64,000 bases of DNA, from NCBI GenBank assembly GCA_001897355.1, contig MKST01000002.1:263811-327810 (forward strand). The letters are read 5' to 3'. Positions 1 through 64,000 of the stretch are shown one piece after another. The position numbers and the translations under genes were made by a program. Numbering within the stretch: the stretch's first letter is position 1; every line of letters starts with the position of its first letter. This stretch comes from Solirubrobacterales bacterium 67-14 (GTDB taxonomy: Bacteria; Actinomycetota; Thermoleophilia; Solirubrobacterales; 70-9). The notes beneath the pieces are model-generated. The model saw only the letters and a program-made list of their open reading frames with translations, was not told the DNA's origin and did no database searches.

Positions 1-2
1 GC

Positions 3-275
3 CGGGCCGGCACGCCGCTCTTCGTGGTCGGCTTCCTGGTCGTGGCCGGCGCCACCGGCTTCCTGGTCGGCGCCGTCGACGAGGCCTCCGGCCCCTACGC
101 GATCAGCTTTTTCCTGCCGATACTGGCGACCGCGGGCGTCCACGTCATCCTCGCGCCCCGCTCGAAGATCATCTGCCTGCTCCCGGTCCCCTTCGCGATG
201 ACCTTCGTCGAAGTGCCGACGATCTGGGTGACCGTGATCTGGCTCGCCCTCGAGATCCTCCTCACCGCCGCCTGA
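3..275 (+). CDS. Membrane protein C-terminus, 5'-truncated (possibly rhomboid-like)
   Basis: The reading frame is open to the left edge of the window, so the gene starts upstream; the ORF-track start at 24 is only an internal GTG. About 90 residues are visible, made of three hydrophobic segments separated by a short polar loop (ILAPRSK). The last two segments loosely resemble the late part of rhomboid proteases (a PRxK turn, then FVEVP before another helix), and an EASG motif could stand where GxSG normally is. The usual final helix with the catalytic His is absent, so an inactive rhomboid relative or an unrelated membrane protein is equally possible. It ends two bases from the convergent uppP. 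Confidence 0.35.
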   Translation, partial: RAGTPLFVVGFLVVAGATGFLVGAVDEASGPYAISFFLPILATAGVHVILAPRSKIICLLPVPFAMTFVEVPTIWVTVIWLALEILLTAA

Positions 276-276
276 C

Positions 277-1104
277 TCAGACCGAGATCAGGCCCGCAGC
301 GGTCAGGGTGAGGATGCCGGCGCCGACGATCAGGCGGTACCAGACGAAGACCGACATCGAGTGGCTGGTCAGGTATCTGAGGAACCAGGCGATCACCGCG
401 TAGCCGACCACGAAGGCGACCAGGGTCGCGATCGCGATGTTGACCATCGGCTCGTCGAAATGCTCCTTGCCGGAGAGCAGCTTGTAGAGCTCGTAGAAGC
501 CGGAGAGGACGACGGCCGGGATTGCGAGCAGGAAGGCGAAGCGGGCCGCCGCCTCGCGGTTCAGGCCGAGGAAGAGGCCGGCGCTGATCGTCGCGCCGGA
601 GCGGGAGACGCCGGGGATCAGGGCGAGGGACTGGGCGAGTCCGATGATCACCCCGTCCCGGAAGGAGAGCTCGCCGACCTCGCGCCGATGTGTCCCGACC
701 GCATCGGCCCGGCCGAGGACCAGGCCGAAGACGATCAGCATCGAGCCGACCAGCCAGAGATTCCGGGCGGCGGTCTCGATCTGGTCCTGGAAGGCCAGAC
801 CGAGGATCGAGATCGGGATGGTGGCGATGATCAGGTACCAGCCCATGCGCGGGTTGAGCTCGCCTCGCATCTCCGTTCGGCGCAGCGAGAGCAGCCAGTC
901 CCGGGCGATGTTCCAGAGGTCCTGGCGGAAGTAGATCAGCACCGCGGCCTCGGTTCCGAGCTGGATCACCGCCGTGAAGGCGGCGCCCGGATCCTCCCAG
1001 CCGAGGATCGCCGGCACGAACAGCAGGTGGCCGCTGGAGGAGATCGGCAGGAACTCGGTCAGCCCCTGGAGGATGCCGAGAAAGATGCTCTGAAAGAGGT
1101 CCAA
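277..1104 (-). CDS. uppP: Undecaprenyl-diphosphatase UppP (BacA)
   Basis: Integral membrane phosphatase that recycles undecaprenyl pyrophosphate to undecaprenyl phosphate, the lipid carrier for peptidoglycan and other cell-wall polymers; overproduction classically gives bacitracin resistance. The 275-residue length is normal for the family. Both family signatures are present: GLTEFLPISSSGHL near residues 14-27 and PGVSRSGATI near residue 165, which hold the active-site Glu, Ser and Arg. About eight hydrophobic helices follow the expected pattern. The SDR gene on the same strand ends 12 bases upstream of this start, so the two may be co-transcribed. Confidence 0.96.
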   Translation of the reverse strand: MDLFQSIFLGILQGLTEFLPISSSGHLLFVPAILGWEDPGAAFTAVIQLGTEAAVLIYFRQDLWNIARDWLLSLRRTEMRGELNPRMGWYLIIATIPISILGLAFQDQIETAARNLWLVGSMLIVFGLVLGRADAVGTHRREVGELSFRDGVIIGLAQSLALIPGVSRSGATISAGLFLGLNREAAARFAFLLAIPAVVLSGFYELYKLLSGKEHFDEPMVNIAIATLVAFVVGYAVIAWFLRYLTSHSMSVFVWYRLIVGAGILTLTAAGLISV

Positions 1105-1116
1105 GGACCTGACAGG

Positions 1117-1887
1117 CTACTTCGGAGCCATGCGGAGAGCGCCGTCGAGACGGATCACTTCGCCGTTCAGCATCACGTTGTCGACGATGTGGAGGGCAAG
1201 CGCTCCGAACTCGTCCGGCACGCCGAGCCGGGGCGGGAAGGGGATCGTTTCGCCCAGCGCCTTGCGGGCCGGTTCCGGCAGAAGCGCGAGGAGCGGCGTG
1301 TCGAAGAGGCCGGGGGCGATCGTCATCACCCGCACCCCGTCGCGGGACAGGTCGCGGGCCGCGGGCAGGGTGAGGCCGACCACGCCACCCTTCGAGGCGG
1401 CATAGGCGGTCTGGCCGATCTGGCCGTCGTAGGCGGCGATCGAGGCGGTGTTGATGCATACCCCGCGCTGGCCGTCTTCGTCCGGCTCGTTCCCCACCAT
1501 GGCCGCGGCGGCCTGGCTGAGCACGTTGATCGTGCCGATCAGATTGATGTTGATCGCCCACTTGTACCCGTCGAGCGGGGCCGGTTCGCCCTTCTGCACG
1601 ATGCGTCCGGCCGCACCGACCCCGGCGCAGTTGACGCAGATCCGCAGGCCGCCGCTGGAACCGCCGGCGCCCGGCCCGGCGGCCTCGGCGATCGCCTCGC
1701 GGACCGACTCCTCGTCGGTGACGTCCGCCTTGACGAAGGTTCCGCCGATCTCCCCGACCAGCTCCACACCCTTCTCCTCGTTCAGGTCGGCGACCACTAC
1801 CTTGTGGCCGGCCTCGACCAGTTTGCGGGCGGTTGCTTCACCGAGGCCCGAGGCCCCTCCGAACACGATCGCGCTTTCCGGCTTCAT
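1117..1887 (-). CDS. SDR-family dehydrogenase, 3-hydroxyacyl-CoA dehydrogenase type
   Basis: Rossmann-fold NAD(P)-dependent short-chain dehydrogenase of about 256 residues. Visible motifs are the nucleotide-binding GGASGLG near the N-terminus, NCAG after the fourth strand, and the catalytic YxxxK in QTAYAASKGG. The order and the APGLFDTP segment resemble type II (HSD17B10-like) 3-hydroxyacyl-CoA dehydrogenases. I start it at the internal ATG (1887) rather than the ORF-track start at 1914, because a GAGGAG ribosome site lies just before it and the SDR fold begins immediately. It is divergent from an acyl-CoA dehydrogenase 41 bp away, which supports a role in fatty-acid or branched-acid oxidation. 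Exact substrate unknown. Confidence 0.85.
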   Translation of the reverse strand: MKPESAIVFGGASGLGEATARKLVEAGHKVVVADLNEEKGVELVGEIGGTFVKADVTDEESVREAIAEAAGPGAGGSSGGLRICVNCAGVGAAGRIVQKGEPAPLDGYKWAININLIGTINVLSQAAAAMVGNEPDEDGQRGVCINTASIAAYDGQIGQTAYAASKGGVVGLTLPAARDLSRDGVRVMTIAPGLFDTPLLALLPEPARKALGETIPFPPRLGVPDEFGALALHIVDNVMLNGEVIRLDGALRMAPK

Positions 1888-1928
1888 TTCTGGTGCTCCT
1901 CTTCGATTGGTCAAATAGAGTGCGGCGC

Positions 1929-3077
<1,149 letters not shown>

Positions 3078-3095
3078 CGCCTCACCGTAAGAAGT

Positions 3096-3133
3096 CGCCC
3101 CGGCGGCCTGTGGCCTTCCCCGCCGCCGGGGCG
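3096..3133. terminator. Bidirectional hairpin between convergent genes
   Basis: A perfect 12-bp inverted repeat (CGCCCCGGCGGC and its complement) with a 14-nt loop lies in the 63-bp gap between the stop codons of the acyl-CoA dehydrogenase and the copper oxidase. A T-rich tract is weak (TTCTCCC), so termination efficiency is uncertain. Confidence 0.65.
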
Positions 3134-3140
3134 TTCTCCC

Positions 3141-4094
3141 TCAACTCGCTTCGAACATCCCCATCGCGCCCTGGTCCATGTCGATGACCGAGTGGCTGAC
3201 GAATGGGTAGCTGCCCGCTTCGGGGAACGTCGTCTCGAATACCCCAGCGCCACCGGGAGCGATGACCTGGGTGGAGACGTTGTGGATCGCCTCGTCGGGC
3301 TGGCCGTCGTGTTCATACGAGTCAAAGATGGTCCCGACCACATGGAAGGCGCTGAACAGCGAGGGACCGGAATCGAGGAAGTAGATCCGGACCAGCTCAC
3401 CGACCTTGACCGGGATCGGCTTTTCGGCGTACTGGTAGCTGCGTCCGTTGAAGACCACGTAGGCGGGCGAGCCCTTCTTCATCGCTTCATAGGAAGTCTT
3501 GAGGAAGCCGTTCTTGACCTTGCCGTAGTACTCGCTCTGGACCAGGAAAATCTCCTTGGCCGGAGGCCGGGGCGTGGCCGGGTCGACCACGATCATCCCC
3601 TGCATGCCCATCCCGAGGTGCTCCAGCATCGGGCCCGTCGCGCAGTGGTACATGAAGACGCCGGGGGTACTCGCCTGGAACTCGAAGGTGAACGACTTCC
3701 CGGGCGCCACGTCCTTGAAGGCGACGTTGGGAGCGATCCGCGCCGCGTGGAAATCGACCGAGTGGTGCATCGCCATGTTGGCCCGGTTGAAGCGCAGGCA
3801 GCTCAGCAGCTTGCGCTTCTTCTTGCCGCGGCAGCTCTTGCGGATCCCCTTGTGGCTGTTCTTGAGGGTGACCCGCACCGTGTCACCCTGGGTCGCCCGG
3901 ATCACCGGGCCGGGCACGGTGCCGTTGAACGTCCAGGCCTTCATCTTCACTCCCCGGGCCACGGTGATCGTGGCCGGCCGGGCGTTCAACTGGACATCGA
4001 CCACTGTCGCCCGGGTTTCCGAGACCAGCACGAACAAACTCGCAAAGGCCAGCAGCACCGCCACGAGGCCGGTTCTGAACCAGATCGAAGCCAT
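3141..4094 (-). CDS. Exported two-domain multicopper oxidase / NirK-like copper protein
   Basis: About 317 residues with an N-terminal signal segment (hydrophobic stretch ending SETRA) and two cupredoxin domains. Domain 1 carries the copper ligands in HHSVDFHAA and MYHCATGPMLEHLGMGM: Cys, His and Met of a type-1 site, with the preceding His and the VDFH His and Asp as in the type-2 site of copper nitrite reductases. Domain 2 keeps FHVVGTIFD and FVSHSV, matching the bridging histidines of NirK. A lysine/arginine-rich, Cys-flanked insertion (KSCRGKKKRKLLSC) precedes the first copper motif and is unusual. ATG 4094 is chosen over the upstream TTG because it begins the signal peptide. Nitrite reductase or a related laccase-like oxidase; substrate not proven. 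Confidence 0.8.
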   Translation of the reverse strand: MASIWFRTGLVAVLLAFASLFVLVSETRATVVDVQLNARPATITVARGVKMKAWTFNGTVPGPVIRATQGDTVRVTLKNSHKGIRKSCRGKKKRKLLSCLRFNRANMAMHHSVDFHAARIAPNVAFKDVAPGKSFTFEFQASTPGVFMYHCATGPMLEHLGMGMQGMIVVDPATPRPPAKEIFLVQSEYYGKVKNGFLKTSYEAMKKGSPAYVVFNGRSYQYAEKPIPVKVGELVRIYFLDSGPSLFSAFHVVGTIFDSYEHDGQPDEAIHNVSTQVIAPGGAGVFETTFPEAGSYPFVSHSVIDMDQGAMGMFEAS

Positions 4095-4250
4095 GGGCCG
4101 ACCGTATTCCAAGTCACTTGACTTGAACAACCGTGGCAACTACGGAACCGACCTGCGGAAAAACACGCAATCAAGCGAACCCGGTCGCACTGAGGTTGAA
4201 GAATCGAGCGCTATATGGCGGGAATTTCAACCTCAGTGGAACGGGGAATG

Positions 4251-4275
4251 AAAAGAGGCGCCTTTCGGCGCCTCT
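4251..4275 (-). terminator. Rho-independent terminator of the sdhCAB operon
   Basis: Read on the minus strand: AGAGGCGCC, loop GAAA, GGCGCCTCT, then TTTT, starting two bases after the sdhB stop codon. Perfect 9-bp stem with a stable tetraloop. Confidence 0.9.
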
Positions 4276-4277
4276 GG

Positions 4278-5060
4278 CTACTGGGTGGTCATTGCCTTTT
4301 CTGGCTTTGACTTCTTCTTGGTCTTGGCTTTGCGGTACTCGCGGTTGAGCATTCCGATCACGTCGATCGAGATCTCCTGGGGGCAGACCCGGGAACACTC
4401 GCCGTAATTGGTGCAGCCGCCGAAGCCCTCGGCGTCCATCTGCTCGACCATGCCGATCACCCGGGACTCGCGCTCCGGCTGGCCTTGGGGCAGGAGGTTG
4501 AGATGGGTGACCTTGGCCCCGGTGAAGAGCATCGCGGCGCCGTTCGGGCAGGCGGCGACGCAGGCGCCGCAGCCGATGCAGATCGCCGCGTCCATCGCCT
4601 TCTCCTGGATCTCCGGGGAGACCGGCATCGAGTTCGGCTCCGGCTGGGGGCCGGTCGTGGTCGAGATGTAGCCGCCGGCCTGGATCACCCGATCCAGCGC
4701 TCCGCGGTCGACCGCGAGGTCGCGGATCACGGGGAAGGTGTTGGCCCGGTACGGCTCGACCTTGATCGTCTGGCCGTCGATGAAGTCACGCATGTAGGTC
4801 TGGCAGGAAGTGACCTGCTGAGGGCCGTGTGGGGTGCCGTCGATGACCAGCGAGCAGGCGCCGCAGATGCCTTCACGGCAGTCGGAGTCGAAGGCGATCG
4901 TGCGCTTCTTCTCGTGGCTGAGCCGCTCGTTGAGCTGGTCGAGCATCTCGAGGAAGGAGGCATCCGGGTTGATGTCGGTGACCTTGAAGGTCTCGAAGCG
5001 TCCCGCCTCGGTCTCGTCGGTGCCGTCGAACTGACGCCAGATCTCAAGGGTGAAATTCAC
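4278..5060 (-). CDS. sdhB: Succinate dehydrogenase/fumarate reductase iron-sulfur subunit
   Basis: Electron-transfer subunit linking the flavoprotein to the quinone site. The N-terminal plant-ferredoxin domain shows the 2Fe-2S ligands in [11 protein letters not shown] followed by a fourth Cys. The C-terminal domain has [12 protein letters not shown] and [12 protein letters not shown] for the 4Fe-4S and 3Fe-4S clusters. 260 residues, ending in a lysine-rich tail. It starts with GTG overlapping the sdhA stop (GTGA), which implies translational coupling. Last gene of sdhCAB, followed by a strong terminator. Confidence 0.96.
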
Positions 5061-6964
5061 TTGTAGCTCCTCGTCGCCAACTGGACTTCCTCGAAGGTGA
5101 GCGCTTCGTCGTGGGGAACCGGGTCATCTCCACCGTACTCCCAGGCGGTCGTCTTGGCGAAGTGCTCGTCGTCGCGCAGCGCCTCGCCGTCCTCGGTCTG
5201 ATGCTCCTCGCGGAAGTGGCCGCCGCAGGATTCCTCCCGCCGCCGGGCGTCGTGGATCATCAGCTCGGCCAGCTCGAAGAAGTCGGAGACCCGGTTCGCG
5301 TACTCAAGCGACTGGTTGAACTCCTCGTCGCCCGGGTCGACCCGCAGGTCGTTCCAAAACTCACCCTTGATCTCCCGGACCTCGGCCAGCGCCTCGTCGA
5401 GGCCCTCGGCGGTGCGGGACATGCCGCACTTGTCGAGCATCACGTGGCCCATCTCGCGGTGGAAGGCCTGGGCCGAGGTGCCGCCGCCGACGTCCATCAG
5501 CTTCTGGATGTGCGAGCGGACATCGGACTCGACCTCGTCGAAGGCGCTGTCCGAAGTGCTGACCTCGTCGTGGTTCTTGGCCAGGTGGGCGGTCACCGTG
5601 TGGGGCGAGATGAAGTAACCGTCGGCCAGGCACTGCATCAAGGCCGAGGCGCCGAGACGGTTGGCGCCGTGGTCGGAGAAGTTCGCCTCGCCGATCGCGA
5701 AAAGGCCGGGGATGGTGGTCTGCAGCTCGTAGTCGACCCAGAGTCCGCCCATCGCGTAATGCGGGGCCGGGTAGATCATCATCGGCGTCTCGTAGGGGTC
5801 GTCGCCGGTGATCCGGGTGTACATCTCGAAGAGGTTGCCGTACTTGCGCTCGATCGATTCCTTGCCCTGCTGGGCGATCGCGTCACGGAAATCGAGGAAG
5901 ACGCCGCGGCCGGTGCCGCCGACCCCGAGCCCGTCGTCGCAGACCACCTTGGCGGCGCGGGAAGCGATGTCACGCGGGGCGAGGTTGCCGAAGGCCGGGT
6001 AGCGCTCCTCCAGGTAGTAGTAGCGCTCGGTCTCGGGGATCTCGGCCGGCGGCCGGTCGTCGCCGGACTTGCGCGGCACCCAGATCCGGCCGTCGTTGCG
6101 CAGCGACTCGCTCATCAGAGTGAGCTTCGACTGGTACTCGCCGGTCTGTGGGATGCAGGTCGGGTGGATCTGCGTGTAACAGGGGTTGGCGAAGTAGGCG
6201 CCCCGCTTGTGGGCGCGCCAGGTGGCGGTCACGTTCGAGCCCATCGCGTTGGTCGAGAGGTAGTAGACGTTGGTGTAGCCGCCCGAGGCGAGCACGACCG
6301 CGTCGGCGGCGTGGCGCTCGATATCGCCGGTGATCAGGTTGCGGACGATCACCCCGCGGGCCTCACCGTCGACCAGCACGACATCCTGCATCTCGTGCCG
6401 GTTGAAGACCTGGACGTTGCCCGCGCGGACCTGATGCTCGAGGGCCGAGTAGGCGCCGAGCAACAGCTGCTGGCCGGTCTGGCCGCGGGTGTAGAAGGTG
6501 CGCTGGACCAGCACGCCGCCGAAGGAGCGGGTGGCCAATGCGCCGCTGTACTCGCGGTTGAAGGGCACGCCCTGAGCGACCGCCTGGTCGATGATGTTGG
6601 CCGAAAGCTGGGCCAGCCGCCAGACGTTGGCTTCGCGGGAGCGGAAGTCGCCGCCCTTGATCGTGTCGTAGAAGAGGCGGTGGATCGAGTCGCCCTCGTT
6701 GGCGTAGTCCTTGGCCGCGTTGATGCCACCCTGGGCGGCGATCGAGTGGGCGCGGCGGGGGGTGTCCTGGAAACAGAAGCTCTTGACCTTGAAGCCCTGG
6801 GCGCCGAGGCTGGCCGCGCAGGAGGAACCGGCCAGGCCGGTGCCGATCACGATCACGTTCTTGCCGGCCCGGTTGCGGGGGCCGACCAGTTTGTGCGTGT
6901 CCAGCCAGTTCTGCCACTTCTCCGGCAGCGGGCCGGGCGGGATGTTCGAATCGAAGACCGTCAT
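5057..6964 (-). CDS. sdhA: Succinate dehydrogenase/fumarate reductase flavoprotein subunit
   Basis: Catalytic subunit of complex II: oxidises succinate to fumarate with covalently bound FAD. About 635 residues, the length typical of the Actinobacteria/Bacteroidetes type-B enzymes. Visible are the FAD-binding [17 protein letters not shown], the [13 protein letters not shown] segment around the flavinylated His, and the active-site region near HPTCIP and ANRLGASAL. The ORF-track entry extends to 7237, but that part is out-of-frame shadow over sdhC; the ATG at 6964 overlaps the sdhC stop as ATGA. It overlaps sdhB by four bases at the other end. Works with sdhC and sdhB in the cytoplasmic membrane. 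Confidence 0.96.
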
Positions 6965-7710
6965 GCGACCCCTCCGGTCAGGGAGCCGACGGCCCCGATG
7001 GACGAGGTGATCACCGCCGCCGCGTTGGGCGGGTCGAGGACGTCGGTGAAGAAGAGCACGGGGATCGCGCCGAAACCGACGATCAGGACCAGCACGAAGA
7101 CGGTCGAGCCGTGGCGGAGCTTCGGGTTGCGGTTCGGATTGTCGAAACCGAGGGTCTGGAAGAGGCTCCAGACACCGTGGCGCAGATGCATGCCGATCAG
7201 CAGGAGGGCCGCGACGTAGATCACCAAGAAGTACCACTTCTGGAAGGCGTAATAGAGGTTCGAGTAGACCGCGCCTTCCTCGACCGGGGTGACGTGGATC
7301 GAGAGCGTCGTGAACTGGAGGATGTGGAAGATGATGAAGGCGAGGACCAGCACGCCGGTGCCGAGCATCGCCATCGACTCGAAGCTGCGGCCGATCCGCT
7401 TGGCCGGGAAGTTGGCCGGGCGGGCCGCCCGGTTGCGCTTGGTCAGCTGGACGATCCCGGTGATGTGGATGACCAGGGCGCTGAGCAGGATCACCCGGAC
7501 CGCCCAGAGCACGAAGGCATGCGGCAGCAGCGGCTCGCCGAAGTCCCGCAGCCAGTGCGCGTACCAGTCCACCCGGGCCTCGTCGGCACCCGGCCCGAAG
7601 GCCGAGTTGAGGTTGCCGAGCATGTGCAGGATCAGATAGCCGATCAGGATCGCGCCGGTGACGGCGACGATGTTCTTCTTGCCGACTGAGGATCGCCAGA
7701 ACGCGATCAT
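6961..7710 (-). CDS. sdhC: Succinate dehydrogenase cytochrome b subunit, type B
   Basis: Membrane anchor of complex II, 249 residues, with about five hydrophobic helices and the histidines expected for di-haem b coordination (for example [27 protein letters not shown]). The single large anchor instead of separate SdhC and SdhD is typical of type-B enzymes that use menaquinone; the quinone is inferred from the family. First gene of the operon; an AGGAAG ribosome site precedes the ATG and the 120-bp upstream gap should hold the promoter. Four-base overlap with sdhA. Confidence 0.93.
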
Positions 7711-7832
7711 CGGCTGCTTCCTGACTGGACGGACTTGATCACGGGAGGCCGATTCTATTCCGCCGCGCGAGCCGGAGTCGGCCCGTATCTGGCTTTGGTG
7801 AGCCTAATTCACAAACGACTGGCTGGGCAGGG

Positions 7833-8084
7833 TCAGTTCCGGGCGGTGATCCGGTCGAGCTCGACCTCGCCGCCTTCGTCGGTGTCTTCCATCACCACGT
7901 AGGCGAGTGGCGGGCCACCGAAGAAGGTCGCGTTTTCACCGTCGCCGACATAGACCGCCGGGCGCTGTCCGTTCTCGGTGTGGACCCAGACCTTCTCGCC
8001 CTTCTTGAAACCGACGTAATCGGGGACTTCCGGGTCGCCGTCCTCGGACCCCGGATGAGGCTTGCCGTGCTTGTGCTTGCTCAT
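7833..8084 (-). CDS. Small hypothetical protein, 83 residues
   Basis: I do not recognise the family. The product is soluble and acidic, begins with a His/Lys-rich stretch (MSKHKHGKPHPG), then GFKKGEKVWVHTENG and a beta-rich C-terminus rich in Asp and Glu. The central part could be a small barrel like those of SH3-type or KOW-like domains, but this is only an impression. Its ATG overlaps the stop of the upstream SGNH gene (ATGA), so it is probably translated from the same message. No signal peptide. Confidence 0.6.
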   Translation of the reverse strand: MSKHKHGKPHPGSEDGDPEVPDYVGFKKGEKVWVHTENGQRPAVYVGDGENATFFGGPPLAYVVMEDTDEGGEVELDRITARN

Positions 8085-8986
8085 GGCAGGGAATCTACTT
8101 GCTCCCCCAGCCAGCCGGCCAGGGTTGCCGCGTAGGTTGCGCTGATGTGGGTCGTGTCCCGGTAGACCACGATCCCGTTCCGGGCCGAGTTGCAGAGCCC
8201 GGCCGGGCAGACGACCTCGGAAGGGTCGACCACCTTGACGCCTCCGACCCGACGGGCGGCGGCCAGGTCGAAGCCCGGCGGGTTCTTGCGGAATCCCTTG
8301 AAGTCGCAGGCCGGGAGGTCCTCCGGGTGGTCGAGCAGGCAGTCCGGGGGCCGGAAGCCGGCCCGGAGCAGGTCCCGCAGCAGGACCACCCGGCCGGTGC
8401 GGCCACCGGTCGCCCGCTTCAGCCGGCGCAGGGTGCGGGCATAGCCCTGCCGCAGGAGCGGTTCGCTCGCCGCGCGGGTCAGGCGGACCCCGCGCTGCCA
8501 GAGGGCGTAGCCGTTGCCGGTGTCGGTCGCGGTGACCACCATTTCGGGACGTTCCCGCTCGATCCGGTCCAGGGCGTTGGCCCGCCAGCTGTCGCAGGCC
8601 GGCCGGTAGGCGACCTCGGCGGTCAGGCAGCTGCCGCGGAACATGGCCAGCAGCCGCCAGCCCCGCCGGTCGGCGAGCTCGATCAGCGGCGGCGTGAACT
8701 GCATGGCATGCGAATCGCCCCAGAGCACCACGGTCTTCTCCGAGGCGGGGTCGCCGTAGACACAGGCCCAGGCCTCCGTGTGGACGGTGCCCGAGCGGCA
8801 GCCGTCGAGGATCGCCGGCCCCTTGTCGTCGGCGGCAGCGTCTGGAGCCGGCGCCAGATCCGCGATCGTCGCCGGCCCGGAATCGCTCCCGCAGCCGCTC
8901 GCCAGCAGGGAAGCGAGCAGCACCAATCCGACCGCGAGGCGGGCACCGAGGCGCGCTATCTGATCCCCAGCCGGTCGTCTAGCCAC
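8081..8986 (-). CDS. Secreted SGNH-domain protein (lipoprotein candidate), tandem copy 3
   Basis: Third of three tandem paralogues. After a hydrophobic segment ending LLASGC (a lipobox-like site) comes an SGNH-hydrolase-type domain: VVLWGDSHAMQF is block I with the nucleophile Ser, and DTTHISATY near the C-terminus supplies the Asp and His. Such domains are best known as C-terminal parts of OafA-like acyltransferases, where they act on cell-surface sugars. Here the domain stands alone and is exported. The ORF-track start at 9181 lies inside the previous gene; GTG 8986 is the most plausible start, giving about 301 residues and a 31-bp overlap with the upstream gene. Substrate unknown. Confidence 0.75.
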   Translation of the reverse strand: MARRPAGDQIARLGARLAVGLVLLASLLASGCGSDSGPATIADLAPAPDAAADDKGPAILDGCRSGTVHTEAWACVYGDPASEKTVVLWGDSHAMQFTPPLIELADRRGWRLLAMFRGSCLTAEVAYRPACDSWRANALDRIERERPEMVVTATDTGNGYALWQRGVRLTRAASEPLLRQGYARTLRRLKRATGGRTGRVVLLRDLLRAGFRPPDCLLDHPEDLPACDFKGFRKNPPGFDLAAARRVGGVKVVDPSEVVCPAGLCNSARNGIVVYRDTTHISATYAATLAGWLGEQVDSLP

Positions 8987-9840
8987 CCCGACAAGGTACG
9001 GACATAGGTGGCGGTGAGGTGATCCGAATCCCGGTACTTGAGGACCCGGCCCGAGGTGGTCGAACACCACTTCCGGCCACAGAGCACCGTGGTGGGGTCG
9101 ATCGCCGGCCCGATCCCCGTCCGCCTCGCCGCGTACCAGTCGAATCCGGGGCCGAATTTCCGCTTGTTGCGGAAGACGCATCTATCGGTCCTGCCCTCGC
9201 TCTTCATCAGGCACTCCGCCGGTACGAACGGCGCCATCACCTGGTCCCGGATCAGCGTGATCGCGGTCCGGTCATCGACCAGGCTGTCGATCCGCTGCAG
9301 CCGCCTGATGGTCTGGATCATGCCGGTCCGGAGGCTCGGCTCGCTGTCCTTGCGCGACAGGTCGAGGCCTTGGTACTTGAGCCGGTATCGGTTGCCGATC
9401 GACGTCGAGAGGATGATGTGCTTCGGCCGGAGCGACTCGATCTTCCGCAGAGCTTTCTCGCGCCACCTAGAACAGTGGCTTTCCGCGACCACGTTGGCGA
9501 TCGGGCAGCCGGTGCGGATCAGCGTGGTCAAACGCCAACCGCGCTTCTTCGCCAGGGGGATCAGGGCCGGCCCCCACTGCATCGCGTGGGAATCCCCGAA
9601 GAGGACTACGCGATTCGTCGACCCCTTCGGGCCGTAGGCGCAGACCAGAGGCTCGATCCGCTTGCCGTGGACGCGGCAGTTCTGCCGCACCAACTCGCCC
9701 TCGTCCTCACGCGCCGTCTCGAGCGGGGGCGTGAACTGCTGGGCCGTGCCGGTCGTGGTCGGAGATTCGCCGCTCGCAAGAAACGCGGCCGTGGCGACGA
9801 GCCCGGCGAAGACCAGACGAAGGGTGGTTGGCCATGCCAT
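8956..9840 (-). CDS. Secreted SGNH-domain protein, tandem copy 2
   Basis: 294 residues with an N-terminal signal segment (LVFAGLVATAAFLASG). Block I is VVLFGDSHAMQW and the catalytic Asp/His pair is in RDSDHLTATY. Conserved paired cysteines (NCRVHGKR...VCAYG; RTGCPIA...SHC; VLCGRKWC) suggest disulfides outside the membrane. It is clearly related to its two neighbours along the whole length, so the three arose by tandem duplication. Possible role: O-acyl transfer to or removal from a surface polysaccharide, by analogy to SGNH domains of acyltransferase-3 proteins, but no acyltransferase is nearby. Confidence 0.82.
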   Translation of the reverse strand: MAWPTTLRLVFAGLVATAAFLASGESPTTTGTAQQFTPPLETAREDEGELVRQNCRVHGKRIEPLVCAYGPKGSTNRVVLFGDSHAMQWGPALIPLAKKRGWRLTTLIRTGCPIANVVAESHCSRWREKALRKIESLRPKHIILSTSIGNRYRLKYQGLDLSRKDSEPSLRTGMIQTIRRLQRIDSLVDDRTAITLIRDQVMAPFVPAECLMKSEGRTDRCVFRNKRKFGPGFDWYAARRTGIGPAIDPTTVLCGRKWCSTTSGRVLKYRDSDHLTATYVRTLSGWLDDRLGIR

Positions 9841-9908
9841 GTTCTTCCGAAACTAGACCAGACGGCCGGCGTTGCGGAATTAATCCTTTGTTAAGTCTGC
9901 GGGAACGA

Positions 9909-10766
9909 TCAGAAGCTGATTTTCGAGCCCAGCCAGTCGGTCAGGGTGCGGGTGTAGGTCGCCGTCAGGTGGTCGGAATCCCGGTAGATCACCACGTGGC
10001 CGTGGGCCGAGTAGCACCAGTGCGGGTGGCAGAGGACCTGCAGCGGATCGATCGCCGGCAGCAGGCCCAACTTGGTCGCCCCGACCACGTCGAAGCCCGG
10101 GCCGAACTTGCGGTGCCGGGCGAACCCGCAGGCATCCGGGTCGTCGGGATGGTTGGCCAGGCACTTCGGCGGCAGGAAGGGTGCCGTCACCTGGTCGCGG
10201 ATCAACTTCAGCCTGGACCCGTGACGGACCAGGCTGGGCAGGGTGGAAAGCCGCCTGAGGGTGTGGGTCATGCCCCGCCGCAGGATCTTCTCGCTGCCCC
10301 GGCGGGAGAGCGGCCGGCCCCGGAGCGAGAGGGTGTAGCGCCGGGCGATCGAGGTGGAGACGATGATCCGGCCGGGCCGTTCGTCCTTGATCTCCTCGAA
10401 GGCGAGTTCCCGCCACTCGTCGCAGTTGGGCTCGAACTTCACCTCCGCGATCGGGCAGCCGGCCCGCAGGAAGGTGACCAGCCGCCAGCCGCGCTGTTCG
10501 GCCAGCTTGATCAGCGGCGGGCCCCACTGCATCGCATGCGAGTCGCCGACCAGGGCGACGGTGCGATCGGAGTCCGGGTCGCCGTAGACGCACATCACCG
10601 GCTCCACGTTCTCCGGCTTCGGGCGGCAACCGTCGAAGGCCATCTCCCCCTTGTCGCGGGCGACCTGATCCAGGGGAGGGATCCAGTTCGGGTCCTGACC
10701 GGCCCGGGCCGCTCCCGTCAGGACAAAGAAAGCGACGAGCGCCCCGGTGCAAAATCCCTTGATCAT
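9909..10766 (-). CDS. Secreted SGNH-domain protein, tandem copy 1
   Basis: First gene of the SGNH trio. The true start is the ATG at 10766 (MIKGFCTGALVAFFVL, signal peptide ending AARA), which has a GGGAGG ribosome site seven bases upstream; the ORF-track extension to 10928 would run through the lacI-type operators of the next gene. The mature part has VALVGDSHAMQW and RDSDHLTATY, as in copy 2, plus the same conserved cysteine pairs. About 285 residues. It is divergent from the FrlB-like gene. Its function is probably as a surface-carbohydrate esterase or acyltransferase domain; not shown. Confidence 0.82.
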   Translation of the reverse strand: MIKGFCTGALVAFFVLTGAARAGQDPNWIPPLDQVARDKGEMAFDGCRPKPENVEPVMCVYGDPDSDRTVALVGDSHAMQWGPPLIKLAEQRGWRLVTFLRAGCPIAEVKFEPNCDEWRELAFEEIKDERPGRIIVSTSIARRYTLSLRGRPLSRRGSEKILRRGMTHTLRRLSTLPSLVRHGSRLKLIRDQVTAPFLPPKCLANHPDDPDACGFARHRKFGPGFDVVGATKLGLLPAIDPLQVLCHPHWCYSAHGHVVIYRDSDHLTATYTRTLTDWLGSKISF

Positions 10767-10879
10767 CTTGACCTCCCTCAGACTGGTTCGAATGCGGCTG
10801 GTTGGTGCCGCTGCCTGGTTGAACACGGCGCTTTCACCGTTGTTGCGCGGCATGTCCCGCAGCGAGAGGCCGAACATGG

Positions 10880-10917
10880 TGATACCGTTCTCACCGTCAG
10901 TTGTGAGAGCGCTATCA
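10880..10917. promoter_or_regulatory. Tandem LacI-type operators upstream of the FrlB-like gene
   Basis: Two copies of a near-palindrome lie 24 bp apart: TGATACCGTTCTCA at 10880-10893 and TGAGAGCGCTATCA at 10904-10917. The second is the reverse complement of the operator at 20018 and differs by one base from that at 20041. The CG-centred half-sites (TGAKAGC) are typical of LacI-family operators. They end 34 bases before the start of the SIS gene, a position suited to repression. Confidence 0.8.
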
Positions 10918-10951
10918 ATCGTCGGCAAGGCCCGACGTTCCGGAGGATCCG

Positions 10952-11998
10952 ATGACCGAGTTGATCAAGCAAGTCGAGGCTGCCAAGCAGAGCACCTACT
11001 TCAGCGGGGCCCGGCTGGCCGACGACCTCGCCCGCTTCCTCGAGCGGCAAGCGGCCCCGATCGAGGATGCCGGCTCCCTGCTGGCCACCAGCAACCGCGT
11101 CTACCTGGTCGGCAGCGGCGGATCGCTGGCCACGCTGCAAGCGGCCAAGCTGATCCTCGACCGACTGACCGGGCTGGCCACCGAAGCCTTGACCGGCTAC
11201 GAGTTGATCTGGCGTGACCCGGCGCCACTGGCCGCCGATGCGGTCGCGATCTTCTCCTCTTACTCCGGCGAGACCGCCGACACGCTCGCCGCATTCCGGC
11301 TGGCCAAGGAGCGTGGCGCCCGCACGGTGGCGCTGGTCAACACCGCGGACTGCTCGCTCGGCCGGGAAGCCGACCTCGTCATCACCTACGAGTCGGCGGC
11401 CATCTTCGAGGCACCACTGGCCGCACTGGCCCTGGCCGCGGTCGCCAACTCCACCGAGGCCCGGGTCGAAGAAGCAGCCGCAGTCAAGGACTCGCTGCTG
11501 GCCTCACCCCCGGTGATCCAGGCTGCGGTCGACTCTTACGGAGAACGGGCCGAGGCGGACGCTCGGAAGTTCCTGAACAGCCAACACATGTACGTCCTGG
11601 GAGCCGGGCCGCTCGCGCCGCTCGCCTACAAGGTCGCCCTCACCGTCGTCATGGAGAACATCCGGATCGGCGGCACCTTCTGCGACGCGATGGAGTTCAA
11701 CCATGGACCTGCGGAGGCATTGGAGCGGAGCCAGATGGACGCGATGGTGCTGCTCGGCACCGATGCCTCCCGTCCCACCGCCGAGACCACCCTTGCCTTC
11801 CTCGAAGCCCACGGTGCGCGCACTCTCGTCTTCGACGCGTCCGACTACGGCGAGATCCACCCCCTGCTCACCCCCCTCGTGCTCAACTCCCTGACCCAGT
11901 GGTTCGTGGTCTACTCGGCGATCCTGCGCGGAATCACCGACCTCGACGCCCGCGTGTTCATGGGCCACGGGGTGCTGAGTGACGCACCCTGGCCCTGA
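10952..11998 (+). CDS. FrlB-like SIS-domain fructosamine-6-phosphate deglycase
   Basis: 348 residues with two SIS sugar-phosphate-binding domains (about 35-170 and 200-335). The first has VGSGGSLAT and SSYSGETADT, the second VLGAGPLAPLAYK. The segment AMEFNHGPAE matches the Glu/His active-site stretch of FrlB/FraB deglycases, which split fructoselysine-6-phosphate type substrates into glucose-6-phosphate and the free amino acid. A FrlD-like kinase encoded 8 kb away under the same type of operator supports this over AgaS or GlmS. GGAGG lies six bases before the ATG. Amino-acid specificity cannot be told from sequence. Gene symbol withheld because orthology to E. coli frlB is inferred. Confidence 0.78.
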   Translation: MTELIKQVEAAKQSTYFSGARLADDLARFLERQAAPIEDAGSLLATSNRVYLVGSGGSLATLQAAKLILDRLTGLATEALTGYELIWRDPAPLAADAVAIFSSYSGETADTLAAFRLAKERGARTVALVNTADCSLGREADLVITYESAAIFEAPLAALALAAVANSTEARVEEAAAVKDSLLASPPVIQAAVDSYGERAEADARKFLNSQHMYVLGAGPLAPLAYKVALTVVMENIRIGGTFCDAMEFNHGPAEALERSQMDAMVLLGTDASRPTAETTLAFLEAHGARTLVFDASDYGEIHPLLTPLVLNSLTQWFVVYSAILRGITDLDARVFMGHGVLSDAPWP

Positions 11999-12022
11999 TC
12001 CGGGGTTTTCACCCGCCGCGTC

Positions 12023-12986
12023 TCAGGTTCGGCTGACCGCGCTGCCCAGCGGGTGGTAGCAGGCCGCCGGGTGGGGCTTGCCCTCGCTCGTGTCGAGGAC
12101 CGGTTCCTCACCGAGACAGACGTCGGTGGCATAGCGGCAACGAGGGGCGAAGCGACAGCCCTGCGGGAGATCGATCGGGCTGGGCACGTCACCCTCGAGG
12201 ATCCGGTCCGGCATCGGACCGGTTGGGTCCGGCTCGGGGATGGCCTCGATCAGCGACTCGGTGTAGGGATGCTGGGGATGCGCGAACACTTCTTCCGTCT
12301 CACCCTGCTCGACGATCCGGCCCAGGTACATGACCGCGACGCGATCGGAGACGTGACGGACCACGCTGAGGTCGTGGGCGATGAAGATGCAGGCCAAGCC
12401 GAGTTCGTCGCGGACGTCCTCGAGCAGGTTGAGGATCTGGGCCTGGATCGAGACGTCCAGGGCCGAGACCGGCTCGTCGCAGACCAGCAGCCGAGGTCGG
12501 GTGACCAGCGCCCGGGCCAGGCCGATCCGCTGCCGCTGGCCGCCGGAGAACTCGTGGGGGAAGCGGTTCAGGTACTCGCTGCCCATGCCGACCATGGTCA
12601 GCGCCTCGGTTGCCCGGGAGGTCCGCTCGGCGCGGCTTTTCACTCCCTGGGCCCGCAGCGGCGCGGCGACGATGTCAACGATCCGGCGCCGCGGGTTGAG
12701 CGAGGCCTGGGGATCCTGAAAGACCATCGCCAGGTCGCGCCGAAGTGGCCGCATCCGCCGGGCCGGGAGGTGGGCGATGTCGGTGCCGTCGAGCAAGATC
12801 CGGCCCGCGGTCGGCTCGTGCACGCGGACCAGGCAGCGGGCCAGGGTCGACTTGCCGCAACCCGACTCGCCGACCAGGCCGAGGGTCTCGCCGTCGTTGA
12901 CCGTCAGCGACACACCGTCCACCGCATGCAGGGTCCGGCGATGTCCGCGGGACCGGACCGGAAACGTCATCTCCAGGTCTTCCACT

Positions 12987-13000
<14 letters not shown>
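12023..13000 (-). CDS. Oligopeptide/opine-type ABC transporter ATP-binding protein (DppF/OppF-like)
   Basis: ATPase subunit of a peptide-type importer, about 325 residues from GTG 13000 (the ORF-track extension to 13294 is shadow over the previous gene). It shows Walker [10 protein letters not shown], the signature EFSGGQRQR, Walker [13 protein letters not shown] and a His switch in FIAHDLSV. The C-terminal oligopeptide_HPY extension contains [14 protein letters not shown], a four-Cys motif known in Dpp/Opp ATPases. It overlaps the preceding ATPase gene by 14 bp. Last gene of the minus-strand transporter operon. Within this regulon the likely cargo is a glycated amino acid or peptide. Confidence 0.92.
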
Positions 13001-14034
<1,034 letters not shown>

Positions 14035-14042
<8 letters not shown>

Positions 14043-15000
14043 CTCTCGTCCTCGGGTCGAGCCAGGCGTAGGCGATGTCCACCACGGCGTTGAAGACCAC
14101 CACGAAGAAGGCGCCGTAGAGGGTGAGGGCCATCAGTGGCGGCAGGTCGAGGTGGGCGACCGAGGACTGGGCGTACTGGCCCACGCCCTGCAGGCCGAAG
14201 ATCGGCTCGACCAGGATGACCAGCCCACCGACCGCCGCACCGAAGTCGAGGCCGAAGAGCGCGACCACCGGGATCAGGCTGGTCCGCAGCGTGTGGCGAA
14301 ACAGCACCCGCCGACGGGAGAGGCCCATCGCGGTCGCGGTCCTCACGTAGTCGGCCGACGAGGTCTCGAGCAGGGAGTTGCGCACCACCCTGGCGTAGAA
14401 GCCGATCGAGACGATCGAGAGCGTGATCCAGGGCAGGATCAGGTGACGGACCCACTCGACCGGGTCGCTGATCGGTGAGTAGCCACCGGCGGGAAACCAA
14501 GACAGCACGGGCAGTTCGCGGTACTTGAAGGTGATCAGGTAGAGCAGTACCGCGCCGAGCCAGAAGATCGGCATCGATATGCCGGTCATGGCAAGGATCG
14601 TCATCACCCGGTCCGTCCAGCCACCCTGGTTGAGTCCCGAGGCCACCCCCATCGCGATCCCGAACAGCAGCCAGAGCGCCGCCGCCCCGATCGCCAGTGA
14701 GAGGGTGCGAGGGATGCCGCGGGCGATGGTCGGCAGCACCTCGGTCTGATCCTGGTAGGAGATCAGGTCACGCTTCACGAAGAGGTGGTCCATCATCGCC
14801 AGGTACTGCTTGTAGAGGGGCTGGTCGAAGCCCCAGTCCTTGTTGATGTTGGCGATCGCCTGCTTGGTCGGATGCCGCCCGGCCATCCGCAGGGCCGGGT
14901 CGCCGCCCGGGATCACGTTGAAGATGATGAAAGTGATCACCGAGACCGCGAAGAGCACCGCGACCAGCCCGACTATCCGCTTGGCCAAGAAGATGATCAT
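14035..15000 (-). CDS. Peptide-type ABC transporter permease (DppB-like)
   Basis: 321 residues with six predicted helices. The N-terminal MIIFLAKRIVGLVAVLFAVS and the following periplasmic domain (about residues 30-100) are characteristic of the DppB/OppB subfamily. The cytoplasmic EAA-like loop lies in SADYVRTATAMGLSRRRVLFRH. Start overlaps the stop of the DppC-like gene as ATGA. Forms the translocation pore with the DppC-like protein. Confidence 0.93.
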
Positions 15001-16058
15001 GTCGCCTCGACTTCGGTCTCGGCCACCGCGCCGCGCGGGTCGGTGGAGAAGCGCGCCCGATGGCGGGCATGCGGATCCAGGGCATCGCGGAGCCCGTCAC
15101 CGAAGACGTTGAGAGAGACGGCGGTGAGTACGATCGCGATGCCCGGCGCGAGGGTCAGCCAGGGCGCGGTCACCATCTGCGTGTAGCCCTGCTGGATGAT
15201 GTTCCCCCAGGAGGGCGTCAGCAGCGGCACTCCGACCCCCAGGAACGAGAGGCCCGCCTCGATCAGGATGTTGGTGGCGACGATCAGCGTGAAGAGCACC
15301 ACCGCGGTCGGCAGCACATTGGGCAGGATCTCGCTGAACATCACCCGGGTGGACCGCGTGCCGTGGCTGATCGCCGCCTCGACGAACTCGGTCCGTCTCA
15401 AGGCCAGCACCTCACCCCGGATCGGCCGGGCGATATAGGGGATGTAGACCACCGCGATGACCAGGATCGGGATCAGCAACGAGGACGACTCGATGTGGAT
15501 CGGCCCGATGTCGGCACCGCCGACGACCAGCGCCGTGGCCAGCGCCACGGCCAGCAGGTAGACCGGGAAGGACCAGATCAGGTCGAGCAACCAGCGGATC
15601 GTCCCGTCGGCCGCGCCGCCGAAGAAGCCGGCCGGCAGGGCCAGCAACAACCCGAACAGGGTGCAGATCAGGGCCGACGTGATCCCGATCATGATCGAGG
15701 CCCGCCCCCCGTAGAGCACCCTCAGCAGCAGGTCCCGGCCGTTGGCATCGGCACCGAGCGGATACTCGGACCGCAAGCCGGGGCCGATCGGGGTGCCGTC
15801 ATAACGGACGATCGGTGTCGGCTTGCCGTTCACCTCGATCTTCCCCTGGATGTTCTGGAAGTCGGGACCGTGATGCGCGATGTGCCGCGAGTAGAGCGAA
15901 GCGCCCGGGTAACAGAGCAGCAGGATCGCGAAGAAGATGCCCAGCGCCGTCATCGCCGTGCGGTTGCGGCGAAGGCGGCGCCAGGCCAGGGTCCACTGGC
16001 CGGGGGGTCCTTTGGCCCCCCGGCCAGTGGGAGGTGACGTCCTGCCCTGGCCGCTCAC
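14997..16058 (-). CDS. Peptide-type ABC transporter permease (DppC-like)
   Basis: 353 residues. A cytoplasmic Gly/Pro/Arg-rich N-terminus is followed by WRRLRRNRTAMTALGIF, the usual entry into helix 1 of DppC/OppC proteins, then a periplasmic loop with YPLGADANGRDLLLRVLYG, a family hallmark, and five further helices. The EAA-type loop is FVEAAISHGTRSTRVMFSE. It follows the substrate-binding protein gene by 16 bases. Confidence 0.93.
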   Translation of the reverse strand: MSGQGRTSPPTGRGAKGPPGQWTLAWRRLRRNRTAMTALGIFFAILLLCYPGASLYSRHIAHHGPDFQNIQGKIEVNGKPTPIVRYDGTPIGPGLRSEYPLGADANGRDLLLRVLYGGRASIMIGITSALICTLFGLLLALPAGFFGGAADGTIRWLLDLIWSFPVYLLAVALATALVVGGADIGPIHIESSSLLIPILVIAVVYIPYIARPIRGEVLALRRTEFVEAAISHGTRSTRVMFSEILPNVLPTAVVLFTLIVATNILIEAGLSFLGVGVPLLTPSWGNIIQQGYTQMVTAPWLTLAPGIAIVLTAVSLNVFGDGLRDALDPHARHRARFSTDPRGAVAETEVEAT

Positions 16059-16074
16059 GTCCCGATCGGCCCTC

Positions 16075-17733
16075 CTACTTCTCCAGCCACATGGACGGGA
16101 AGAGCTCGAAGTAGGTCGGATTGAAGACCAGGCCCCGCAGGTTCGGGCCGTTGAACTTCGGGTAGCTGGCGTTCAGGAACGGCACCAGCGGCGCGTTCTG
16201 CTTCATGTACTCGCTGTCCAGCTCGGCCCACATCCGGTCGCGGGCATCACCCAGCGGCATGCGGTTGGCCTTCTCGATCTGGGCGTTGAGCGCAGGGACG
16301 TCGGCGTTGGCCTGGTTGTTGTTGCCGATGCTGACGATGTTGTTCCCGTTCAGCAGGGTGTCGATGAAGTTGCCCGCCTCAGGGTAGTCCTGGCTCCAGT
16401 CGTTGATGCCGATCTGGGGATCGGTCTTCTGGTTGGAGATCGTGTCGTCGTAGATCGACTGATCGAGCACCCTCACGGTGGCATTCAGTCCGATCTGGTT
16501 CAGGACCGAGGCCATGTACTGGGTGGCCTTGGGGAACGGCTCCTGGTTGCGGGTCCAAACCGAGACGTCGGTCCCCTCGACGCCGGCCTGCTTGATCAGC
16601 TGCTTGGCCTTGGCCAGGTCGTATGGGTAGTACTCGTGCTTCTTGTAGGCCGGCTTCAGGGGTGGCGGCACGATGTTCTCGGTCGGCTCACCTTGCCCAC
16701 CGAAGATCTTGACCAGCGCGTCGCGGTCGGTCGCGTAGTTCACGGCCTGCCGCACCCTCAGGTCATCGAAGGGCGCCTTGCGCTCGTTCATGAAGAAGTA
16801 GGTGATGTTGTTGCGCTGGTAGTCGTTGACCTGGTCCCCGTACTGGGCCTTGAGCTGGGTCAGGCGGGCCGGCGGCACCGCGGTGAAGTACCAGTCGAGA
16901 TCCCCGTTGACCGTCATGTTGACCGCCGCGTCCGGGTCGACCCCGATCGCGATGTCGATGCCGTCCAAGTGGCCGTTGGGGCTCTGGTCGGTCCACTCCT
17001 TGAACGAGGGATTGCGTCGCAGCTGCAGCTTCTGCTTCGGCGTGTAGCTGGTCACCATGTAGGGGCCGGTCGCCACTCGCGCATCGGGGACCGACGAGAT
17101 GTCCTTGTCCGGGGTCCCCTTCGGCAGCGCATAGGCAAAGGGAATCGCCATGAACATCGGGAAGGTGCCGTCGGCTTCGGTCAGCTTGAAGGTGATCGTG
17201 CCCTTCTTGTCGTCGGCGATGATCCCGGAGATGCCGCCCTTGCGGGTCTTCGCGTACTCGTCGGCACCGACGATCCCCTTGTAGAAGGCGAGGCCGCCGG
17301 AGTTGACCCGGAACAGACGCTCGATCGAGAACTTGAAATCGGAGGGCTTGACGTCGCGGTTGACCGGGGGCGAGAACTTGACCCCGCGCCGGACCTTGAA
17401 CGTATAGGTCTTGCCGTCGTCGCTGATCTTGGGCAGCGCCTCGGCGATGTCGGGCACGACCTTGTTGCCCTCGGCGCCAGAAGCCTTCTTCAGCGAGAGC
17501 AGCCCGTTGTTGGTGGCCTCGAGGATCTGCCAGCCCTCGCTGGTGTAACTCAGGGCGGGATCGATGTGGTCGGGGTTGTCGTTGATCGCCGCCCGGAGGA
17601 TCCCTCCGTCGACCGGCGTGCCTTCGTCACCGCCGCCACCGCCGCTCGAGCTGGACGACCCCCCGCAACCGGCCAGCAGGCCGATCACGAGGATCCCCAA
17701 GAGGGCTGGGAAAACCATCACTTTGCTACGCAT
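16075..17733 (-). CDS. ABC transporter substrate-binding lipoprotein, family 5
   Basis: Extracytoplasmic receptor of the transporter, about 552 residues. The signal peptide ends in a lipobox (GLLAGCGG) followed by a Ser/Gly linker, so it is anchored by a lipidated Cys. The SBP_bac_5 fold is shown by GGILRAAINDNPDHIDPAL, YTFKVRRGVKFSPPV and the late INDWSQDYPEAGNF segment. I use the internal ATG at 17733 because GAGAAAGGTG sits just before it. Family-5 receptors bind peptides but also opines, nickel and sugars; the Amadori cargo proposed here rests on operon context. 60 bp separate it from the aminotransferase gene. Confidence 0.92.
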   Translation of the reverse strand: MRSKVMVFPALLGILVIGLLAGCGGSSSSSGGGGGDEGTPVDGGILRAAINDNPDHIDPALSYTSEGWQILEATNNGLLSLKKASGAEGNKVVPDIAEALPKISDDGKTYTFKVRRGVKFSPPVNRDVKPSDFKFSIERLFRVNSGGLAFYKGIVGADEYAKTRKGGISGIIADDKKGTITFKLTEADGTFPMFMAIPFAYALPKGTPDKDISSVPDARVATGPYMVTSYTPKQKLQLRRNPSFKEWTDQSPNGHLDGIDIAIGVDPDAAVNMTVNGDLDWYFTAVPPARLTQLKAQYGDQVNDYQRNNITYFFMNERKAPFDDLRVRQAVNYATDRDALVKIFGGQGEPTENIVPPPLKPAYKKHEYYPYDLAKAKQLIKQAGVEGTDVSVWTRNQEPFPKATQYMASVLNQIGLNATVRVLDQSIYDDTISNQKTDPQIGINDWSQDYPEAGNFIDTLLNGNNIVSIGNNNQANADVPALNAQIEKANRMPLGDARDRMWAELDSEYMKQNAPLVPFLNASYPKFNGPNLRGLVFNPTYFELFPSMWLEK

Positions 17734-17793
17734 GCCTAACACCTTTCTCTCCACTGTTTTCCGTTTGGCACGGAATCTCTCCTCCAGGCACTG

Positions 17794-19173
17794 CTACCTC
17801 ACTCCTCCCACCGGTCCGACCTCGCCTCTTTCGATGGCATCGGCCACGATCGGCATCACTTCTCGCGCCACGGCGAGGACTTCGTCCGTGTCGGCCCCGG
17901 TGTGAGCACCGGAACTGAGAAAAAGTCCTTCCTGCGGCGGCTGCAACAGCACGCCGCGGTCCAGCATCTCCCGCTGCAAGGTCGGGAAGGGGCTGGCCGC
18001 GACCAGCTCCTGGGCGTGACGGTACGAACGGGGCGGCTCGTCGCTCAGCCAGAGCTGGAACATCGATCCGACCCCGGTCCAGTGCGCGTTCACGCCGGCA
18101 TCTCGCGCGGCTGACACCAGTCCCTCGGCGAGCCGCTCGCCGTTGGCGACCAGCTCCTCGTAGAACCCTGCCCGGCCGGTTTCCGCCATCGTCGCGATCA
18201 CCGCGGCACAGGCCACAGCGTTCGAGTTGTAAGTCCCGCCGTGCATCGTCTTTCCCTCGGTGACCACTTCCATCGCTTCGGCGGTGCCGCCGATCGCCGC
18301 CACCGGGAAACCGGCGGCGAGTGCCTTGGCCATGACCGTCAGGTCCGGCTCGACCCCGAGCAGCCTCTGGGCCCCGCCGGGGCCGACCCGCAGCCCGGTC
18401 AGGACCTCGTCGAAGATCAGGCGACTGCCGTTGTCCCGGGTCACCTCGCGCAGCTTCTCAAGCCACCCTTCCGGAGGCATCATCCCGCCGCAGTTGCCGA
18501 GGATCGGCTCCAGGATGACTCCGGCGATGTCGTCGCCATGTCGGTCGAAGGCCTTCTCCAGCGCTTCGACGTCGCCCCAGGGCAGGACCAGCAGTGACTC
18601 GCCGACTTCGGGCGGGATGCCGGTCGTCGCCGGGGTCACGGCCGGGGCGTCGGCCGGGCCGGCTTCCGCCAGCGAGGGATGGGCCGACCAGTGGATCGCG
18701 TCTGACCAACCGTGGTAGTGGCCCTCGAAGCGCACGATCAGGTTGCGTCCGGTTCCGGCCCGCGCGAAGCGCAGCGCGTACATGACGCACTCGGTGCCGG
18801 ACTGGCCGAAGCGCAGCACCTCGACCGAAGGCATGCGCGCGGCCACGGCCGTGGCCGCCTCTCCCTCGAGGTCGGTGGCCAGGGCGAAGAGCGAGCCCCG
18901 CTGGTTGATCGTCTCGGTGACCGCGTCGATCACCGGCTGGGGACGATGGCCGAGGATCAGCGGCCCCTGCCCCATCTGGTAGTCGATGTACTCGTTCCCG
19001 TCGACGTCGGTCAGGCGGGAGCCGTGCCCTTCGGCGACGAAGACCGGGCTCGGCAACCAGCCGGAGCGGGTCGAGCGGGTGCCCGATCCGACCCCGTCGA
19101 CGAGATGCGCCTTGGCCTTTTCGAGCAGTCGCTCCGACTCGGTCGTTTTGCGCCGTGTGTCCATATCCGTCAT
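17794..19173 (-). CDS. Class III PLP aminotransferase, glutamate-1-semialdehyde-aminomutase-like
   Basis: 459 residues. The GSA/class-III signature is LIFDEVLTGLRVGPGGAQ, with the PLP lysine in TVMAKALAAGFP. RFGQSGTECVMYALRFARA matches the cofactor-phosphate region, and GHYHGWSD also fits HemL-like proteins. It is unlikely to be the haem enzyme because it sits between a FrlD-like kinase (ATGA overlap) and a peptide-type transporter. By analogy it may move or remove the amino group of an omega-amino acid or ketosamine. The precise reaction is not known. Confidence 0.85.
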   Translation of the reverse strand: MTDMDTRRKTTESERLLEKAKAHLVDGVGSGTRSTRSGWLPSPVFVAEGHGSRLTDVDGNEYIDYQMGQGPLILGHRPQPVIDAVTETINQRGSLFALATDLEGEAATAVAARMPSVEVLRFGQSGTECVMYALRFARAGTGRNLIVRFEGHYHGWSDAIHWSAHPSLAEAGPADAPAVTPATTGIPPEVGESLLVLPWGDVEALEKAFDRHGDDIAGVILEPILGNCGGMMPPEGWLEKLREVTRDNGSRLIFDEVLTGLRVGPGGAQRLLGVEPDLTVMAKALAAGFPVAAIGGTAEAMEVVTEGKTMHGGTYNSNAVACAAVIATMAETGRAGFYEELVANGERLAEGLVSAARDAGVNAHWTGVGSMFQLWLSDEPPRSYRHAQELVAASPFPTLQREMLDRGVLLQPPQEGLFLSSGAHTGADTDEVLAVAREVMPIVADAIERGEVGPVGGVR

Positions 19174-20021
19174 GACTTCACCTCACTGAATGGTTTGAGT
19201 TCGCCCCATGCGCCTTGACGCGCACAAACTGCCGCGGCCGCCAGGGTGGCGGCTCTCATCGAACCGTCCAGCGACTCCTCTCCCAGCCGGGCGACGATGA
19301 AGGCCGCGATGAAGGCGTCGCCGGCACCCAGCGTGTCCACCACCTCGGCCGCGGCCGTCGGTTCGTGGCGACTGCCGCCGGCCGAGAAGGCCAGGGAACC
19401 GTTCTCGCCGATCGTCACGACGACGAGGGTGGCACCAGCGGCCAGCGCCTTGGTACCGATCCGCTCGGCTTGGTCCCGGTCCCGCGCCGAGAAGAACGCG
19501 ACCTCGGGCGCGACTCCCGGGGATGAATCCTCGAAGGCCTCACAATCGGTGCCGAAATCGATCGAGACGCGGACCCCCGCGGCGACCAAGTTTTCGACGA
19601 CGGGGCCACATTCCGGGAGCCGCGCGATGTGGACCCAGTCGTAGTCTCGAAGCTCCTCGATGTCGCTCTCGGTGACGCGGTAGTCGAGCGAGGCCCCGTA
19701 GTCCTCCGAAACGAAGGAGCGTTCACCGCGCCGGTCGAGCTCGACCGTGGTGACGCCGGTGCGGCCGGATACAACCCTGATCCGCTCGATGTCCACCCCG
19801 GCCTGCTTGGCCGCATCGATCAGGAAGCGACCTTCTTCGTCGTCGCCGATCGCTCCGAAGTACGCGCTCTGCTGCCCGGCGAGCGCGACCAGCGCGGCCA
19901 CGTTCAACGCGTTGCCGCCCGGAAAGCGGGCCGGGCCCGCGTGGAGATAGAGGTCGACGCAATTGTCGCCGACTCCGGCAACGCGAACTCTTTTTGAGCT
20001 TCTGTCCGGGGCTAGATTGAT
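19170..20021 (-). CDS. FrlD-like PfkB-family fructosamine 6-kinase, unusual start
   Basis: PfkB/ribokinase-fold sugar kinase resembling fructoselysine 6-kinase: GVGDNCVDLY and GGNALNVAAL at the N-terminus, VVVTIGENGSLAF, the catalytic DTLGAGDAFIAAF (Asp base and anion hole), and a C-terminal QGAW. It should phosphorylate the Amadori sugar at C6 to feed the SIS deglycase. The ORF track starts at TTG 19907, which would cut off the first strand and the GDNCVD substrate motif. The homologous frame stays open to a TAG at 20049 but has no ATG, GTG or TTG there. The best candidate is ATC at 20021, six bases after GAGGAG. First gene of the minus-strand operon. Confidence 0.8.
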   Translation of the reverse strand: MNLAPDRSSKRVRVAGVGDNCVDLYLHAGPARFPGGNALNVAALVALAGQQSAYFGAIGDDEEGRFLIDAAKQAGVDIERIRVVSGRTGVTTVELDRRGERSFVSEDYGASLDYRVTESDIEELRDYDWVHIARLPECGPVVENLVAAGVRVSIDFGTDCEAFEDSSPGVAPEVAFFSARDRDQAERIGTKALAAGATLVVVTIGENGSLAFSAGGSRHEPTAAAEVVDTLGAGDAFIAAFIVARLGEESLDGSMRAATLAAAAVCARQGAWGELKPFSEVKS

Positions 20022-20054
20022 AGCGCTCTCCTCAACTTTGTGAGAACGCTATCA
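20018..20054. promoter_or_regulatory. Tandem LacI-type operators in the kinase/lacI divergent region
   Basis: TGATAGCGCTCTCC at 20018-20031 and TGAGAACGCTATCA at 20041-20054 are two imperfect palindromes 23 bp apart, start to start. The first matches the reverse complement of the operator at 10904 over 13 bases, and flanking bases also match (GATTGATAGCGCTCTC). They overlap the 5' end of the kinase reading frame and precede lacI, so one repressor could control both directions and itself. Confidence 0.82.
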
Positions 20055-20085
20055 CCAATTTGTGAAAATGGCTATTCTTCTTGCC

Positions 20086-21096
20086 GTGGGTCTGACCGTC
20101 TCCGATATCGCCTCGGCCGCCGGCGTCTCCCAGGCAACCGCGGCCCGGGCGCTCGGCAACTACGGATCGGTCAGCGACGGCGCCCGCGAGAAGGTGCTCG
20201 AAGCCGCCAACCGGCTGGGCTACCGCCGCAACGAGCTGGCCGCCGCCCTGGTCGCCGGATCAACCCAGACGATCGGCCTGGTCGTCGGTGACATCGAGAA
20301 CCCGTTCTTCGCCACGGTCGCCCGCGGGGTCGCCGACGCGGTGGAGGTGGAGGGCCACACCCTTCTGCTGGCCAACTCGGACGAAGACCTCGAGCGTGAG
20401 CGCCACGCCGTCGAGGCACTCCGCTCGCGCCAGGTCGACGGCCTGATCGTCGCCAGCTCCTCGGTCGAGGACATCTCCCTCCTCGAATCGGCCTCCGCCT
20501 CGGGCACGCCCGTGGTGCTGATCGACCGACCCATGCCCGACGCGAAGCTGGACACGGTCACGGTCGAGAACGAGGCCGGCGCCGAAGCCGCGGTGGCCCA
20601 CCTGATCGAGGTCGGCCATCGCCGGATCGGGGTCGTCACGGACCGGCCCGAAATCGCCTCCACGGGCGAGCGGCTGGACGGGTACCGGGCCGCCCTCGAC
20701 CAGGCCGGCCTGGAGTTCGACGAGGAGCTGGTGGTCGAGGGCGGACCGAGTCAGGAAGACGGGCGGCGTGGAGCGCTGAAGCTGCTCGACCGGGCGGATC
20801 GTCCGACCGCGCTCTTCACGGCTTCGAACCTCGCCACCTATGGCGCCCTCTCGGCGATCGCCTCCTTGGGGCTCACGATCCCGGATGACGTGGCGCTGAT
20901 CGGCTTTGACGACTTTCCCCTGGCCGAGGTGCTGGCCCCACCGATCTCCGTGGTCTCGCAGCCGGTGAGCCAGATCGGGCAAGAGGCCGGCCGGCTCCTG
21001 CTCGAACGCCTGGCGGGCGAGCAGGGACCGCCGCGACGGGTCCGCCTGAAGACCGCGCTGACGGTCCGCGGCTCGAGTGGGGGGCCGCGCTCATGA
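20086..21096 (+). CDS. LacI-family transcriptional regulator
   Basis: An N-terminal LacI helix-turn-helix (LTVSDIASAAGVSQATAARALG) is followed by a hinge helix and a periplasmic-binding-protein-like sensor domain starting TIGLVVGDIENPFFA. About 336 residues. Several starts are possible (GTG 20062, ATG 20068, GTG 20086); the last gives the usual short lead before TVSDIA and leaves room for the operators, though no clear ribosome site precedes any of them. The gene overlaps the first M20 gene by four bases, so the regulator is co-expressed with catabolic genes. Effector likely a fructosamine or its phosphate (inference). Confidence 0.9.
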   Translation: MGLTVSDIASAAGVSQATAARALGNYGSVSDGAREKVLEAANRLGYRRNELAAALVAGSTQTIGLVVGDIENPFFATVARGVADAVEVEGHTLLLANSDEDLERERHAVEALRSRQVDGLIVASSSVEDISLLESASASGTPVVLIDRPMPDAKLDTVTVENEAGAEAAVAHLIEVGHRRIGVVTDRPEIASTGERLDGYRAALDQAGLEFDEELVVEGGPSQEDGRRGALKLLDRADRPTALFTASNLATYGALSAIASLGLTIPDDVALIGFDDFPLAEVLAPPISVVSQPVSQIGQEAGRLLLERLAGEQGPPRRVRLKTALTVRGSSGGPRS

Positions 21097-22235
21097 GTGG
21101 GATCGAAGACAGCGTGGTGGCACCGTTGCTGGAGCGCTTGGTCGCCTGCGACTCGACCAACCCCGACCTCGTGCCCGGCGGGGCCGGCGAGGCCGGGGTG
21201 GCGGCGATCGTGGCGGCCGAGTTGGAGGCTGCCGGCTTCGAGGTCGAGTTGAAGGACGTCCTGCCGGGAAGGCCCAACGTGGTCGGCCGCCTGCCCGGGA
21301 CCGGGGGCGGGCGTTCGTTGCTCTTCTGTTCGCATACCGATGTGGTCGCGGCCGGGCCGGAGGGATTCCAGCCCCGGATCGAGGACGGGCGGATGCTGGG
21401 CCGCGGCGTCAACGACATGAAGGGCGGCCTGGCCGCCAGCCTGGTCGCCGCGCGGCGGATCGCCGAGGGCGGTCCCCTGGCCGGCGACCTGATCGTGGCC
21501 GGGGTGATCGACGAGGAGTACAAGTCGGCCGGCGCGATCGCGCTGGCCGAGGCGATCTCGCCCGACGCCGCGATCCTGCCCGAGCAGAGCAACCTTGAAC
21601 TGATCACCGCCCACGGCGGCTTTGCCTGGTTCGAGCTGGTCAGCCACGGGGTCGAATCCGCCGGCATCGAACCCGACACCGGCATCGACTCGATCTCCCT
21701 GCTGGGCCCGGTGCTGGACGGGATCGCCGCACTCGACCGCGAGCTGGCCGGCCGCGAGCCGGCTGCCTACGGCCGGCCCTCGGTCCACGCCTCGACGATC
21801 AGCGGGGGCAGCCAGTACCCGGCCTATCCGGAGCGCACGACCCTCGGCATCGAGCGCTGCCTGGTGCCGGGCGAGACCTGGTCCGGCGCGAAGGCCGAGA
21901 TCGAAGCGATGATGGCCGCTGCCCAGGGGGCGGATGAACGCTTCCGGGCCGATCTCGAGATGATCGTCGGCCGCAACCCGGTCGAGCTGGACGAGGACGA
22001 GCCGATCATCGAAGCGCTCGCCCTGGCCACCTCGGAGCGCCTTGGCCGGCCGGCGGTCCGCCGTGGCGACATGGGCTGGATGGACTCGGGAATCCTCGCC
22101 GAGGCGGGTGTGCCCTGCGTCGTCTTCGGGCCGACCGGCACCCTGGAGCACACACCCGACGAGTGGGTGGACATCGCCTCCCTCGACCTCTGCGCCGAGA
22201 TCCTCGAAGCCACCGCCCGGAAGTTCTGCGGCTGA
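21093..22235 (+). CDS. M20-family metallopeptidase/deacylase (ArgE/DapE-like), copy A
   Basis: Di-zinc hydrolase of 380 residues. Metal ligands are visible: SHTDVV (His and Asp), GRGVNDMKGG (bridging Asp), IDEEYKSAG (general-base Glu plus ligand) and a late EHTPDEW His. The central dimerisation domain is present. Family members remove acyl groups from amino acids (ArgE, DapE) or cleave dipeptides. It overlaps both neighbours (ATGA with lacI, TGATG with the decarboxylase). It is strongly similar to the second M20 gene two positions downstream (shared ACDSTNP and LVPGGAGEA), a local duplication. Likely acts on an acylated or peptide-linked amino acid released in this pathway. Confidence 0.88.
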   Translation: MSGIEDSVVAPLLERLVACDSTNPDLVPGGAGEAGVAAIVAAELEAAGFEVELKDVLPGRPNVVGRLPGTGGGRSLLFCSHTDVVAAGPEGFQPRIEDGRMLGRGVNDMKGGLAASLVAARRIAEGGPLAGDLIVAGVIDEEYKSAGAIALAEAISPDAAILPEQSNLELITAHGGFAWFELVSHGVESAGIEPDTGIDSISLLGPVLDGIAALDRELAGREPAAYGRPSVHASTISGGSQYPAYPERTTLGIERCLVPGETWSGAKAEIEAMMAAAQGADERFRADLEMIVGRNPVELDEDEPIIEALALATSERLGRPAVRRGDMGWMDSGILAEAGVPCVVFGPTGTLEHTPDEWVDIASLDLCAEILEATARKFCG

Positions 22236-23497
22236 TGGAGAGACCGGCCTCGCACTCGGAGTTGGCCGAGCTGAGCCCGGGACTGCGACCCGGCCCGGAC
22301 GGCCGCCTCGCCTTCGGCGGCTGTGCGCTGGCCGACCTGGCCGCCGAGTTCGGCACGGCAGCGATCCTGGTCGACGTCGCAACCCTCCGCTCGACCGCCG
22401 AGCGTTACGTCGAGGCCACCACCGCGATCCGGCCGAACAGCCGGGTGCACTTCGCCACCAAGGCCTTCCCCGTGCCGGCGGTCGTCGGGCTGATGGCGGA
22501 AGCCGGTCTCTACTGTGACGTGGCTTCGGCCGGCGAGCTGGCGATCGCCCTGGCCGGCGGCATGCCGGCCGAACGCATCCTGCTGCATGGCAATGCCAAG
22601 ACCGACCTTGACATCGGCGCCGCACTCGAGGCCGGGATCGGCCTGATCGTGATCGACTCGTTCGACGACATCGATCGGATCGAGCGGCTGGCCGAGCGCC
22701 CCCAGCCGGTGATCGTGCGAATCAACCCGGGCGTGCTGGCCCCGACCCACGAGGCGATGGCCACCGGACACGGCGAGTCGAAGTTCGGGATTCCGAACGG
22801 GCAAGTCGAGGCCGCGATCGCGCGCGCCGCGGCCTCACCGAAGATGGAGATGCTGGGCCTCCACGTCCACATCGGCTCTCAGATACTCGAGTTGGAGCCG
22901 TTCGTCGAGTCGGTCGAGCGGATCGCGGCGCTTGGCACGTTCGATCTGTACGACCTCGGCGGCGGCCTCGGATCGCGCTATGCGATGGACGAGCCGGTGG
23001 CCCCCTCGATCGAGGACTATGCCGAGGCGTTGTTCGGCGCGGCGGCCGTCCACCTGCCCGACGAGAGCGTCGTGGCGATCGAACCCGGCCGCTCTACCGT
23101 CGCACCGGCCGGGATCAGCCTCTACTCGGTGGTCGGGGTGAAACGGGGCGATCGCACCTTCGTGGCAATCGACGGGGGCATGGGCGACAACATGGAGACC
23201 GCGCTCTACGGGACGCGCTTCTGGCCGGCCATCGTCGACAAGGACGGCGGCCCGGAACGCTGCGACGTGGTCGGCCATCACTGCGAAACCGGTGACCGGC
23301 TGGCGACGGATGCCTGGCTGTCCTCGCCGGAGGTCGGCGACCTGCTGGTGATCCCCGTGACCGGCGCCTACTGCCACTCGATGGCCAACAACTACAACGC
23401 GATGCCCCGGCCACCGGTGATCTTCGTGGAGGACGGCGACGCCCGGGTCGCGATACGGCGGGAGACGATCGCCGACCTGCTGGGCCGGGCAACCTGA
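22235..23497 (+). CDS. Diaminopimelate-decarboxylase-like PLP enzyme (fold type III)
   Basis: 420 residues from the ATG overlapping the previous stop; the ORF-track start at 22163 lies inside the M20 gene. The PLP lysine is in VHFATKAFP. HVHIGSQI, GGGLGSRY, AIEPGR and the C-terminal GAYCHSMANNYN match the alanine-racemase-like decarboxylases, with the Cys and Tyr used for substrate binding and catalysis in LysA. Its position in a catabolic operon rather than with dap genes suggests decarboxylation of lysine, diaminopimelate or a related basic amino acid set free by deglycation. It may instead be the biosynthetic LysA; genome context elsewhere would decide. Confidence 0.82.
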   Translation: MERPASHSELAELSPGLRPGPDGRLAFGGCALADLAAEFGTAAILVDVATLRSTAERYVEATTAIRPNSRVHFATKAFPVPAVVGLMAEAGLYCDVASAGELAIALAGGMPAERILLHGNAKTDLDIGAALEAGIGLIVIDSFDDIDRIERLAERPQPVIVRINPGVLAPTHEAMATGHGESKFGIPNGQVEAAIARAAASPKMEMLGLHVHIGSQILELEPFVESVERIAALGTFDLYDLGGGLGSRYAMDEPVAPSIEDYAEALFGAAAVHLPDESVVAIEPGRSTVAPAGISLYSVVGVKRGDRTFVAIDGGMGDNMETALYGTRFWPAIVDKDGGPERCDVVGHHCETGDRLATDAWLSSPEVGDLLVIPVTGAYCHSMANNYNAMPRPPVIFVEDGDARVAIRRETIADLLGRAT

Positions 23498-23501
23498 ACC
23501 G

Positions 23502-24635
23502 ATGGACGAGCGGGAGATCGCAGCGCTGCTGGCTGAGCTGGTCGCCTGTGATTCGACCAACCCGGAGCTGGTCCCGGGCGGAGCCGGCGAGGCCGCCCAC
23601 GCCGCCCTGGTCGCCGACCGGATGGAGCGGCTCGGCTTCCGGGTGGAAGTGGCCGATGTCGCTCCGGGCCGGCCCAACGTGGTTGCCACGCTGCCCGGCA
23701 CCGGGGACGGTCGCCGCCTGATGATCTGCGGGCACGGCGACGTGGTGGGCGCCGCGCCCGAAGCCTTTCGGCCGCGGATCGACGGCGACCGGATGCGGGG
23801 ACGGGGCACGATCGACATGAAGGGCGGCCTGGTCGCCGGCATGGCGGCCGCGGCCAGGATCGCCGCCGCCGGCCCGCTGGCCGGTGACCTGATCCTCGCC
23901 GTCGTGGCCGACGAAGAGTTCCGGAGCGCCGGGGCCGAGGCGCTCGTCGCCGAACAGAAGGCGGACGGTGCGATCCTGCCCGAGCAGACCGACCTGGACC
24001 TGGTCATCGAACACGGCGGCTTCGCCTGGTTCGAGATCACCTGCCATGGGGTCGAGGCCGCCGGCGACGACCCCGAGGGCGGAGTCGATGCGATCGCGCA
24101 CCTCGGCCGCACGCTCGACGGCCTGCTCGCCCTCGACCGAGAGTTGGCGGAGAGGCCGGCGGCGCCCTACGGGCGTCCCTGCCTCCACGCCGGGATGCTC
24201 TCGGGAGGGACCCAGCTCTCCGCCTACCCGGCCGAGGCCCGGGTCGGCATCGAGCGCTGCACCGTACCCGGCGAAACCTGGCAGCAAGCCCAGCGGGAGC
24301 TCGAGGCGCTGATCGACCAGGCCAGCCCGGGGGATCCCCGAGCCGGCCTCACCTTGAGCACGCTGCTCGGGCGGGACCCGGTCCGCCTCGACGCCGGCGA
24401 GCCCGTGGTCGAGAAACTGGCCGAATCGGTCGCGTCCGTACTCGGTCGGGCTCCGGTCCTGCGCGGTGACATGGGGTGGATGGACTCCGGCGTGCTGACC
24501 CCGGCCGGGATCCCCTGCGTCGCCTTCGGCCCGATCGGCGGCGGCGAGCACACGCCGGACGAGTGGGTGGATCTCCCTTCGGTCGCCGCCTGTGCCGCCG
24601 TGCTCGAGGAGACCGCGCGCCGTTTCTGTTCCTGA
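23502..24635 (+). CDS. M20-family metallopeptidase/deacylase (ArgE/DapE-like), copy B
   Basis: 377 residues, paralogue of copy A. Ligand motifs: CGHGDVV, GRGTIDMKGG, VADEEFRSAG and GEHTPDEW. In GHGDVV the Thr of copy A is Gly, and RGRGTID replaces GRGVND, so the metal set is intact but the pocket probably differs. It begins four bases after the decarboxylase stop and ends the run of four tightly spaced plus-strand genes led by lacI. Two diverged copies flanking a decarboxylase suggests two related substrates or a hetero-dimer. Confidence 0.88.
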   Translation: MDEREIAALLAELVACDSTNPELVPGGAGEAAHAALVADRMERLGFRVEVADVAPGRPNVVATLPGTGDGRRLMICGHGDVVGAAPEAFRPRIDGDRMRGRGTIDMKGGLVAGMAAAARIAAAGPLAGDLILAVVADEEFRSAGAEALVAEQKADGAILPEQTDLDLVIEHGGFAWFEITCHGVEAAGDDPEGGVDAIAHLGRTLDGLLALDRELAERPAAPYGRPCLHAGMLSGGTQLSAYPAEARVGIERCTVPGETWQQAQRELEALIDQASPGDPRAGLTLSTLLGRDPVRLDAGEPVVEKLAESVASVLGRAPVLRGDMGWMDSGVLTPAGIPCVAFGPIGGGEHTPDEWVDLPSVAACAAVLEETARRFCS

Positions 24636-24661
24636 GCCGCGGCTGCCATAGGCTGAGGGGC

Positions 24662-25300
24662 ATGTCGGAGGGTTTCATCCATGTCTTCGAGCCGGGAGAT
24701 CCGGGTCGGACCCTGCTGCTGCTCCACGGAACCGGCGGCGACGAGAACGATCTCGTCTCGCTGGGCCGGCAACTGGCTCCGGGGGCGGGGATCATCAGCC
24801 CTCGCGGCAAGGTGGTGGAGAACGGCATGCCGAGGTTCTTCCGGCGCCTCGCGGTCGGGCAACTGGACATCCCGGACCTTCTGGCCCGAACCGACGAACT
24901 GGCCGACTGGGTGGCCACCGCCGCTTCCGACTACGGCTTCGATCCGGCCGGGCTGATCGGCATCGGGCTCTCGAACGGGGCCAACATCGCCGCCAGCATG
25001 CTCTTCCGGCGGCCGGGGCTCCTCGCCGGCGCGGCCCTGCTGAGGCCGATGCTGCCGTACGACCCGCCCGATGATCTCGACCTGGCCGGGGCACCGGTGC
25101 TGGTCGCCTCCGGCGGCCGTGACCAGTTCGTGCCGGCGGCGGAAAGCGAGCAACTCGCCCGCCAGCTGGAGAGCCACGGCGCGAAGGTGGAATACGCCTT
25201 CGATCCCAACGCCGGCCACGGCTTGACCCAGGATGACTTGAAGGCCGCCTTTCGCTGGCTGCAAGGCTTGAAGCCGGCGGCCGGCGATCAATCACCATAA
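24662..25300 (+). CDS. Alpha/beta-hydrolase, phospholipase/carboxylesterase family
   Basis: 212 residues from the ATG giving MSEGFIHVFEPG; the longer ORF overlaps the M20 gene. Elements of the fold: LLLHGTGGDENDL (oxyanion loop), GLSNGA nucleophile elbow, GGRDQFVP with the acid, and AGHGL with the His. The closest known pattern is the YpfH/MhqD group of small carboxylesterases. No signal peptide, so cytoplasmic. It may be read with the upstream catabolic genes (26-bp gap), but its role in them is unclear. Confidence 0.88.
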   Translation: MSEGFIHVFEPGDPGRTLLLLHGTGGDENDLVSLGRQLAPGAGIISPRGKVVENGMPRFFRRLAVGQLDIPDLLARTDELADWVATAASDYGFDPAGLIGIGLSNGANIAASMLFRRPGLLAGAALLRPMLPYDPPDDLDLAGAPVLVASGGRDQFVPAAESEQLARQLESHGAKVEYAFDPNAGHGLTQDDLKAAFRWLQGLKPAAGDQSP

Positions 25301-25370
25301 TGTCGATCAGCTTTATAGATTATTTGGCTCCGCCCGCGGGACCGACCCACATGACACCAACAGGAGAAAA

Positions 25371-26666
25371 ATGAGCGACGAAGAGAAGCAGTACGGCCCC
25401 GAGACCAACGCGATCCGGGCCGGTCACAACCCCGACCCCGCGACCAACGCGCTGGCGGTCCCGATCTACCAGACGGTCGCCTACGAGTTCGATGACGCCC
25501 AGCACGCACAGGACCTGTTCGCGCTGGCCGAGCCGGGCAACATCTACACCCGGATCATGAACCCGACCTGGAACGTGCTCGAGGAGCGGCTCGCCGCGCT
25601 CCAGGGCGGGATCGCATCCCTGGTCCTGGCTTCCGGCCAGGCGGCGGTTCTCTACTCGGTGCTGAACGTGACCCGGGCCGGGGACAACATCATCTCGACC
25701 TCGACCATCTACGGCGGCACCTACAACCTGTTCGCCCACACCCTCCCGCAGTACGGGATCGAGGTCCGCTTCGCCGACCCCGACGATCCGGCGAAGGTGG
25801 CCGAACTGACCGACGAGAACACCCGCCTGGTCTTCGGCGAAGTGATCGGCAACCCGAAGCTGAACGTGCTCGACGTCGAGGCCTGGGCCGACGCCGCCCA
25901 CGCCCAGGGCCTGCCGCTGGTCGTCGACAACACCGTTCCTACGCCGGTACTGGCCGACGTGTTCGGGCTGGGCGCCGACATCGCCGTGCACTCGGCGACC
26001 AAGTTCATCGGTGGCCTCGGCACCACGCTCGGCGGCGTGATCATCGACTCCGGCAACTTCGACTGGGTCGCAAACGGCGAGCGTTTCCCCGGCCTGACCC
26101 AGCCCGATCCCTCGTACCACGGGGTCGTCTGGAGTGACGCGCTCGGCCCGGCCGCCTACGTCGGCCGTGCCCGCACCGTGCTGCTCCGCAACATGGGCGC
26201 GGCCCTCTCGCCGTTCAACGCGTTCATCCTGCTCCAGGGCATCCAGACCCTGCCGATCCGGATGGAGCGCCACAGCGAGAACGCCCTGGCGATCGCCAAG
26301 CACCTCAAGGACCATGCCGGCGTCACCTGGGTCTCCTACCCGGGCCTAGAAGGCAGCCCCGGCTACGAGACCGGCAAGAAGGTGCTGCCGAACGGCGGCA
26401 GCGCCCTGGTCGCTTTCGGGATCGAGGGTGGCCGCGACGCCGGCCGCAAGTTCATCGACTCGCTGGAGATGTTCTCCCACGTGGCCAACATCGGCGACGC
26501 CAAGTCGCTGGCGATCCACCCGGCGACCACCACCCACTCGCAGCTCAACGACGAGGAGCTCGAGAGCGCCGGGGTCAGCCCGGACATGGTCCGCCTCTCG
26601 GTCGGCATCGAGTCGCTCGAGGACATCAAGGCCGACATCGACCAGGCGCTGGCCAAGGCGTCGTAG
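25371..26666 (+). CDS. metY: O-acetylhomoserine sulfhydrylase (MetY)
   Basis: PLP enzyme that makes homocysteine from O-acetylhomoserine and sulfide in the direct sulfhydrylation route to methionine. 431 residues, the size of MetY rather than the shorter MetB/MetC. Cys/Met-metabolism fold shown by YTRIMNPTWNVLEERLAAL, the cofactor-stacking region ISTSTIYGGTYNLF, and the PLP lysine in HSATKFIGG. AGGAGAA lies just upstream of the ATG. One base from metX, with which it forms an operon. No SAM riboswitch fits in the 70-bp upstream gap. Confidence 0.95.
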   Translation: MSDEEKQYGPETNAIRAGHNPDPATNALAVPIYQTVAYEFDDAQHAQDLFALAEPGNIYTRIMNPTWNVLEERLAALQGGIASLVLASGQAAVLYSVLNVTRAGDNIISTSTIYGGTYNLFAHTLPQYGIEVRFADPDDPAKVAELTDENTRLVFGEVIGNPKLNVLDVEAWADAAHAQGLPLVVDNTVPTPVLADVFGLGADIAVHSATKFIGGLGTTLGGVIIDSGNFDWVANGERFPGLTQPDPSYHGVVWSDALGPAAYVGRARTVLLRNMGAALSPFNAFILLQGIQTLPIRMERHSENALAIAKHLKDHAGVTWVSYPGLEGSPGYETGKKVLPNGGSALVAFGIEGGRDAGRKFIDSLEMFSHVANIGDAKSLAIHPATTTHSQLNDEELESAGVSPDMVRLSVGIESLEDIKADIDQALAKAS

Positions 26667-27896
26667 ATGCTGGACGGGTCCGCCCGTAACGCATTGTTGC
26701 CCGACGGGGAGCCGTCCGGCGTCGGCATCGTCGAGACCAAGCGGGCGGTCGTCTTCGAAGGCGACCGCCCGCTGACCCTCGCCTCCGGCGCCACCCTGCC
26801 GGAGGTCGAGGTCGCCTACGAGACCTACGGCGAGCTCAACGCCGAGAAGTCGAACGCGGTCTTCATCTGCCACGCCCTCTCCGGCGACGCCCACGCGGCC
26901 GGGGTCCACCAGGGCGATGATCCGAACCGGCCCGGCTGGTGGGACAACATCGTCGGCCCCGGCCGGGCGCTGGACACCGACCGCTTCTTCGTGATCTGCG
27001 CCAACGTGCTCGGTGGCTGCAAGGGGACCACCGGGCCGAGCTCGATCGACCCGGCCAGCGGCAAGCCCTACGGCCTCCGCTTCCCGCTGGTCCAGGTCCG
27101 TGACCTGGTCGAGACCCACCGGGCCCTGCTTCGTGAACTCGGGATCGAGCGGCTGCTGGCCGCGGTCGGCGGCTCGCTCGGCGGCATGCAGGCGCTGCAG
27201 TGGGCGATCGACCACCCGACCGAGGTCGACGGGGCCGCGATCATCGCCGCCTCGGCCCGGCTATCGGCCCAGAACATCGCCTTCTCCGCGGTCGCCCGGG
27301 AGGCGATCATGCGCGACCCCGATTTCGCCGGCGGCGACTACTACGAGAACGAGCGCCGACCCGATGCCGGGCTCGCCCTGGCCCGGATGATCGGCCACAT
27401 CACCTACCTTTCCGAGGAGTCGATGCGGGAGAAGTTCGGCCGCCGGATCCAGGATGCGGAGGTACCTCGCTTCGGCTTCGACGTCGACTTCCAGGTCGAG
27501 AGCTACCTCCATTACCAGGGCCAGTCCTTCGTCGGCCGCTTCGACGCCAACACCTACCTCTACATGGGCCGGACCATGGATTACTTCGATCCCTTCGAAG
27601 ACCGGGTCCACGTCCAGCAGCAGATCGCGCAGGGCGAAACCAGCTTCCTGGTCGTCTCCTTCGACTCCGACTGGCGCTTCTCGACCGAGCACGCGCGGGT
27701 CTTGGCCAGCGAACTGCGCGGAGCCGGCGCGCCGGTCACCTTCCAGGAGATCTCCTCCCCCCATGGCCACGACTCCTTCCTCTTCCCCGACCCGGCCGAG
27801 TACCACCGGACGGTGGCCGGCTACCTCGATCGCCTCGCCACCCAGAAGGGCATCCGGCCCCGCCAGGGCTTGGCCACCGCGGGAGGCCCGGGTTGA
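26667..27896 (+). CDS. metX: Homoserine O-acetyltransferase (MetX)
   Basis: Activates homoserine with acetyl-CoA (or succinyl-CoA in some lineages) to supply MetY. 409 residues with the alpha/beta-hydrolase-like triad: Ser in GGSLGGMQALQW, Asp in VVSFDSDWRF, and His in PHGHDSFL. ICHALSGDAHAAG and GCKGTTGPSS are further MetX signatures. It starts immediately after the metY stop and overlaps metW at its end. Acyl-donor preference is not evident. Confidence 0.95.
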   Translation: MLDGSARNALLPDGEPSGVGIVETKRAVVFEGDRPLTLASGATLPEVEVAYETYGELNAEKSNAVFICHALSGDAHAAGVHQGDDPNRPGWWDNIVGPGRALDTDRFFVICANVLGGCKGTTGPSSIDPASGKPYGLRFPLVQVRDLVETHRALLRELGIERLLAAVGGSLGGMQALQWAIDHPTEVDGAAIIAASARLSAQNIAFSAVAREAIMRDPDFAGGDYYENERRPDAGLALARMIGHITYLSEESMREKFGRRIQDAEVPRFGFDVDFQVESYLHYQGQSFVGRFDANTYLYMGRTMDYFDPFEDRVHVQQQIAQGETSFLVVSFDSDWRFSTEHARVLASELRGAGAPVTFQEISSPHGHDSFLFPDPAEYHRTVAGYLDRLATQKGIRPRQGLATAGGPG

Positions 27897-28486
27897 GGCC
27901 GGACCTCGACATCCTCGCCGGGCTGGTCGGCTCCGGCCAGCGGGTGCTCGACCTCGGCTGCGGCGACGGTGCCCTGTTGGAGAACCTGATCAGTGAACGG
28001 GACTGCTCCGGGCTGGGCGTCGAACGGGAGCTCGACGACTTCCACGCCTGCATCGCCCGGGGCGTGCCGGTGACCCAGGGCGACCTGGAAGAGGAGCTGC
28101 CCCGGTTCGGGGCCGGTGACTTCGACGTCGCGGTGCTTTCGCTGACCCTGCAGGCGGTCAGCCGGCCGGACCGGGTGCTGACCGAGATGAAGCGGGTCGC
28201 GCCCCGGCTGGTCGTCTCGCTGCCGAACTTCGCCCATTGGCGGCTCCGGGCCACGGTCGCGCTGCGGGGCCGCATGCCGGTCACCGACGCCCTCCCATAC
28301 CAGTGGTTCGACACCCCGAACATCCACCTCTGCACGATCGTCGATTTCGAAGAGCTGGCGACCGGGCTCGACCTCGGGATCGAGCGCCGCATCCTGATCG
28401 ACGCCAACGGCCGCCACGCCCCGAAGCTCACCAACCGCGCCCCGAACCTCCTCGCCGAACGCGCCGTCTACTCCCTCACGGCCTGA
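27893..28486 (+). CDS. metW: MetW-like class I methyltransferase
   Basis: 197 residues. The SAM-binding glycine motif is VLDLGCGDGALLENL, with GLGVERELDDFHACIARG and QGDLEEELPRF matching MetW proteins, which sit beside metX in many bacteria and are thought to act with MetX in methionine synthesis. The start is a TTG overlapping the metX stop (TTGA), preceded by GGGAGG. The ORF-track version beginning at 27200 is shadow within metX. Ends the met operon. Confidence 0.9.
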   Translation: MRPDLDILAGLVGSGQRVLDLGCGDGALLENLISERDCSGLGVERELDDFHACIARGVPVTQGDLEEELPRFGAGDFDVAVLSLTLQAVSRPDRVLTEMKRVAPRLVVSLPNFAHWRLRATVALRGRMPVTDALPYQWFDTPNIHLCTIVDFEELATGLDLGIERRILIDANGRHAPKLTNRAPNLLAERAVYSLTA

Positions 28487-28583
28487 CTTTCCTCACAAGT
28501 CCGTGACAGATGTGTGACGGAATAGCGACAAAACGGCGCAAATCACTTGATCTCGTAAACCCATCCCTTACGCTGAAATCAGC

Positions 28584-28676
28584 GGAGGGTGAAGCTGCCA
28601 GGTGGTGGCGAGCGCTTGAAACACGTGAGTCCGAGCTAGCCGTTCGGATGGGGTTCGAGTCCCCCGCCCTCCGCCA
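28584..28676 (+). tRNA. Atypical Sec/Ser-type tRNA with 8/4 acceptor-T arrangement and UGA in the loop
   Basis: A 93-nt tRNA with encoded CCA and discriminator G. GGAGGGTG pairs with CGCCCTCC over eight base pairs, and the T stem is GGGG/CCCC around a standard TTCGAGT loop (8/4; a 7/5 reading leaves a T-C mismatch). The D arm folds as six pairs with a four-base AGGT loop, the selenocysteine-tRNA style, and there is a long variable arm (TCCGA/TCGGA). The anticodon loop would be CTTGAAA, giving UGA (serine UCA/UCG), not the UCA of tRNA-Sec. The anticodon stem is poor: only two Watson-Crick pairs and a wobble. Could be an allo-tRNA, a diverged selC, or a tRNA-derived regulatory RNA. Confidence 0.6.
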
Positions 28677-28829
28677 TAAATTCGCTGGGCCGAAGAACGT
28701 CAGGCGAGCAACGTTTCAAGCAAACCGCGGGTGGCTCCCGCCCTGTGGCATCTTCGGTCCCAGCATTCTGCTTGGTACTATTCAGATACGTGTTTCAAGC
28801 GTTCGGGAGTAGCTCTCCCGTCACCTTCA
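28677..28829 (+). ncRNA. Structured RNA segment downstream of the odd tRNA, with anti-anticodon-arm sequence
   Basis: No reading frame here looks real, but the sequence is full of paired segments. GCTGGGCCGAAGA at 28684 pairs with TCTTCGGTCCCAGC at 28751 with one bulge. Inside is a GCGGG/CCCGC hairpin at 28727-28741, and a further hairpin CGGGAG/CTCCCG occupies 28804-28820. ACGTGTTTCAAGCG at 28788-28801 is the exact reverse complement of 28613-28626 in the tRNA. A shorter copy, GTTTCAAGC, occurs at 28713. The segment is followed by a terminator, so tRNA and this region may be one transcript. Confidence 0.45.
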
Positions 28830-28855
28830 GAAAGACCCGCTCCGGCGGGTCTTTC
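28830..28855 (+). terminator. Rho-independent terminator after the tRNA-like region
   Basis: GAAAGACCCGC, loop TCCG, GCGGGTCTTTC, then TCATTT. A perfect 11-bp stem with a stable tetraloop, placed to end a transcript that begins at or before the atypical tRNA. Confidence 0.88.
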
Positions 28856-29049
28856 TCATTTCACAGCCTCAACGCGTTGCTTGGCCCGAATCGGTTCGGG
28901 TACCGATCGGGGTGCGTTCGGCCGGATCCCAGCGGCTTTCACCTTCTTCGGTTCCCGCTCGGGTGTAAAAGACCAACCGCCTCGGCGGAGCAAGGCGTCC
29001 GGCCCTCCGCCCCCTCAGACCGCGGTGACGCTCGTGCCAACTCCGCGGA
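28856..29049. other. Intergenic, nothing recognised
   Basis: About 190 bases between the terminator and the end of the minus-strand helical-protein gene. It is GC-rich, with overlapping shadow ORFs that do not show convincing starts. No RNA gene or repeat seen. Confidence 0.5.
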
Positions 29050-29508
29050 TCACTCGGCGACCACGAGCACCTGGGGCGCGGCCTCCTTCATCTGGCTGCG
29101 CAGCCATTTCAGTTGAGTTGCCGTTTCCTGCTCGCAATCGGAGGTCACGGCGAGCAGCTCCGGGTCGCGTGCGCCCTGCGCCGCCTGCGTGACCACGGTC
29201 CAGGCCATGTCGACCTCGGCGGCGATCAGGTAGAGGTCATGCAGATCGCGGAGCATGCCCAGCGGACCCTGGCGGCTGCCCTGGAAAAGGTCACTATGCA
29301 GGCGTTCCGGCTCCTCCGGCAGATCCTCTCCGTAACGATCGACGAACGGCTCGAGCCGGGACACGTGCTGGTCGCACTGGTCGGCCAACCGGCCGGCGGT
29401 GAAGTGGATCGCCGCCTCGGCCGAATGCTCACTGGCAACTTCGCGAAAGGCCTCGGCGAGCAGCGACTGGCTGCGGCTGATCAGCCCGATGTAGTGGCCG
29501 AGGTTCAC
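29050..29508 (-). CDS. Helical protein coupled to the molybdopterin oxidoreductase
   Basis: 152 residues, almost entirely predicted alpha-helix, rich in Leu, Ala and Glu, with scattered His (GHYIGLI, HFTAGRL, QCDQHVSRL, HDLYLI) in an arrangement that could form a four-helix bundle. No signal peptide or cysteine motif. I do not recognise the family by name. It overlaps the oxidoreductase stop by four bases, so it is made from the same message. It may be a dedicated chaperone, as NarJ/TorD-type proteins are for other molybdoenzymes, or a ferritin-like partner; the sequence does not decide. Confidence 0.65.
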   Translation of the reverse strand: MNLGHYIGLISRSQSLLAEAFREVASEHSAEAAIHFTAGRLADQCDQHVSRLEPFVDRYGEDLPEEPERLHSDLFQGSRQGPLGMLRDLHDLYLIAAEVDMAWTVVTQAAQGARDPELLAVTSDCEQETATQLKWLRSQMKEAAPQVLVVAE

Positions 29509-31823
29509 GCGGCACCGACTCGTTCGACCCGGACCGCGGTGACCTTGAACACCGGCTGCTTCGACACCGGGTCCCAGGCGGTGACGGTCAGGTTGTTCGC
29601 GGTCCGGTCCGTTTCGCCTTCGCGGTCCCAGCTGCCGTAGTGGAACGGCAGGAAGACCTGGCCCGACCGGATCCCGTTGATCCTTGCGGGGGCGAAGACC
29701 TCGCCCCGCGGCGAGGAGACGCGCACCATGTCCCCTTCGCCGATCCGCAGGTCAGCGGCGTCGTCGGGGCCGATCTCGAGCCAGACGTCCGCTGCCGCAT
29801 CATTCAGCTGGGGGGCGCGGGCCGTCTTGGTCCGAGTGTGGAATTGATAGACGGTGCGCCCGGTGGTGAGCAGCAAGGGGTACTCCTCGGATGTCACCTC
29901 GGGCGAAGGCTCGTAGTCGGCCGCGTGCAGGAAAGCCCGGCCGGCCGGTTCCTTGGCCCGGTACTCCTCTTCGCTCTGCACCGCGCCGGTGGCGAGATCG
30001 TGCCCGAAGGTCTCCGCGTAGTCGGGATCGGTCGAGAAGACGCCATCGACGTAGAGCCGCTCGGTGCCTTCCGGGTTTTCCGCGTTGCATGGCCACTGGA
30101 TCGGCCCGTGCCGCAGGCGTTCGTAGCTCATGCCGCTGTAGTCGCAGGGCCGTCCTCGGGTGAACTCCTGCCACGCCTTGAAGGCACCTTCTGGATCGGA
30201 CCACTTGATCAGCGGATCCCCATCTCTGTCGCGAAAGTCCATGCGCCGCGCGTAGTCGAGGAAGATCTCGAGATCGGGACGGGCCTCGCCCGGCGGGTCG
30301 ACCGCCTTTTCGGACAGGTGGACCGTACGGTCGACGCTGGTGAACGTCCCGGTCTTCTCACCCCAGGTGGCCGCCGGCAGGACCAGGTCCGCATACTCGA
30401 CCGTCTCGTTCCGGAAGATGTCCTGGACCACCACGAAGAGGTCTTCTTTGGCCAGCGTCTTCCGTACCCGCGGCAGGTCGGGCAGGCTCACCGCCGGATT
30501 GGTCGCGCTGATCCAGAGCAGCTTGATCGAGCCCTGTTCCGCGTAGCGGAAGATCTTCATCGCGTGGGTCGGGGCAGCCCAGTGGGGGATCTTCGAAGCT
30601 TCCACGTTCCAGAGTTCGGCCAGCTCCTCGATGTGCTCCTTGTTCTCCCAGTTGCGAAGCGCCGGCAGGTCACCGTCGGCACCGGCCTCTCGGGCGTTCT
30701 GGGCGGTCGGCTGTCCGTTCATCTGGTAGAGCCCGCAACCCGGCCTGCCCAGCATTCCGCGCAGCAGGTGGATGTTGTTCACGCCGCAGGCCGCGGCCGT
30801 GGCCTGGTTCGATTGGTAGAAGCCCTGGAGGACGGTGGAAAGCAGATGCTCGGAGGTGCCGACCAACTCGGTCGCGGCCTCGATGTCGCGGGCGTCGATC
30901 CCGCAGATGCCGGCCACCTTGTCGGGGCCGTACGACTCGACGGTTGCCTCGAGTCGGTCGAAGCCCAGCGCGTGCGCCGCGATGTACTCCTCGTCGATCC
31001 AGCCATTCTTGATCAGCCCGCGCACCAGCCCGTTCATCAGGGCGACGTTGGTGCCGCTCTTGACCGCGAGGTGGATGTCCGCTTCACGGGCGACCGGGGT
31101 CGGCCGGGGATCGACCGCGAGCATGCGGGGCGGGTCGCTGCCCCTTCGCCGGTCGAGCATCCGCATCCAGAGCACGGTCTGGGTCTCGGCGACGTTGTGG
31201 CCGTAGAGGGCGATCGCGTCACAGTGGTCGACGTCCCCGTAGGAGCCGGGCTGGCCGTCAGCACCGAAGGAAGCCTTCAGCGAAGCGGCGGCGGTGGCGG
31301 TGCACAGGCGGGTGTTGCCGTCCATGTGGGGGGTTCCGATTCCCGCCTTGCCGATCACCCCGAGCGTGTAGTACGCCTCGAGGAAGAGCTGCCCGGAGGT
31401 GTAGAAGCCGAAGTGCCCCCAGCCGCCCGGTCCGGTTCCGAGCAGCTCCTTCGACCGCGCGACCAGGGTTTCCATCGCGGTCTTCCAGTCGCATTCGACC
31501 AGCTCCCCATCGCGGCGGATCAGAGGCCGGGTCAGGCGGTCACTGCTGTTGTTCGCCTGCCAGCCGAAGAGGTCCTTGGGGTCGACCCGGCCGTGGTTTA
31601 CGCGGTCATCTCGTCGTCCCCGCACCCCGGCGATGTGGCCGTCCTTGACCGCGATGTCCAGTCCGTCGCCATTCGAGTGGAGGATCGACGCGGTCTGAAC
31701 CCATCGGTCGACGTCTTCGGACCGGAGGTCGCCCTCGAGGAAAGTGTCGACCCGACGCGGCCAGGCCTCTCCCCTGTCGTAGGGGGTCCGTTCCCCCCAG
31801 GGATCGGCGATCCGGTCGACCAT
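29505..31823 (-). CDS. Molybdopterin oxidoreductase, NasA/NapA-like, lacking N-terminal Fe-S ligands
   Basis: About 772 residues of the DMSO-reductase superfamily. The Mo-ligand Cys is kept in NTRLCTATAAASLKASFG (about residue 174), and the molybdopterin-binding halves and the C-terminal beta-barrel (GDMVRVSSPRGEVFAPA) are present. Relatives start with a 4Fe-4S motif of the CxxCxxxC kind; here the same place reads TASILHSNGDGLDIAV, so Ser, His and Asp stand in place of the Cys residues. No twin-Arg signal, so cytoplasmic. Start at ATG 31823 (MVDRIADPWGERTPY); the track's TTG start adds 11 residues. Substrate unknown; nitrate-like or formate-like chemistry possible. Confidence 0.85.
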   Translation of the reverse strand: MVDRIADPWGERTPYDRGEAWPRRVDTFLEGDLRSEDVDRWVQTASILHSNGDGLDIAVKDGHIAGVRGRRDDRVNHGRVDPKDLFGWQANNSSDRLTRPLIRRDGELVECDWKTAMETLVARSKELLGTGPGGWGHFGFYTSGQLFLEAYYTLGVIGKAGIGTPHMDGNTRLCTATAAASLKASFGADGQPGSYGDVDHCDAIALYGHNVAETQTVLWMRMLDRRRGSDPPRMLAVDPRPTPVAREADIHLAVKSGTNVALMNGLVRGLIKNGWIDEEYIAAHALGFDRLEATVESYGPDKVAGICGIDARDIEAATELVGTSEHLLSTVLQGFYQSNQATAAACGVNNIHLLRGMLGRPGCGLYQMNGQPTAQNAREAGADGDLPALRNWENKEHIEELAELWNVEASKIPHWAAPTHAMKIFRYAEQGSIKLLWISATNPAVSLPDLPRVRKTLAKEDLFVVVQDIFRNETVEYADLVLPAATWGEKTGTFTSVDRTVHLSEKAVDPPGEARPDLEIFLDYARRMDFRDRDGDPLIKWSDPEGAFKAWQEFTRGRPCDYSGMSYERLRHGPIQWPCNAENPEGTERLYVDGVFSTDPDYAETFGHDLATGAVQSEEEYRAKEPAGRAFLHAADYEPSPEVTSEEYPLLLTTGRTVYQFHTRTKTARAPQLNDAAADVWLEIGPDDAADLRIGEGDMVRVSSPRGEVFAPARINGIRSGQVFLPFHYGSWDREGETDRTANNLTVTAWDPVSKQPVFKVTAVRVERVGAA

Positions 31824-32085
31824 GGAGGGCCGGGTACCCGCGTCGACCCGGATCAATCACCCCCTCCAGGCGCCGCCTCGACCTCTGGCTTCGCGACTCC
31901 GGCTGGGCGCCAACTTGCATACCGAACGATCCTCAGTTTTAGAAACGGCCCGACCTGGGTATGGTGGTGACAAACCCGGGTCAGGCACCGTGTTCAGGCA
32001 CAGTCCTCCCGAAACATAGGGAACACCGACCTCTTGCGGGCCTCAGGAGTCTCGTCCCCACTCGAACACCGAATGGAGAAAAGAC
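31824..32085. other. Divergent promoter region
   Basis: About 260 bases between the oxidoreductase and the large secreted-protein gene, which are divergent, so both promoters must lie here. A GGAGAAAAGAC ribosome site precedes GTG 32086. No operator or RNA motif was recognised. Confidence 0.5.
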
Positions 32086-35000
32086 GTGACCGCAAGTTGG
32101 CAAGGGAACTTGTCTCGATATCTGGTCGCTGCGTTGATCGCGGCGATCGCCTCACTCGTATTCTGGACCGGCACGGCCTACGCGGCCAGCGGGCAGATCA
32201 GCATCGTCGGGACGAACTCGCCCCCGAGTTCGCCACCGCAGCTATCCGGTGCGCCGACCAACTACGTGATCAACTTCACCTGTTCGGCGACCGAGGTGGA
32301 GACCTGCGGCACCAACCCGACGGTCCGCATCCCGATCGACGTCACCTCATCGTTTCCGGGTACGCCCTCGCTCAGCGACTGGACCTTTGACGTCAACAGC
32401 GGCGGCACTCCCGGCCTGATCACCGGCTGGCACCTGGACACGGTGACCAACGAGATCGTGGTCGAACTGGACCCCGACGAGATCGACCCGGGTGACTCGA
32501 AGACCTTCAACCTCTCGGTCACCCCGCCGAACGGCTACACGCCGGACGGCACCACTTGGGAGATCCAGCCGACCTTCGAGTCGTCCACCATCCCCGAGAC
32601 CGAGGCGCCGGACCCGGCCCTGGGCGAGGCCCAGGCCACCGCGAACCTGGCGACCTCGAAGAACACCAACGACGGCGGCTCGGTCTACGTGGTCGGCAAC
32701 CAGGTGATCTACAACATCACCGCGAGCTGCAACCCCGGGTTCCCGCGCGGAAGCCTTTACCTGACCGAGGCCAAGCTGGTCGACACGCTGCCCCCCGGCG
32801 TGACCTTCATCAGTGCCAACCCGGCCCCCACTTCGGTTGCGGGCGGCACCCTGACCTGGGACTTCACCAACCCGGGCACCATGCCTCCCGGCTGCGTACC
32901 CGGTGCCGGTGGCACCTCCAACTACCAGGTGATCGTCGAGGTCCCGACTTCGGTCCCCGACGCCACCGTGCTCCACAACTCGGTGACCCTGAGCGGCAAG
33001 GCGGTCGGCAACCCCGACGACGAGCTCAGCTCCACCGCGGCCAAGGATGTGACCGCGATCAGCGAACCGCCGGCCAGCCCCGGCACTTTCCTCGGCAAGG
33101 GCTCGCAGGGTCCGCTGGAGATCGAGGGTGCCGGCTTCAAGGGCACCTATCCCGGCCACTGGATGCAGCCGTCCAGCTCCGCACCGGGCCAGAACCCGGG
33201 CGCCGCAGAAGGCCGGTACACGATGACCGTGACCTACCCGGCCTCGCGTGCCTTCCTGACCGACCTGGTCGACCCGATGCCGTGCCTGACCAACCAGACC
33301 GGCGTGCAGTACGACTCGCTGCCGGTGACCGGTGACGTGAACGGGTCCGGCTCGGCTCCGATCTGCGCCCAGCCGGCCTTCCATCCGACCGCGATCCGGG
33401 TCGCCTCGGCCAGCATGCCGCAGGCGGCCGCGGCCAGTTACACGATCCAGCTGATCCTCACCAACGGCTCGGTCGTGACCGTGCCGGTCGGGAGCATCAG
33501 CGGGACCAGCGCCTACTTCCCGGTGCCGCCCGCGAACGTCGGTCAGGTCACCGCTGTTCGGATCCCCCCGAACTCGAACCTGACCGATCGCACCATGACG
33601 ATCGACGTCTGGGGTTACGCCGACCCGTCGGTCGAGGCCGGTGAGATCCTCAACGACGTGGCCAAGGCCACTGCCTACCCGACCGACGACCCGAGCACGG
33701 CGGCCGGCAGCGGCCAGGACAACGATCGCCTCTACATCGAAGAGACCCAGCCTCAGCTGGCTGTCTTCAAGTCATTCGGCGGTTACCGGTCCGGTGCCGG
33801 CGGCACCACGCCGCTCAACATCGTCGGTGGCGTGACCATCCCGATCGGCTACACGCTGCCCGGCCCGGTGGTCCTCACCGACCTCCTGCCGGAGGACATG
33901 ACCTGGTCGAACCCACCTGGGAGCAGCACGGCGACCTTCACCCTCAGTCAGGGCGGGGTCAACGTCGGGCCGATCACCGGCGATGTCGAGTACATCACCA
34001 ACTACCAGGCCTCTGGCCGTGACCTCATCCGGATCAGCTTCGACCCGGCTGACTTCCCGACCACTCCGACCAGCGCTGGTTACTTCCGGCTGACGCCGCC
34101 TTCGAACCTGATCCTGGTCAGCGTGCCCCAGGAGGCGAGGGCGTACAACAACACCGCCCAGACGTTCATCTCCGGATCGGGGCAGAACACCAGCCCCGAA
34201 TGCGGCACCGCCTCGGGCACCAACGTCTCGGAGTTCGAGTCGGAGGACCCGCGGGATCTCGACGGGGACGGCGTCACCACCCAGAACCACTGCTCGTACG
34301 GGGCGACGCTCCAGGCGCAGGCGCTGCCGGGCGCGGCCTTCGGCCTCAGCAAGAAGGTCCAGGGCGAGCTCGACCCGTCGCCTCTCGGCGCCGGCCTGGT
34401 CGCCCAGACGACCAACGGCGGCACCGGTGAGTACACGCTGGTCTGGCGGAACACCGCGACCGACCCGCTGACCGACCCGGTGGTCTACGACATCCTGCCC
34501 CACGTGAACGACACCGGCGTCGACCAGGGGCAGTCCTCGACCCCCCGCGGCAGCGAGTTCGCGGTCATCTTCGACGAGATCAGCCATCTCGATCCCGGAG
34601 TGTCGGTCGAGTACTCGGATTCCTACAACCCGTGTCGTCCCGAGGTGTATCCGAGTGCGCCGGGATGCGTCAACGACTGGACCTCGACGCCAGACGATCC
34701 CGCCGACGTGAAGTCACTTCGATTCACATCGAGTGGGACGTACACGTCCGGCCAATCGTTCGAGATGCGTTTCAAGATTCACCTGCCGGTAGGCGAGGTG
34801 AACACGATCGCCTGGAACAGCTCGGCCTCGTCGGCCAAGGTCAACAACACCTACCTGTTGCCGGCCGAACCGCCGAAGGTCGGGATCACCGCCCCGATAA
34901 ACCCGGTCACCCCGACCCTCTCGACCCAGGTCTCCTCGGATGATCTGAAGCCGGGAGACGAGCTGTCCGACCAGATCACGGTCGGCGGCGCTGACGACAT

Positions 35001-36714
35001 CAACGGCACCGCCGACTGGACCCTGTACGGGCCGGTCGACGTCGGTGACGCCACCGACTGCGACGCCGTCGATTGGAACGGAGCCCCGGTCGCCGACCAG
35101 GGCAGCCTGCCGATCGCCGGCACGGGCAGCTACGACACCCCGACGACCACGCTCACCGATTACGGTTGCTATGGCTACGAGGTGACGATCAGCAGCCCGG
35201 GCTTCACCGATGACGTGACCAGCCCGGTCGGCAGCGCCAACGAGGTGGCGATCATTCCGCGGCTCGCGCCGACTCTCTCGACCCAGGTCTCCTCGGATGA
35301 CCTGAAGCCGGGAGACGAGCTGACCGACCAGATAACGGTCGCGGCTGCCGACCAAGTCGCCGGCACCGCCGACTGGACCCTTTACGGGCCGGTCGACGTC
35401 GGTGACGCCACCAATTGCGACGCGGCCGACTGGTCCGGTGCCGCGGTGGCCGACCAGGGCAGCCTGCCGATCACCGGCAACGGCAGCTACGAGACCGGCG
35501 CGACCACGCTCACCGAGATCGGTTGCTACGGCTACGAGGTGACGATCGACAGCCCCGGCTTCGGCAACCCGGTGACCAGCCCGGTCGGCAGCGCCAACGA
35601 GGTGGCGATCATCCGCCGCCTCACGCCGACCGTGAACACCAACATCTCGTCCGCCCGGATCACCCCGGGTGGCAACGTGACCGACAAGGTCACGGTCGGG
35701 GGCACCGAAGGGCGCCCCGGCGAGATCCAGTGGAGCCTGGTCGGTCCAGTCTCGATGGACGAGAACTGGACCTGCGACGCGGTCGATTGGACCGGCGCCC
35801 CGGTGGTCGATTCCGGCACCCTGCCGACCAATGGCGATGGCGACTACGACACCCCGGCCACGACGCTGCCCGATCAGGGTTGCTACGGCTACGTGGTGAC
35901 GGTAGGCGGCAACGCGATCGGTGGCAGCGCCAACAGTCCGGCCGGCAGCCCGAACGAGGTCGTACTCGTCCGGACCGATCCCGGCCATCTCACCGAGACC
36001 AAGCGGGCAGGCCGCAAGAACGTCCAGGTCGGCTCCAAGGTCAAGTACACGATCGTGGTGAAGAACGACGGTGCCGGTCCGGTGCCGGACGTGAAGATGG
36101 TCGACAAGCCGGCCAAGCCGATGAAGTTCGTCTCGGCCCATCCGAGCCAGGGAACCTGCAACGCGAAGTTCCCGCTCACCTGCAAGCTCGGCACGATCGA
36201 AGCGGGCCGCAAGGTGACCGTGACGGTGATCGCCGTGCCGCTGGTCGAGGGCAAGATCCCGAACACGGCGACCAGCTCGACTCCGGACCCGGAGGTACCG
36301 CCGGCGACCGACAAAGCGACGATCACGGGCAAGATTCAGCTCAAGATCGTGAAGACCGCCGGTCGCAGCAAGGTCCGGGCGGGACAGAGGATCAACTACC
36401 GGATCCGGGTGACCAACCCGACCGTCGCTACCGCCCACAACGTGAAGGTTTGCGACCGGCCGCCGGCCGGGCTGGAAGTGATCCGCACCCAGCCGAAGGC
36501 GAAGCTCGTGAACGGCGCCTGGTGCTGGCAGGTCAAGCGCCTCGGCCCGCACAGCTCGAAGACGATGAAGGCGATCGCCCGCACCCTGAAGGGCGCCAAG
36601 GGCCGGATCACCAACGTCGCCTGGGTTGAGGGTAAGGACATCATCCGGACCAAGAGCCATTCGGCGATCCGCGTGACCGGTGCCAAGCAGCGGCCAGGCG
36701 GAGTCACTGGTTGA
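32086..36714 (+). CDS. Large secreted surface protein with DUF11-like and three 119-residue repeats
   Basis: 1542 residues. A signal peptide (LVAALIAAIASLVFW ending AYA) leads into a long beta-rich, Thr/Pro/Gly-rich exterior part with several DUF11-like modules (for example NLATSKNTNDGGSVYVVGNQV and the two C-terminal units beginning TETKRAGRKN and KIVKTAGRSK). Residues about 945-1300 hold three consecutive repeats of 119 residues starting LSTQVSSDDLKPGDE; the third is diverged. No LPxTG motif or C-terminal transmembrane anchor is seen, so attachment is unexplained. The GTG start has GGAG eight bases upstream. It is translationally coupled to an L,D-transpeptidase (TTGA overlap), which suggests cell-wall attachment or wall remodelling. 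Confidence 0.85.
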   Translation: MTASWQGNLSRYLVAALIAAIASLVFWTGTAYAASGQISIVGTNSPPSSPPQLSGAPTNYVINFTCSATEVETCGTNPTVRIPIDVTSSFPGTPSLSDWTFDVNSGGTPGLITGWHLDTVTNEIVVELDPDEIDPGDSKTFNLSVTPPNGYTPDGTTWEIQPTFESSTIPETEAPDPALGEAQATANLATSKNTNDGGSVYVVGNQVIYNITASCNPGFPRGSLYLTEAKLVDTLPPGVTFISANPAPTSVAGGTLTWDFTNPGTMPPGCVPGAGGTSNYQVIVEVPTSVPDATVLHNSVTLSGKAVGNPDDELSSTAAKDVTAISEPPASPGTFLGKGSQGPLEIEGAGFKGTYPGHWMQPSSSAPGQNPGAAEGRYTMTVTYPASRAFLTDLVDPMPCLTNQTGVQYDSLPVTGDVNGSGSAPICAQPAFHPTAIRVASASMPQAAAASYTIQLILTNGSVVTVPVGSISGTSAYFPVPPANVGQVTAVRIPPNSNLTDRTMTIDVWGYADPSVEAGEILNDVAKATAYPTDDPSTAAGSGQDNDRLYIEETQPQLAVFKSFGGYRSGAGGTTPLNIVGGVTIPIGYTLPGPVVLTDLLPEDMTWSNPPGSSTATFTLSQGGVNVGPITGDVEYITNYQASGRDLIRISFDPADFPTTPTSAGYFRLTPPSNLILVSVPQEARAYNNTAQTFISGSGQNTSPECGTASGTNVSEFESEDPRDLDGDGVTTQNHCSYGATLQAQALPGAAFGLSKKVQGELDPSPLGAGLVAQTTNGGTGEYTLVWRNTATDPLTDPVVYDILPHVNDTGVDQGQSSTPRGSEFAVIFDEISHLDPGVSVEYSDSYNPCRPEVYPSAPGCVNDWTSTPDDPADVKSLRFTSSGTYTSGQSFEMRFKIHLPVGEVNTIAWNSSASSAKVNNTYLLPAEPPKVGITAPINPVTPTLSTQVSSDDLKPGDELSDQITVGGADDINGTADWTLYGPVDVGDATDCDAVDWNGAPVADQGSLPIAGTGSYDTPTTTLTDYGCYGYEVTISSPGFTDDVTSPVGSANEVAIIPRLAPTLSTQVSSDDLKPGDELTDQITVAAADQVAGTADWTLYGPVDVGDATNCDAADWSGAAVADQGSLPITGNGSYETGATTLTEIGCYGYEVTIDSPGFGNPVTSPVGSANEVAIIRRLTPTVNTNISSARITPGGNVTDKVTVGGTEGRPGEIQWSLVGPVSMDENWTCDAVDWTGAPVVDSGTLPTNGDGDYDTPATTLPDQGCYGYVVTVGGNAIGGSANSPAGSPNEVVLVRTDPGHLTETKRAGRKNVQVGSKVKYTIVVKNDGAGPVPDVKMVDKPAKPMKFVSAHPSQGTCNAKFPLTCKLGTIEAGRKVTVTVIAVPLVEGKIPNTATSSTPDPEVPPATDKATITGKIQLKIVKTAGRSKVRAGQRINYRIRVTNPTVATAHNVKVCDRPPAGLEVIRTQPKAKLVNGAWCWQVKRLGPHSSKTMKAIARTLKGAKGRITNVAWVEGKDIIRTKSHSAIRVTGAKQRPGGVTG
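34918..35988 (+). repeat. Three tandem 357-bp coding repeats
   Basis: Units start at 34918, 35275 and 35632, exactly 357 bp apart with no indels. Units 1 and 2 are nearly identical over the first 50 bases; unit 3 is clearly related but diverged. Each encodes one beta-rich domain ending SPVGSANEVAII or a variant. Confidence 0.9.
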
Positions 36715-37460
36715 CCTGGCGGCGGGCGAAAACGCTCGCCCTCGGACTCGTACTCGCCGCGGGAGTCGCGGCGAGTACGGGTTCCGTCTCGGCAGCACCC
36801 TCGACCACCGGGCAGAAGCTGACTGCGCCTTCCCGCAAGGGTGGTTCGTATTCGGCCCGTCTGGTCGCCCCGGCCCGGGCCACCGGCCGGCCGGGCAGCG
36901 GCCCGGTGCGGGCCCGGCTCGGCACCTCGACCACCTGGTCACATCATCCCCAGGCGCTGCTGGTCCTTGAATCGCGGACGGTCAAAGGCCGCGACTGGCT
37001 CAAGGTGCTGCTGCCGGTCCGGCCCTCCGGATCCTTCGGCTGGATCCCGCGCAACCGCGTGGTGCTCCGTCACAGCAACCTCTGGGTCGAGATCCGCAAG
37101 AAGAACCGCTGGCTGCTCGCCTTCTGGAACGGTCGGCGGATTCGCCGGTACCGGATCGTGATCGGCACCAGGGCCACCCCGACCCCGGCCGGCTTGGCCG
37201 CCATCTACGAACGAAACCGGCAGCCGGATCCGGAGGAGTTTCTCGGCCCGTGGTCGCTTCCCCTGACCGCCTTCTCACCAACCCTGAAGAGTTTCGGCGG
37301 CGGGCCGGGCCGAGTGGCGATCCACGGCCGCGGCGGTGAGAGCTACCTCGACCCGTTGGGCAGCGCCGCTTCCCACGGCTGCATCCGGGTCTCCAACCGG
37401 GGCGTCCGCTGGCTGGCCCTCCACGCCGGCCCCGGCACCCCGGTCATGATCCGCAACTGA
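36711..37460 (+). CDS. Exported L,D-transpeptidase (YkuD/ErfK family)
   Basis: 249 residues with a signal peptide (LALGLVLAAGVAAS) and a YkuD domain: the catalytic signature is HGRGGESYLDPL...SHGCIRVSN with the nucleophile Cys. A preceding SH3-like region (LVLESRTVKGRDWLKVLLP) may bind the wall. Such enzymes form 3-3 peptidoglycan cross-links or attach proteins to the peptide stems. The start is a TTG inside the stop region of the surface-protein gene, implying coupling. The Ser/Gly around the active site matches active enzymes. Confidence 0.9.
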   Translation: MTWRRAKTLALGLVLAAGVAASTGSVSAAPSTTGQKLTAPSRKGGSYSARLVAPARATGRPGSGPVRARLGTSTTWSHHPQALLVLESRTVKGRDWLKVLLPVRPSGSFGWIPRNRVVLRHSNLWVEIRKKNRWLLAFWNGRRIRRYRIVIGTRATPTPAGLAAIYERNRQPDPEEFLGPWSLPLTAFSPTLKSFGGGPGRVAIHGRGGESYLDPLGSAASHGCIRVSNRGVRWLALHAGPGTPVMIRN

Positions 37461-37474
37461 CCCAGGCGAGACTG

Positions 37475-37521
37475 GCTAGGTTCAAGTTGCTAGGGAATAG
37501 CACCTGCAAATCGAACCTAGC
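37475..37521. terminator. Inverted repeat between convergent genes
   Basis: GCTAGGTTC and GAACCTAGC form a 9-bp stem with a 29-nt loop in the gap between the L,D-transpeptidase and the VOC gene. The long loop and lack of a T tract make termination only plausible. Confidence 0.4.
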
Positions 37522-37527
37522 GCCCTT

Positions 37528-37869
37528 CTATCCGGCCGGGGCGCCACCGAAGCCGATCTCGTTTCCTTCCGGGTCGCGGAAGATCGCCTTGCGTACCCCG
37601 TTGCCGTAGGTCTCGACCTCATCCGGCTCGAGCCCCCGGCGGCGGATCTCCTCCAGCTTCCCCTCGAAGTCATCGAGGAAGACGGTCGCGATCGCGGAGC
37701 CGGCGCGGTCCGGGTCTTCGACCAGGTAGACGGACCGGTTCTCGGCCAGTTCCCACACGGCCTCCCTGTCGTGAGGAACGAAGCTCACCTCGCCGAGCAA
37801 CTGCTCCCACCAGGACCGCGCGGCGGCGAAATCCTTGACCGGGTTGCCGGCGAACATTGCGAGTGCCAT
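37528..37869 (-). CDS. VOC-family (glyoxalase/bleomycin-resistance fold) protein
   Basis: 113 residues forming two beta-alpha-beta-beta-beta units. It starts MALAMFAGNPVKDFAAARSWWEQLLG and ends FRDPEGNEIGFGG, both characteristic of the vicinal-oxygen-chelate superfamily. Of the usual metal ligands only the late Glu is clear (GNEIGF), so a metal-dependent reaction is not certain. Small single-gene unit between convergent and divergent neighbours. Substrate unknown. Confidence 0.8.
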   Translation of the reverse strand: MALAMFAGNPVKDFAAARSWWEQLLGEVSFVPHDREAVWELAENRSVYLVEDPDRAGSAIATVFLDDFEGKLEEIRRRGLEPDEVETYGNGVRKAIFRDPEGNEIGFGGAPAG

Positions 37870-38049
37870 GACCTCACCGTACCGGGGTCAGCGGATCACT
37901 CCCACCCGAAGGTTTCTCGCGCTGGGGCCGCCGTTCCAGAGCCTGTGTAACCCCCGGCGATGCGTGGTAAGAATTGATGAACCCAATGTTCATGGTGGCC
38001 TGACGGGCAGGGAGGGTTATCAGCCGACGATCGGAGGAGGACCGAGACG
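37870..38049. other. Divergent promoter region
   Basis: 180 bases between the VOC gene and the secreted hydrolase gene. A GGAGGAGG ribosome site lies ten bases before ATG 38050. No specific operator recognised. Confidence 0.4.
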
Positions 38050-40680
38050 ATGACTGATGTACGGGAAACGAACTGGAACCCAGCCCGAGCAGCCCTGGTG
38101 GCTGCGGTTGCCTTCATTGCCCTGGGATTCGCCCTGAGCGTCGGGGCGGCCTCGGCCGACGGGCAGCCCAAGCGGCATCCCTCCCCGAAGCCGGTCGTCA
38201 AGCTCAAGGTGGTCACGGCCGGCCAGCACGCGCTGCTCAAACGGAAGAGCTTGGCAGTCAAGGTCCGCGTTCGCGGCAAGGTGACGGTTCGCCTCAGCGC
38301 CAAGGTCGGTTCGAAAGGCGGGTTCTTCCGCAGCAAGACGGTGCGCTTCAAGCGCCGCGGCCTCCATACCCGGACCGTGAAACTCCGCCTCACCAGCCGC
38401 GGCAGGAAACGCCTCGCCACCTGCGGCGCGAAGACCGTGAAGCTCCGTGGCAGCTATCGCGGCAAACGCAAGGCGAAGAGGACGGCACGAACCCATCGTC
38501 GCCTGGCCAAAGACCAGGGCCGCTGCAAGAAGCCGCCGGTCAAGCCGGAGAAGGCGACCTGCGATCCGCTCGATCCGGCGATCTGCCTCCAGCCCTTCCC
38601 CAGCAACTACTACACGAAGGCCGATCCCTCCACCCCGACCGGCCTCCGGCTCGACTTCCCGCTGGAGGGTATGCCGGCGAACAAGAGTGGGGTCAAGGTC
38701 GACCCGACCGAAATCAACCGCGGTGACGGCTTCAGCCCGGGCAGCATGATCGTCACCAAGATCCCCGGGGTCGACACCCCGGCCGCTTTCACGAACACGG
38801 GCTTCGTCCCGGAAACGGACATGCACGACTACACCCGGGCCGACCAGCCCGTGGTGGTCTATGACACGACCACCCACGAGCGCTGGCCGATCTGGGCCGA
38901 GCTGGACAGCAACCCGACCAGCATCCAGCCCTACGAGGCGAGCGACGGGATCGGCGGCATCGGGCTCAAACCCGACAACACCGGGCCGGTCAACCTGATC
39001 GTGCGGCCGGCTCGGAACTTCACCGAAGGCCACACCTACGTGATCGCCTTCCGCAACCTCAAGGACTCCGCCGGGAACAAGGTGGAGGCGCAGTCGCCCT
39101 TCCGGACCTGTCGCGACCAGCTCGAGACCAGGGATCCGGCGCTGGTCTACCGCTGCGACCAGCTCGACAAAACCGTCTTCCCCGAACTGGCCCGGGACGG
39201 GATCGCCCGCAAGGATCTCTATCTGGCCTGGGACTTCACGATCTCCAGCCAGCAGGGCATCACCGGCCGTGCCCTTGAGATCCGTAACGACGCTTTCTCC
39301 CGCCTCGGCGATACCGACCTCTCCAACCGTTCGCTCGACGGCAGCCAGTCGCCGACGGTCGAAGTCACCCATGCATGCGGTGGCGGCTACACCGACTGCA
39401 GCACCAGCGCCAGTGACGGCCTGCCGCCGCAGCCCGGCCCGAATGTCTACCGCTACGTCGACGGGCTGATCAAGGATGTCCCCTGCTACCTGAACCAGAA
39501 CGGCTGCCCGACCGGCTCCCACTTCGAGATCGACGCCGACGGCAGCCTCAAGTTCAACCCCGCCTTCACCACCGACGTGCCATTCCGCTGTCTGATCCCC
39601 GCTTCGGCGGAAAGCGCGGGTACGGCCGTCCCCGGCGCGATCGGAATCTTCGGCCACGGCCTGCTCGGCAACCTGAGCCAGATCACGGCCCAGGCCACGC
39701 TCGCCAACCAGAATGGCCAGACCTGGTGCGCGACCAACTGGATCGGGTTCTCGTCCGGGGATCTGGTCGGGGGGCTGGTCCCGGCGATGTCGGATCTGTC
39801 GACCTTCTACAAGCTCGTCGACCGGATGCAGCAGGGCTTCGTGAACTTCATGATGCTCGGCCGCGCCGCTATCCATCCCGACGGACTGGCGACCAAGCCG
39901 GAGTTCCAGGTCGGCGGGAGTTCGGTGATCGACACCTCGGCCGGCGACGCGAACCGGCTGCTCTACATGGGGATCAGCCAGGGCGGAATCATGGGCGCCG
40001 CCCTCACCGCCCTCGAACCGGATGTCGATTACTCGGTGCTGGCGGTGCCGGGCATCAACTACTCGACGATGCTGCGCCGGAGCGTCGACTTCGACCAGTA
40101 CGCGTCACTTCCAAATCTCGGCCTCTGGGCGAACTACCCTGACGAGGCGGTGCGGCCGCTCGGCCTCGGTGCGATGCAGCTGCTCTGGGACCGCGGCGAG
40201 GGCGACGGCTATGCCGCCAACCTGATGGCGGGCAGCGAGCTGCCGGACACGCCGCCCCACCAGGTGCTGCTCCAGCTCGCGGTCGGCGACCACCAGGTTT
40301 CGAATGTGGCAGCCGAGGTCGAGGCCCGCACGATCGGGGCCAAGCTCTATGACCCGGCGGTCAACCAGGGACGCCACTGGGACGTTGACCCGTTCATGGG
40401 CATCACCCAGGCGGCCCCGCCGATCACCAGCGGCAACACGGCCGTCTACTACGACGGCGGCCCACCATCGTTCAACGGCACGATCGGCCAGGGCTCGCTG
40501 GTCGAGCCGGCGATGAACGTCCCACCGCGGCCGCAGTGGGGTTACGGTGGTGATTCGCACTACTACCCCTGGCAGTCCCCCGACGGCCGCGCGCACGAGA
40601 GCAGCTTCCTGGCCGGGAACGGTATCGCTGCCTGTGCCAGCGGCAGCTACTGCTACAGCAACGGCTGGACCGGTCCCTAG
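38050..40680 (+). CDS. Large secreted alpha/beta-hydrolase-like protein
   Basis: 876 residues. After a signal peptide (AALVAAVAFIALGFAL ending ASA) there is a very basic domain of about 110 residues (repeated RVRGKVTVRLSAKVG, KRTARTHRR), a type of module also seen in other secreted proteins of this window. The remainder resembles a secreted esterase or lipase: IFGHGLLG could form the oxyanion region and GISQGGIMGAAL (near residue 643) is a nucleophile elbow, followed by a long region with paired Cys. An acid residue and a late His cannot be placed with confidence. Family and substrate not recognised beyond this. Strong ribosome site GGAGGAGG. Confidence 0.75.
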   Translation: MTDVRETNWNPARAALVAAVAFIALGFALSVGAASADGQPKRHPSPKPVVKLKVVTAGQHALLKRKSLAVKVRVRGKVTVRLSAKVGSKGGFFRSKTVRFKRRGLHTRTVKLRLTSRGRKRLATCGAKTVKLRGSYRGKRKAKRTARTHRRLAKDQGRCKKPPVKPEKATCDPLDPAICLQPFPSNYYTKADPSTPTGLRLDFPLEGMPANKSGVKVDPTEINRGDGFSPGSMIVTKIPGVDTPAAFTNTGFVPETDMHDYTRADQPVVVYDTTTHERWPIWAELDSNPTSIQPYEASDGIGGIGLKPDNTGPVNLIVRPARNFTEGHTYVIAFRNLKDSAGNKVEAQSPFRTCRDQLETRDPALVYRCDQLDKTVFPELARDGIARKDLYLAWDFTISSQQGITGRALEIRNDAFSRLGDTDLSNRSLDGSQSPTVEVTHACGGGYTDCSTSASDGLPPQPGPNVYRYVDGLIKDVPCYLNQNGCPTGSHFEIDADGSLKFNPAFTTDVPFRCLIPASAESAGTAVPGAIGIFGHGLLGNLSQITAQATLANQNGQTWCATNWIGFSSGDLVGGLVPAMSDLSTFYKLVDRMQQGFVNFMMLGRAAIHPDGLATKPEFQVGGSSVIDTSAGDANRLLYMGISQGGIMGAALTALEPDVDYSVLAVPGINYSTMLRRSVDFDQYASLPNLGLWANYPDEAVRPLGLGAMQLLWDRGEGDGYAANLMAGSELPDTPPHQVLLQLAVGDHQVSNVAAEVEARTIGAKLYDPAVNQGRHWDVDPFMGITQAAPPITSGNTAVYYDGGPPSFNGTIGQGSLVEPAMNVPPRPQWGYGGDSHYYPWQSPDGRAHESSFLAGNGIAACASGSYCYSNGWTGP

Positions 40681-40693
40681 TCGCTAGTACCCG

Positions 40694-40714
40694 CCCTTTC
40701 GAAGGCGGAAAGGG
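40694..40714 (+). terminator. Possible hairpin after the secreted hydrolase
   Basis: CCCTTTC, loop GAAGGCG, GAAAGGG begins 13 bases after the stop codon. Seven-bp stem without a following T run, so a weak call. Confidence 0.35.
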
Positions 40715-40791
40715 AGCTTGTCGGGCGATCCTCACTGTCGGGCTGGGAGACGTCGCCGCGTCTGACTTCCGGACTGGCGCCGACCTATCCC

Positions 40792-41394
40792 CTACACACG
40801 CCGGTAGCGGATGTGGGTGGCCAGCGGCGAGTGGAGCACTTCGACCGGTTCGAAATCGAAGGACTCGATTCCATCGAACAACTGCTCGCCGGACCCGAGC
40901 AGGACGGGTGCCACGTCGAGCGTGAGTTCGTCGATCACTCCGGCGGCGAGCGCCTGGCGGACGGTCGAGGCGCCGCCCGCGATGTCGACGCCGTCCTCGC
41001 CAGCCGTCTCGAGCGCCTGGGCATAGGCAGCATCGAACCCCTCGGTGACGAAGTGGAAGCTCGTGCCACCCTCCATCTCGATCGGCTCGCGCGCGTGGTG
41101 GGTGAGCACGAAGACCGGCGCGTGGTAGGGCGGCTCGGACCCCCACCATCCGTCCCAGTCCTCATCCCACTCCCCCCGGATCGGCCCGAACATGTTGCGA
41201 CCCATGACGTAGGCCCCGCGCGGTCGCATCAGCCAGTCCACGGCAGTCGCATCAGCCTCGTTCGCGCGTTCATCGCCGAGGTGCCAGGCGTGGACCGCCT
41301 TGCCGCCTATTCCCAGCGGGTTCTCCCGGCTCTGGTCCGGCCCCGCAACGAAGCCGTCGAGCGAGATTGACATGTGGCAGGTCGTGTCAGGCAT
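40792..41394 (-). CDS. Dihydrofolate-reductase-like (RibD C-terminal family) protein
   Basis: 200 residues. The start HMSISLDGFVAGPDQS, the middle RGAYVMGRNMFGPIRG and DIAGGASTVRQALAAGVIDEL, and the late PVLLGSGEQLFDG are all hallmarks of the RibD_C / YyaP-YwjB group of NADPH-binding reductases. It is not the housekeeping folate enzyme or the riboflavin reductase; group members have few assigned substrates. Single gene, convergent to the secreted hydrolase upstream. Confidence 0.88.
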   Translation of the reverse strand: MPDTTCHMSISLDGFVAGPDQSRENPLGIGGKAVHAWHLGDERANEADATAVDWLMRPRGAYVMGRNMFGPIRGEWDEDWDGWWGSEPPYHAPVFVLTHHAREPIEMEGGTSFHFVTEGFDAAYAQALETAGEDGVDIAGGASTVRQALAAGVIDELTLDVAPVLLGSGEQLFDGIESFDFEPVEVLHSPLATHIRYRRV

Positions 41395-41539
41395 CGGGAT
41401 CCTCCAAATGGTTGCGGTTCGCAGGCACCAAACCTATCCCCTGCCCGAGAAGTTCCTGACCATAACCTGCGCCGCCGCGAGGCTGAGGTCGAGGGCGCCG
41501 GGTGTCGGCAACTTCAACCCGCGGCTTTCGTGCCCGGCT

Positions 41540-44124
<2,585 letters not shown>

Positions 44125-45504
44125 TTGGAAATGGACCCGACAAATCAACTCCCCAGCGGATCGCTGCTCGTCTACGAGACGAAGGGCGGCAAACCGAAGT
44201 ACCGCGCGAAGTGGCGCGACCGCACCGGCAAACAATGCGCCCCGACGATCGGCCCGGCCTGGCTGGTCAAGGACGGCGAGGAGTGGGTGCCTCGGCCGGG
44301 CCGGGTGAGGTCCGGCTTCTACGACGAGCAGCGCGCCTACTTGCGCATGGCCGAGCTGATCGCGGAGCGCGACGCGGCGCTGCTCTCGCCACCGCCCGCG
44401 GCGGTCACCTTTGAGGAGCTGGCCGATACTTGGATGGAGCACCTCTCTCGAGGCGAGCGGGCCAAGCCCTCGACGCTGCTCGATTACAAGATCATGCTCG
44501 CCAAGCCACGGCCTCTGGCTCGCGGCAACGGGGAGACCAAGGCGAGGATCATGCGAGCGTTCGGCTCACGCGATGCCGCCTCGATCACGACCGACGATGT
44601 GGCTGCTTTCCTCGATCGCCTGGTCGTCGAGGGACTTTCACCAAGGAATGTGAACCGCTACCGGCAGGTTCTCCATGCGGCGTTCGCGTTCGGCATGAAG
44701 CCGGGCAGCTTCGGCCTGCCAAGGAACCCGGTCACCGGCACCGAACGTCAGGGGGAGGGCGGAGCGAAGGCGATCGACCCGTTCACGACCGAGGACTTGC
44801 AAGCGATCGAGCGGGTCGCCCGCGCCGGAGGCCACCGCGAGAGGCCGGAAGGCTTCTACGGCCCACAGGTCTTCGCCGAGTGGGGGCGCATCAACGAGCA
44901 GGACGCAGCGATATTCATGCTCGCCGCCTACACCGGACTCCGGCAAGGTGAGCTACGGGCGCTTCGCTGGCGTCACGTTTTCATCGACGCCCAGCGCATC
45001 TCGGTCGAAGAGGCAATCTCGGCCGGCGAGGTCTGCTCCACCAAGAGCCGCCGGGTCCGCTCGGTGCCGCTGACCGAAGCGGCCTGCGAGCTGCTGCTCA
45101 GGGTCGCTGACCGGGGCAAGTGGCTCGACCCGTTCGATCTGGTGTTCTCCTCCTCCGACGGAGGGGTGCTGAACGAGTCCGCCCTTCGCCGCCGCTTCAA
45201 GCGAGCCCAGAAAGAGGCCGGTGTGCGCGTCCGTCGCTTCCACGACCTGCGCCACACCTTCGGCTCGATCGCCGTACGAAAGTTCGACCCTGTAACGGTC
45301 CAAGCCCTGATGGGACATTCCAGCCTAAGCACCACCGAGCGCTACATGCACAGCCGCCCCCGTCCCGACGACGCCGCCCGGCTAGCAGCGGCATTCGCTT
45401 CAGACTCGGAGATCCAACCCGGGCTGACCCGCACCAAAGCCCGACCCAAGCGCAACTCCGAACCAGGCTCCAGGTTCAGGCTTACCGCAAAGATCAAGCG
45501 CTGA
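44125..45504 (+). CDS. Tyrosine-family site-specific integrase
   Basis: 459 residues (453 if ATG 44131 is used instead of TTG 44125; GGAAGGA could serve either). The N-terminal part is an arm-binding and AP2-like domain, followed by a SAM-like core-binding domain (TFEELADTWMEHLSRGE...). Catalytic residues are visible: Arg in YTGLRQGELRALRW (about 272), HDLRH (about 373), GHSSLSTTERY with His and the nucleophile Tyr (about 407). It is encoded immediately inside attL and should catalyse integration into and excision from tRNA-Ala. Confidence 0.95.
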   Translation: MEMDPTNQLPSGSLLVYETKGGKPKYRAKWRDRTGKQCAPTIGPAWLVKDGEEWVPRPGRVRSGFYDEQRAYLRMAELIAERDAALLSPPPAAVTFEELADTWMEHLSRGERAKPSTLLDYKIMLAKPRPLARGNGETKARIMRAFGSRDAASITTDDVAAFLDRLVVEGLSPRNVNRYRQVLHAAFAFGMKPGSFGLPRNPVTGTERQGEGGAKAIDPFTTEDLQAIERVARAGGHRERPEGFYGPQVFAEWGRINEQDAAIFMLAAYTGLRQGELRALRWRHVFIDAQRISVEEAISAGEVCSTKSRRVRSVPLTEAACELLLRVADRGKWLDPFDLVFSSSDGGVLNESALRRRFKRAQKEAGVRVRRFHDLRHTFGSIAVRKFDPVTVQALMGHSSLSTTERYMHSRPRPDDAARLAAAFASDSEIQPGLTRTKARPKRNSEPGSRFRLTAKIKR

Positions 45505-45669
45505 CGGAACCGACTGCGTGGAAAGCAGTGCGGTCCGGTCTGCCGTGACCGGGCCGCATCTACTTCGCAGGACGACCGGGAAAGACCGACCGCCCCATTA
45601 GCAGGCGCTCCTATGTCGTGAGCGTCTGCCCCGGCGAGCCCACCAGGAGGGCGGTGGCCTGTCCCGAAA

Positions 45670-45818
45670 CCACCACGGCCCCAGATTGGGCCGTGGTGGA
45701 ATCTCCTCGTATGTGTTGCTTGAAACCGGAACCCCGGCCCGGCCGAGGTGGCCGGGCCGGGGGTGATTCGACTCGGAGCCATCAAAGGCCCAGAGACACT
45801 GGGTCATCACTGACCCAG
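45670..45818. other. Three strong hairpins between integrase and secreted-protein gene
   Basis: In the 320-bp gap between two convergent genes: CCACCACGGCCC with its complement (12-bp stem, 45670-45699), CCCCGGCCCGGCC with its complement (13 bp, loop GAGGT, 45732-45762) and CTGGGTCA/TGACCCAG (8 bp, loop TCAC, 45799-45818). None has a clear T tract. Probably transcription stops for both sides. Nothing else is recognised in this gap. Confidence 0.6.
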
Positions 45819-45825
45819 ACCTTGT

Positions 45826-48762
45826 TCAGCGAACAACCACCTTGGCTTTCGCCTTCTTCGCTGAGAGCTTGTTGCCGGAAGCGGTCAACTTGAGGACGGC
45901 CTTGCCCTTCTTGCGCTTCGCCTTGACCTTGATCTTCACCACACGGGTCTTCCCCGAGGCGAGCTTGCCGACCTTCACGCACTTCTTGACCTTGACCAAC
46001 CGCTTCGGCGCCTTGACGCACACCTTGACGCCAGTCGCGGCCTTGCCACCCGTGTTGACCACCGCCACAGCGAGGGTGCCCTTCTTGCCGCGCTTCACCG
46101 CGATCTTCTTCGTGGTCGAGATCAGAGCAAGACGGGCCTTGCTGGTGCCGGTGGTGCACTTGCCGGGGTTGTTTCCGCACCAGTCGTACTGATCACAGCC
46201 CTTCGCGGTCGGATTCGCCTTGCAGTAGTCCACACAACCCGGACCGGTCGGATCAAGATCACACGTCTCGATCGGCTTGTCATCGGCGTTGGTCGTGGTG
46301 AACGTCTTGTCATCGCCATACCTGACGAGACCAAGCGCGTTCTTCGCGACCGCCCTGTAGTGGTAGGTCGTGTTCTTCTCGAGCCCGTCGATCGCCGCGG
46401 AAGCAGCGTCACCAGTGCTCGACGCGTCGAACGATTCCGGATCAGTGCTCGACCCATACTCGTCCGTAGTGCCGTACTCGAACCACACCTGACTGTCGCG
46501 ATTGTTCGTCGTGAGCCCGGCGTTCAACACCGCCGACTCATTGCCAACCCCGGCGGCCTTGCCGGTCTTGACCTGGTTGATCAGGGACTTGCCCGGAACG
46601 ATGTAAACCGAGCCGGCCTCTGTCAGACCATTTGGGCTGGCCAGACCGGCACCGACAGCGAAGTCGGTCAGACCGTCCGCGTCGAAATCTCCTATCGGGC
46701 TGACGGTTTGGTAGGTGTGCTGACCATTGTTCAGGTCTTGGCCTAGCAGGGCTACCCCGGCCTTAGGGGTAAGTCCGGGGCCAAGTTGAATCGGTGCCTC
46801 CGGATGCTCGTGTTGACCGAACACGACGTATGCGCCGCCCCGATTGGCAACCCCGTCTACCGGTGTCTTCGGGGCAGTGGTGACCAGGTCAGGTGTTCCA
46901 TCGTTGTTGAAGTCACCGATGTTCCGAAGGTTGACCCCCAAGAAACCTGGAAAACTGCCAGCGTCGACCAGGTAGCCGGCTCCTGGAACCAGATCGTCGC
47001 CACCTACCAATGGATCTGAGGTCGGCTGTTCAGGGCCATAGAGAACCGAGATGGCGTCCCGCTCTTGGAAATCTCCGACTGACGCGAAAGCCAACTCCGG
47101 ACGACCGTCACCATTCAAGTCACCAAGGTTTTCGGCGTTAGTCTCGCCAATCGGGGCGGCCACGAAGCGGATCCCGTCGGCTGAACTGAATGTCGAGGCA
47201 TCGAGGACGCCACCGAAAGAACGGCCATAGACGATATACCCGCCGCCGTCCACGAAGGTGACGCCCACGAACAGATCATCTTTGCCATCGTCGTTGACAT
47301 CACCGATGCCACGAAGGCCGTGACCGAACTGGCTGCCGTTCATTGCGCCGTTGATGCGAAAAGCCTGGTCTGCGGCGAGACTAGTCACATCTGACGTGCC
47401 GGTACGCTCGCCGCCTCTCACGATCAACACGGTCCCCTTGTTGGCGCCTCCAAAGGGGTCCCCCATTGCAATGTCATCGATTCCGTCGCCGTCGAAGTCG
47501 GCTATCCCGAGCTCGCCGCTGCTCGTCAGTTGCTGATCGGACGGTACCGTGAGCGCGTAGCCCTGGTCATCGCTGATCGAATTCAACTCAAGGCAGCGAA
47601 CTGCGGCTGCGTCCGGACATGGCGACAGATCGGTTGGATCGACCCCTCCGTAGACCACGAAGATCTCGTAGTCATACGTGGAGCTATCCATTCCGGCGGC
47701 GACGACGATGTCACGAATGCCATCGCCGTTTTGGTCCCCGATGCTGCGATATCCGCGAACACCGTCCCACGCCGACCCACGCGACTCGATTCGAAAACCA
47801 TTCTTCGGGCCAAGTGAGGTCAAGTCCTTTTCACCGAGGCCGGTGCGGCTGCCGAATACGACATAGACGCCTGGGTTGCTAGAAAACTGAGCGTTTCCTA
47901 CCGCGACATCGTCGATCCCATCGCCGTTCACGTCGCCGAGTTCGATGACACCTTCCCGGGAAGCGCCCGAGCCAGTATTGCCACCGACGCTCTCGAAAGG
48001 CTCGGTGCCATTGAGCCTGGTAACGGCCTGCTCGCCAACTCGAACCGACGGCTCCGGGTTCGGCACAGTGCCTGTCCATGTGAAGGGGGCGATTGCGGGA
48101 CCGTAGCCAAACTGGTTGCCGGCTTTGACCTCGAACGTGTGTTCCCCGTTCTCAAGGCTGTCGTAGCTAACTTGGCTATCGAAACTGCAGTCCTGCCAAA
48201 CGCCACCGTCGACTCGACACTGGTACCGGTTGACGAGATCGTTCTCATTCGGTCCGGCCTTGTAGGCAAACTTTGTCGGGAAATCACGCATCGGATCGTC
48301 CGGCTGAAGCGTCAGCACCGGGGGCTCAGACACTGTCGTGACAATGTTCTGAGTCCAGGTGTAGCTCGTGGCTGAACCCAAGGTGGCGAGGGATTGTCCT
48401 TCGCTAACGGCAACCTCGAACTTCCAGTTGCCATTGAGCTTGGGAAAACTGTGGCTGGATGGCTGTGCGTCAGTCGACTTACCGCACGATACCCAGCCGT
48501 TGAGCGGGGTGGGTGGGCTCGCCGGGTCGTAAACCCGGCACCAAAAGTAGAGTGGGCTGACTGTCGAAGTCTCTCCCTCTCCCACCGTGTACTCGAAGGT
48601 GCTAGTCACATGAGTCGTATTGGGATTGCTCGGGGTGCTTACCAGGTCCGGCGGAGCCGATGGCGCCGCGTGGGCAATTCCGGATATAGCCAGCAGCCCG
48701 GTCAGAGCCACTGTCACCGCAAGCAACCAACGCTTGAGTGTCTGTCTGGATGAAGTTTTCAT
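45826..48762 (-). CDS. Secreted FG-GAP repeat (integrin-alpha-like) protein
   Basis: 978 residues with signal peptide (LLAVTVALTGLLAISG ending AHA). Two Ig/fibronectin-like domains precede a beta-propeller built from seven FG-GAP blades, each with a calcium-binding loop of the kind DVNGDGIDDV, DFDGDGIDDI, DFNNDGTPDL. Then comes a fibronectin-III-like domain (NTTYHYRAVAKNALG), a Cys-rich linker (CDLDPTGPGCVDYC) and a lysine-rich C-terminal beta domain (VKVCVKAPKRLVKVKKCVKVG). The last module is shared with the next gene. Probably adhesion or extracellular recognition; calcium dependence is inferred from the loops. Cargo of the island; anchoring not evident. Confidence 0.85.
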   Translation of the reverse strand: MKTSSRQTLKRWLLAVTVALTGLLAISGIAHAAPSAPPDLVSTPSNPNTTHVTSTFEYTVGEGETSTVSPLYFWCRVYDPASPPTPLNGWVSCGKSTDAQPSSHSFPKLNGNWKFEVAVSEGQSLATLGSATSYTWTQNIVTTVSEPPVLTLQPDDPMRDFPTKFAYKAGPNENDLVNRYQCRVDGGVWQDCSFDSQVSYDSLENGEHTFEVKAGNQFGYGPAIAPFTWTGTVPNPEPSVRVGEQAVTRLNGTEPFESVGGNTGSGASREGVIELGDVNGDGIDDVAVGNAQFSSNPGVYVVFGSRTGLGEKDLTSLGPKNGFRIESRGSAWDGVRGYRSIGDQNGDGIRDIVVAAGMDSSTYDYEIFVVYGGVDPTDLSPCPDAAAVRCLELNSISDDQGYALTVPSDQQLTSSGELGIADFDGDGIDDIAMGDPFGGANKGTVLIVRGGERTGTSDVTSLAADQAFRINGAMNGSQFGHGLRGIGDVNDDGKDDLFVGVTFVDGGGYIVYGRSFGGVLDASTFSSADGIRFVAAPIGETNAENLGDLNGDGRPELAFASVGDFQERDAISVLYGPEQPTSDPLVGGDDLVPGAGYLVDAGSFPGFLGVNLRNIGDFNNDGTPDLVTTAPKTPVDGVANRGGAYVVFGQHEHPEAPIQLGPGLTPKAGVALLGQDLNNGQHTYQTVSPIGDFDADGLTDFAVGAGLASPNGLTEAGSVYIVPGKSLINQVKTGKAAGVGNESAVLNAGLTTNNRDSQVWFEYGTTDEYGSSTDPESFDASSTGDAASAAIDGLEKNTTYHYRAVAKNALGLVRYGDDKTFTTTNADDKPIETCDLDPTGPGCVDYCKANPTAKGCDQYDWCGNNPGKCTTGTSKARLALISTTKKIAVKRGKKGTLAVAVVNTGGKAATGVKVCVKAPKRLVKVKKCVKVGKLASGKTRVVKIKVKAKRKKGKAVLKLTASGNKLSAKKAKAKVVVR

Positions 48763-48851
48763 GTGTGTCTCTCTTCCTTGATCCCTTTTCAGGTTCAGGA
48801 AGGGGCGGACCCGACCGCAGGCATGCGGCCAGGCCCGGTCCCCTCTCCCCT

Positions 48852-50258
48852 CTACTTGACCCGGACTACCGCCCGGCCGTTCTTCTTGCCAGCGTTCTTG
48901 GACGTCGCCTTGAACTTCAGGACGGCCTTGCCGCGCTTGCGCTTGGCCTTGACCTTGAACTTCGCCGTCTTCGCCTTACCCGCAGCGACCTGGCCGAGGT
49001 TCACGCACTTCTTGACCTTGACCAGCTTCTTCGGGGCGTTCACGCACACCTTCACCCCGGTCGCCTTGGCCTTGCCGACGTTCTTGACCTTGATCTTGAT
49101 CACGGCCTTCTTGCCGCGCTTTACCGCCTTCTTCTTCGGCTGGATCTTCAGGTTGCCGAGCTTGGCCTTGCCATTCGGCGGTCTTATGCAGTTAGGCGGG
49201 GTGCCGGTCGTGCCCTCCGGGCAGACCTTTGCCTCGGTGACAGTCCAATTGAACGGGGTTTCCGGGCCCGTGCCGGTCTGGTTCTTCGCCCTGACCGTAA
49301 ACGTGTGAGAACCAACCGCGAGATCACTGTAGGACTGCGTACCTGAGTCACAGGCCGCGAACGCGCCCGTGTCGAGCTTGCACTCGAATCCCGTGACCGG
49401 GCTGGTCTCACCCTCACCGGCCTCGAACTTGAACTCGGCGGTGGTCTGCTCGGTCGACGTGGCCGGGGTACCGGTCAGCTTCGGGGCCTTCTCCGGGGCC
49501 GGGATAACGATCTCGCCACCGGCCTTGCCCGAGAACCAGATCGCGCCGGGGCCGCCCAGAAGGTCGTCGAGCTTCGGGCAGACGATGCTGGCCAGCGAAC
49601 CGCTTTCGACAACAGCAGACGGCAAGCTCGTCCAAGGAGCGATCGTCGCGCCCTTGCCGCTCGGAGGCGCAAACGGAGCCGCGTCATAGATAGCTGCCTC
49701 GCGTGGCGGATCGGCGGCCGCGTCACCCGGATCTGAGATCGAACCCGTCGTAGCCAAAGTGAGACTGAACCCGCTGATCCGGCACTTCGCGACCGAAGCC
49801 GGCGAACCGTGGTTGTAGACCGTGATCAATACATTGGCCGGCAACACGATCGACCCATCGCCCGTGTCAGCGTCGAAGCTTCCGGTCAACGGGCCATCAG
49901 CCTTGATATCGATCGTCGCGTCAACCACCGGAAGTGCGCCCTCGCCGGTCTCGAATCCTTCGAGCCGCTTCGGTGGAAACAGGAAATCCTCCTTCGCCGC
50001 GGTCAACGCTCCATCAGCCGCTACCTCGGTGTTGATCGTGACCGCCGGATCACCAACAGTCGGATCGGGAAGCTTTGCCCAGGTGCCAGACGGGCCGCCC
50101 AGATTGATCACGCCGCTATCGAAAGTGAAACCAACCTTCTCGGCTTTGGCGGGACCCGCGCCGAGCGCCAGGATGCCGATCAAAGCCAGGGCCGCTATCG
50201 CGGCCAGAAAACCTATGGGGCTACTTAGATGCCCCCCCCCCCGACAATTCGGGGTCAC
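48852..50258 (-). CDS. Secreted protein with shared basic C-terminal module; start affected by poly-G tract
   Basis: 468 residues as assembled, from GTG 50258. A signal segment (LAAIAALALIGILALGAG) starts after the tract, then a beta-rich domain, an Ig-like domain (EFKFEAGEGETSP), and a basic module ending KVKAKRKRGKAVLKF, homologous to that of the FG-GAP protein 90 bp downstream. The GTG has no ribosome site. A better start, ATG 50283 with AAGGAG, lies 25 bases upstream but is out of frame and hits TAG at 50221 because of the 11-G run; ten Gs would fuse it to this frame. Phase variation or an assembly error; see findings. Confidence 0.75.
   Translation of the reverse strand: MTPNCRGGGHLSSPIGFLAAIAALALIGILALGAGPAKAEKVGFTFDSGVINLGGPSGTWAKLPDPTVGDPAVTINTEVAADGALTAAKEDFLFPPKRLEGFETGEGALPVVDATIDIKADGPLTGSFDADTGDGSIVLPANVLITVYNHGSPASVAKCRISGFSLTLATTGSISDPGDAAADPPREAAIYDAAPFAPPSGKGATIAPWTSLPSAVVESGSLASIVCPKLDDLLGGPGAIWFSGKAGGEIVIPAPEKAPKLTGTPATSTEQTTAEFKFEAGEGETSPVTGFECKLDTGAFAACDSGTQSYSDLAVGSHTFTVRAKNQTGTGPETPFNWTVTEAKVCPEGTTGTPPNCIRPPNGKAKLGNLKIQPKKKAVKRGKKAVIKIKVKNVGKAKATGVKVCVNAPKKLVKVKKCVNLGQVAAGKAKTAKFKVKAKRKRGKAVLKFKATSKNAGKKNGRAVVRVK
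50232..50242 (-). repeat. 11-nt homopolymer (poly-G on coding strand)
   Basis: Eleven consecutive C on the plus strand within the first codons of the secreted-protein gene, between its ribosome-site-bearing ATG and its signal peptide. Homopolymers of this length are slippage-prone. Confidence 0.9.
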
Positions 50259-50283
50259 CCGCAGGTGCAGTTACGCGATTCAT

Positions 50284-50748
50284 GTCTGTCTCTCCTTCTT
50301 GGAGCCACCCGTCTGGGCGGCCGTCATTGCTGGAGCGAAACGACTCGACAGAAGCGCAGACCGGACGGGCCGACATCAGTCGGCGACTAGCCCTCGGTCC
50401 AAAATCCGGTGCTTTCATAGCCCCTTGCTCTCCTCGTCGAAATCACATTTCCGCCCAGATCCCCGGCGGGCTCTCCCCGGACAAGCCATCCCAAATACGT
50501 CTTGGAATGCCGCTCCCTGAAGAAACCCTCCCTTCAGATCCATTCGATACAACTTGTATCAGATTCGACTGTACATGTACAGGCGTATTCCTGTCAAGGG
50601 CAATCGAGGAGGCCATCAAGCGGCTTGGTTGCGCGAATTGCCGCGAGGGAGACCCGCGGCTCCATCGACGCCAAAGCCGCTCGTCGAATCTAAGTCAAGC
50701 GTTGAACCGGATTTCGCTCACACTCAAGTGATGTACTACAGTTACATC
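50284..50748. other. 465-bp intergenic region with several palindromes
   Basis: Divergent promoter region for the secreted protein and the RHH antitoxin. Palindromes seen: GATACAACTTGTATC (50546-50560), CTGTACATGTACAG (50569-50582, perfect) and GATGTA-N7-TACATC (50730-50748) ending at the antitoxin start. The last is suited to autoregulation by the RHH protein. ORFs crossing this region have no supporting features. Confidence 0.55.
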
Positions 50749-51000
50749 ATGTCGCTGACCCGCACCCAGATCTCACTTAGCGATGAAGACCGCAAAGTGC
50801 TCGAGGCTATGCGTCGGCGGACCGGCCAGTCGATGAGCGCGCTGATCCGTGACGCGATCCATTCGACCTATGGATCGGCGGGCTCAGTCGAAAGCGTCCG
50901 GGCAGCGCTCGATTCAACCTTCGGAGTCGTCTCCAGTGACCGCTCCGGCGAGGAGCTGGTCGACTCGATCCGGTCGGGACGACGGCTGACCGAGGCGTGA
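50749..51000 (+). CDS. Ribbon-helix-helix antitoxin (VapB-like)
   Basis: 83 residues from ATG 50749 (an earlier ATG at 50731 would add six). The N-terminal strand RTQISLSDEDRKVLEAMRRRTGQSMSALIRDAIHSTYG is a CopG/RHH DNA-binding fold; the C-terminal 35 residues (SSDRSGEELVDSIRSGRRL) would wrap the toxin. It overlaps the PIN toxin by four bases (GTGA). An inverted repeat directly at the start supports autorepression. Confidence 0.88.
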   Translation: MSLTRTQISLSDEDRKVLEAMRRRTGQSMSALIRDAIHSTYGSAGSVESVRAALDSTFGVVSSDRSGEELVDSIRSGRRLTEA

Positions 51001-51374
51001 GCACCTTCATCGACACCTCGATCCTGATCGACCACACCCGCGGTCTCCAGGCAGCACATGAGGCTTTGACCCGCGCCGTCGAGCAGGGGGAGCTTCACTC
51101 CAGCGAGATCGTCCGCACAGAACTGCTCGTGCTGATCCGAGACCAGGAACTGGAAGCGATCGCCCCACTGCTGGGAGCGATCATCTGGCACCCCGTCGAC
51201 CGGCAGATCTCCGAGGCCGCCGGCTCGCTCGGCCGCACCTGGCTGCCCTCCCACAACGGCATCGACGCCGCCGACTTCATCATCGCCGCAACAGCAACAC
51301 TGCTCAACGCGGAACTGCTGACCAAGAACGTCAAACACTTCCCGATGTTCGAGAACCTGACCGCGCCGTACTAG
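50997..51374 (+). CDS. VapC-family PIN-domain toxin
   Basis: 125 residues. PIN-domain acidic residues: Asp in MSTFIDTSILID, Glu in SSEIVRTELLVL, Asp in GIDAADFIIAATA and a C-terminal LLTKNVKHFPMF. Members are Mg-dependent endoribonucleases that cut tRNA or rRNA. GTG start overlaps the antitoxin stop. Likely stabilises the island or acts as a stress or phage-triggered toxin; the latter is speculation. Confidence 0.9.
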   Translation: MSTFIDTSILIDHTRGLQAAHEALTRAVEQGELHSSEIVRTELLVLIRDQELEAIAPLLGAIIWHPVDRQISEAAGSLGRTWLPSHNGIDAADFIIAATATLLNAELLTKNVKHFPMFENLTAPY

Positions 51375-51412
51375 CCAGATTCAGCACCGGCCTGGGGAGG
51401 TACCCTCGTTGC

Positions 51413-51640
51413 GTGACAAGGGCCGAACTACACGAACTGATTGACGCCCTGCCAGACGACTCACTGTCGGCCGTCGCGGTACTGCTCGAAAGGGCCAAGG
51501 ACCCCATCGTCGCCAAGCTTGACGCCGCACCCTACGACGACGAGGAGCTGACCGACGAGGATCGCCGGGCAGTCCACGGCGCATCAGGCGAGCCGGGTGT
51601 CCGTTGGGCGGATGCCTTCCCCGCAGAGCCACAATGTTGA
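51413..51640 (+). CDS. Orphan antitoxin-like small protein
   Basis: 75 acidic residues: MTRAELHELIDALPDDSLSAVAVLLER, then DEELTDEDRRAV and a short tail. The first part resembles small antitoxin or DUF2281-type proteins that start with ELHELIDxLPDD. No toxin gene follows in the usual place: the next pair (Xre/RES) is complete on its own. It begins with GTG about 38 bases after the PIN toxin, so may have been picked up with it. Function unproven. Confidence 0.6.
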   Translation: MTRAELHELIDALPDDSLSAVAVLLERAKDPIVAKLDAAPYDDEELTDEDRRAVHGASGEPGVRWADAFPAEPQC

Positions 51641-51658
51641 CTATGACATAATTCAGTC

Positions 51659-52021
51659 ATGGCGCTGACACAGATACGTCACGATACCAGCACTTTCACT
51701 GGCAGACTGAACGCCGCGTGCGAGGGCGCGGATCTCGGGCCGACCGAGCTTTCACGGATCATGCCAGCCAGCGAACGTACCCTGCGGCGCTGGCTGGACG
51801 GCGAAAGCCTCCCCCGCCAGCGCGACCGCGAACGCGCTCTTGAAGTCGTGGTCGTGCTCGAGGAACTGGCCCGAGTGTTCAAGCCGGAGGGAGCCGCGAA
51901 TTGGCTCTTTGCCCCGAACCAGGCATTCGACTTCACCAAGCCCGCCGATCTCCTCACCGAGGGCGAGTACCGCAAGGTGATCGCAGCGATAGAAGCGATC
52001 GGCGAAGGCGTCTTCGTGTAG
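51659..52021 (+). CDS. Xre/MbcA-type antitoxin of a RES-Xre pair
   Basis: 120 residues. A helix-turn-helix region (GPTELSRIMPASERTLRRWLDGESLP) is followed by the Xre/MbcA/ParS toxin-binding domain, ending PNQAFDFTKPADLLTEGEYRKVIAAIEAIGEGVF, as in antitoxins of RES toxins. Six bases separate it from the RES gene. It should neutralise the toxin and repress the operon. Confidence 0.9.
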   Translation: MALTQIRHDTSTFTGRLNAACEGADLGPTELSRIMPASERTLRRWLDGESLPRQRDRERALEVVVVLEELARVFKPEGAANWLFAPNQAFDFTKPADLLTEGEYRKVIAAIEAIGEGVFV

Positions 52022-52027
52022 CCGAAG

Positions 52028-52546
52028 GTGCTGGAGTACCTCGTTAAAGCCTTGGCCAAGGACGCGGCCGAGAAGTGGTCCGGCCTTGCTTACCGGCACA
52101 TATCCCCCACCTTCGATCCACTCTCAACCCGGGGTGCCGAACTGCACGGCGGACGCTGGAACAAGCCCGGCACGCCGGCGCTCTACCTCGCCCTCTCCAT
52201 GGAGACCGCGCGGGCCGAGTTCGACCGGCTGGTCGATTTGAGGGTCCAGGCCGCCTCCGACCTACATCCTCGAAACCTAGTTAGGGTGCAGCTCAACCTA
52301 GCCGAGGTCGTCGACCTTCAGGATGATTCGGTTCTCCGCGAGCTAGGAGCCAAAGACGGACGCTACGAGAACCTGTCTACGACCCTCTGCCAAGCTGCCG
52401 GAGAGATGGTGGCCGGCACCGGAGCCTCCGGACTGCTCGCACCGTCCGTGACCGGAATCGGCACCATCCTGGTCTCCTTCCCGCAGAACTTCACTGCCGA
52501 GGACGAGGCCAACCTGATCGACCAGACCGAGGTCGACTGGACATAG
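52028..52546 (+). CDS. RES-domain NAD-degrading toxin
   Basis: 172 residues. The RES core is present: Arg in GLAYRHISPTFDPLSTRGAELHGGRWN, GTPALYLALSMETARAEF with the conserved Glu, and a late Ser-containing GASGLLAPSVTG. RES toxins (MbcT-like) break down NAD+, arresting the cell. Starts with GTG just after the Xre antitoxin. All expected catalytic residues appear intact, so it is likely active when freed. Confidence 0.9.
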   Translation: MLEYLVKALAKDAAEKWSGLAYRHISPTFDPLSTRGAELHGGRWNKPGTPALYLALSMETARAEFDRLVDLRVQAASDLHPRNLVRVQLNLAEVVDLQDDSVLRELGAKDGRYENLSTTLCQAAGEMVAGTGASGLLAPSVTGIGTILVSFPQNFTAEDEANLIDQTEVDWT

Positions 52547-52549
52547 CCG

Positions 52550-52780
52550 CTACTGGCCGGCTCGCGCCAACAGCTCTGACGCTTTCACGTCGAGTGCCTC
52601 GGCGATCTTCAAGATCACGAGATGGCTGGGGTTGTGGTTTCCCCGCTCGATGCTGCTGTAGTAGTTGCGATGGAGCCCGGCCTTGAGCGCAAGTGCTTCC
52701 TGGCTTACTCCCTGCTCTTCTCGCATGTCCCTCATAGCGCGACCCAGCGCGAGGTTTTCCGGTGGTCCGTTCGTCGGCAC
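52550..52780 (-). CDS. Small Xre-family HTH regulator
   Basis: 76 residues consisting of one HTH_3 domain: LGRAMRDMREEQGVSQEALALKAGLHRNYYSSIERGNHNPS. Encoded convergent to the RES gene and divergent from a hypothetical protein. Two palindromes between it and that gene (52822-52855) are candidate binding sites. May regulate island functions; target not known. Confidence 0.88.
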   Translation of the reverse strand: MPTNGPPENLALGRAMRDMREEQGVSQEALALKAGLHRNYYSSIERGNHNPSHLVILKIAEALDVKASELLARAGQ

Positions 52781-52821
52781 CAGCGCAGCATCAAGCGTTC
52801 CAGCCTATATGTCTACCGTAG

Positions 52822-52855
52822 ATCAACTGTACGTTGATATGCTGTATCTAGATAC
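52822..52855. promoter_or_regulatory. Two palindromic operator candidates
   Basis: ATCAAC-TGTAC-GTTGAT (52822-52838) and the perfect palindrome GTATCTAGATAC (52844-52855) lie upstream of the Xre regulator in a locally AT-rich stretch. Also overlapping -10-like TATGCTGTAT. Likely controls both divergent genes. Confidence 0.5.
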
Positions 52856-52927
52856 GCTGCATAGTCCGTGGTGGGCCGGCCACGATGACCTGCCTCGACA
52901 TCACCCAGAACGATGGACGGAGGAAGC

Positions 52928-53392
52928 ATGCCGACTGAAAATGACCACGAGCCGACCTTCGACGGCGACGAGGCCATGACCCCGGGCGAGTCGTTGGAGT
53001 TCGCGGTGGCCGAGATCAAGGAGCTGCTGTACGTGGCAGAGAGCGCCTGGAGCGGGATCGTGATCGCGGCAGCGGAAATCCTGGCCGAGGAGCAGGGCAT
53101 CGACCCAGACCGCACCTTCTGGGCCACGTCACCGCTTTCCCTCAGTCCGCAAGGTCTGGCCTGGGTCGACGAGGAAGCAGAAATCGCCGACCTAAAACCG
53201 CCGCCCGACCCTAGCCAGGGGTGGAAGCTCGACCCGAAACACCACAACCGGATCCGCTACTGGTGGGGAGACAAGTGGGATCCACTGGTCCTCGGTAACC
53301 CCGAGAACATCTTCGCCTACAAGAAGATCGCGGCCGGCATCGAGACAGACCCGCCGAATCCGCCGCAGATCAAGCCCGTGCTGTCTCCCTGA
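52928..53392 (+). CDS. Hypothetical protein, about 154 residues
   Basis: Not recognised. Starts at an ATG preceded by GGAGGA (the ORF-track start five codons earlier lacks a site). The acidic product has one helical part (GESLEFAVAEIKELLYVAESAWSG) and an aromatic-rich C-terminal half with WKLDPKHHNRIRYWWGDKWDP, likely a small folded domain. No signal peptide. Divergent from the Xre regulator with shared operators, so probably controlled by it. Confidence 0.65.
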   Translation: MPTENDHEPTFDGDEAMTPGESLEFAVAEIKELLYVAESAWSGIVIAAAEILAEEQGIDPDRTFWATSPLSLSPQGLAWVDEEAEIADLKPPPDPSQGWKLDPKHHNRIRYWWGDKWDPLVLGNPENIFAYKKIAAGIETDPPNPPQIKPVLSP

Positions 53393-53693
53393 TCCTTGGC
53401 GCTGCCCGGGGCGGCAGCGTTGGCTCGCTTCACTCGCATCGGATGGGTGCCCAGATTTTTCCGTTGGCCTTCTCGCTGCACCTGCCAAGCGTCACTCGAC
53501 CGCAAGCCTGAGCACACCCAGATGGCGAGGCACCGCGCAACTGGCTCGTCTTCACCAAATGATCCGAGGGTGTTCCGCAAATCGTCCATTTGTGGTCAAG
53601 CCTACGCACACCGCAGGTCGGGGCCTCAGCTTCGACGGTTGGTGCTGGCCGTAGCGACACGAGGATCCCCACGTACAAGGAACCCATCAAAAC
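53393..53693. other. 300-bp gap, no supported gene
   Basis: Lies between two convergent genes. ORFs in both directions (for example 53396-53962 plus and 53430-53690 minus) have biased composition, no ribosome site and overlap the next gene. Possibly degraded coding sequence; nothing identifiable. Confidence 0.5.
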
Positions 53694-54581
53694 TCAGGAA
53701 GCGGAGACGATGTGTCCCCCAACGAAGATGCGTACGAGGCAGAGGCAAGCGGAGAACGCTGCATCCGCATCCTCATGAGGCACATTCTCTGGCACCGCCT
53801 CGTCGTCAGTCCCATGACGATCCGTCTGGCCTTGCCAAACAAGGTCCATCTGGGCTCGAACGTCGTCGACCGACCCGAGAGTCACGTTCCATTTCTCAGG
53901 GCGGTCCCTCATCGCGGAGATCATTTGACCGAGAGTCGCCCGATCATTGTTGGGCAAAATGACCGGCTTCGCCACCGCCTCGACTGCTCTCACCGCCTCC
54001 CGGTACGCACCCGTAGGGTCAGGTTGTCTTCCCATCAACTTCGACCAGGCTGCGGTCAGGTGATTGTGCGCCCGAGTCGCGTCGGTTGCCGTGTGTTCCA
54101 GCACGTCAGCCACCGGACCCACCGCGCGGCGCGTCAATCGATAGACCGACCCGCTGGAGGTCACTTCCCACGCGGAACCACCTTGACGAAGCTTGAGATT
54201 CAGGTCCGCGGTCCAATGTTCCGCGACAGTCCGCTCGTCCATGTGCTCACCACTCGAGAAACGCGGCCAGTGCGCGACCATCCAATCGATCACATCCAGG
54301 GCAAACTCCTGGTCGAGATTCACGCGTGCGATTAGGTCGTTCAAGCGACGCCAATCATCGCCTCCGCTAAGTGGCTCTTGGAGGCGCATCTCAAGTTGAA
54401 GATCAGTGAGGGCATCGTTTCTGATGAATGGCCCGTCATAAGGATCGTCGATCTCGAAAGACGCCTTAATCCAGTTGACGACGGGATCCCGAAGCCATGG
54501 GGGCAGACCTTCGTGAGGTTCGTCAAAACGAGGATCGGTCTCCCCCTGAAGCGATAAGGGCCGCCACGTCACGGCAGCCAT
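53694..54581 (-). CDS. HEPN/Abi-like protein behind a VapBC pair
   Basis: 295 residues, no signal peptide. The N-terminal half (PPWLRDPVVNWIKASF; ALDVIDWMVAHWPRF) is helical. The C-terminal half begins AYREAVRAVEAVAKPVILPNN and continues to LVWQGQTDRHGTDDEAV, a layout like abortive-infection C-terminal domains of the HEPN type, where an Arg/His motif cuts RNA. Here the short RHG is the only sign of such a motif, so nuclease activity is uncertain. Its gene starts 13 bases after the VapC-like toxin gene, so vapB-vapC-this gene look like one operon. Defence function is inferred. Confidence 0.6.
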   Translation of the reverse strand: MAAVTWRPLSLQGETDPRFDEPHEGLPPWLRDPVVNWIKASFEIDDPYDGPFIRNDALTDLQLEMRLQEPLSGGDDWRRLNDLIARVNLDQEFALDVIDWMVAHWPRFSSGEHMDERTVAEHWTADLNLKLRQGGSAWEVTSSGSVYRLTRRAVGPVADVLEHTATDATRAHNHLTAAWSKLMGRQPDPTGAYREAVRAVEAVAKPVILPNNDRATLGQMISAMRDRPEKWNVTLGSVDDVRAQMDLVWQGQTDRHGTDDEAVPENVPHEDADAAFSACLCLVRIFVGGHIVSAS

Positions 54582-54594
54582 CGCAATCTCGGCT

Positions 54595-55017
54595 TCATCG
54601 GATCAGCTGAACCTCGACCGCGACATCCGCGTCCGCCCAAACACGATCGGTCGTGAGCGCTGGTACTCCAAGCCGTTCTGCCAGCACAAGGCAAGCACGA
54701 TCAGCTAACGAAAGCCCCTGCTTCACCGTCAACGGACGTAGCCGTGCTACCTCGACACAATCCGCATCGGTCATGGGTTCGATGCTCAACGATCGTCCGA
54801 GAAGTCCCCGTTCGCGGTAGTCGGCTTCCAAGGCCACGGGGTCTCCGCCATCCATAGCCACCTTTGACAGCACCTCGGCCCAATTGACCACGCTGATGGT
54901 CGCGCGTCCAACCAGGGCGGAGGCGACTACTTCTTGACCGTCTTCACCATGTAGAAACGCGATCAGCGCCGAAGCATCCAGAACAGCCGTAGCCGTCCCG
55001 TCATCACTACTTGCCAC
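54595..55017 (-). CDS. VapC-family PIN-domain toxin (second)
   Basis: 140 residues. Acidic residues of the PIN fold: AVLDASALIAFLHGED, NWAEVLSKVAMDGG, SLADRACLVLAERLG and LTTDRVWADAD, all four acidic positions present. It overlaps the upstream VapB-like gene by 11 bases. A second, unrelated pair to the one at 50.7-51.4 kb. Confidence 0.9.
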   Translation of the reverse strand: MASSDDGTATAVLDASALIAFLHGEDGQEVVASALVGRATISVVNWAEVLSKVAMDGGDPVALEADYRERGLLGRSLSIEPMTDADCVEVARLRPLTVKQGLSLADRACLVLAERLGVPALTTDRVWADADVAVEVQLIR

Positions 55018-55195
55018 TAGACCGCTTGGTCTTGTGGCTCGACTCGTCCGCGCGGGCTTCAGCCCGACGCTCTGCGATCAGCTCGTCGGCCAGGTTTCGA
55101 CCCGGCGCCAAGTGGACGATGCTGCCCTGCGCATATTCGATCGCGGCGAGGCGCTCCTTCTCCTCGGCGTCAGTGACTTTGATCGCGTTAGCCAT
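55007..55195 (-). CDS. VapB-like antitoxin
   Basis: 62 residues, highly charged. The first part (ANAIKVTDAEEKERLAAIEYAQG) could hold a DNA-binding strand-helix, while the tail LADELIAERRAEARADES would bind the toxin. Identified mainly by size and overlap with the VapC-like gene. Antitoxin family not assigned. Confidence 0.75.
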   Translation of the reverse strand: MANAIKVTDAEEKERLAAIEYAQGSIVHLAPGRNLADELIAERRAEARADESSHKTKRSSGK

Positions 55196-55677
55196 AGCTT
55201 GATCTTACCGAGCAATCTCCGTCTTCCAACCGATTTCCAAACTCACGGTGCCAGACTTCCTGTCCGTTGGAGGCCCACAACCACAACTGGCTCATCGACT
55301 CGGATTCTGCTCTCCAGCGCTCCTCGGACCCCAACCAGCCACCGACCCACACAGTATCACCAGAACATACGTTCGCACGACGAGGTCGTGCCCGTATAGA
55401 GCTGACATCGTCTGAAACGCAAGCACACGCCCGAAACGCCTTGTGCAACAGGTGCAATCCACCGCAGTATGCGAATGGTCCTCGGCTAGCCAGTCGTCGA
55501 ACGAAAACCCGCGTCTTCTCTCGGATCAATGACGGAGAACCGACACTTACCCACTGGCGGCCACGTCCTACTAGTCGGGTGGCCGATGTGCCGTAACGCG
55601 ATTGATTGGGCCCCCGCCACATCCAACTACGCACCCTCAGCGTCAACCTGTCATCCGCCTCGGCTACCGTGAATCGC
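55196..55677. other. 480-bp divergent intergenic region, no supported gene
   Basis: Lies between the VapB-like gene and the PIN protein gene. Candidate ORFs on both strands (55188-55706 minus; 55267-55596 plus) have odd composition and no ribosome site, and they overlap each other. Lower GC than the chromosome flanks. Promoters for both neighbours should be here. Confidence 0.5.
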
Positions 55678-56601
55678 ATGCCCCACCCGCAGGTAGTCGA
55701 AAACACCGAGAATCAGTTCCCGCTACCTCCGAGCGGTCTCGAGTTCGGCGACCAGCTAGTCGCCGAACTGGGCACGGCGCTGCATGCGGTCCTAGACCAC
55801 TCCGGCGTCCGATTCGACGACATCAACGCTCGCACTAGCAGTGTATTCGTCGTGGGCTGGAATAAGCAGCAGTGGACCCAACTCCCTGGAGAAGCGGCGC
55901 CGTACGTCGGGCAAGCTCGCAAGGCCCTGACACGCCTCCGCGAATTCTCGGCCTGCGCCTCCCAAGATGCCCCTGACCGTCTCTCTGAGCTATCCGAGCT
56001 TGAGGATGCCTTCGAACGCCTTATCGAGCAACCGGGTGGCACCTATCCCGGTGGTGCACCCCATTCGACGATCGAGAAGATCCGCGAAAGGCTGGATCAG
56101 CAGCTCGCCGAATACCCGGCCATCGTTCGTCGCCTCCCATGCGCCCACGGTTTGGACCAGCGCCTGCTCGTTGTTGACACAAGCGCACTGCTCGATCGCC
56201 CCAATCTTCAAGACTGGACCCTTGACGATCAGGCGTGGGTCGTCGTTTTCGTGCCGCAGGTGCTCTCCGAACTCGACGAGCGCAAGCGTGATCCCCATAC
56301 GCGGGACGCCGCGCAAAAGGTGATCCGCCAGCTGGAGGAGTTCGACCGCCGCGGCGAGACCACCGTCGGCGTGCCGCTCGCCGGCAAGCTCACCGTCCGA
56401 GAAGTCGCCATTACCCCAAACATGAGCCAGACACTGCCGTGGCTGCACGCCGACACGCCCGACGACCTCATTATCGCCAGCGCGCTCGAGCTGCGCTGGG
56501 AAGACCTCACGAGCAGCATCGCCATCGCGGCCAGCGACCGCAACGTCCGAAATAAGGCGCGTCTCGCGGGCCTTGGAGTCATCCGGACCACCGAGCTGTA
56601 G
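55678..56601 (+). CDS. PIN-domain protein with long N-terminal helical region
   Basis: About 307 residues from ATG 55678; the track start adds 24. The first 180 residues are helical and unassigned. The C-terminal part is a PIN domain of the larger kind (PhoH/Nob1-like layout): LLVVDTSALLDRPNL (first Asp), VVFVPQVLSELDERKRD (Glu), TPDDLIIASALEL (Asp) and AIAASDRNVRNKARLAG (late Asp). All catalytic acids are kept, so an RNase is likely. No antitoxin gene is adjacent, so it is not a standard VapC. It sits directly upstream of the AAA/subtilase pair and may belong with it. Confidence 0.75.
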   Translation: MPHPQVVENTENQFPLPPSGLEFGDQLVAELGTALHAVLDHSGVRFDDINARTSSVFVVGWNKQQWTQLPGEAAPYVGQARKALTRLREFSACASQDAPDRLSELSELEDAFERLIEQPGGTYPGGAPHSTIEKIRERLDQQLAEYPAIVRRLPCAHGLDQRLLVVDTSALLDRPNLQDWTLDDQAWVVVFVPQVLSELDERKRDPHTRDAAQKVIRQLEEFDRRGETTVGVPLAGKLTVREVAITPNMSQTLPWLHADTPDDLIIASALELRWEDLTSSIAIAASDRNVRNKARLAGLGVIRTTEL

Positions 56602-56732
56602 CGTCCAGGGGCCGTAGTGAGCGAGCGCTCGCACGGCGTCCCGCCGAGGCCTGAGGTAACCTCGAAATGTGCTTCTCAAGCCTTCAGGCAGGATAGGTGT
56701 ATGGAAACAGTCCGCTTAGTACTGGCAGACTT

Positions 56733-56771
56733 ATTACCACGCTAATCGTTTCTGCTTATGGCGGTGGTAAT
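56733..56771. promoter_or_regulatory. Inverted repeat upstream of the AAA ATPase gene
   Basis: ATTACCAC (56733-56740) and GTGGTAAT (56764-56771) are 8-bp inverted arms 23 bases apart, ending 11 bases before the start codon. Suited to autoregulation, for instance by the HTH at the C-terminus of the ATPase itself. Confidence 0.5.
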
Positions 56772-56782
56772 CTACAGGTGCC

Positions 56783-57970
56783 ATGACCGCAGATTCTTAC
56801 CACAAGTCAGAGCAGCTAGATCCCACTGAGAAAGTGATCGTGGACCTAGTGCGACTCGGCTTGGATGGCGACGACGCATCGATTCGCCAGTTGGCTCGTA
56901 AACTCCTTCGCCAACGCAAGGGCAAGCCGGTCTCTGACACCTTCCGTGAACACCTAGGCAGCTTGCTTGTAGGGACCGACACGTCGCCAACACGCGGAGG
57001 GCAGCGTGCGGCAATGCCACTTGAGCCCGAGAGTCAGCTACCGCTCGCATCCGTGGAGGAACGACCGGTCGTCGAGGAGCCCATACTCAGTCCCAAGGCT
57101 ACTGAAGCGATCGGGCAGTTAGTGGCAGAACGTCGCGCTGCTTCGCAGCTGCAAGCCGCTGGCCTGGAACCACCCAAGACGGTACTCCTGTCCGGGCGAC
57201 CGGGGGTAGGTAAGACGATGACGGCGCGCTATCTTGCTCAAGAGTTGGAGTTGCCACTAGTCGGTGTTGAGTTGGCAACGTTGATGTCGAGTCTGCTAGG
57301 CAAGACCGGTCAAAACCTGCGGCAGCTGCTGGTCTACGCGCGGCAGGCACCGTGTGTGTTGCTGCTAGACGAGTTCGACGCCGTCGCCAAGCGTCGCGAC
57401 GACCAAAGCGATATCGGCGAGCTCAAGCGACTAGTCAACGTGCTGCTGGTGGAACTCGATCGTTGGCCCGCGAGCGGACTGCTGGTGGCAGCCACTAATC
57501 ACCCGCAGTTGCTCGATCCCGCGGTCGATCGGCGCTTTGACCTGCGCCTCGATCTCGACTTACCCGAATTGGAGGAGCGCATCGCGATCCTTGGACGGGC
57601 CGTTCGGCGTGCCGGCCAAGTCTCATCATGCGATGTGTTGGCAGCCTGTGCGTTGGCACTGAACGGTTCTAGTGGAGCCGACCTCGAACAGACGGTCGCG
57701 CACGCCGCGCGGCGTGCGGTTCTGGACGAAGTGAGCTTCGAGCGAATCCTCAGCGAGACGGTGCTGAAGCCGCTGGGAGATTGGTCCGACGCGGACACGA
57801 CTGAACGGGCGGCGTTCTGCGCGCTGGCAATTGATCAGCTCGGTCTTTCTCAACGTGAAATCGCCAAGTTGCTTGGGATCTCACATCCCACCGTCGGGAA
57901 GCTTGCGCAACGCTGGCGTACCGAGCTTAGCCCGCAGGCTGTACCCGAGCCCATGTTGGCGGCGAGCTGA
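56783..57970 (+). CDS. AAA+ ATPase with C-terminal HTH, partner of a subtilase
   Basis: 395 residues. An N-terminal helical region of about 100 residues is followed by an AAA+ core: Walker A LLSGRPGVGKTMTARYLA (about 138-150), a Walker B LLLDEFDAV, sensor 1 in VAATNHPQLLD, and an arginine-finger-like VDRRFDLRLDLDLP. The C-terminal 45 residues form a helix-turn-helix (LSQREIAKLLGISHPTVGKLAQRW) of the sigma-70 region-4 type. FtsH/Cdc48-like central features suggest remodelling of protein. It overlaps the subtilase start (TGATG), so the two are made together. Possible two-gene defence or stress system. Confidence 0.85.
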   Translation: MTADSYHKSEQLDPTEKVIVDLVRLGLDGDDASIRQLARKLLRQRKGKPVSDTFREHLGSLLVGTDTSPTRGGQRAAMPLEPESQLPLASVEERPVVEEPILSPKATEAIGQLVAERRAASQLQAAGLEPPKTVLLSGRPGVGKTMTARYLAQELELPLVGVELATLMSSLLGKTGQNLRQLLVYARQAPCVLLLDEFDAVAKRRDDQSDIGELKRLVNVLLVELDRWPASGLLVAATNHPQLLDPAVDRRFDLRLDLDLPELEERIAILGRAVRRAGQVSSCDVLAACALALNGSSGADLEQTVAHAARRAVLDEVSFERILSETVLKPLGDWSDADTTERAAFCALAIDQLGLSQREIAKLLGISHPTVGKLAQRWRTELSPQAVPEPMLAAS

Positions 57971-60342
57971 TGGCCTCCGACGATCGCGCCCGTAACCCAG
58001 TCGAGACGCAGCGTCCGTTGCTGGCGGGAGGAGAGCGACTGCGCGGCGAGGTCGAACGAGCAAGTGGCGGGGGTCCAAAGTGGCATCCACGTTCGCTTGA
58101 GCAGGCTCGCGAGATCCTCACCCCACAGGTCGCCGCGTTGCAGCGAGACGTCGCCGAGACCCCCAGTGGCCTGCGTGGCGCACGAGTCATCTTCGAAGCC
58201 ACGGTATTGCCCAACTACCTGGCCAACAGCTATTTCCCAGCCGAGTTGTTCCGCGCGGCAGACCTTGTGCCTGTTGGAACACGCGGCGCGGTCGCCGAGT
58301 ACAAGACCAAAAGCCGCCCGAGCGAGCCACGTCCCACCAAGACCTACCTGCTAGCCGGCGACGAACGGTCGCTAACGAAGGTGTCGGAACTGCTGCATGA
58401 GGCGGGGCCAGCACGCGGCATGAGCGCAACCGCACGCGATGCTCTTCGCCAGTTTGATGTGGTTCGGATGCCTCCCGTCGACGATGTACTGCGCAGCGAG
58501 CCCGACGCTCCCGCTGGAGCACTGGTCACATGGGAAGCCGTGCTGCATCCGGCGATCGCTGCCGGAGGCGAGCCCAGCGAGACCGAGCGCCGCTCCGTGC
58601 TGGAGAAGTGGGAAGCGTGGATCAGCCAGCTCGGTGGTGAGGTCGCTGTCGACTATGAGCGCCCGGTTAAGGGCCTCACATTCATACCCGTCCGACTGCC
58701 CGCCGATGCTGGCGAGATCGCGGCACGCTTCAACCCGTTGCGAGCGCTGCGACCCATGCCCCAGGTCCGACCGGTGCCAGTCGGGCCGTTGCGGATCGCA
58801 ACCACCGACACGCAACTGCCTACACCGCCCGCCGGTCAGCGGCCGCAGTCTGACGTGCGTATCGCTGCTTTCGACGGGGGACTCGATGACACCGTTGCTC
58901 ATGTAGGGCCGTTCGCGACGAACATCGACGTGACGCCGGAACTCCCCGACTCTCAGGCGGTTGCGCACGGAACGATGGTTACCAGCGCCTTGCTCTATGG
59001 CGCATTCGAACCGGATCAGCAGCTGCGCACTCCCGATGTCGGCGTCGACCATTTTCGTGTTCTGCCGGTACCCGCGAGCGATCAGTGGGATGTCGACCTG
59101 TACTGGATTTTGGATCGAATCGTAGAGCTGGTCAGACAGCGCGACTACCCGATCGTCAATCTCAGCCTCGGTCCGAACCTGTGTCTCGACGATGACGACG
59201 AACCGCACGCTTGGACAGCCCGACTGGATGAACTCACTGAGCAGCACGGGACGCTGTTCGTGTGTGCGGTGGGCAACAATGGCGAAAACGATGGCGACGC
59301 CGGCCTTAATCGCATCCAGGTACCCGGTGACATGGTCAATGGGATCGGGGTCGGTGCTTGCGACCGAGAGGCACCACACTCCTCGTGGAAGCGTGCCGCC
59401 TACAGCGCGATCGGTCCTGGTCGGCCGGGAGCGCGAATCCAGCCGATCGGTGTCGCGTTCGGCGGAAGCAACCACGCGCCGTATCGCGGAATCGCTCCCG
59501 GTGGCACAATCGGCGAAGCCCAGGGAACAAGCTTCGCTGCACCGACCGTCGCGCATGGGCTTGCGGCACTGACGGCGACCATCGGCCAAGACGCCGCGAC
59601 CCCCGACGTACTGCGTGCGTTCGCGATCCACTTCGCCGAGCCTGGTACTGACAACACGCTCATTGACCAGGTCGGGTTCGGTCGGCTGGCAGAGCGCTAC
59701 GATCCTCACTGGGATCTGCCGCCGCAGGACGTAACGATCCTCTACCGCGATGAGATCGAGCGCGGGCAAACGATCGCGTTGCCGTTCCCGCTGCCTGCCG
59801 ATGTCGTCTCAGGTCGGACGCTGAACCTCCGCTGGACGCTCGCCTTCGTTGCCCCAACCGATCCGACCGATCCCGTCGATTACACCCAGTCAGGATTGGA
59901 GGTCGCCTTCCGACCCCATGCGCGCCGCTATACCTTCCGCAAGACCGGGACCAACAAGTCGGTTCAACTCGACGTACAACGTGATCGCGAGAAGGTGCTC
60001 AAGCGGTTGCGCGACGGATGGGTTCCCGCGCCGCTCCCGACCACTCGCGCATCCGAGCGCCGCCGCAACGAAATACTCCAGCGCGAAGAGGGCAAGTGGG
60101 AGACTGCCTTGCACTACACCGAGCGCATGCGCTCCTCAAGCCTGTTCGATCCACAGCTCACTGTCTCCTATCTCGCACGCGAAGGCGGCACTCTTGTTGC
60201 CGCACCGCCGCTTGCATTCGCGATGCTGCTGACCATCCAAGCACCTACCGGAGTTGAGCTCTACGACGCTGTCCGGTCACGCTTCAACGTTCTAACACCG
60301 CTGACGGCGCAGATCCCGCTCAGGCTCCGCGCACAGAGCTAA
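57970..60342 (+). CDS. Subtilisin-like (S8) serine protease, intracellular
   Basis: 790 residues. About 290 N-terminal residues of unassigned sequence precede an S8 domain whose triad is visible: Asp in RIAAFDGGLDD (about 301), His in AHGTMVTSALLYG (about 332), Ser in GTSFAAPTVAHGL (about 521), plus the oxyanion Asn in AVGNNGEND. A C-terminal beta-rich domain of about 200 residues follows. There is no signal peptide, unlike most subtilases, so it should act in the cytoplasm, probably gated by the coupled AAA+ ATPase. The large N-terminal part may bind targets or act as a pro-region. Last gene of the island. Confidence 0.88.
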   Translation: MASDDRARNPVETQRPLLAGGERLRGEVERASGGGPKWHPRSLEQAREILTPQVAALQRDVAETPSGLRGARVIFEATVLPNYLANSYFPAELFRAADLVPVGTRGAVAEYKTKSRPSEPRPTKTYLLAGDERSLTKVSELLHEAGPARGMSATARDALRQFDVVRMPPVDDVLRSEPDAPAGALVTWEAVLHPAIAAGGEPSETERRSVLEKWEAWISQLGGEVAVDYERPVKGLTFIPVRLPADAGEIAARFNPLRALRPMPQVRPVPVGPLRIATTDTQLPTPPAGQRPQSDVRIAAFDGGLDDTVAHVGPFATNIDVTPELPDSQAVAHGTMVTSALLYGAFEPDQQLRTPDVGVDHFRVLPVPASDQWDVDLYWILDRIVELVRQRDYPIVNLSLGPNLCLDDDDEPHAWTARLDELTEQHGTLFVCAVGNNGENDGDAGLNRIQVPGDMVNGIGVGACDREAPHSSWKRAAYSAIGPGRPGARIQPIGVAFGGSNHAPYRGIAPGGTIGEAQGTSFAAPTVAHGLAALTATIGQDAATPDVLRAFAIHFAEPGTDNTLIDQVGFGRLAERYDPHWDLPPQDVTILYRDEIERGQTIALPFPLPADVVSGRTLNLRWTLAFVAPTDPTDPVDYTQSGLEVAFRPHARRYTFRKTGTNKSVQLDVQRDREKVLKRLRDGWVPAPLPTTRASERRRNEILQREEGKWETALHYTERMRSSSLFDPQLTVSYLAREGGTLVAAPPLAFAMLLTIQAPTGVELYDAVRSRFNVLTPLTAQIPLRLRAQS

Positions 60343-60410
60343 GCGCAACCATGCTCGCCGGCGGCGTGTCGGTTCGGCGGACCATTCCTAAACTGACGAT
60401 CCGCCGTCGC

Positions 60411-60431
60411 GGTACATTAACTGGTACATCG
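60411..60431. repeat. GGTACAT tandem pair beside attR (probable integrase arm site)
   Basis: GGTACAT TAACT GGTACATCG, period 12. The same heptamer pair with period 11 lies inside the left end at 44032-44051, in the same orientation, which points to a protein-binding site used in recombination. Confidence 0.55.
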
Positions 60432-60482
60432 AGAGCGCCCCGCGGTGGTGGGCGTGACCCGTGAGGGTCGCGCATCCCGCTT

Positions 60483-60544
60483 GTGGGGCGGAAAGTGCTT
60501 GATGGAGCCAGCCGGGATCGAACCGGCGACCTCCTGCTTGCAAA
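60483..60544. repeat. attR: 62-bp direct repeat overlapping tRNA-Ala
   Basis: Identical to attL at 43864-43925. Covers the 3' half of the tRNA gene up to the anticodon and 20 bases beyond, so integration leaves the tRNA whole. Confidence 0.95.
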
Positions 60545-60575
60545 GCAGGCGCTCTGCCAACTGAGCTATGGCCCC
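60503..60575 (-). tRNA. tRNA-Ala (UGC anticodon)
   Basis: 73 nt on the minus strand: GGGGCCA acceptor with the alanine-specific G3-U70 pair, anticodon loop TTTGCAA giving UGC, T loop TTCGATC and discriminator A. CCA is not encoded. It is the integration target of the island. Confidence 0.97.
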
Positions 60576-60639
60576 AGAGTGGACGGTGATTGTATGGGTT
60601 GGGGGCCGGCCGGACGCGTCACACAGATAGCCTGGGCCG

Positions 60640-61494
60640 ATGTCGATCGACGACCTTGCCACAACCCTCGGCCAACGCGATGGCCATCCGTCCGGTTCGA
60701 CGGTCATACGGGTTGACCAGGTCAACGTCTTTCGCTGGTCGACCGCGCTCAAGCAGCGGGTGATGCTGCTCGAAGGGGTGGACTGGCTGGTCGGCCGTGG
60801 CGAGCACTGGGTGATGCTCGGCCCGAACGGGGCCGGCAAGACGACCCTGCTCCACCTGGCCGCCGCCGACTCCCACGCCTCGGAGGGCACGGTAGATGTG
60901 CTCGGCAAGCGGCTAGGCAACACTGACATGCGGGCGCTGCGAGAGGCCATCGGCCTGGTTGACGCCCGCACCTCCCGCGCGATCCCTTCGCGCCGGCCGG
61001 TCTTCGAGACGATCGAATCCGGCGCCTTCAACAGCATCGCCCTGCAGCACCAGCGCCTCGACGAAAGCCATCGCGAGCGGGCCAGGGAGCTGATGGGCGT
61101 GGTCGGCCTCGGTGATCTCGAAACCCGCGCCTTCGGCGAGTGCTCGCAGGGCGAACGCCAACGGATCCTGCTCGCCCGGGCGCTGATGCCGAGCCCCGAG
61201 CTGCTGCTGCTGGACGAGCCCGCCTCCGGCCTCGACCTGCCGTCTCGCGAACAGCTGGTCTCGGCCCTGGTCTCGATGGCCGAGGGAGACCGCAGCCTGA
61301 CCACGGTCACGGTCACCCATCACCTCGAGGAGATCCCGCCGACCACAACCCACGCCCTGCTGCTCAAGGACGGAAGGGTGCTGGCCCAGGGCAGGGTCGA
61401 CGAGGCACTCACATCGGAGCACGTTTCCGCCTGCTTCGACCTGCCGATCGAGGTCCATCGCAACGGTGGCCGCTGGTCGGCGGCGATTCAGTAG
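60640..61494 (+). CDS. ABC transporter ATP-binding protein (YlmA/ModF-like)
   Basis: 284 residues with a single ABC domain: Walker A MLGPNGAGKTT, signature ECSQGERQR, Walker B LLLLDEPASGLD, and His switch VTVTHHLEEIP. The segment AIGLVDARTSRAIPSRRPVFETIESG and the CSQGE form of the signature resemble soluble ABC proteins of the YlmA/ModF kind, which have no permease partner. None is encoded next to it. Role uncertain: could serve a distant transporter or act in translation or stress. Downstream of tRNA-Ala on the opposite strand. Confidence 0.88.
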   Translation: MSIDDLATTLGQRDGHPSGSTVIRVDQVNVFRWSTALKQRVMLLEGVDWLVGRGEHWVMLGPNGAGKTTLLHLAAADSHASEGTVDVLGKRLGNTDMRALREAIGLVDARTSRAIPSRRPVFETIESGAFNSIALQHQRLDESHRERARELMGVVGLGDLETRAFGECSQGERQRILLARALMPSPELLLLDEPASGLDLPSREQLVSALVSMAEGDRSLTTVTVTHHLEEIPPTTTHALLLKDGRVLAQGRVDEALTSEHVSACFDLPIEVHRNGGRWSAAIQ

Positions 61495-61533
61495 ACGATC
61501 GACGAGAGCCCCACCCGCGAGGGGCGGCACCGG

Positions 61534-62535
61534 TCAGTCGCCGAAGTCGAAGTCCTTCGGTTCCTTCTGCTCGAACCAGAGCTGATCGTGCTCGGGCGTC
61601 TCCTCGAGAAAGTCCGGGGTCGCCTCGAGCACGTCGTCCTGGTCGAAGAACTCGCCCGAACCCTCGGCCTCCTGCTCCCCGGTGTCGGATTCCCCTCCGG
61701 CGGGCTGGCTCTCGGTGGCCGCATCCTCATAGAGCAACTCGGCCGAATCCTCTTCGGCGCCTTCTTCAACCGCCTCGTGTTCCGCTGAGTCGGCTTCGGC
61801 TTCCAGCTCGCCCGAGTCGGGTTCATCGAGGTCGACCTCGGCCGAGTCCGGTTCGGAGGAAACGTCGTACTCGACCGTCTCGCCGCCGGTCGCGGCGACT
61901 TCGCCGCTGTCGAGGGCACGATCGAGCTCGTCCGAGAGCGAGCTTTCGCTGAGGATGTCGATCTCGTCCTCTTCGGCGATCGCGGCGTCAACGTCGTAAT
62001 GCTCGGTCGGGTGGCTGGCCAGCTGGGCACGCTCGGCTTCGAGCATGTCGCCGGCGTCGCCTTCCTCTGCCGCCGGTTCGGGTGCGGGCTCCGCCGGTTT
62101 GGCTTCAGGCGATTCGACCGTGGCCTCGTCGGCCACCTCCGGTTCGGCCTTCGCTTCCTCGGGGGCCGGGGCCGGGGGCTCCGGGACCGGATGCTCGGCG
62201 AAAGTCGCGTCGGGTTCGGCCGGTGCCTCGCTCGGCTTGCCGGCTTCCTTTGCCTTGGCGGCTTCCCGGGCGACCGCTTCCTCGGCCGCAGCCTCGCGCT
62301 GACGGGTCGCTTCGAAGACCTTGTCGAGCTGATCGCCTTCGCCGGCCGGCGTGGTGATGCTGGACCCGGGACTGATGATTTGGGTCTCAGCTTCGCCCGC
62401 CTGCGGGCTGACAGCGTCGGGCCGTTCGGCTTCGCCGAAGGCCTCGTCCTCCAATCCCTTCAGTTCGGATTCGTCGGCCCCGTGCTGGCGTTTCAGCTCG
62501 AGGTGTTCCCGGATTGCCTCGTCGAGAATTCCCAT
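61534..62535 (-). CDS. Very acidic, low-complexity protein with conserved ends
   Basis: 333 residues, mostly Glu, Ala, Asp and Pro. The first 35 residues (MGILDEAIREHLELKRQHG) form a likely amphipathic helix and the last 35 (DVLEATPDFLEETPEHDQL...FDFGD) look like a short linear motif; both appear more constrained than the disordered middle. No signal peptide or transmembrane segment. Family function not known to me. It could be a scaffold that docks through its ends. Confidence 0.7.
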   Translation of the reverse strand: MGILDEAIREHLELKRQHGADESELKGLEDEAFGEAERPDAVSPQAGEAETQIISPGSSITTPAGEGDQLDKVFEATRQREAAAEEAVAREAAKAKEAGKPSEAPAEPDATFAEHPVPEPPAPAPEEAKAEPEVADEATVESPEAKPAEPAPEPAAEEGDAGDMLEAERAQLASHPTEHYDVDAAIAEEDEIDILSESSLSDELDRALDSGEVAATGGETVEYDVSSEPDSAEVDLDEPDSGELEAEADSAEHEAVEEGAEEDSAELLYEDAATESQPAGGESDTGEQEAEGSGEFFDQDDVLEATPDFLEETPEHDQLWFEQKEPKDFDFGD

Positions 62536-62644
62536 TGATCTCTCAGTAGCTAACGGTCGTGGTAAAGACTATGCGGTTTCTACGGACATGTGCATGAGCT
62601 CTCCCTACTTTGCACGCCGGGACTCCGTATCCTTTGTCGAACGC

Positions 62645-62717
62645 GGGGCTATAGCTCAGTTGGCAGAGCGCTTGGATCGCACCCAAGAGGTCGCCGGTTC
62701 GACTCCGGCTAGCTCCA
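62645..62717 (+). tRNA. tRNA-Ala (CGC anticodon)
   Basis: 73 nt: GGGGCTA/TAGCTCC acceptor with G3-U70, anticodon stem CTTGG/CCAAG with loop ATCGCAC giving CGC, T loop TTCGACT, discriminator A; no encoded CCA. Two kb from tRNA-Ala(UGC). Confidence 0.95.
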
Positions 62718-62748
62718 TGACATCCTGCCCGCCGTATTAACGAGAAGT

Positions 62749-62777
62749 CGGGCCCGGGCTTTTTCCGCCCGGGCCCG
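62749..62777 (+). terminator. Terminator hairpin after tRNA-Ala(CGC)
   Basis: CGGGCCCGGGC, loop TTTTTCC, GCCCGGGCCCG: perfect 11-bp stem about 30 bases after the tRNA. T-rich tail short (TCTT). Confidence 0.7.
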
Positions 62778-62813
62778 TCTTCGCATCACCTGTGTGTTTC
62801 GGTCGCCGGACGG

Positions 62814-62924
62814 TTAGATGCTTCTGCTTGCCACGCTTCTCCGGGAAGATGCCCGGGCGCCCTTCTTTTGCTGGCGCTGAAGGAGCCAGTAGAGAATTGG
62901 GTTCTTGTCTTTCTGCGGATTCAT
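62814..62924 (-). CDS. Possible 36-residue basic peptide
   Basis: Too short for the ORF track. ATG 62924 to TAA 62814 encodes MNPQKDKNPILYWLLQRQQK followed by a Ser/Arg-rich tail. It starts 28 bases after the MFS stop on the same strand. Ribosome site weak (GAACGAAAGAAC), so translation is only possible. The helical ILYWLLQRQQK segment could be membrane-active or bind a partner. Confidence 0.35.
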   Translation of the reverse strand: MNPQKDKNPILYWLLQRQQKKGARASSRRSVASRSI

Positions 62925-62952
62925 CGCGTTCTTTCGTTCGTAGCTCTTTGAA

Positions 62953-64000
62953 TCAGGCCTGCTCGTAGGCGGGCTGGCCTTCGGGCTCCCGGACTTCCTG
63001 TGTGCGAAGATCTGCCTTGGGCTTCTCGAGGACCGTTACGGCAAGAAGCACCCCGAGCAGAACCAGGCCCGCGCCGATCGCGAAGGCGAGCTGGTAGCCG
63101 TCAGTCAGGGCTGCAGCCTGGCCCACGCCATCGGCCAGCCGGTCGTCAGTACGAGTGGTCGACATCGTCACCAGCAGGGCCAGTCCCAGGGCCCCACCCA
63201 TCTGCTGGGAGGTGTTGACCAGGCCCGAGGCCAACCCGGCATCCTCGACCGTGGCCCCGGACATCGCCAGGGTCATCAGGGCCGGGAAGCCGAGGCCGGC
63301 GCCGATGCCGATCATCAGCATCGAGGGCAGCAGGTCAGTGACGTAGTGACCGTCGACCGAGACGCGGGAGAGCAACAGCAGCGCCACCGCGATCAGCAAC
63401 AGGGCCGGCACCAGCACCGGCCGCGGGCCATAGCGGTTGACCAGCTGCGGAGACCATTTCAGGGACATCGCGCCGATCCCGATCGAAAGCGGCAGGAACG
63501 CCACCCCGACCTCGATCGCCGTGTAGCCGAGCACCCGCTGCAGGTAGAGCGCCCCCATGAAGAACATGCCGAAGAGGCCGGCCACCATGAGGATCTGGAC
63601 CAGGTTTGCTCCAGCCACATTGCGGCTGCGGAACACCGAGAGCGGCATCAGCGGATTCTTCGCGGTCGCTTCGCGGGTGATGAATCCGGCCAACAGGGCC
63701 AGTGAAATTGCTCCGAGGATCAGGGTGGTGGCCGAGCCCCATCCGGTGTCGGCCACCTGAACCACCGTGTAGACGGCGAGCATGATCGAACCGGTTATCA
63801 GCGCCGCGCCGGAGAGATCGGCCCCATGATGCAGGCCGAGCCCTTCCTCGTGCTGGAGTACCCGGCGGGCCATGACCGCGGTGACGACGCCGATCGGCAG
63901 GTTGACGAAGAAGATCCAGTGCCAGGAGAGGAGTTCGGTCAGGACGCCGCCGAGCAGCAGCCCCAGCGACCCACCGGCGGCCGCGACGAAGCTGTAGACG
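62953..64000 (-). CDS. DHA2-family MFS exporter (EmrB/QacA-like), 5'-truncated by window edge
   Basis: Proton-driven drug or metabolite exporter. The reading frame continues past the track start (63873) to the right window edge with GGSLGLLLGGVLTELLSWHW and FFVNLPIG, which are the motif-C and helix 5-6 region of the 14-helix DHA2 family. The visible part covers roughly helices 5-14, including LVNRYGPRPVLVPAL and DAGLASGLVNTSQQMGGALG. Ends in a charged tail (EKPKADLRTQEVREPE). The N-terminal third lies beyond the window. Substrate cannot be told. Confidence 0.92.
   Translation of the reverse strand, partial: VYSFVAAAGGSLGLLLGGVLTELLSWHWIFFVNLPIGVVTAVMARRVLQHEEGLGLHHGADLSGAALITGSIMLAVYTVVQVADTGWGSATTLILGAISLALLAGFITREATAKNPLMPLSVFRSRNVAGANLVQILMVAGLFGMFFMGALYLQRVLGYTAIEVGVAFLPLSIGIGAMSLKWSPQLVNRYGPRPVLVPALLLIAVALLLLSRVSVDGHYVTDLLPSMLMIGIGAGLGFPALMTLAMSGATVEDAGLASGLVNTSQQMGGALGLALLVTMSTTRTDDRLADGVGQAAALTDGYQLAFAIGAGLVLLGVLLAVTVLEKPKADLRTQEVREPEGQPAYEQA

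What the first reader, a model, noticed from the sequence alone, without database searches (positions are those of the whole stretch)
28584..28855. tRNA with 8/4 acceptor-T stems whose anticodon arm pairs with its own downstream RNA
Seen: an 8-bp acceptor plus 4-bp T stem, a six-pair D arm with a four-base loop, a long variable arm, but a nearly unpaired anticodon stem with UGA in the loop. Bases 28613-28626 have a perfect 14-nt reverse complement at 28788-28801; with wobble pairs and flanking matches the helix can reach about 19 bp. A partial second copy lies at 28713. Several other helices and a strong terminator follow. A 14-nt inverted match in a 200-nt stretch is very unlikely by chance. 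Known: 8/4 tRNAs and selC-like allo-tRNAs have been reported from metagenome searches for tRNA-Sec. Inference: the transcript may be a tRNA-derived regulatory RNA, or a tRNA held inactive until processed. The loop is UGA here, while the inverted copy carries UCA, the Sec anticodon.
Basis: partly seen in the sequence, partly recalled or inferred. Interest (0 to 1): 0.75.

Follow-up and report, generated by a model that had tools for sequence, protein, structure and literature searches.

The report
Misreading serine tRNA with antisense partner
This stretch encodes an odd serine-type transfer RNA whose decoding loop would read codons of other amino acids, next to a separate small RNA that matches that loop letter for letter; the pairing is kept in about 30 related loci even though the loop differs, which suggests a toxin and antidote made only of RNA.

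Summary
The 8/4 tRNA (28584-28676) and the 14-nt inverted match (28613-28626 / 28788-28801) are there; 500 shuffles never gave more than 11 nt. It is not one self-folding RNA but a two-gene unit.

I found 32 copies in 23 Thermoleophilia genomes. All have a tRNA-Sec/Ser-like body. In the 30 aligned copies the anticodon is never Ser, always G34, and in 23 of 30 reads hydrophobic NUC codons (Ile, Val, Leu, Phe). In 31 of 32 copies a partner RNA complementary to that copy's own anticodon arm is predictable: 28 downstream on the same strand, 1 upstream and divergent, 2 on the opposite strand inside the tRNA gene.

The complement follows a -10-like box (24/27 vs 2.8% background) and is followed by a hairpin and terminator. 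Own pairs fit far better than swapped pairs. tRNA-Sec and ordinary tRNAs show nothing similar. The unit is absent as a whole from sister genomes at the same metW site. The host already has a full normal tRNA set.

Best reading: a Ser-charged misreading tRNA (toxin) silenced by an antisense RNA (antidote), a type VIII-like RNA pair. The pair is well supported; toxicity, charging and expression are untested.

The parts
28547..28574 (+). Predicted promoter of the tRNA gene: TTGATC (28547-28552), 16 nt, TACGCT (28569-28574)
   Evidence: Sequence; TANNNT within 24 nt upstream of the tRNA in 18/30 copies vs 2% background. Prediction only; the strict sigma-70 scan did not list it.
28584..28676 (+). 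8/4 serine-type tRNA, anticodon GAA at 28618-28620: acceptor 28584-28591/28665-28672, G73 28673, CCA 28674-28676, D arm 28594-28609, anticodon arm 28611-28627, long variable arm 28630-28648, T arm 28650-28664
   Evidence: helices covary over 30 copies; not above Rfam tRNA cut-off; GGAG/CTCC-G73 as in the genome's normal tRNA-Ser
28684..28764 (+). Conserved hairpin GCTGG...CCAGC between the two genes, with GTTTCAAGC (28713-28721) in an apical loop complementary to the anticodon loop
   Evidence: own vs swapped anticodon loops, 0 of 50,000 permutations
28776..28781 (+). Predicted -10 box TACTAT of the antisense RNA (predicted start near 28788)
   Evidence: TANNNT 8-14 nt upstream of the complement in 24/27 loci vs 2.8% background
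28787..28805 (+). Anti-anticodon-arm segment, 5' end of the antisense RNA; perfect 14 nt at 28788-28801
28804..28820 (+). Hairpin CGGGAG-TAGCT-CTCCCG of the antisense RNA
   Evidence: equivalent hairpin in nearly all loci
28821..28828 (+). TCACCTTC, possible second contact with the tRNA acceptor 5' strand and linker (GAGGGTGA, 28586-28593)
   Evidence: Suggestive only: p = 0.25 and 0.04 in two tests over all loci, 0.0015 in a chosen subset; forms in the MFE of the joint transcript
28829..28857 (+). Intrinsic terminator (AGAAAGACCCGC TCCG GCGGGTCTTTCT)

Best explanation
A self-contained RNA-only two-gene unit. Gene 1 is a tRNA with serine identity (GGA...UCC-G73, long variable arm, tRNA-Sec-like 8/4 body) and a non-serine, G34 anticodon. 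If charged by SerRS and used by the ribosome, it would put serine at very common codons (UUC in the window copy). Gene 2 is a small RNA of about 70 nt with its own promoter. Its 5' end is antisense to the anticodon arm of that same tRNA, followed by a hairpin and a terminator. Pairing masks the anticodon and breaks the anticodon stem, and may invade the acceptor 5' strand, so the tRNA is silenced. Because tRNAs are stable and antisense RNAs usually short-lived, loss of transcription or of the locus would free the tRNA; that is how an RNA toxin-antitoxin (addiction or abortive-infection) module would work. Shown by sequence comparison: the tRNA fold, the non-Ser anticodons, the co-varying complement, the promoter-like box, the alternative gene arrangements, and presence/absence as a unit. 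Inferred: expression, serylation, mistranslation, toxicity, neutralisation and biological role.
For: Thirty aligned copies keep all tRNA helices with strong covariation. Anticodons are GAU 9, GAC 7, GCC 6, GAG 5, GAA 2, GUC 1, never Ser, all G34. The own complement scores far above shuffles and above 53 control tRNAs (p = 2e-10). Own duplex energy is -28.8 vs -17.1 kcal/mol when swapped, and the permutation maximum of 26.2 lies below the own mean of 35.2. TANNNT lies just before the complement in 24/27 loci vs 2.8%. A divergent arrangement has TTGACG-17-TACCCT. An opposite-strand TAAGAT occurs only in the two copies of the window's own genome that lack a downstream complement, with a strong terminator for that strand. 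At the same metW site G000 and G007 have GAA while G010 has GAG, each with a matching complement. Two members met after the idea was formed (L156, L188) have complement and box. The host has all normal tRNAs. Ser-type acceptor and G73. AUC and UUC make up 97-98% of Ile and Phe codons in seven window genes. The unit is patchy and absent as a whole in sister genomes.
Against: No expression, charging or toxicity data. The anticodon stem is imperfect in many copies, so decoding may be poor. Some odd 8/4 allo-tRNAs could not be charged or used in E. coli (PMC7609411). One copy (L012) has no partner and a damaged acceptor pair; the second G062 copy and L188 also look damaged. No mobile or defence gene is shared by the neighbourhoods. 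-35 boxes are weak or absent in most loci. The second contact with the acceptor strand is not firmly significant.
Confidence: 0.6

Rival explanations
1. Self-inhibited tRNA precursor: the tRNA and its complement are one transcript, and the tRNA is held inactive until the trailer is processed away.
For: The joint transcript folds with the anticodon arm paired downstream (z = -7.4). A second anti-anticodon lies in the intervening hairpin, inside the tRNA's own trailer. No terminator separates the two genes.
Against: -10-like box just before the complement; divergent and opposite-strand arrangements that cannot be cis trailers.
Confidence: 0.13
2. Useful, regulated mistranslation: the antisense RNA tunes an adaptive Ser-inserting tRNA (stress response), rather than an addiction toxin.
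For: Same parts as the best reading; chromosomal, no mobile genes nearby; structures under selection.
Against: Patchy presence (22 of 399 class genomes at the strict cut-off), anticodon changing between orthologous sites, and targets at the most common hydrophobic codons do not suggest a conserved physiological role.
Confidence: 0.15
3. The tRNA body is not for decoding: it is a decoy, or a bait for an anticodon nuclease, SerRS or EF-Tu, and the antisense RNA regulates that.
For: Weak anticodon stems; below the Rfam tRNA cut-off; known odd allo-tRNAs not charged in E. coli (PMC7609411).
Against: Acceptor, G73, T-loop and D-loop GG are kept; the choice of non-Ser G34 anticodons matching frequent codons is unexplained by a pure decoy.
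Confidence: 0.1
4. Decayed selC or ordinary tRNA-Ser pseudogene with a chance complement.
For: tRNA-Sec-like body; the Rfam tRNA-Sec model scores the window copy 43.1 bits, below its cut-off.
Against: Helices covary in 30 copies, the complement co-varies, 500 shuffles give no such repeat; real tRNA-Sec genes lack it.
Confidence: 0.01

Closest known systems
Allo-tRNAs (Mukai et al. 2017, as reviewed in PMC7609411)
   Same: 12-bp acceptor branch in 8/4 form, Ser identity, long variable arm, mostly non-Ser anticodons; some were suspected of links to transposons or toxin-antitoxin systems
   Different: Reported from Clostridia, Proteobacteria and Acidobacteria, not Thermoleophilia; the section read mentions no antisense partner, and a search found no held paper that joins allo-tRNA with antisense
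Type VIII toxin-antitoxin systems (SdsR/RyeA; CreTA)
   Same: Toxin and antitoxin would both be RNA; CreT RNAs act on translation through tRNA (PMC8501985, PMC12737573)
   Different: Here the proposed toxin is itself a tRNA and the antidote is antisense to its anticodon arm; CreA works through Cas proteins on the creT promoter
Bacterial tRNA-Sec (selC)
   Same: Long acceptor, 5-6-bp D stem with short loop, long variable arm, expected SerRS substrate
   Different: 8/4 rather than 8/5, no UCA anticodon, multicopy and patchy, paired with an antisense gene
Type I toxin-antitoxin antisense RNAs
   Same: Small antisense RNA of hairpin-terminator form; weak Rfam hit to the istR antitoxin RNA, 27.6 bits vs cut-off 45
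   Different: Target is a tRNA, not an mRNA
T-box riboswitch
   Same: RNA reads an anticodon by pairing
   Different: No downstream gene is controlled; pairing covers the whole arm of one dedicated tRNA; not reported by Rfam

Membership tests
Allo-tRNA (8/4 type) | 12-bp acceptor/T branch split 8+4 with long variable arm | tested here: met
   8-bp and 4-bp helices 98-99% paired over 30 copies
Allo-tRNA (8/4 type) | Serine identity elements with mostly non-serine anticodons | tested here: met
   G1-C72 and G2-C71 in 29/29, A3-U70 in 28/29; G73 kept in nearly all; no Ser anticodon in 30
Allo-tRNA (8/4 type) | Charged with serine and used in translation | not testable with these tools
   Needs biochemistry
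Type VIII toxin-antitoxin | Both components are RNA genes | tested here: met
   Two RNA genes predicted in 31 of 32 copies, no shared protein neighbour; transcription itself not shown
Type VIII toxin-antitoxin | RNA toxin arrests growth | not testable with these tools
   No experiment possible
Type VIII toxin-antitoxin | RNA antitoxin neutralises the toxin | not testable with these tools
   Only specific predicted pairing shown
tRNA-Sec (selC) | UCA anticodon | tested here: not met
   GAA in window; none of 30 has UCA
tRNA-Sec (selC) | selA, selB and selenoproteins in the genome | not tested
   No true tRNA-Sec gene found in the genome; selA/selB not searched
Known RNA family (Rfam 15) | Match above the family cut-off | tested here: not met
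   window unit reaches no gathering score
T-box riboswitch | Match to the T-box model upstream of an amino-acid-related gene | tested here: not met
   No T-box hit at gathering score or E up to 10

The most novel reading that the evidence does not exclude
An RNA-only toxin-antitoxin (possibly anti-phage or addiction) family. The toxin is a serine-charged misreading tRNA aimed at the host's common hydrophobic or Gly codons. The antidote is a dedicated anti-anticodon antisense RNA. The two co-evolve as the anticodon is swapped, and the antidote gene occurs in three different positions relative to the tRNA.
Probability: 0.55. Interest if true: 0.95.

Novelty: categorically new. Interest (0 to 1): 0.88.

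Why it matters
As far as the held literature shows, no bacterial gene pair is known in which a tRNA has its own antisense RNA gene against its anticodon arm. If the toxin reading holds, the genetic code itself is used as a weapon, with an antidote that is pure base pairing. It would also offer an explanation for some of the uncharged, oddly structured allo-tRNAs of soil bacteria, and gives a compact tRNA-silencing pair that can be tested directly.

Tried and rejected
Plain chance repeat: rejected by shuffles, controls and swapping. Decayed selC: rejected. Phage, plasmid or viral origin: no BLAST match to phages or plasmids; the only viral pattern match was an ordinary tRNA-Ser in a phage tRNA array. 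Shared protein partner: none across loci. A scan for strict sigma-70 sites found none in the window unit, so the promoter claim rests on the conserved -10-like box. The acceptor-strand second contact was tested twice (p = 0.25, then 0.04; 0.0015 only in a chosen subset) and is kept as a hint only. The apparent 3' homologue L014 was an unrelated terminator. The founding allo-tRNA paper (NAR 2017) is not held.

Full report
OBSERVATION. The gene has an 8-bp acceptor stem, a 4-bp T stem, a six-pair D stem with a 4-nt loop and a long variable arm. The perfect 14-nt match between 28613-28626 and 28788-28801 exceeds anything in 500 dinucleotide shuffles of the stretch (maximum 11). The joint transcript folds far better than shuffles (z = -7.4). 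Rfam reports nothing at its cut-offs for this stretch; the tRNA-Sec model comes closest (43.1 bits, cut-off 47).

A FAMILY. The genome holds two more copies about 38 and 51 kb away, and BLAST found relatives in the same order. A covariance model of the tRNA body, refined on 30 copies, was searched over about 400 genomes of the class and about 400 of the phylum and over four families. I count 32 copies in 23 genomes, all within the window's class, which I take to be Thermoleophilia because a named relative is a Solirubrobacteraceae MAG (JAUYGN010000038.1). Strict filters were used in the large searches, so absence elsewhere is not proven.

THE tRNA. All helices are kept with covariation: 93% of cells paired, 25 of 30 pairs with changes on both sides, slid controls at most 52% paired. 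The alignment was fitted to the model, so these counts lean towards it, but the slid controls and the first hand-made alignment agree. The anticodon is read from the alignment: GAU 9, GAC 7, GCC 6, GAG 5, GAA 2 (window and G007), GUC 1. None is serine and all have G34. The acceptor GGAG/CUCC with G73 equals that of the genome's own tRNA-Ser genes, so serylation is expected (inference from known SerRS recognition). The genome has a complete ordinary tRNA set including Ser(UGA), Phe(GAA), Leu(GAG), Val(GAC), Ile(GAU) and Gly(GCC), so this gene is not needed for decoding. The cognate codons are very common: UUC is 97% of Phe and AUC 98% of Ile codons in seven window genes.

THE PARTNER RNA. For every copy I looked for a segment complementary to its own anticodon arm. 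Twenty-six of the first 30 have it 18-140 nt downstream on the same strand (one of these, the second G062 copy, by eye and). Scores of the 30 loci exceed those of 24 tRNA-Sec and 29 normal tRNA loci (p = 2e-10). Against the other copies' tRNAs the own tRNA is the best or nearly best partner; mean own score 35.2, largest permuted mean 26.2. Duplex energy is -28.8 kcal/mol for own pairs and -17.1 for swapped ones. At the same metW locus the two GAA copies and the GAG copy each carry the matching complement, so the partner changed with the anticodon.

A SEPARATE GENE. A TANNNT box lies just upstream of the complement (typically 8-14 nt) in 24 of 27 loci against 2.8% in the same sequences. After the complement come a hairpin and a terminator. 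In G027 the complement lies upstream of the tRNA and points away from it, behind TTGACG-17 nt-TACCCT. In the two other copies of the window's own genome no complement lies nearby, but a TAAGAT box appears on the opposite strand, placed so that a transcript would start at the anticodon-arm complement, and a strong terminator for that strand follows just beyond the tRNA 5' end. None of the other 28 copies has such an opposite-strand box. The two copies are close relatives, so this counts as one event. These three arrangements share one outcome: an RNA whose 5' end is antisense to the anticodon arm. The only copy without a partner, L012, has a broken acceptor pair, as expected if neutralisation is no longer needed. 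L156 and L188, examined after the idea was formed, both have the complement and the box.

A THIRD ELEMENT. Many loci have a hairpin between the two genes whose loop carries another 4-9 nt complementary to the anticodon loop; own loops fit better than swapped ones in 0 of 50,000 permutations. It lies in the tRNA's own trailer, so cis inhibition of the precursor may add to the antisense RNA. A possible contact of the antisense RNA with the acceptor 5' strand (CATCGCC/GGCGATG, TTCAGCC/GGCTGAA, TTTCAACC/GGTTGAAA) is suggestive but not firmly significant.

MOBILITY. At the metW site the whole unit is present in three of 18 same-genus genomes, and closely related genomes (such as G001, G011, G012, G015) lack both parts. 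Pfam confirms the neighbour as MetW. No protein gene is shared among the neighbourhoods beyond this synteny and that of a few close relatives. No phage or plasmid copy was found.

MECHANISM. The most likely use is an RNA-only toxin-antitoxin pair: a serine-charged tRNA that would put serine at common hydrophobic, Gly or Asp codons, silenced by an antisense RNA. The steps shown by comparison are the two genes, their specific pairing, and their joint gain or loss. Charging, mistranslation, toxicity and release are inferred. A regulated mistranslation device or a non-decoding tRNA body remain possible.

KNOWN KINDS. The tRNA belongs with the 8/4 allo-tRNAs (PMC7609411), for which the section read mentions no antisense gene; some had been guessed to be linked to transposons or toxin-antitoxin systems. 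The pair would work like a type VIII system (PMC12737573, PMC8501985), but toxicity was not tested, so I do not file it there. I rate the pair as a new kind because I know of no system that couples a tRNA with its own antisense RNA gene; if toxicity is proven it would be a new branch beside type VIII. The library lacks most subscription papers and all preprints, so prior reports cannot be excluded.

Noticed in passing
G000:C2:330389-330477 (L004 3386-3480, minus strand): This paralogue scores above the Rfam tRNA-Sec cut-off (50.3 vs 47 bits) although its anticodon is GAC; such copies may be annotated as selC by mistake.
   Followed up: yes
L071 5559-5652 and 5872-5948 (G062): Two units in tandem about 310 bp apart, both GCC; the second has lost its acceptor stem but keeps a matching complement.
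   Followed up: partly
L058 about 5405-5680 (G347): Two antisense-like modules (complement, hairpin, terminator) in a row after one tRNA; the second is diverged and may target another tRNA.
   Followed up: no
L012 / L161 (G033): Copy without partner: the downstream region is replaced by a 27-nt tandem repeat and the acceptor has an A-C mismatch.
   Followed up: partly
L061, L062, L067: An ordinary tRNA-Gly(GCC) lies a few hundred bases downstream of the unit in three loci of the same family.
   Followed up: no
window 28774-28856: Weak Rfam match of the antisense gene to istR, a type I antitoxin RNA (27.6 bits, cut-off 45), probably through its hairpin-terminator form.
   Followed up: no
window 32086-36714: Open frame of 1542 aa that looks like a repeat-rich secreted surface protein; not searched.
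   Followed up: no
L183 7568-11007 (IMGVR_UViG_3300027857_000029): Phage contig with a dense array of at least 11 tRNA genes, including serine-type ones that match the model moderately.
   Followed up: partly

Follow-up and report, generated by a model that had tools for sequence, protein, structure and literature searches.

Introduction

The closest described counterparts of the locus reported here are two-gene modules in which an ATPase is paired with a subtilisin-like protease. In the sgiAT module of SGI1 the subtilase is the toxin and the ATPase the antitoxin, as established in Escherichia coli; the module stabilises SGI1, and sgiAT under its own promoter produced no post-segregational killing in E. 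coli (PMC5006074). Toxicity and its neutralisation have also been documented for a mycoplasma pair, where deletion of the ATPase gene only is lethal in a minimal mycoplasma (PMC8562856). Both papers cite ietAS of plasmid pTiC58 as the earlier case (PMC5006074, PMC8562856), and it was as a stabiliser of this plasmid that IetAS was first described (PMC5006074). IetAS has since become a named anti-phage system (PMC9958689, PMC11878078): resistance to phage has been associated with a copy carried by a Pf phage (PMC11878078), and PMC10732053 cites phage replication proteins as triggers. Its mechanism is called unknown in PMC11878078 and PMC9958689.

Here we describe an ATPase-protease pair from Solirubrobacterales bacterium 67-14, analysed within a 64,000-nt stretch of DNA (the window). 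A preliminary description of this pair could name no characterised system of the same make-up. Such systems exist: ietA/ietS of pTiC58 and sgiAT of SGI1 share the architecture (PMC5006074, PMC8562856).

Results

The pair belongs to a divergent branch of IetAS

The two genes are arranged as follows.

56783..57970, plus strand: ietA, 395 aa, ATG start; AAA+ ATPase of the p97-D2/FtsH-like clade with a C-terminal HTH, predicted antitoxin/regulator
57970..60342, plus strand: ietS, 790 aa, ATG start; cytoplasmic S8 subtilase, predicted toxin/effector

Both are read from the plus strand and their overlap amounts to a single nucleotide (TGATG), an arrangement noted in the preliminary description that would allow translational coupling. 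A PADLOC search, which that description had recommended, assigns both genes to IetAS (IetA, E=7.9e-84; IetS, E=2e-36), adjacent and in the expected order, and the notion of a system without known counterpart is rejected on this match. The best matches among NCBIfam models are likewise the anti-phage models IteA (NF042959, 251.7 bits) and IteS (NF042956, 97.5 bits), at scores that do not reach the equivalog cut-offs of 510 and 900 bits, respectively, which delimit close copies of the tested protein and not the family. Because both proteins fall far under these cut-offs, they represent a divergent branch of the system: by PADLOC profile, not by NCBI equivalog, the pair is a member of known IetAS. 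With scores this low its function could have shifted from that of the characterised copies. Other features of IetAS are present, namely intact ATPase residues, an intact triad, near-overlapping genes with the ATPase first and carriage on a mobile element.

The preliminary description gave exact coordinates for the ATPase and correctly recognised an intact AAA+ core and an HTH. Pfam places the core in AAA (PF00004, E=1e-28) and the HTH, at residues 338-380, in HTH_23 (PF13384, E=5.6e-7). The Walker A residues K144/T145, the Walker B residues D196/E197, the sensor N239 and the arginine fingers R250/R251 do not vary among the 21 aligned pairs. Among solved structures the p97/Cdc48 D2 domain is nearest to the core by sequence, and the FtsH and proteasome ATPases are also near. 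The protease falls in Peptidase_S8 (PF00082, E=1.3e-23), and its triad D302/H333/S521, together with the oxyanion residue N436, shows the same invariance (21/21). No hydrophobic N-terminal segment or signal peptide was found in IetS, the best 15-residue window within the first 60 residues having a mean hydropathy of 0.31; the earlier reading of an S8 protease with an intact triad and no signal peptide thus holds.

Of the 16 related loci scanned, 15 have the ATPase gene directly 5' of the protease gene, and the distance between the two ranges from -20 to +24 nt over 21 loci. The proteins have diverged together (matrix correlation r=0.94, a value reached in 0 of 5000 permutations; 21 pairs). Since the pair is kept across several phyla, its association is not due to chance. 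The nearest relative found, the locus L009, comes from a metagenome-assembled actinomycetote, with IetS 63% identical; beyond it, actinobacterial copies stand near 39-40% and the remaining relatives at 28-33%. The distribution is sparse: of 397 genomes in the phylum, 6 contain a match at E<=1e-20, and a search of 17 congeners found no copy.

A tRNA-Ala island carries the pair at its end

The element that carries the pair comprises the following features besides ietA and ietS.

43846..43925, no strand: attL, 80-nt direct repeat with the 3' part of tRNA-Ala
44125..45504, plus strand: tyrosine recombinase/integrase, 459 aa, directly inside attL (PF00589, E=2.3e-29)
50997..51374, plus strand: VapC-like PIN toxin (PF01850, E=1.9e-11), with an RHH antitoxin ORF ahead of it at 50554-51000 (RHH_1, E=8.8e-9)
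51659-52021 and 52028-52546, plus strand: Xre/MbcA/ParS antitoxin (PF09722, E=1.4e-5) and RES-domain toxin (PF08808, E=2.6e-17)
53694-54581, minus strand: candidate defence protein PDC-S32, weak match (PADLOC, E=3.2e-8)
54595-55017, minus strand: second PIN protein (PF01850, E=1.8e-13)
55606-56601, plus strand: PIN_4 domain protein, upstream neighbour of ietA (PF13638, E=3e-12)
60465..60544, no strand: attR, direct repeat overlapping the tRNA-Ala 3' end
60501..60576, minus strand: tRNA-Ala (TGC), integration target, intact (ARAGORN; Rfam RF00005, 72.5 bits)

The two repeats are 96% identical, with about 62 nt of unbroken identity, and are spaced 16,619 nt apart. They bound a genomic island of ~16.6 kb in the tRNA-Ala 3' end, and the pair is its final cargo, attR and the tRNA starting about 120 nt beyond the ietS stop; the preliminary description had already put the pair at the end of an island. 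Its mention of toxin-rich surroundings and a PIN neighbour is borne out by the RHH+PIN and Xre/MbcA+RES pairs, the second PIN protein and the PIN_4 protein. The PIN_4 gene was considered as a third component and rejected: it is not upstream of the pair in the relatives L009 and L052, and since relatives with listed upstream ORFs carry other genes 5' of the pair, it stands outside the conserved unit.

The adjacent minus-strand genes 45826-48762 and 48852-50258 have in common a 152-nt stretch, 80% identical and 3,026 nt apart; the product of the former contains FG-GAP repeats, and both products have CARDB/DUF11-like ends. An integrase 69% identical to that of the island occurs elsewhere in the genome, about 143 kb upstream (G000:C2:164918-166264), and perhaps marks a second related island.

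The DNA of the sister species G015 passes without a break from the point that matches window position ~31,847 to the tRNA at 60,503. With 31,848-60,502 missing there, more is absent than the repeats enclose, and a second accessory segment (31.85-43.85 kb) therefore probably stands in tandem with the island. Another sister species, G011, carries beside the repeat an 85% counterpart of a DHFR-like gene in this segment (40792-41394, within 31848-43845).

The corresponding tRNA of G011 holds a different island of ~11.9 kb, bounded by a 44-nt copy and by the tRNA (L045:3344-15294), with an integrase, a cytosine methylase and a SacI-like restriction enzyme (type II restriction-modification), Vsr and the candidate defence protein PDC-S06. 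Given this different, defence-rich occupant, the tRNA-Ala slot looks like an exchange site for defence-bearing islands between sister species. Small proteins annotated without function, one in each tRNA-Ala island (window 52913-53392 and L045:14475-15074), appear alike by eye.

Relatives are carried by plasmids and temperate phages

IetAS relatives were found in 34 plasmid records, which are mobile by definition and alone cannot show mobility. Temperate-phage copies occur, for instance, in Enterobacter phage phiT5282H, between the replication-nicking and portal genes, and in Paenibacillus phages. One relative (G039, L052) has chromosomal neighbours of ordinary appearance, and no integrase is seen near it. 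Among the 12 plasmid neighbourhoods examined, five (L066, L071, L073, L076, L080) have a multiubiquitin/ThiF/ImmA gene set adjoining IetAS, which suggests a recurrent partnership or co-transfer.

A PADLOC search of the genes flanking IetAS on eight plasmids matched 114 families, among them a full Gabija pair (GajA, 3.7e-217; GajB, 5.5e-149) and two CBASS-type capP matches; control regions of the same plasmids matched five, all generic, without Gabija or capP, and we take these five to be mainly cross-matches with common ATPases. As these are tallies of families and not calls for individual genes, the contrast is small and qualitative. Taken with the PADLOC assignment, the tRNA island and the plasmid and temperate-phage copies, it supports the preliminary view of the pair as defence-associated and mobile.

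A candidate operator precedes ietA

An inverted repeat lies before ietA.

56733..56771, no strand: candidate ietA operator, ATTACCAC-N23-GTGGTAAT

This is the only such site in the window and in the whole genome, and a third half-site is found just inside ietA. The nearest relative, L009, has TACCA-N25-TGGTA with equal spacing and at nearly equal distance to the ietA start codon; on visual comparison the two loci match at all ten half-site bases and at about 7 of the 25 spacer bases. Plausibly, the repeat at 56733-56771 is an operator for the IetA HTH. Across the family the signal is uneven: the repeat is clear here and in the nearest relative and not in most other loci, and 6 of 22 loci reach shuffle p<=0.05 for an inverted repeat, with differing sequences and some of the loci related. 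An operator common to all IetAS, partly supported by these six loci, is for that reason not claimed. The repeat before ietA is possibly a new feature for IetAS. A scan of 56500-60500 for sigma-70 promoters and terminators gave no matches.

The N-terminal region of IetS may resemble a propeptide

The preliminary description had left a large N-terminal region of IetS without assignment. The Pfam search agrees: for these ~290 residues no family is matched, even at E<=10, beyond chance level. By sequence there is no solved structure of IetS, site-1 protease being the nearest. An AlphaFold model of modest confidence (mean pLDDT 67.7, from an 11-sequence alignment) predicts that two modules precede the catalytic domain, one at residues 73-166 and the other at 185-262, each with the order strand-helix-strand-strand-helix-strand. 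Among the best matches of this model in a fold search of solved structures are pro-subtilases with the propeptide still in place (3afg, and likewise 3whi and PCSK9). Because the rmsd of these matches is large, the resemblance of the two tandem modules to propeptides, read from predicted secondary structure, is suggestive only; a propeptide-like N-terminus is possibly new for IetAS.

Discussion

What could be the role of such a pair at the edge of an island? We consider it likely that this divergent IetAS module is a toxin-antitoxin-like system of abortive defence and island retention, placed as the last cargo of the tRNA-Ala island. According to this reading, IetS would be a protease of the cytoplasm that, when unrestrained, harms the cell producing it. 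IetA, translated ahead of it from the common message, would hold it inactive in an ATP-dependent manner, while binding of the IetA HTH to the repeat at 56733-56771 would keep the operon repressed. Phage infection, for which the published IetAS triggers suggest phage replication proteins, or loss of the island would disturb IetA, and the freed IetS would cleave cell or phage proteins, stopping the infected or island-free cell.

The strongest competitor, to which we assign a minority but appreciable chance, is that the pair is chiefly an addiction or maintenance module of its island, acting through post-segregational killing or stabilisation, with phage protection as a side effect. The stabilisation of SGI1 by sgiAT and of pTiC58 by IetAS (PMC5006074) favours this view, as do the further toxin-antitoxin pairs on the island and the place of the pair at the island end beside attR. 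However, no post-segregational killing occurred in E. coli when sgiAT was driven by its own promoter (PMC5006074), the Pf-phage system is associated with phage resistance (PMC11878078), plasmid copies adjoin defence genes such as Gabija, and the tRNA-Ala slot of the sister species G011 holds restriction-modification.

The direction of the interaction between the two proteins bears on a second alternative, a chaperone-protease machine of the FtsH or Clp type: the ATPase would sense or unfold a target and switch on or supply the protease, without acting as an antitoxin. Activation of the protease was also the inference of the preliminary description, which was probably wrong in sign, since the published ATPase is an antitoxin that neutralises the protease (PMC8562856); activation is possible and the less likely case. 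The nearness of the IetA core to p97/Cdc48 D2 and to the FtsH and proteasome ATPases, which unfold proteins, would suit an activator, as would the coupling allowed by the 1-nt gene overlap. Against it, the ATPase of the relatives neutralises the protease and loss of the ATPase gene alone kills (PMC8562856, PMC5006074), and IetS has predicted N-terminal domains of inhibitory type of its own. As IetS is the toxin and IetA the antitoxin in relatives, IetA probably restrains IetS here as well, and we regard an activating ATPase without antitoxin role as improbable. That the pair is a housekeeping cytoplasmic protease and chaperone unrelated to conflict, as the G039 copy (L052) among ordinary-looking chromosomal genes without an integrase in view might suggest, is hardly credible for genes so rare and patchy (6/397 genomes of the phylum at E<=1e-20, 0/17 congeners searched) and borne by islands, plasmids and phages.

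A more specific form of the defence and retention reading can be put forward tentatively, although we doubt that it holds in full. IetA may be a three-in-one guard, using ATP to inhibit IetS, sensing phage replication proteins and repressing its own operon by way of the HTH on TACCA-N25-TGGTA, and IetS may be a zymogen with two tandem propeptide-like domains. If true, the combination would amount to a concrete double-lock release, which is not described in the cited IetAS papers. IetAS is widely annotated, and this divergent copy offers direct tests of how its protease is held and released. Its value lies in clean island boundaries, an operator candidate common to the nearest relative and a predicted propeptide-like N-terminus of IetS.

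Comparison with known systems

The FtsH, Clp and proteasome-ATPase machines resemble the pair in coupling a related AAA+ core with proteolysis. They feed a compartmental or fused protease, whereas here the subtilase is separate and has N-terminal domains of its own; the HTH of IetA further sets it against these ATPases. The Mycoplasma AAA-ATPase/subtilisin pair TA132/133 has the identical two-gene order, and both toxicity and neutralisation have been shown for it (PMC8562856), but it is chromosomal and belongs to a wall-less host. The sgiAT module of Salmonella Genomic Island 1 is closer in setting, combining an ATPase antitoxin and a subtilase toxin on an integrative island (PMC5006074), and differs in the island and in the host phylum. 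The likeness to both of these modules is one of gene architecture and described roles.

With IetAS (ietA/ietS of pTiC58; NCBIfam IteA/IteS) the pair has in common the order of AAA+ ATPase and S8 subtilase, the near-overlap of the genes, the profile families and residence on mobile DNA. Compared with IetAS relatives outside this branch, its IetS is 790 aa long, against ~730-760 aa in most others, and 28-33% identical to them. The pair is not a new system; its interest lies in the island setting and in the testable hypotheses of an operator and a propeptide.
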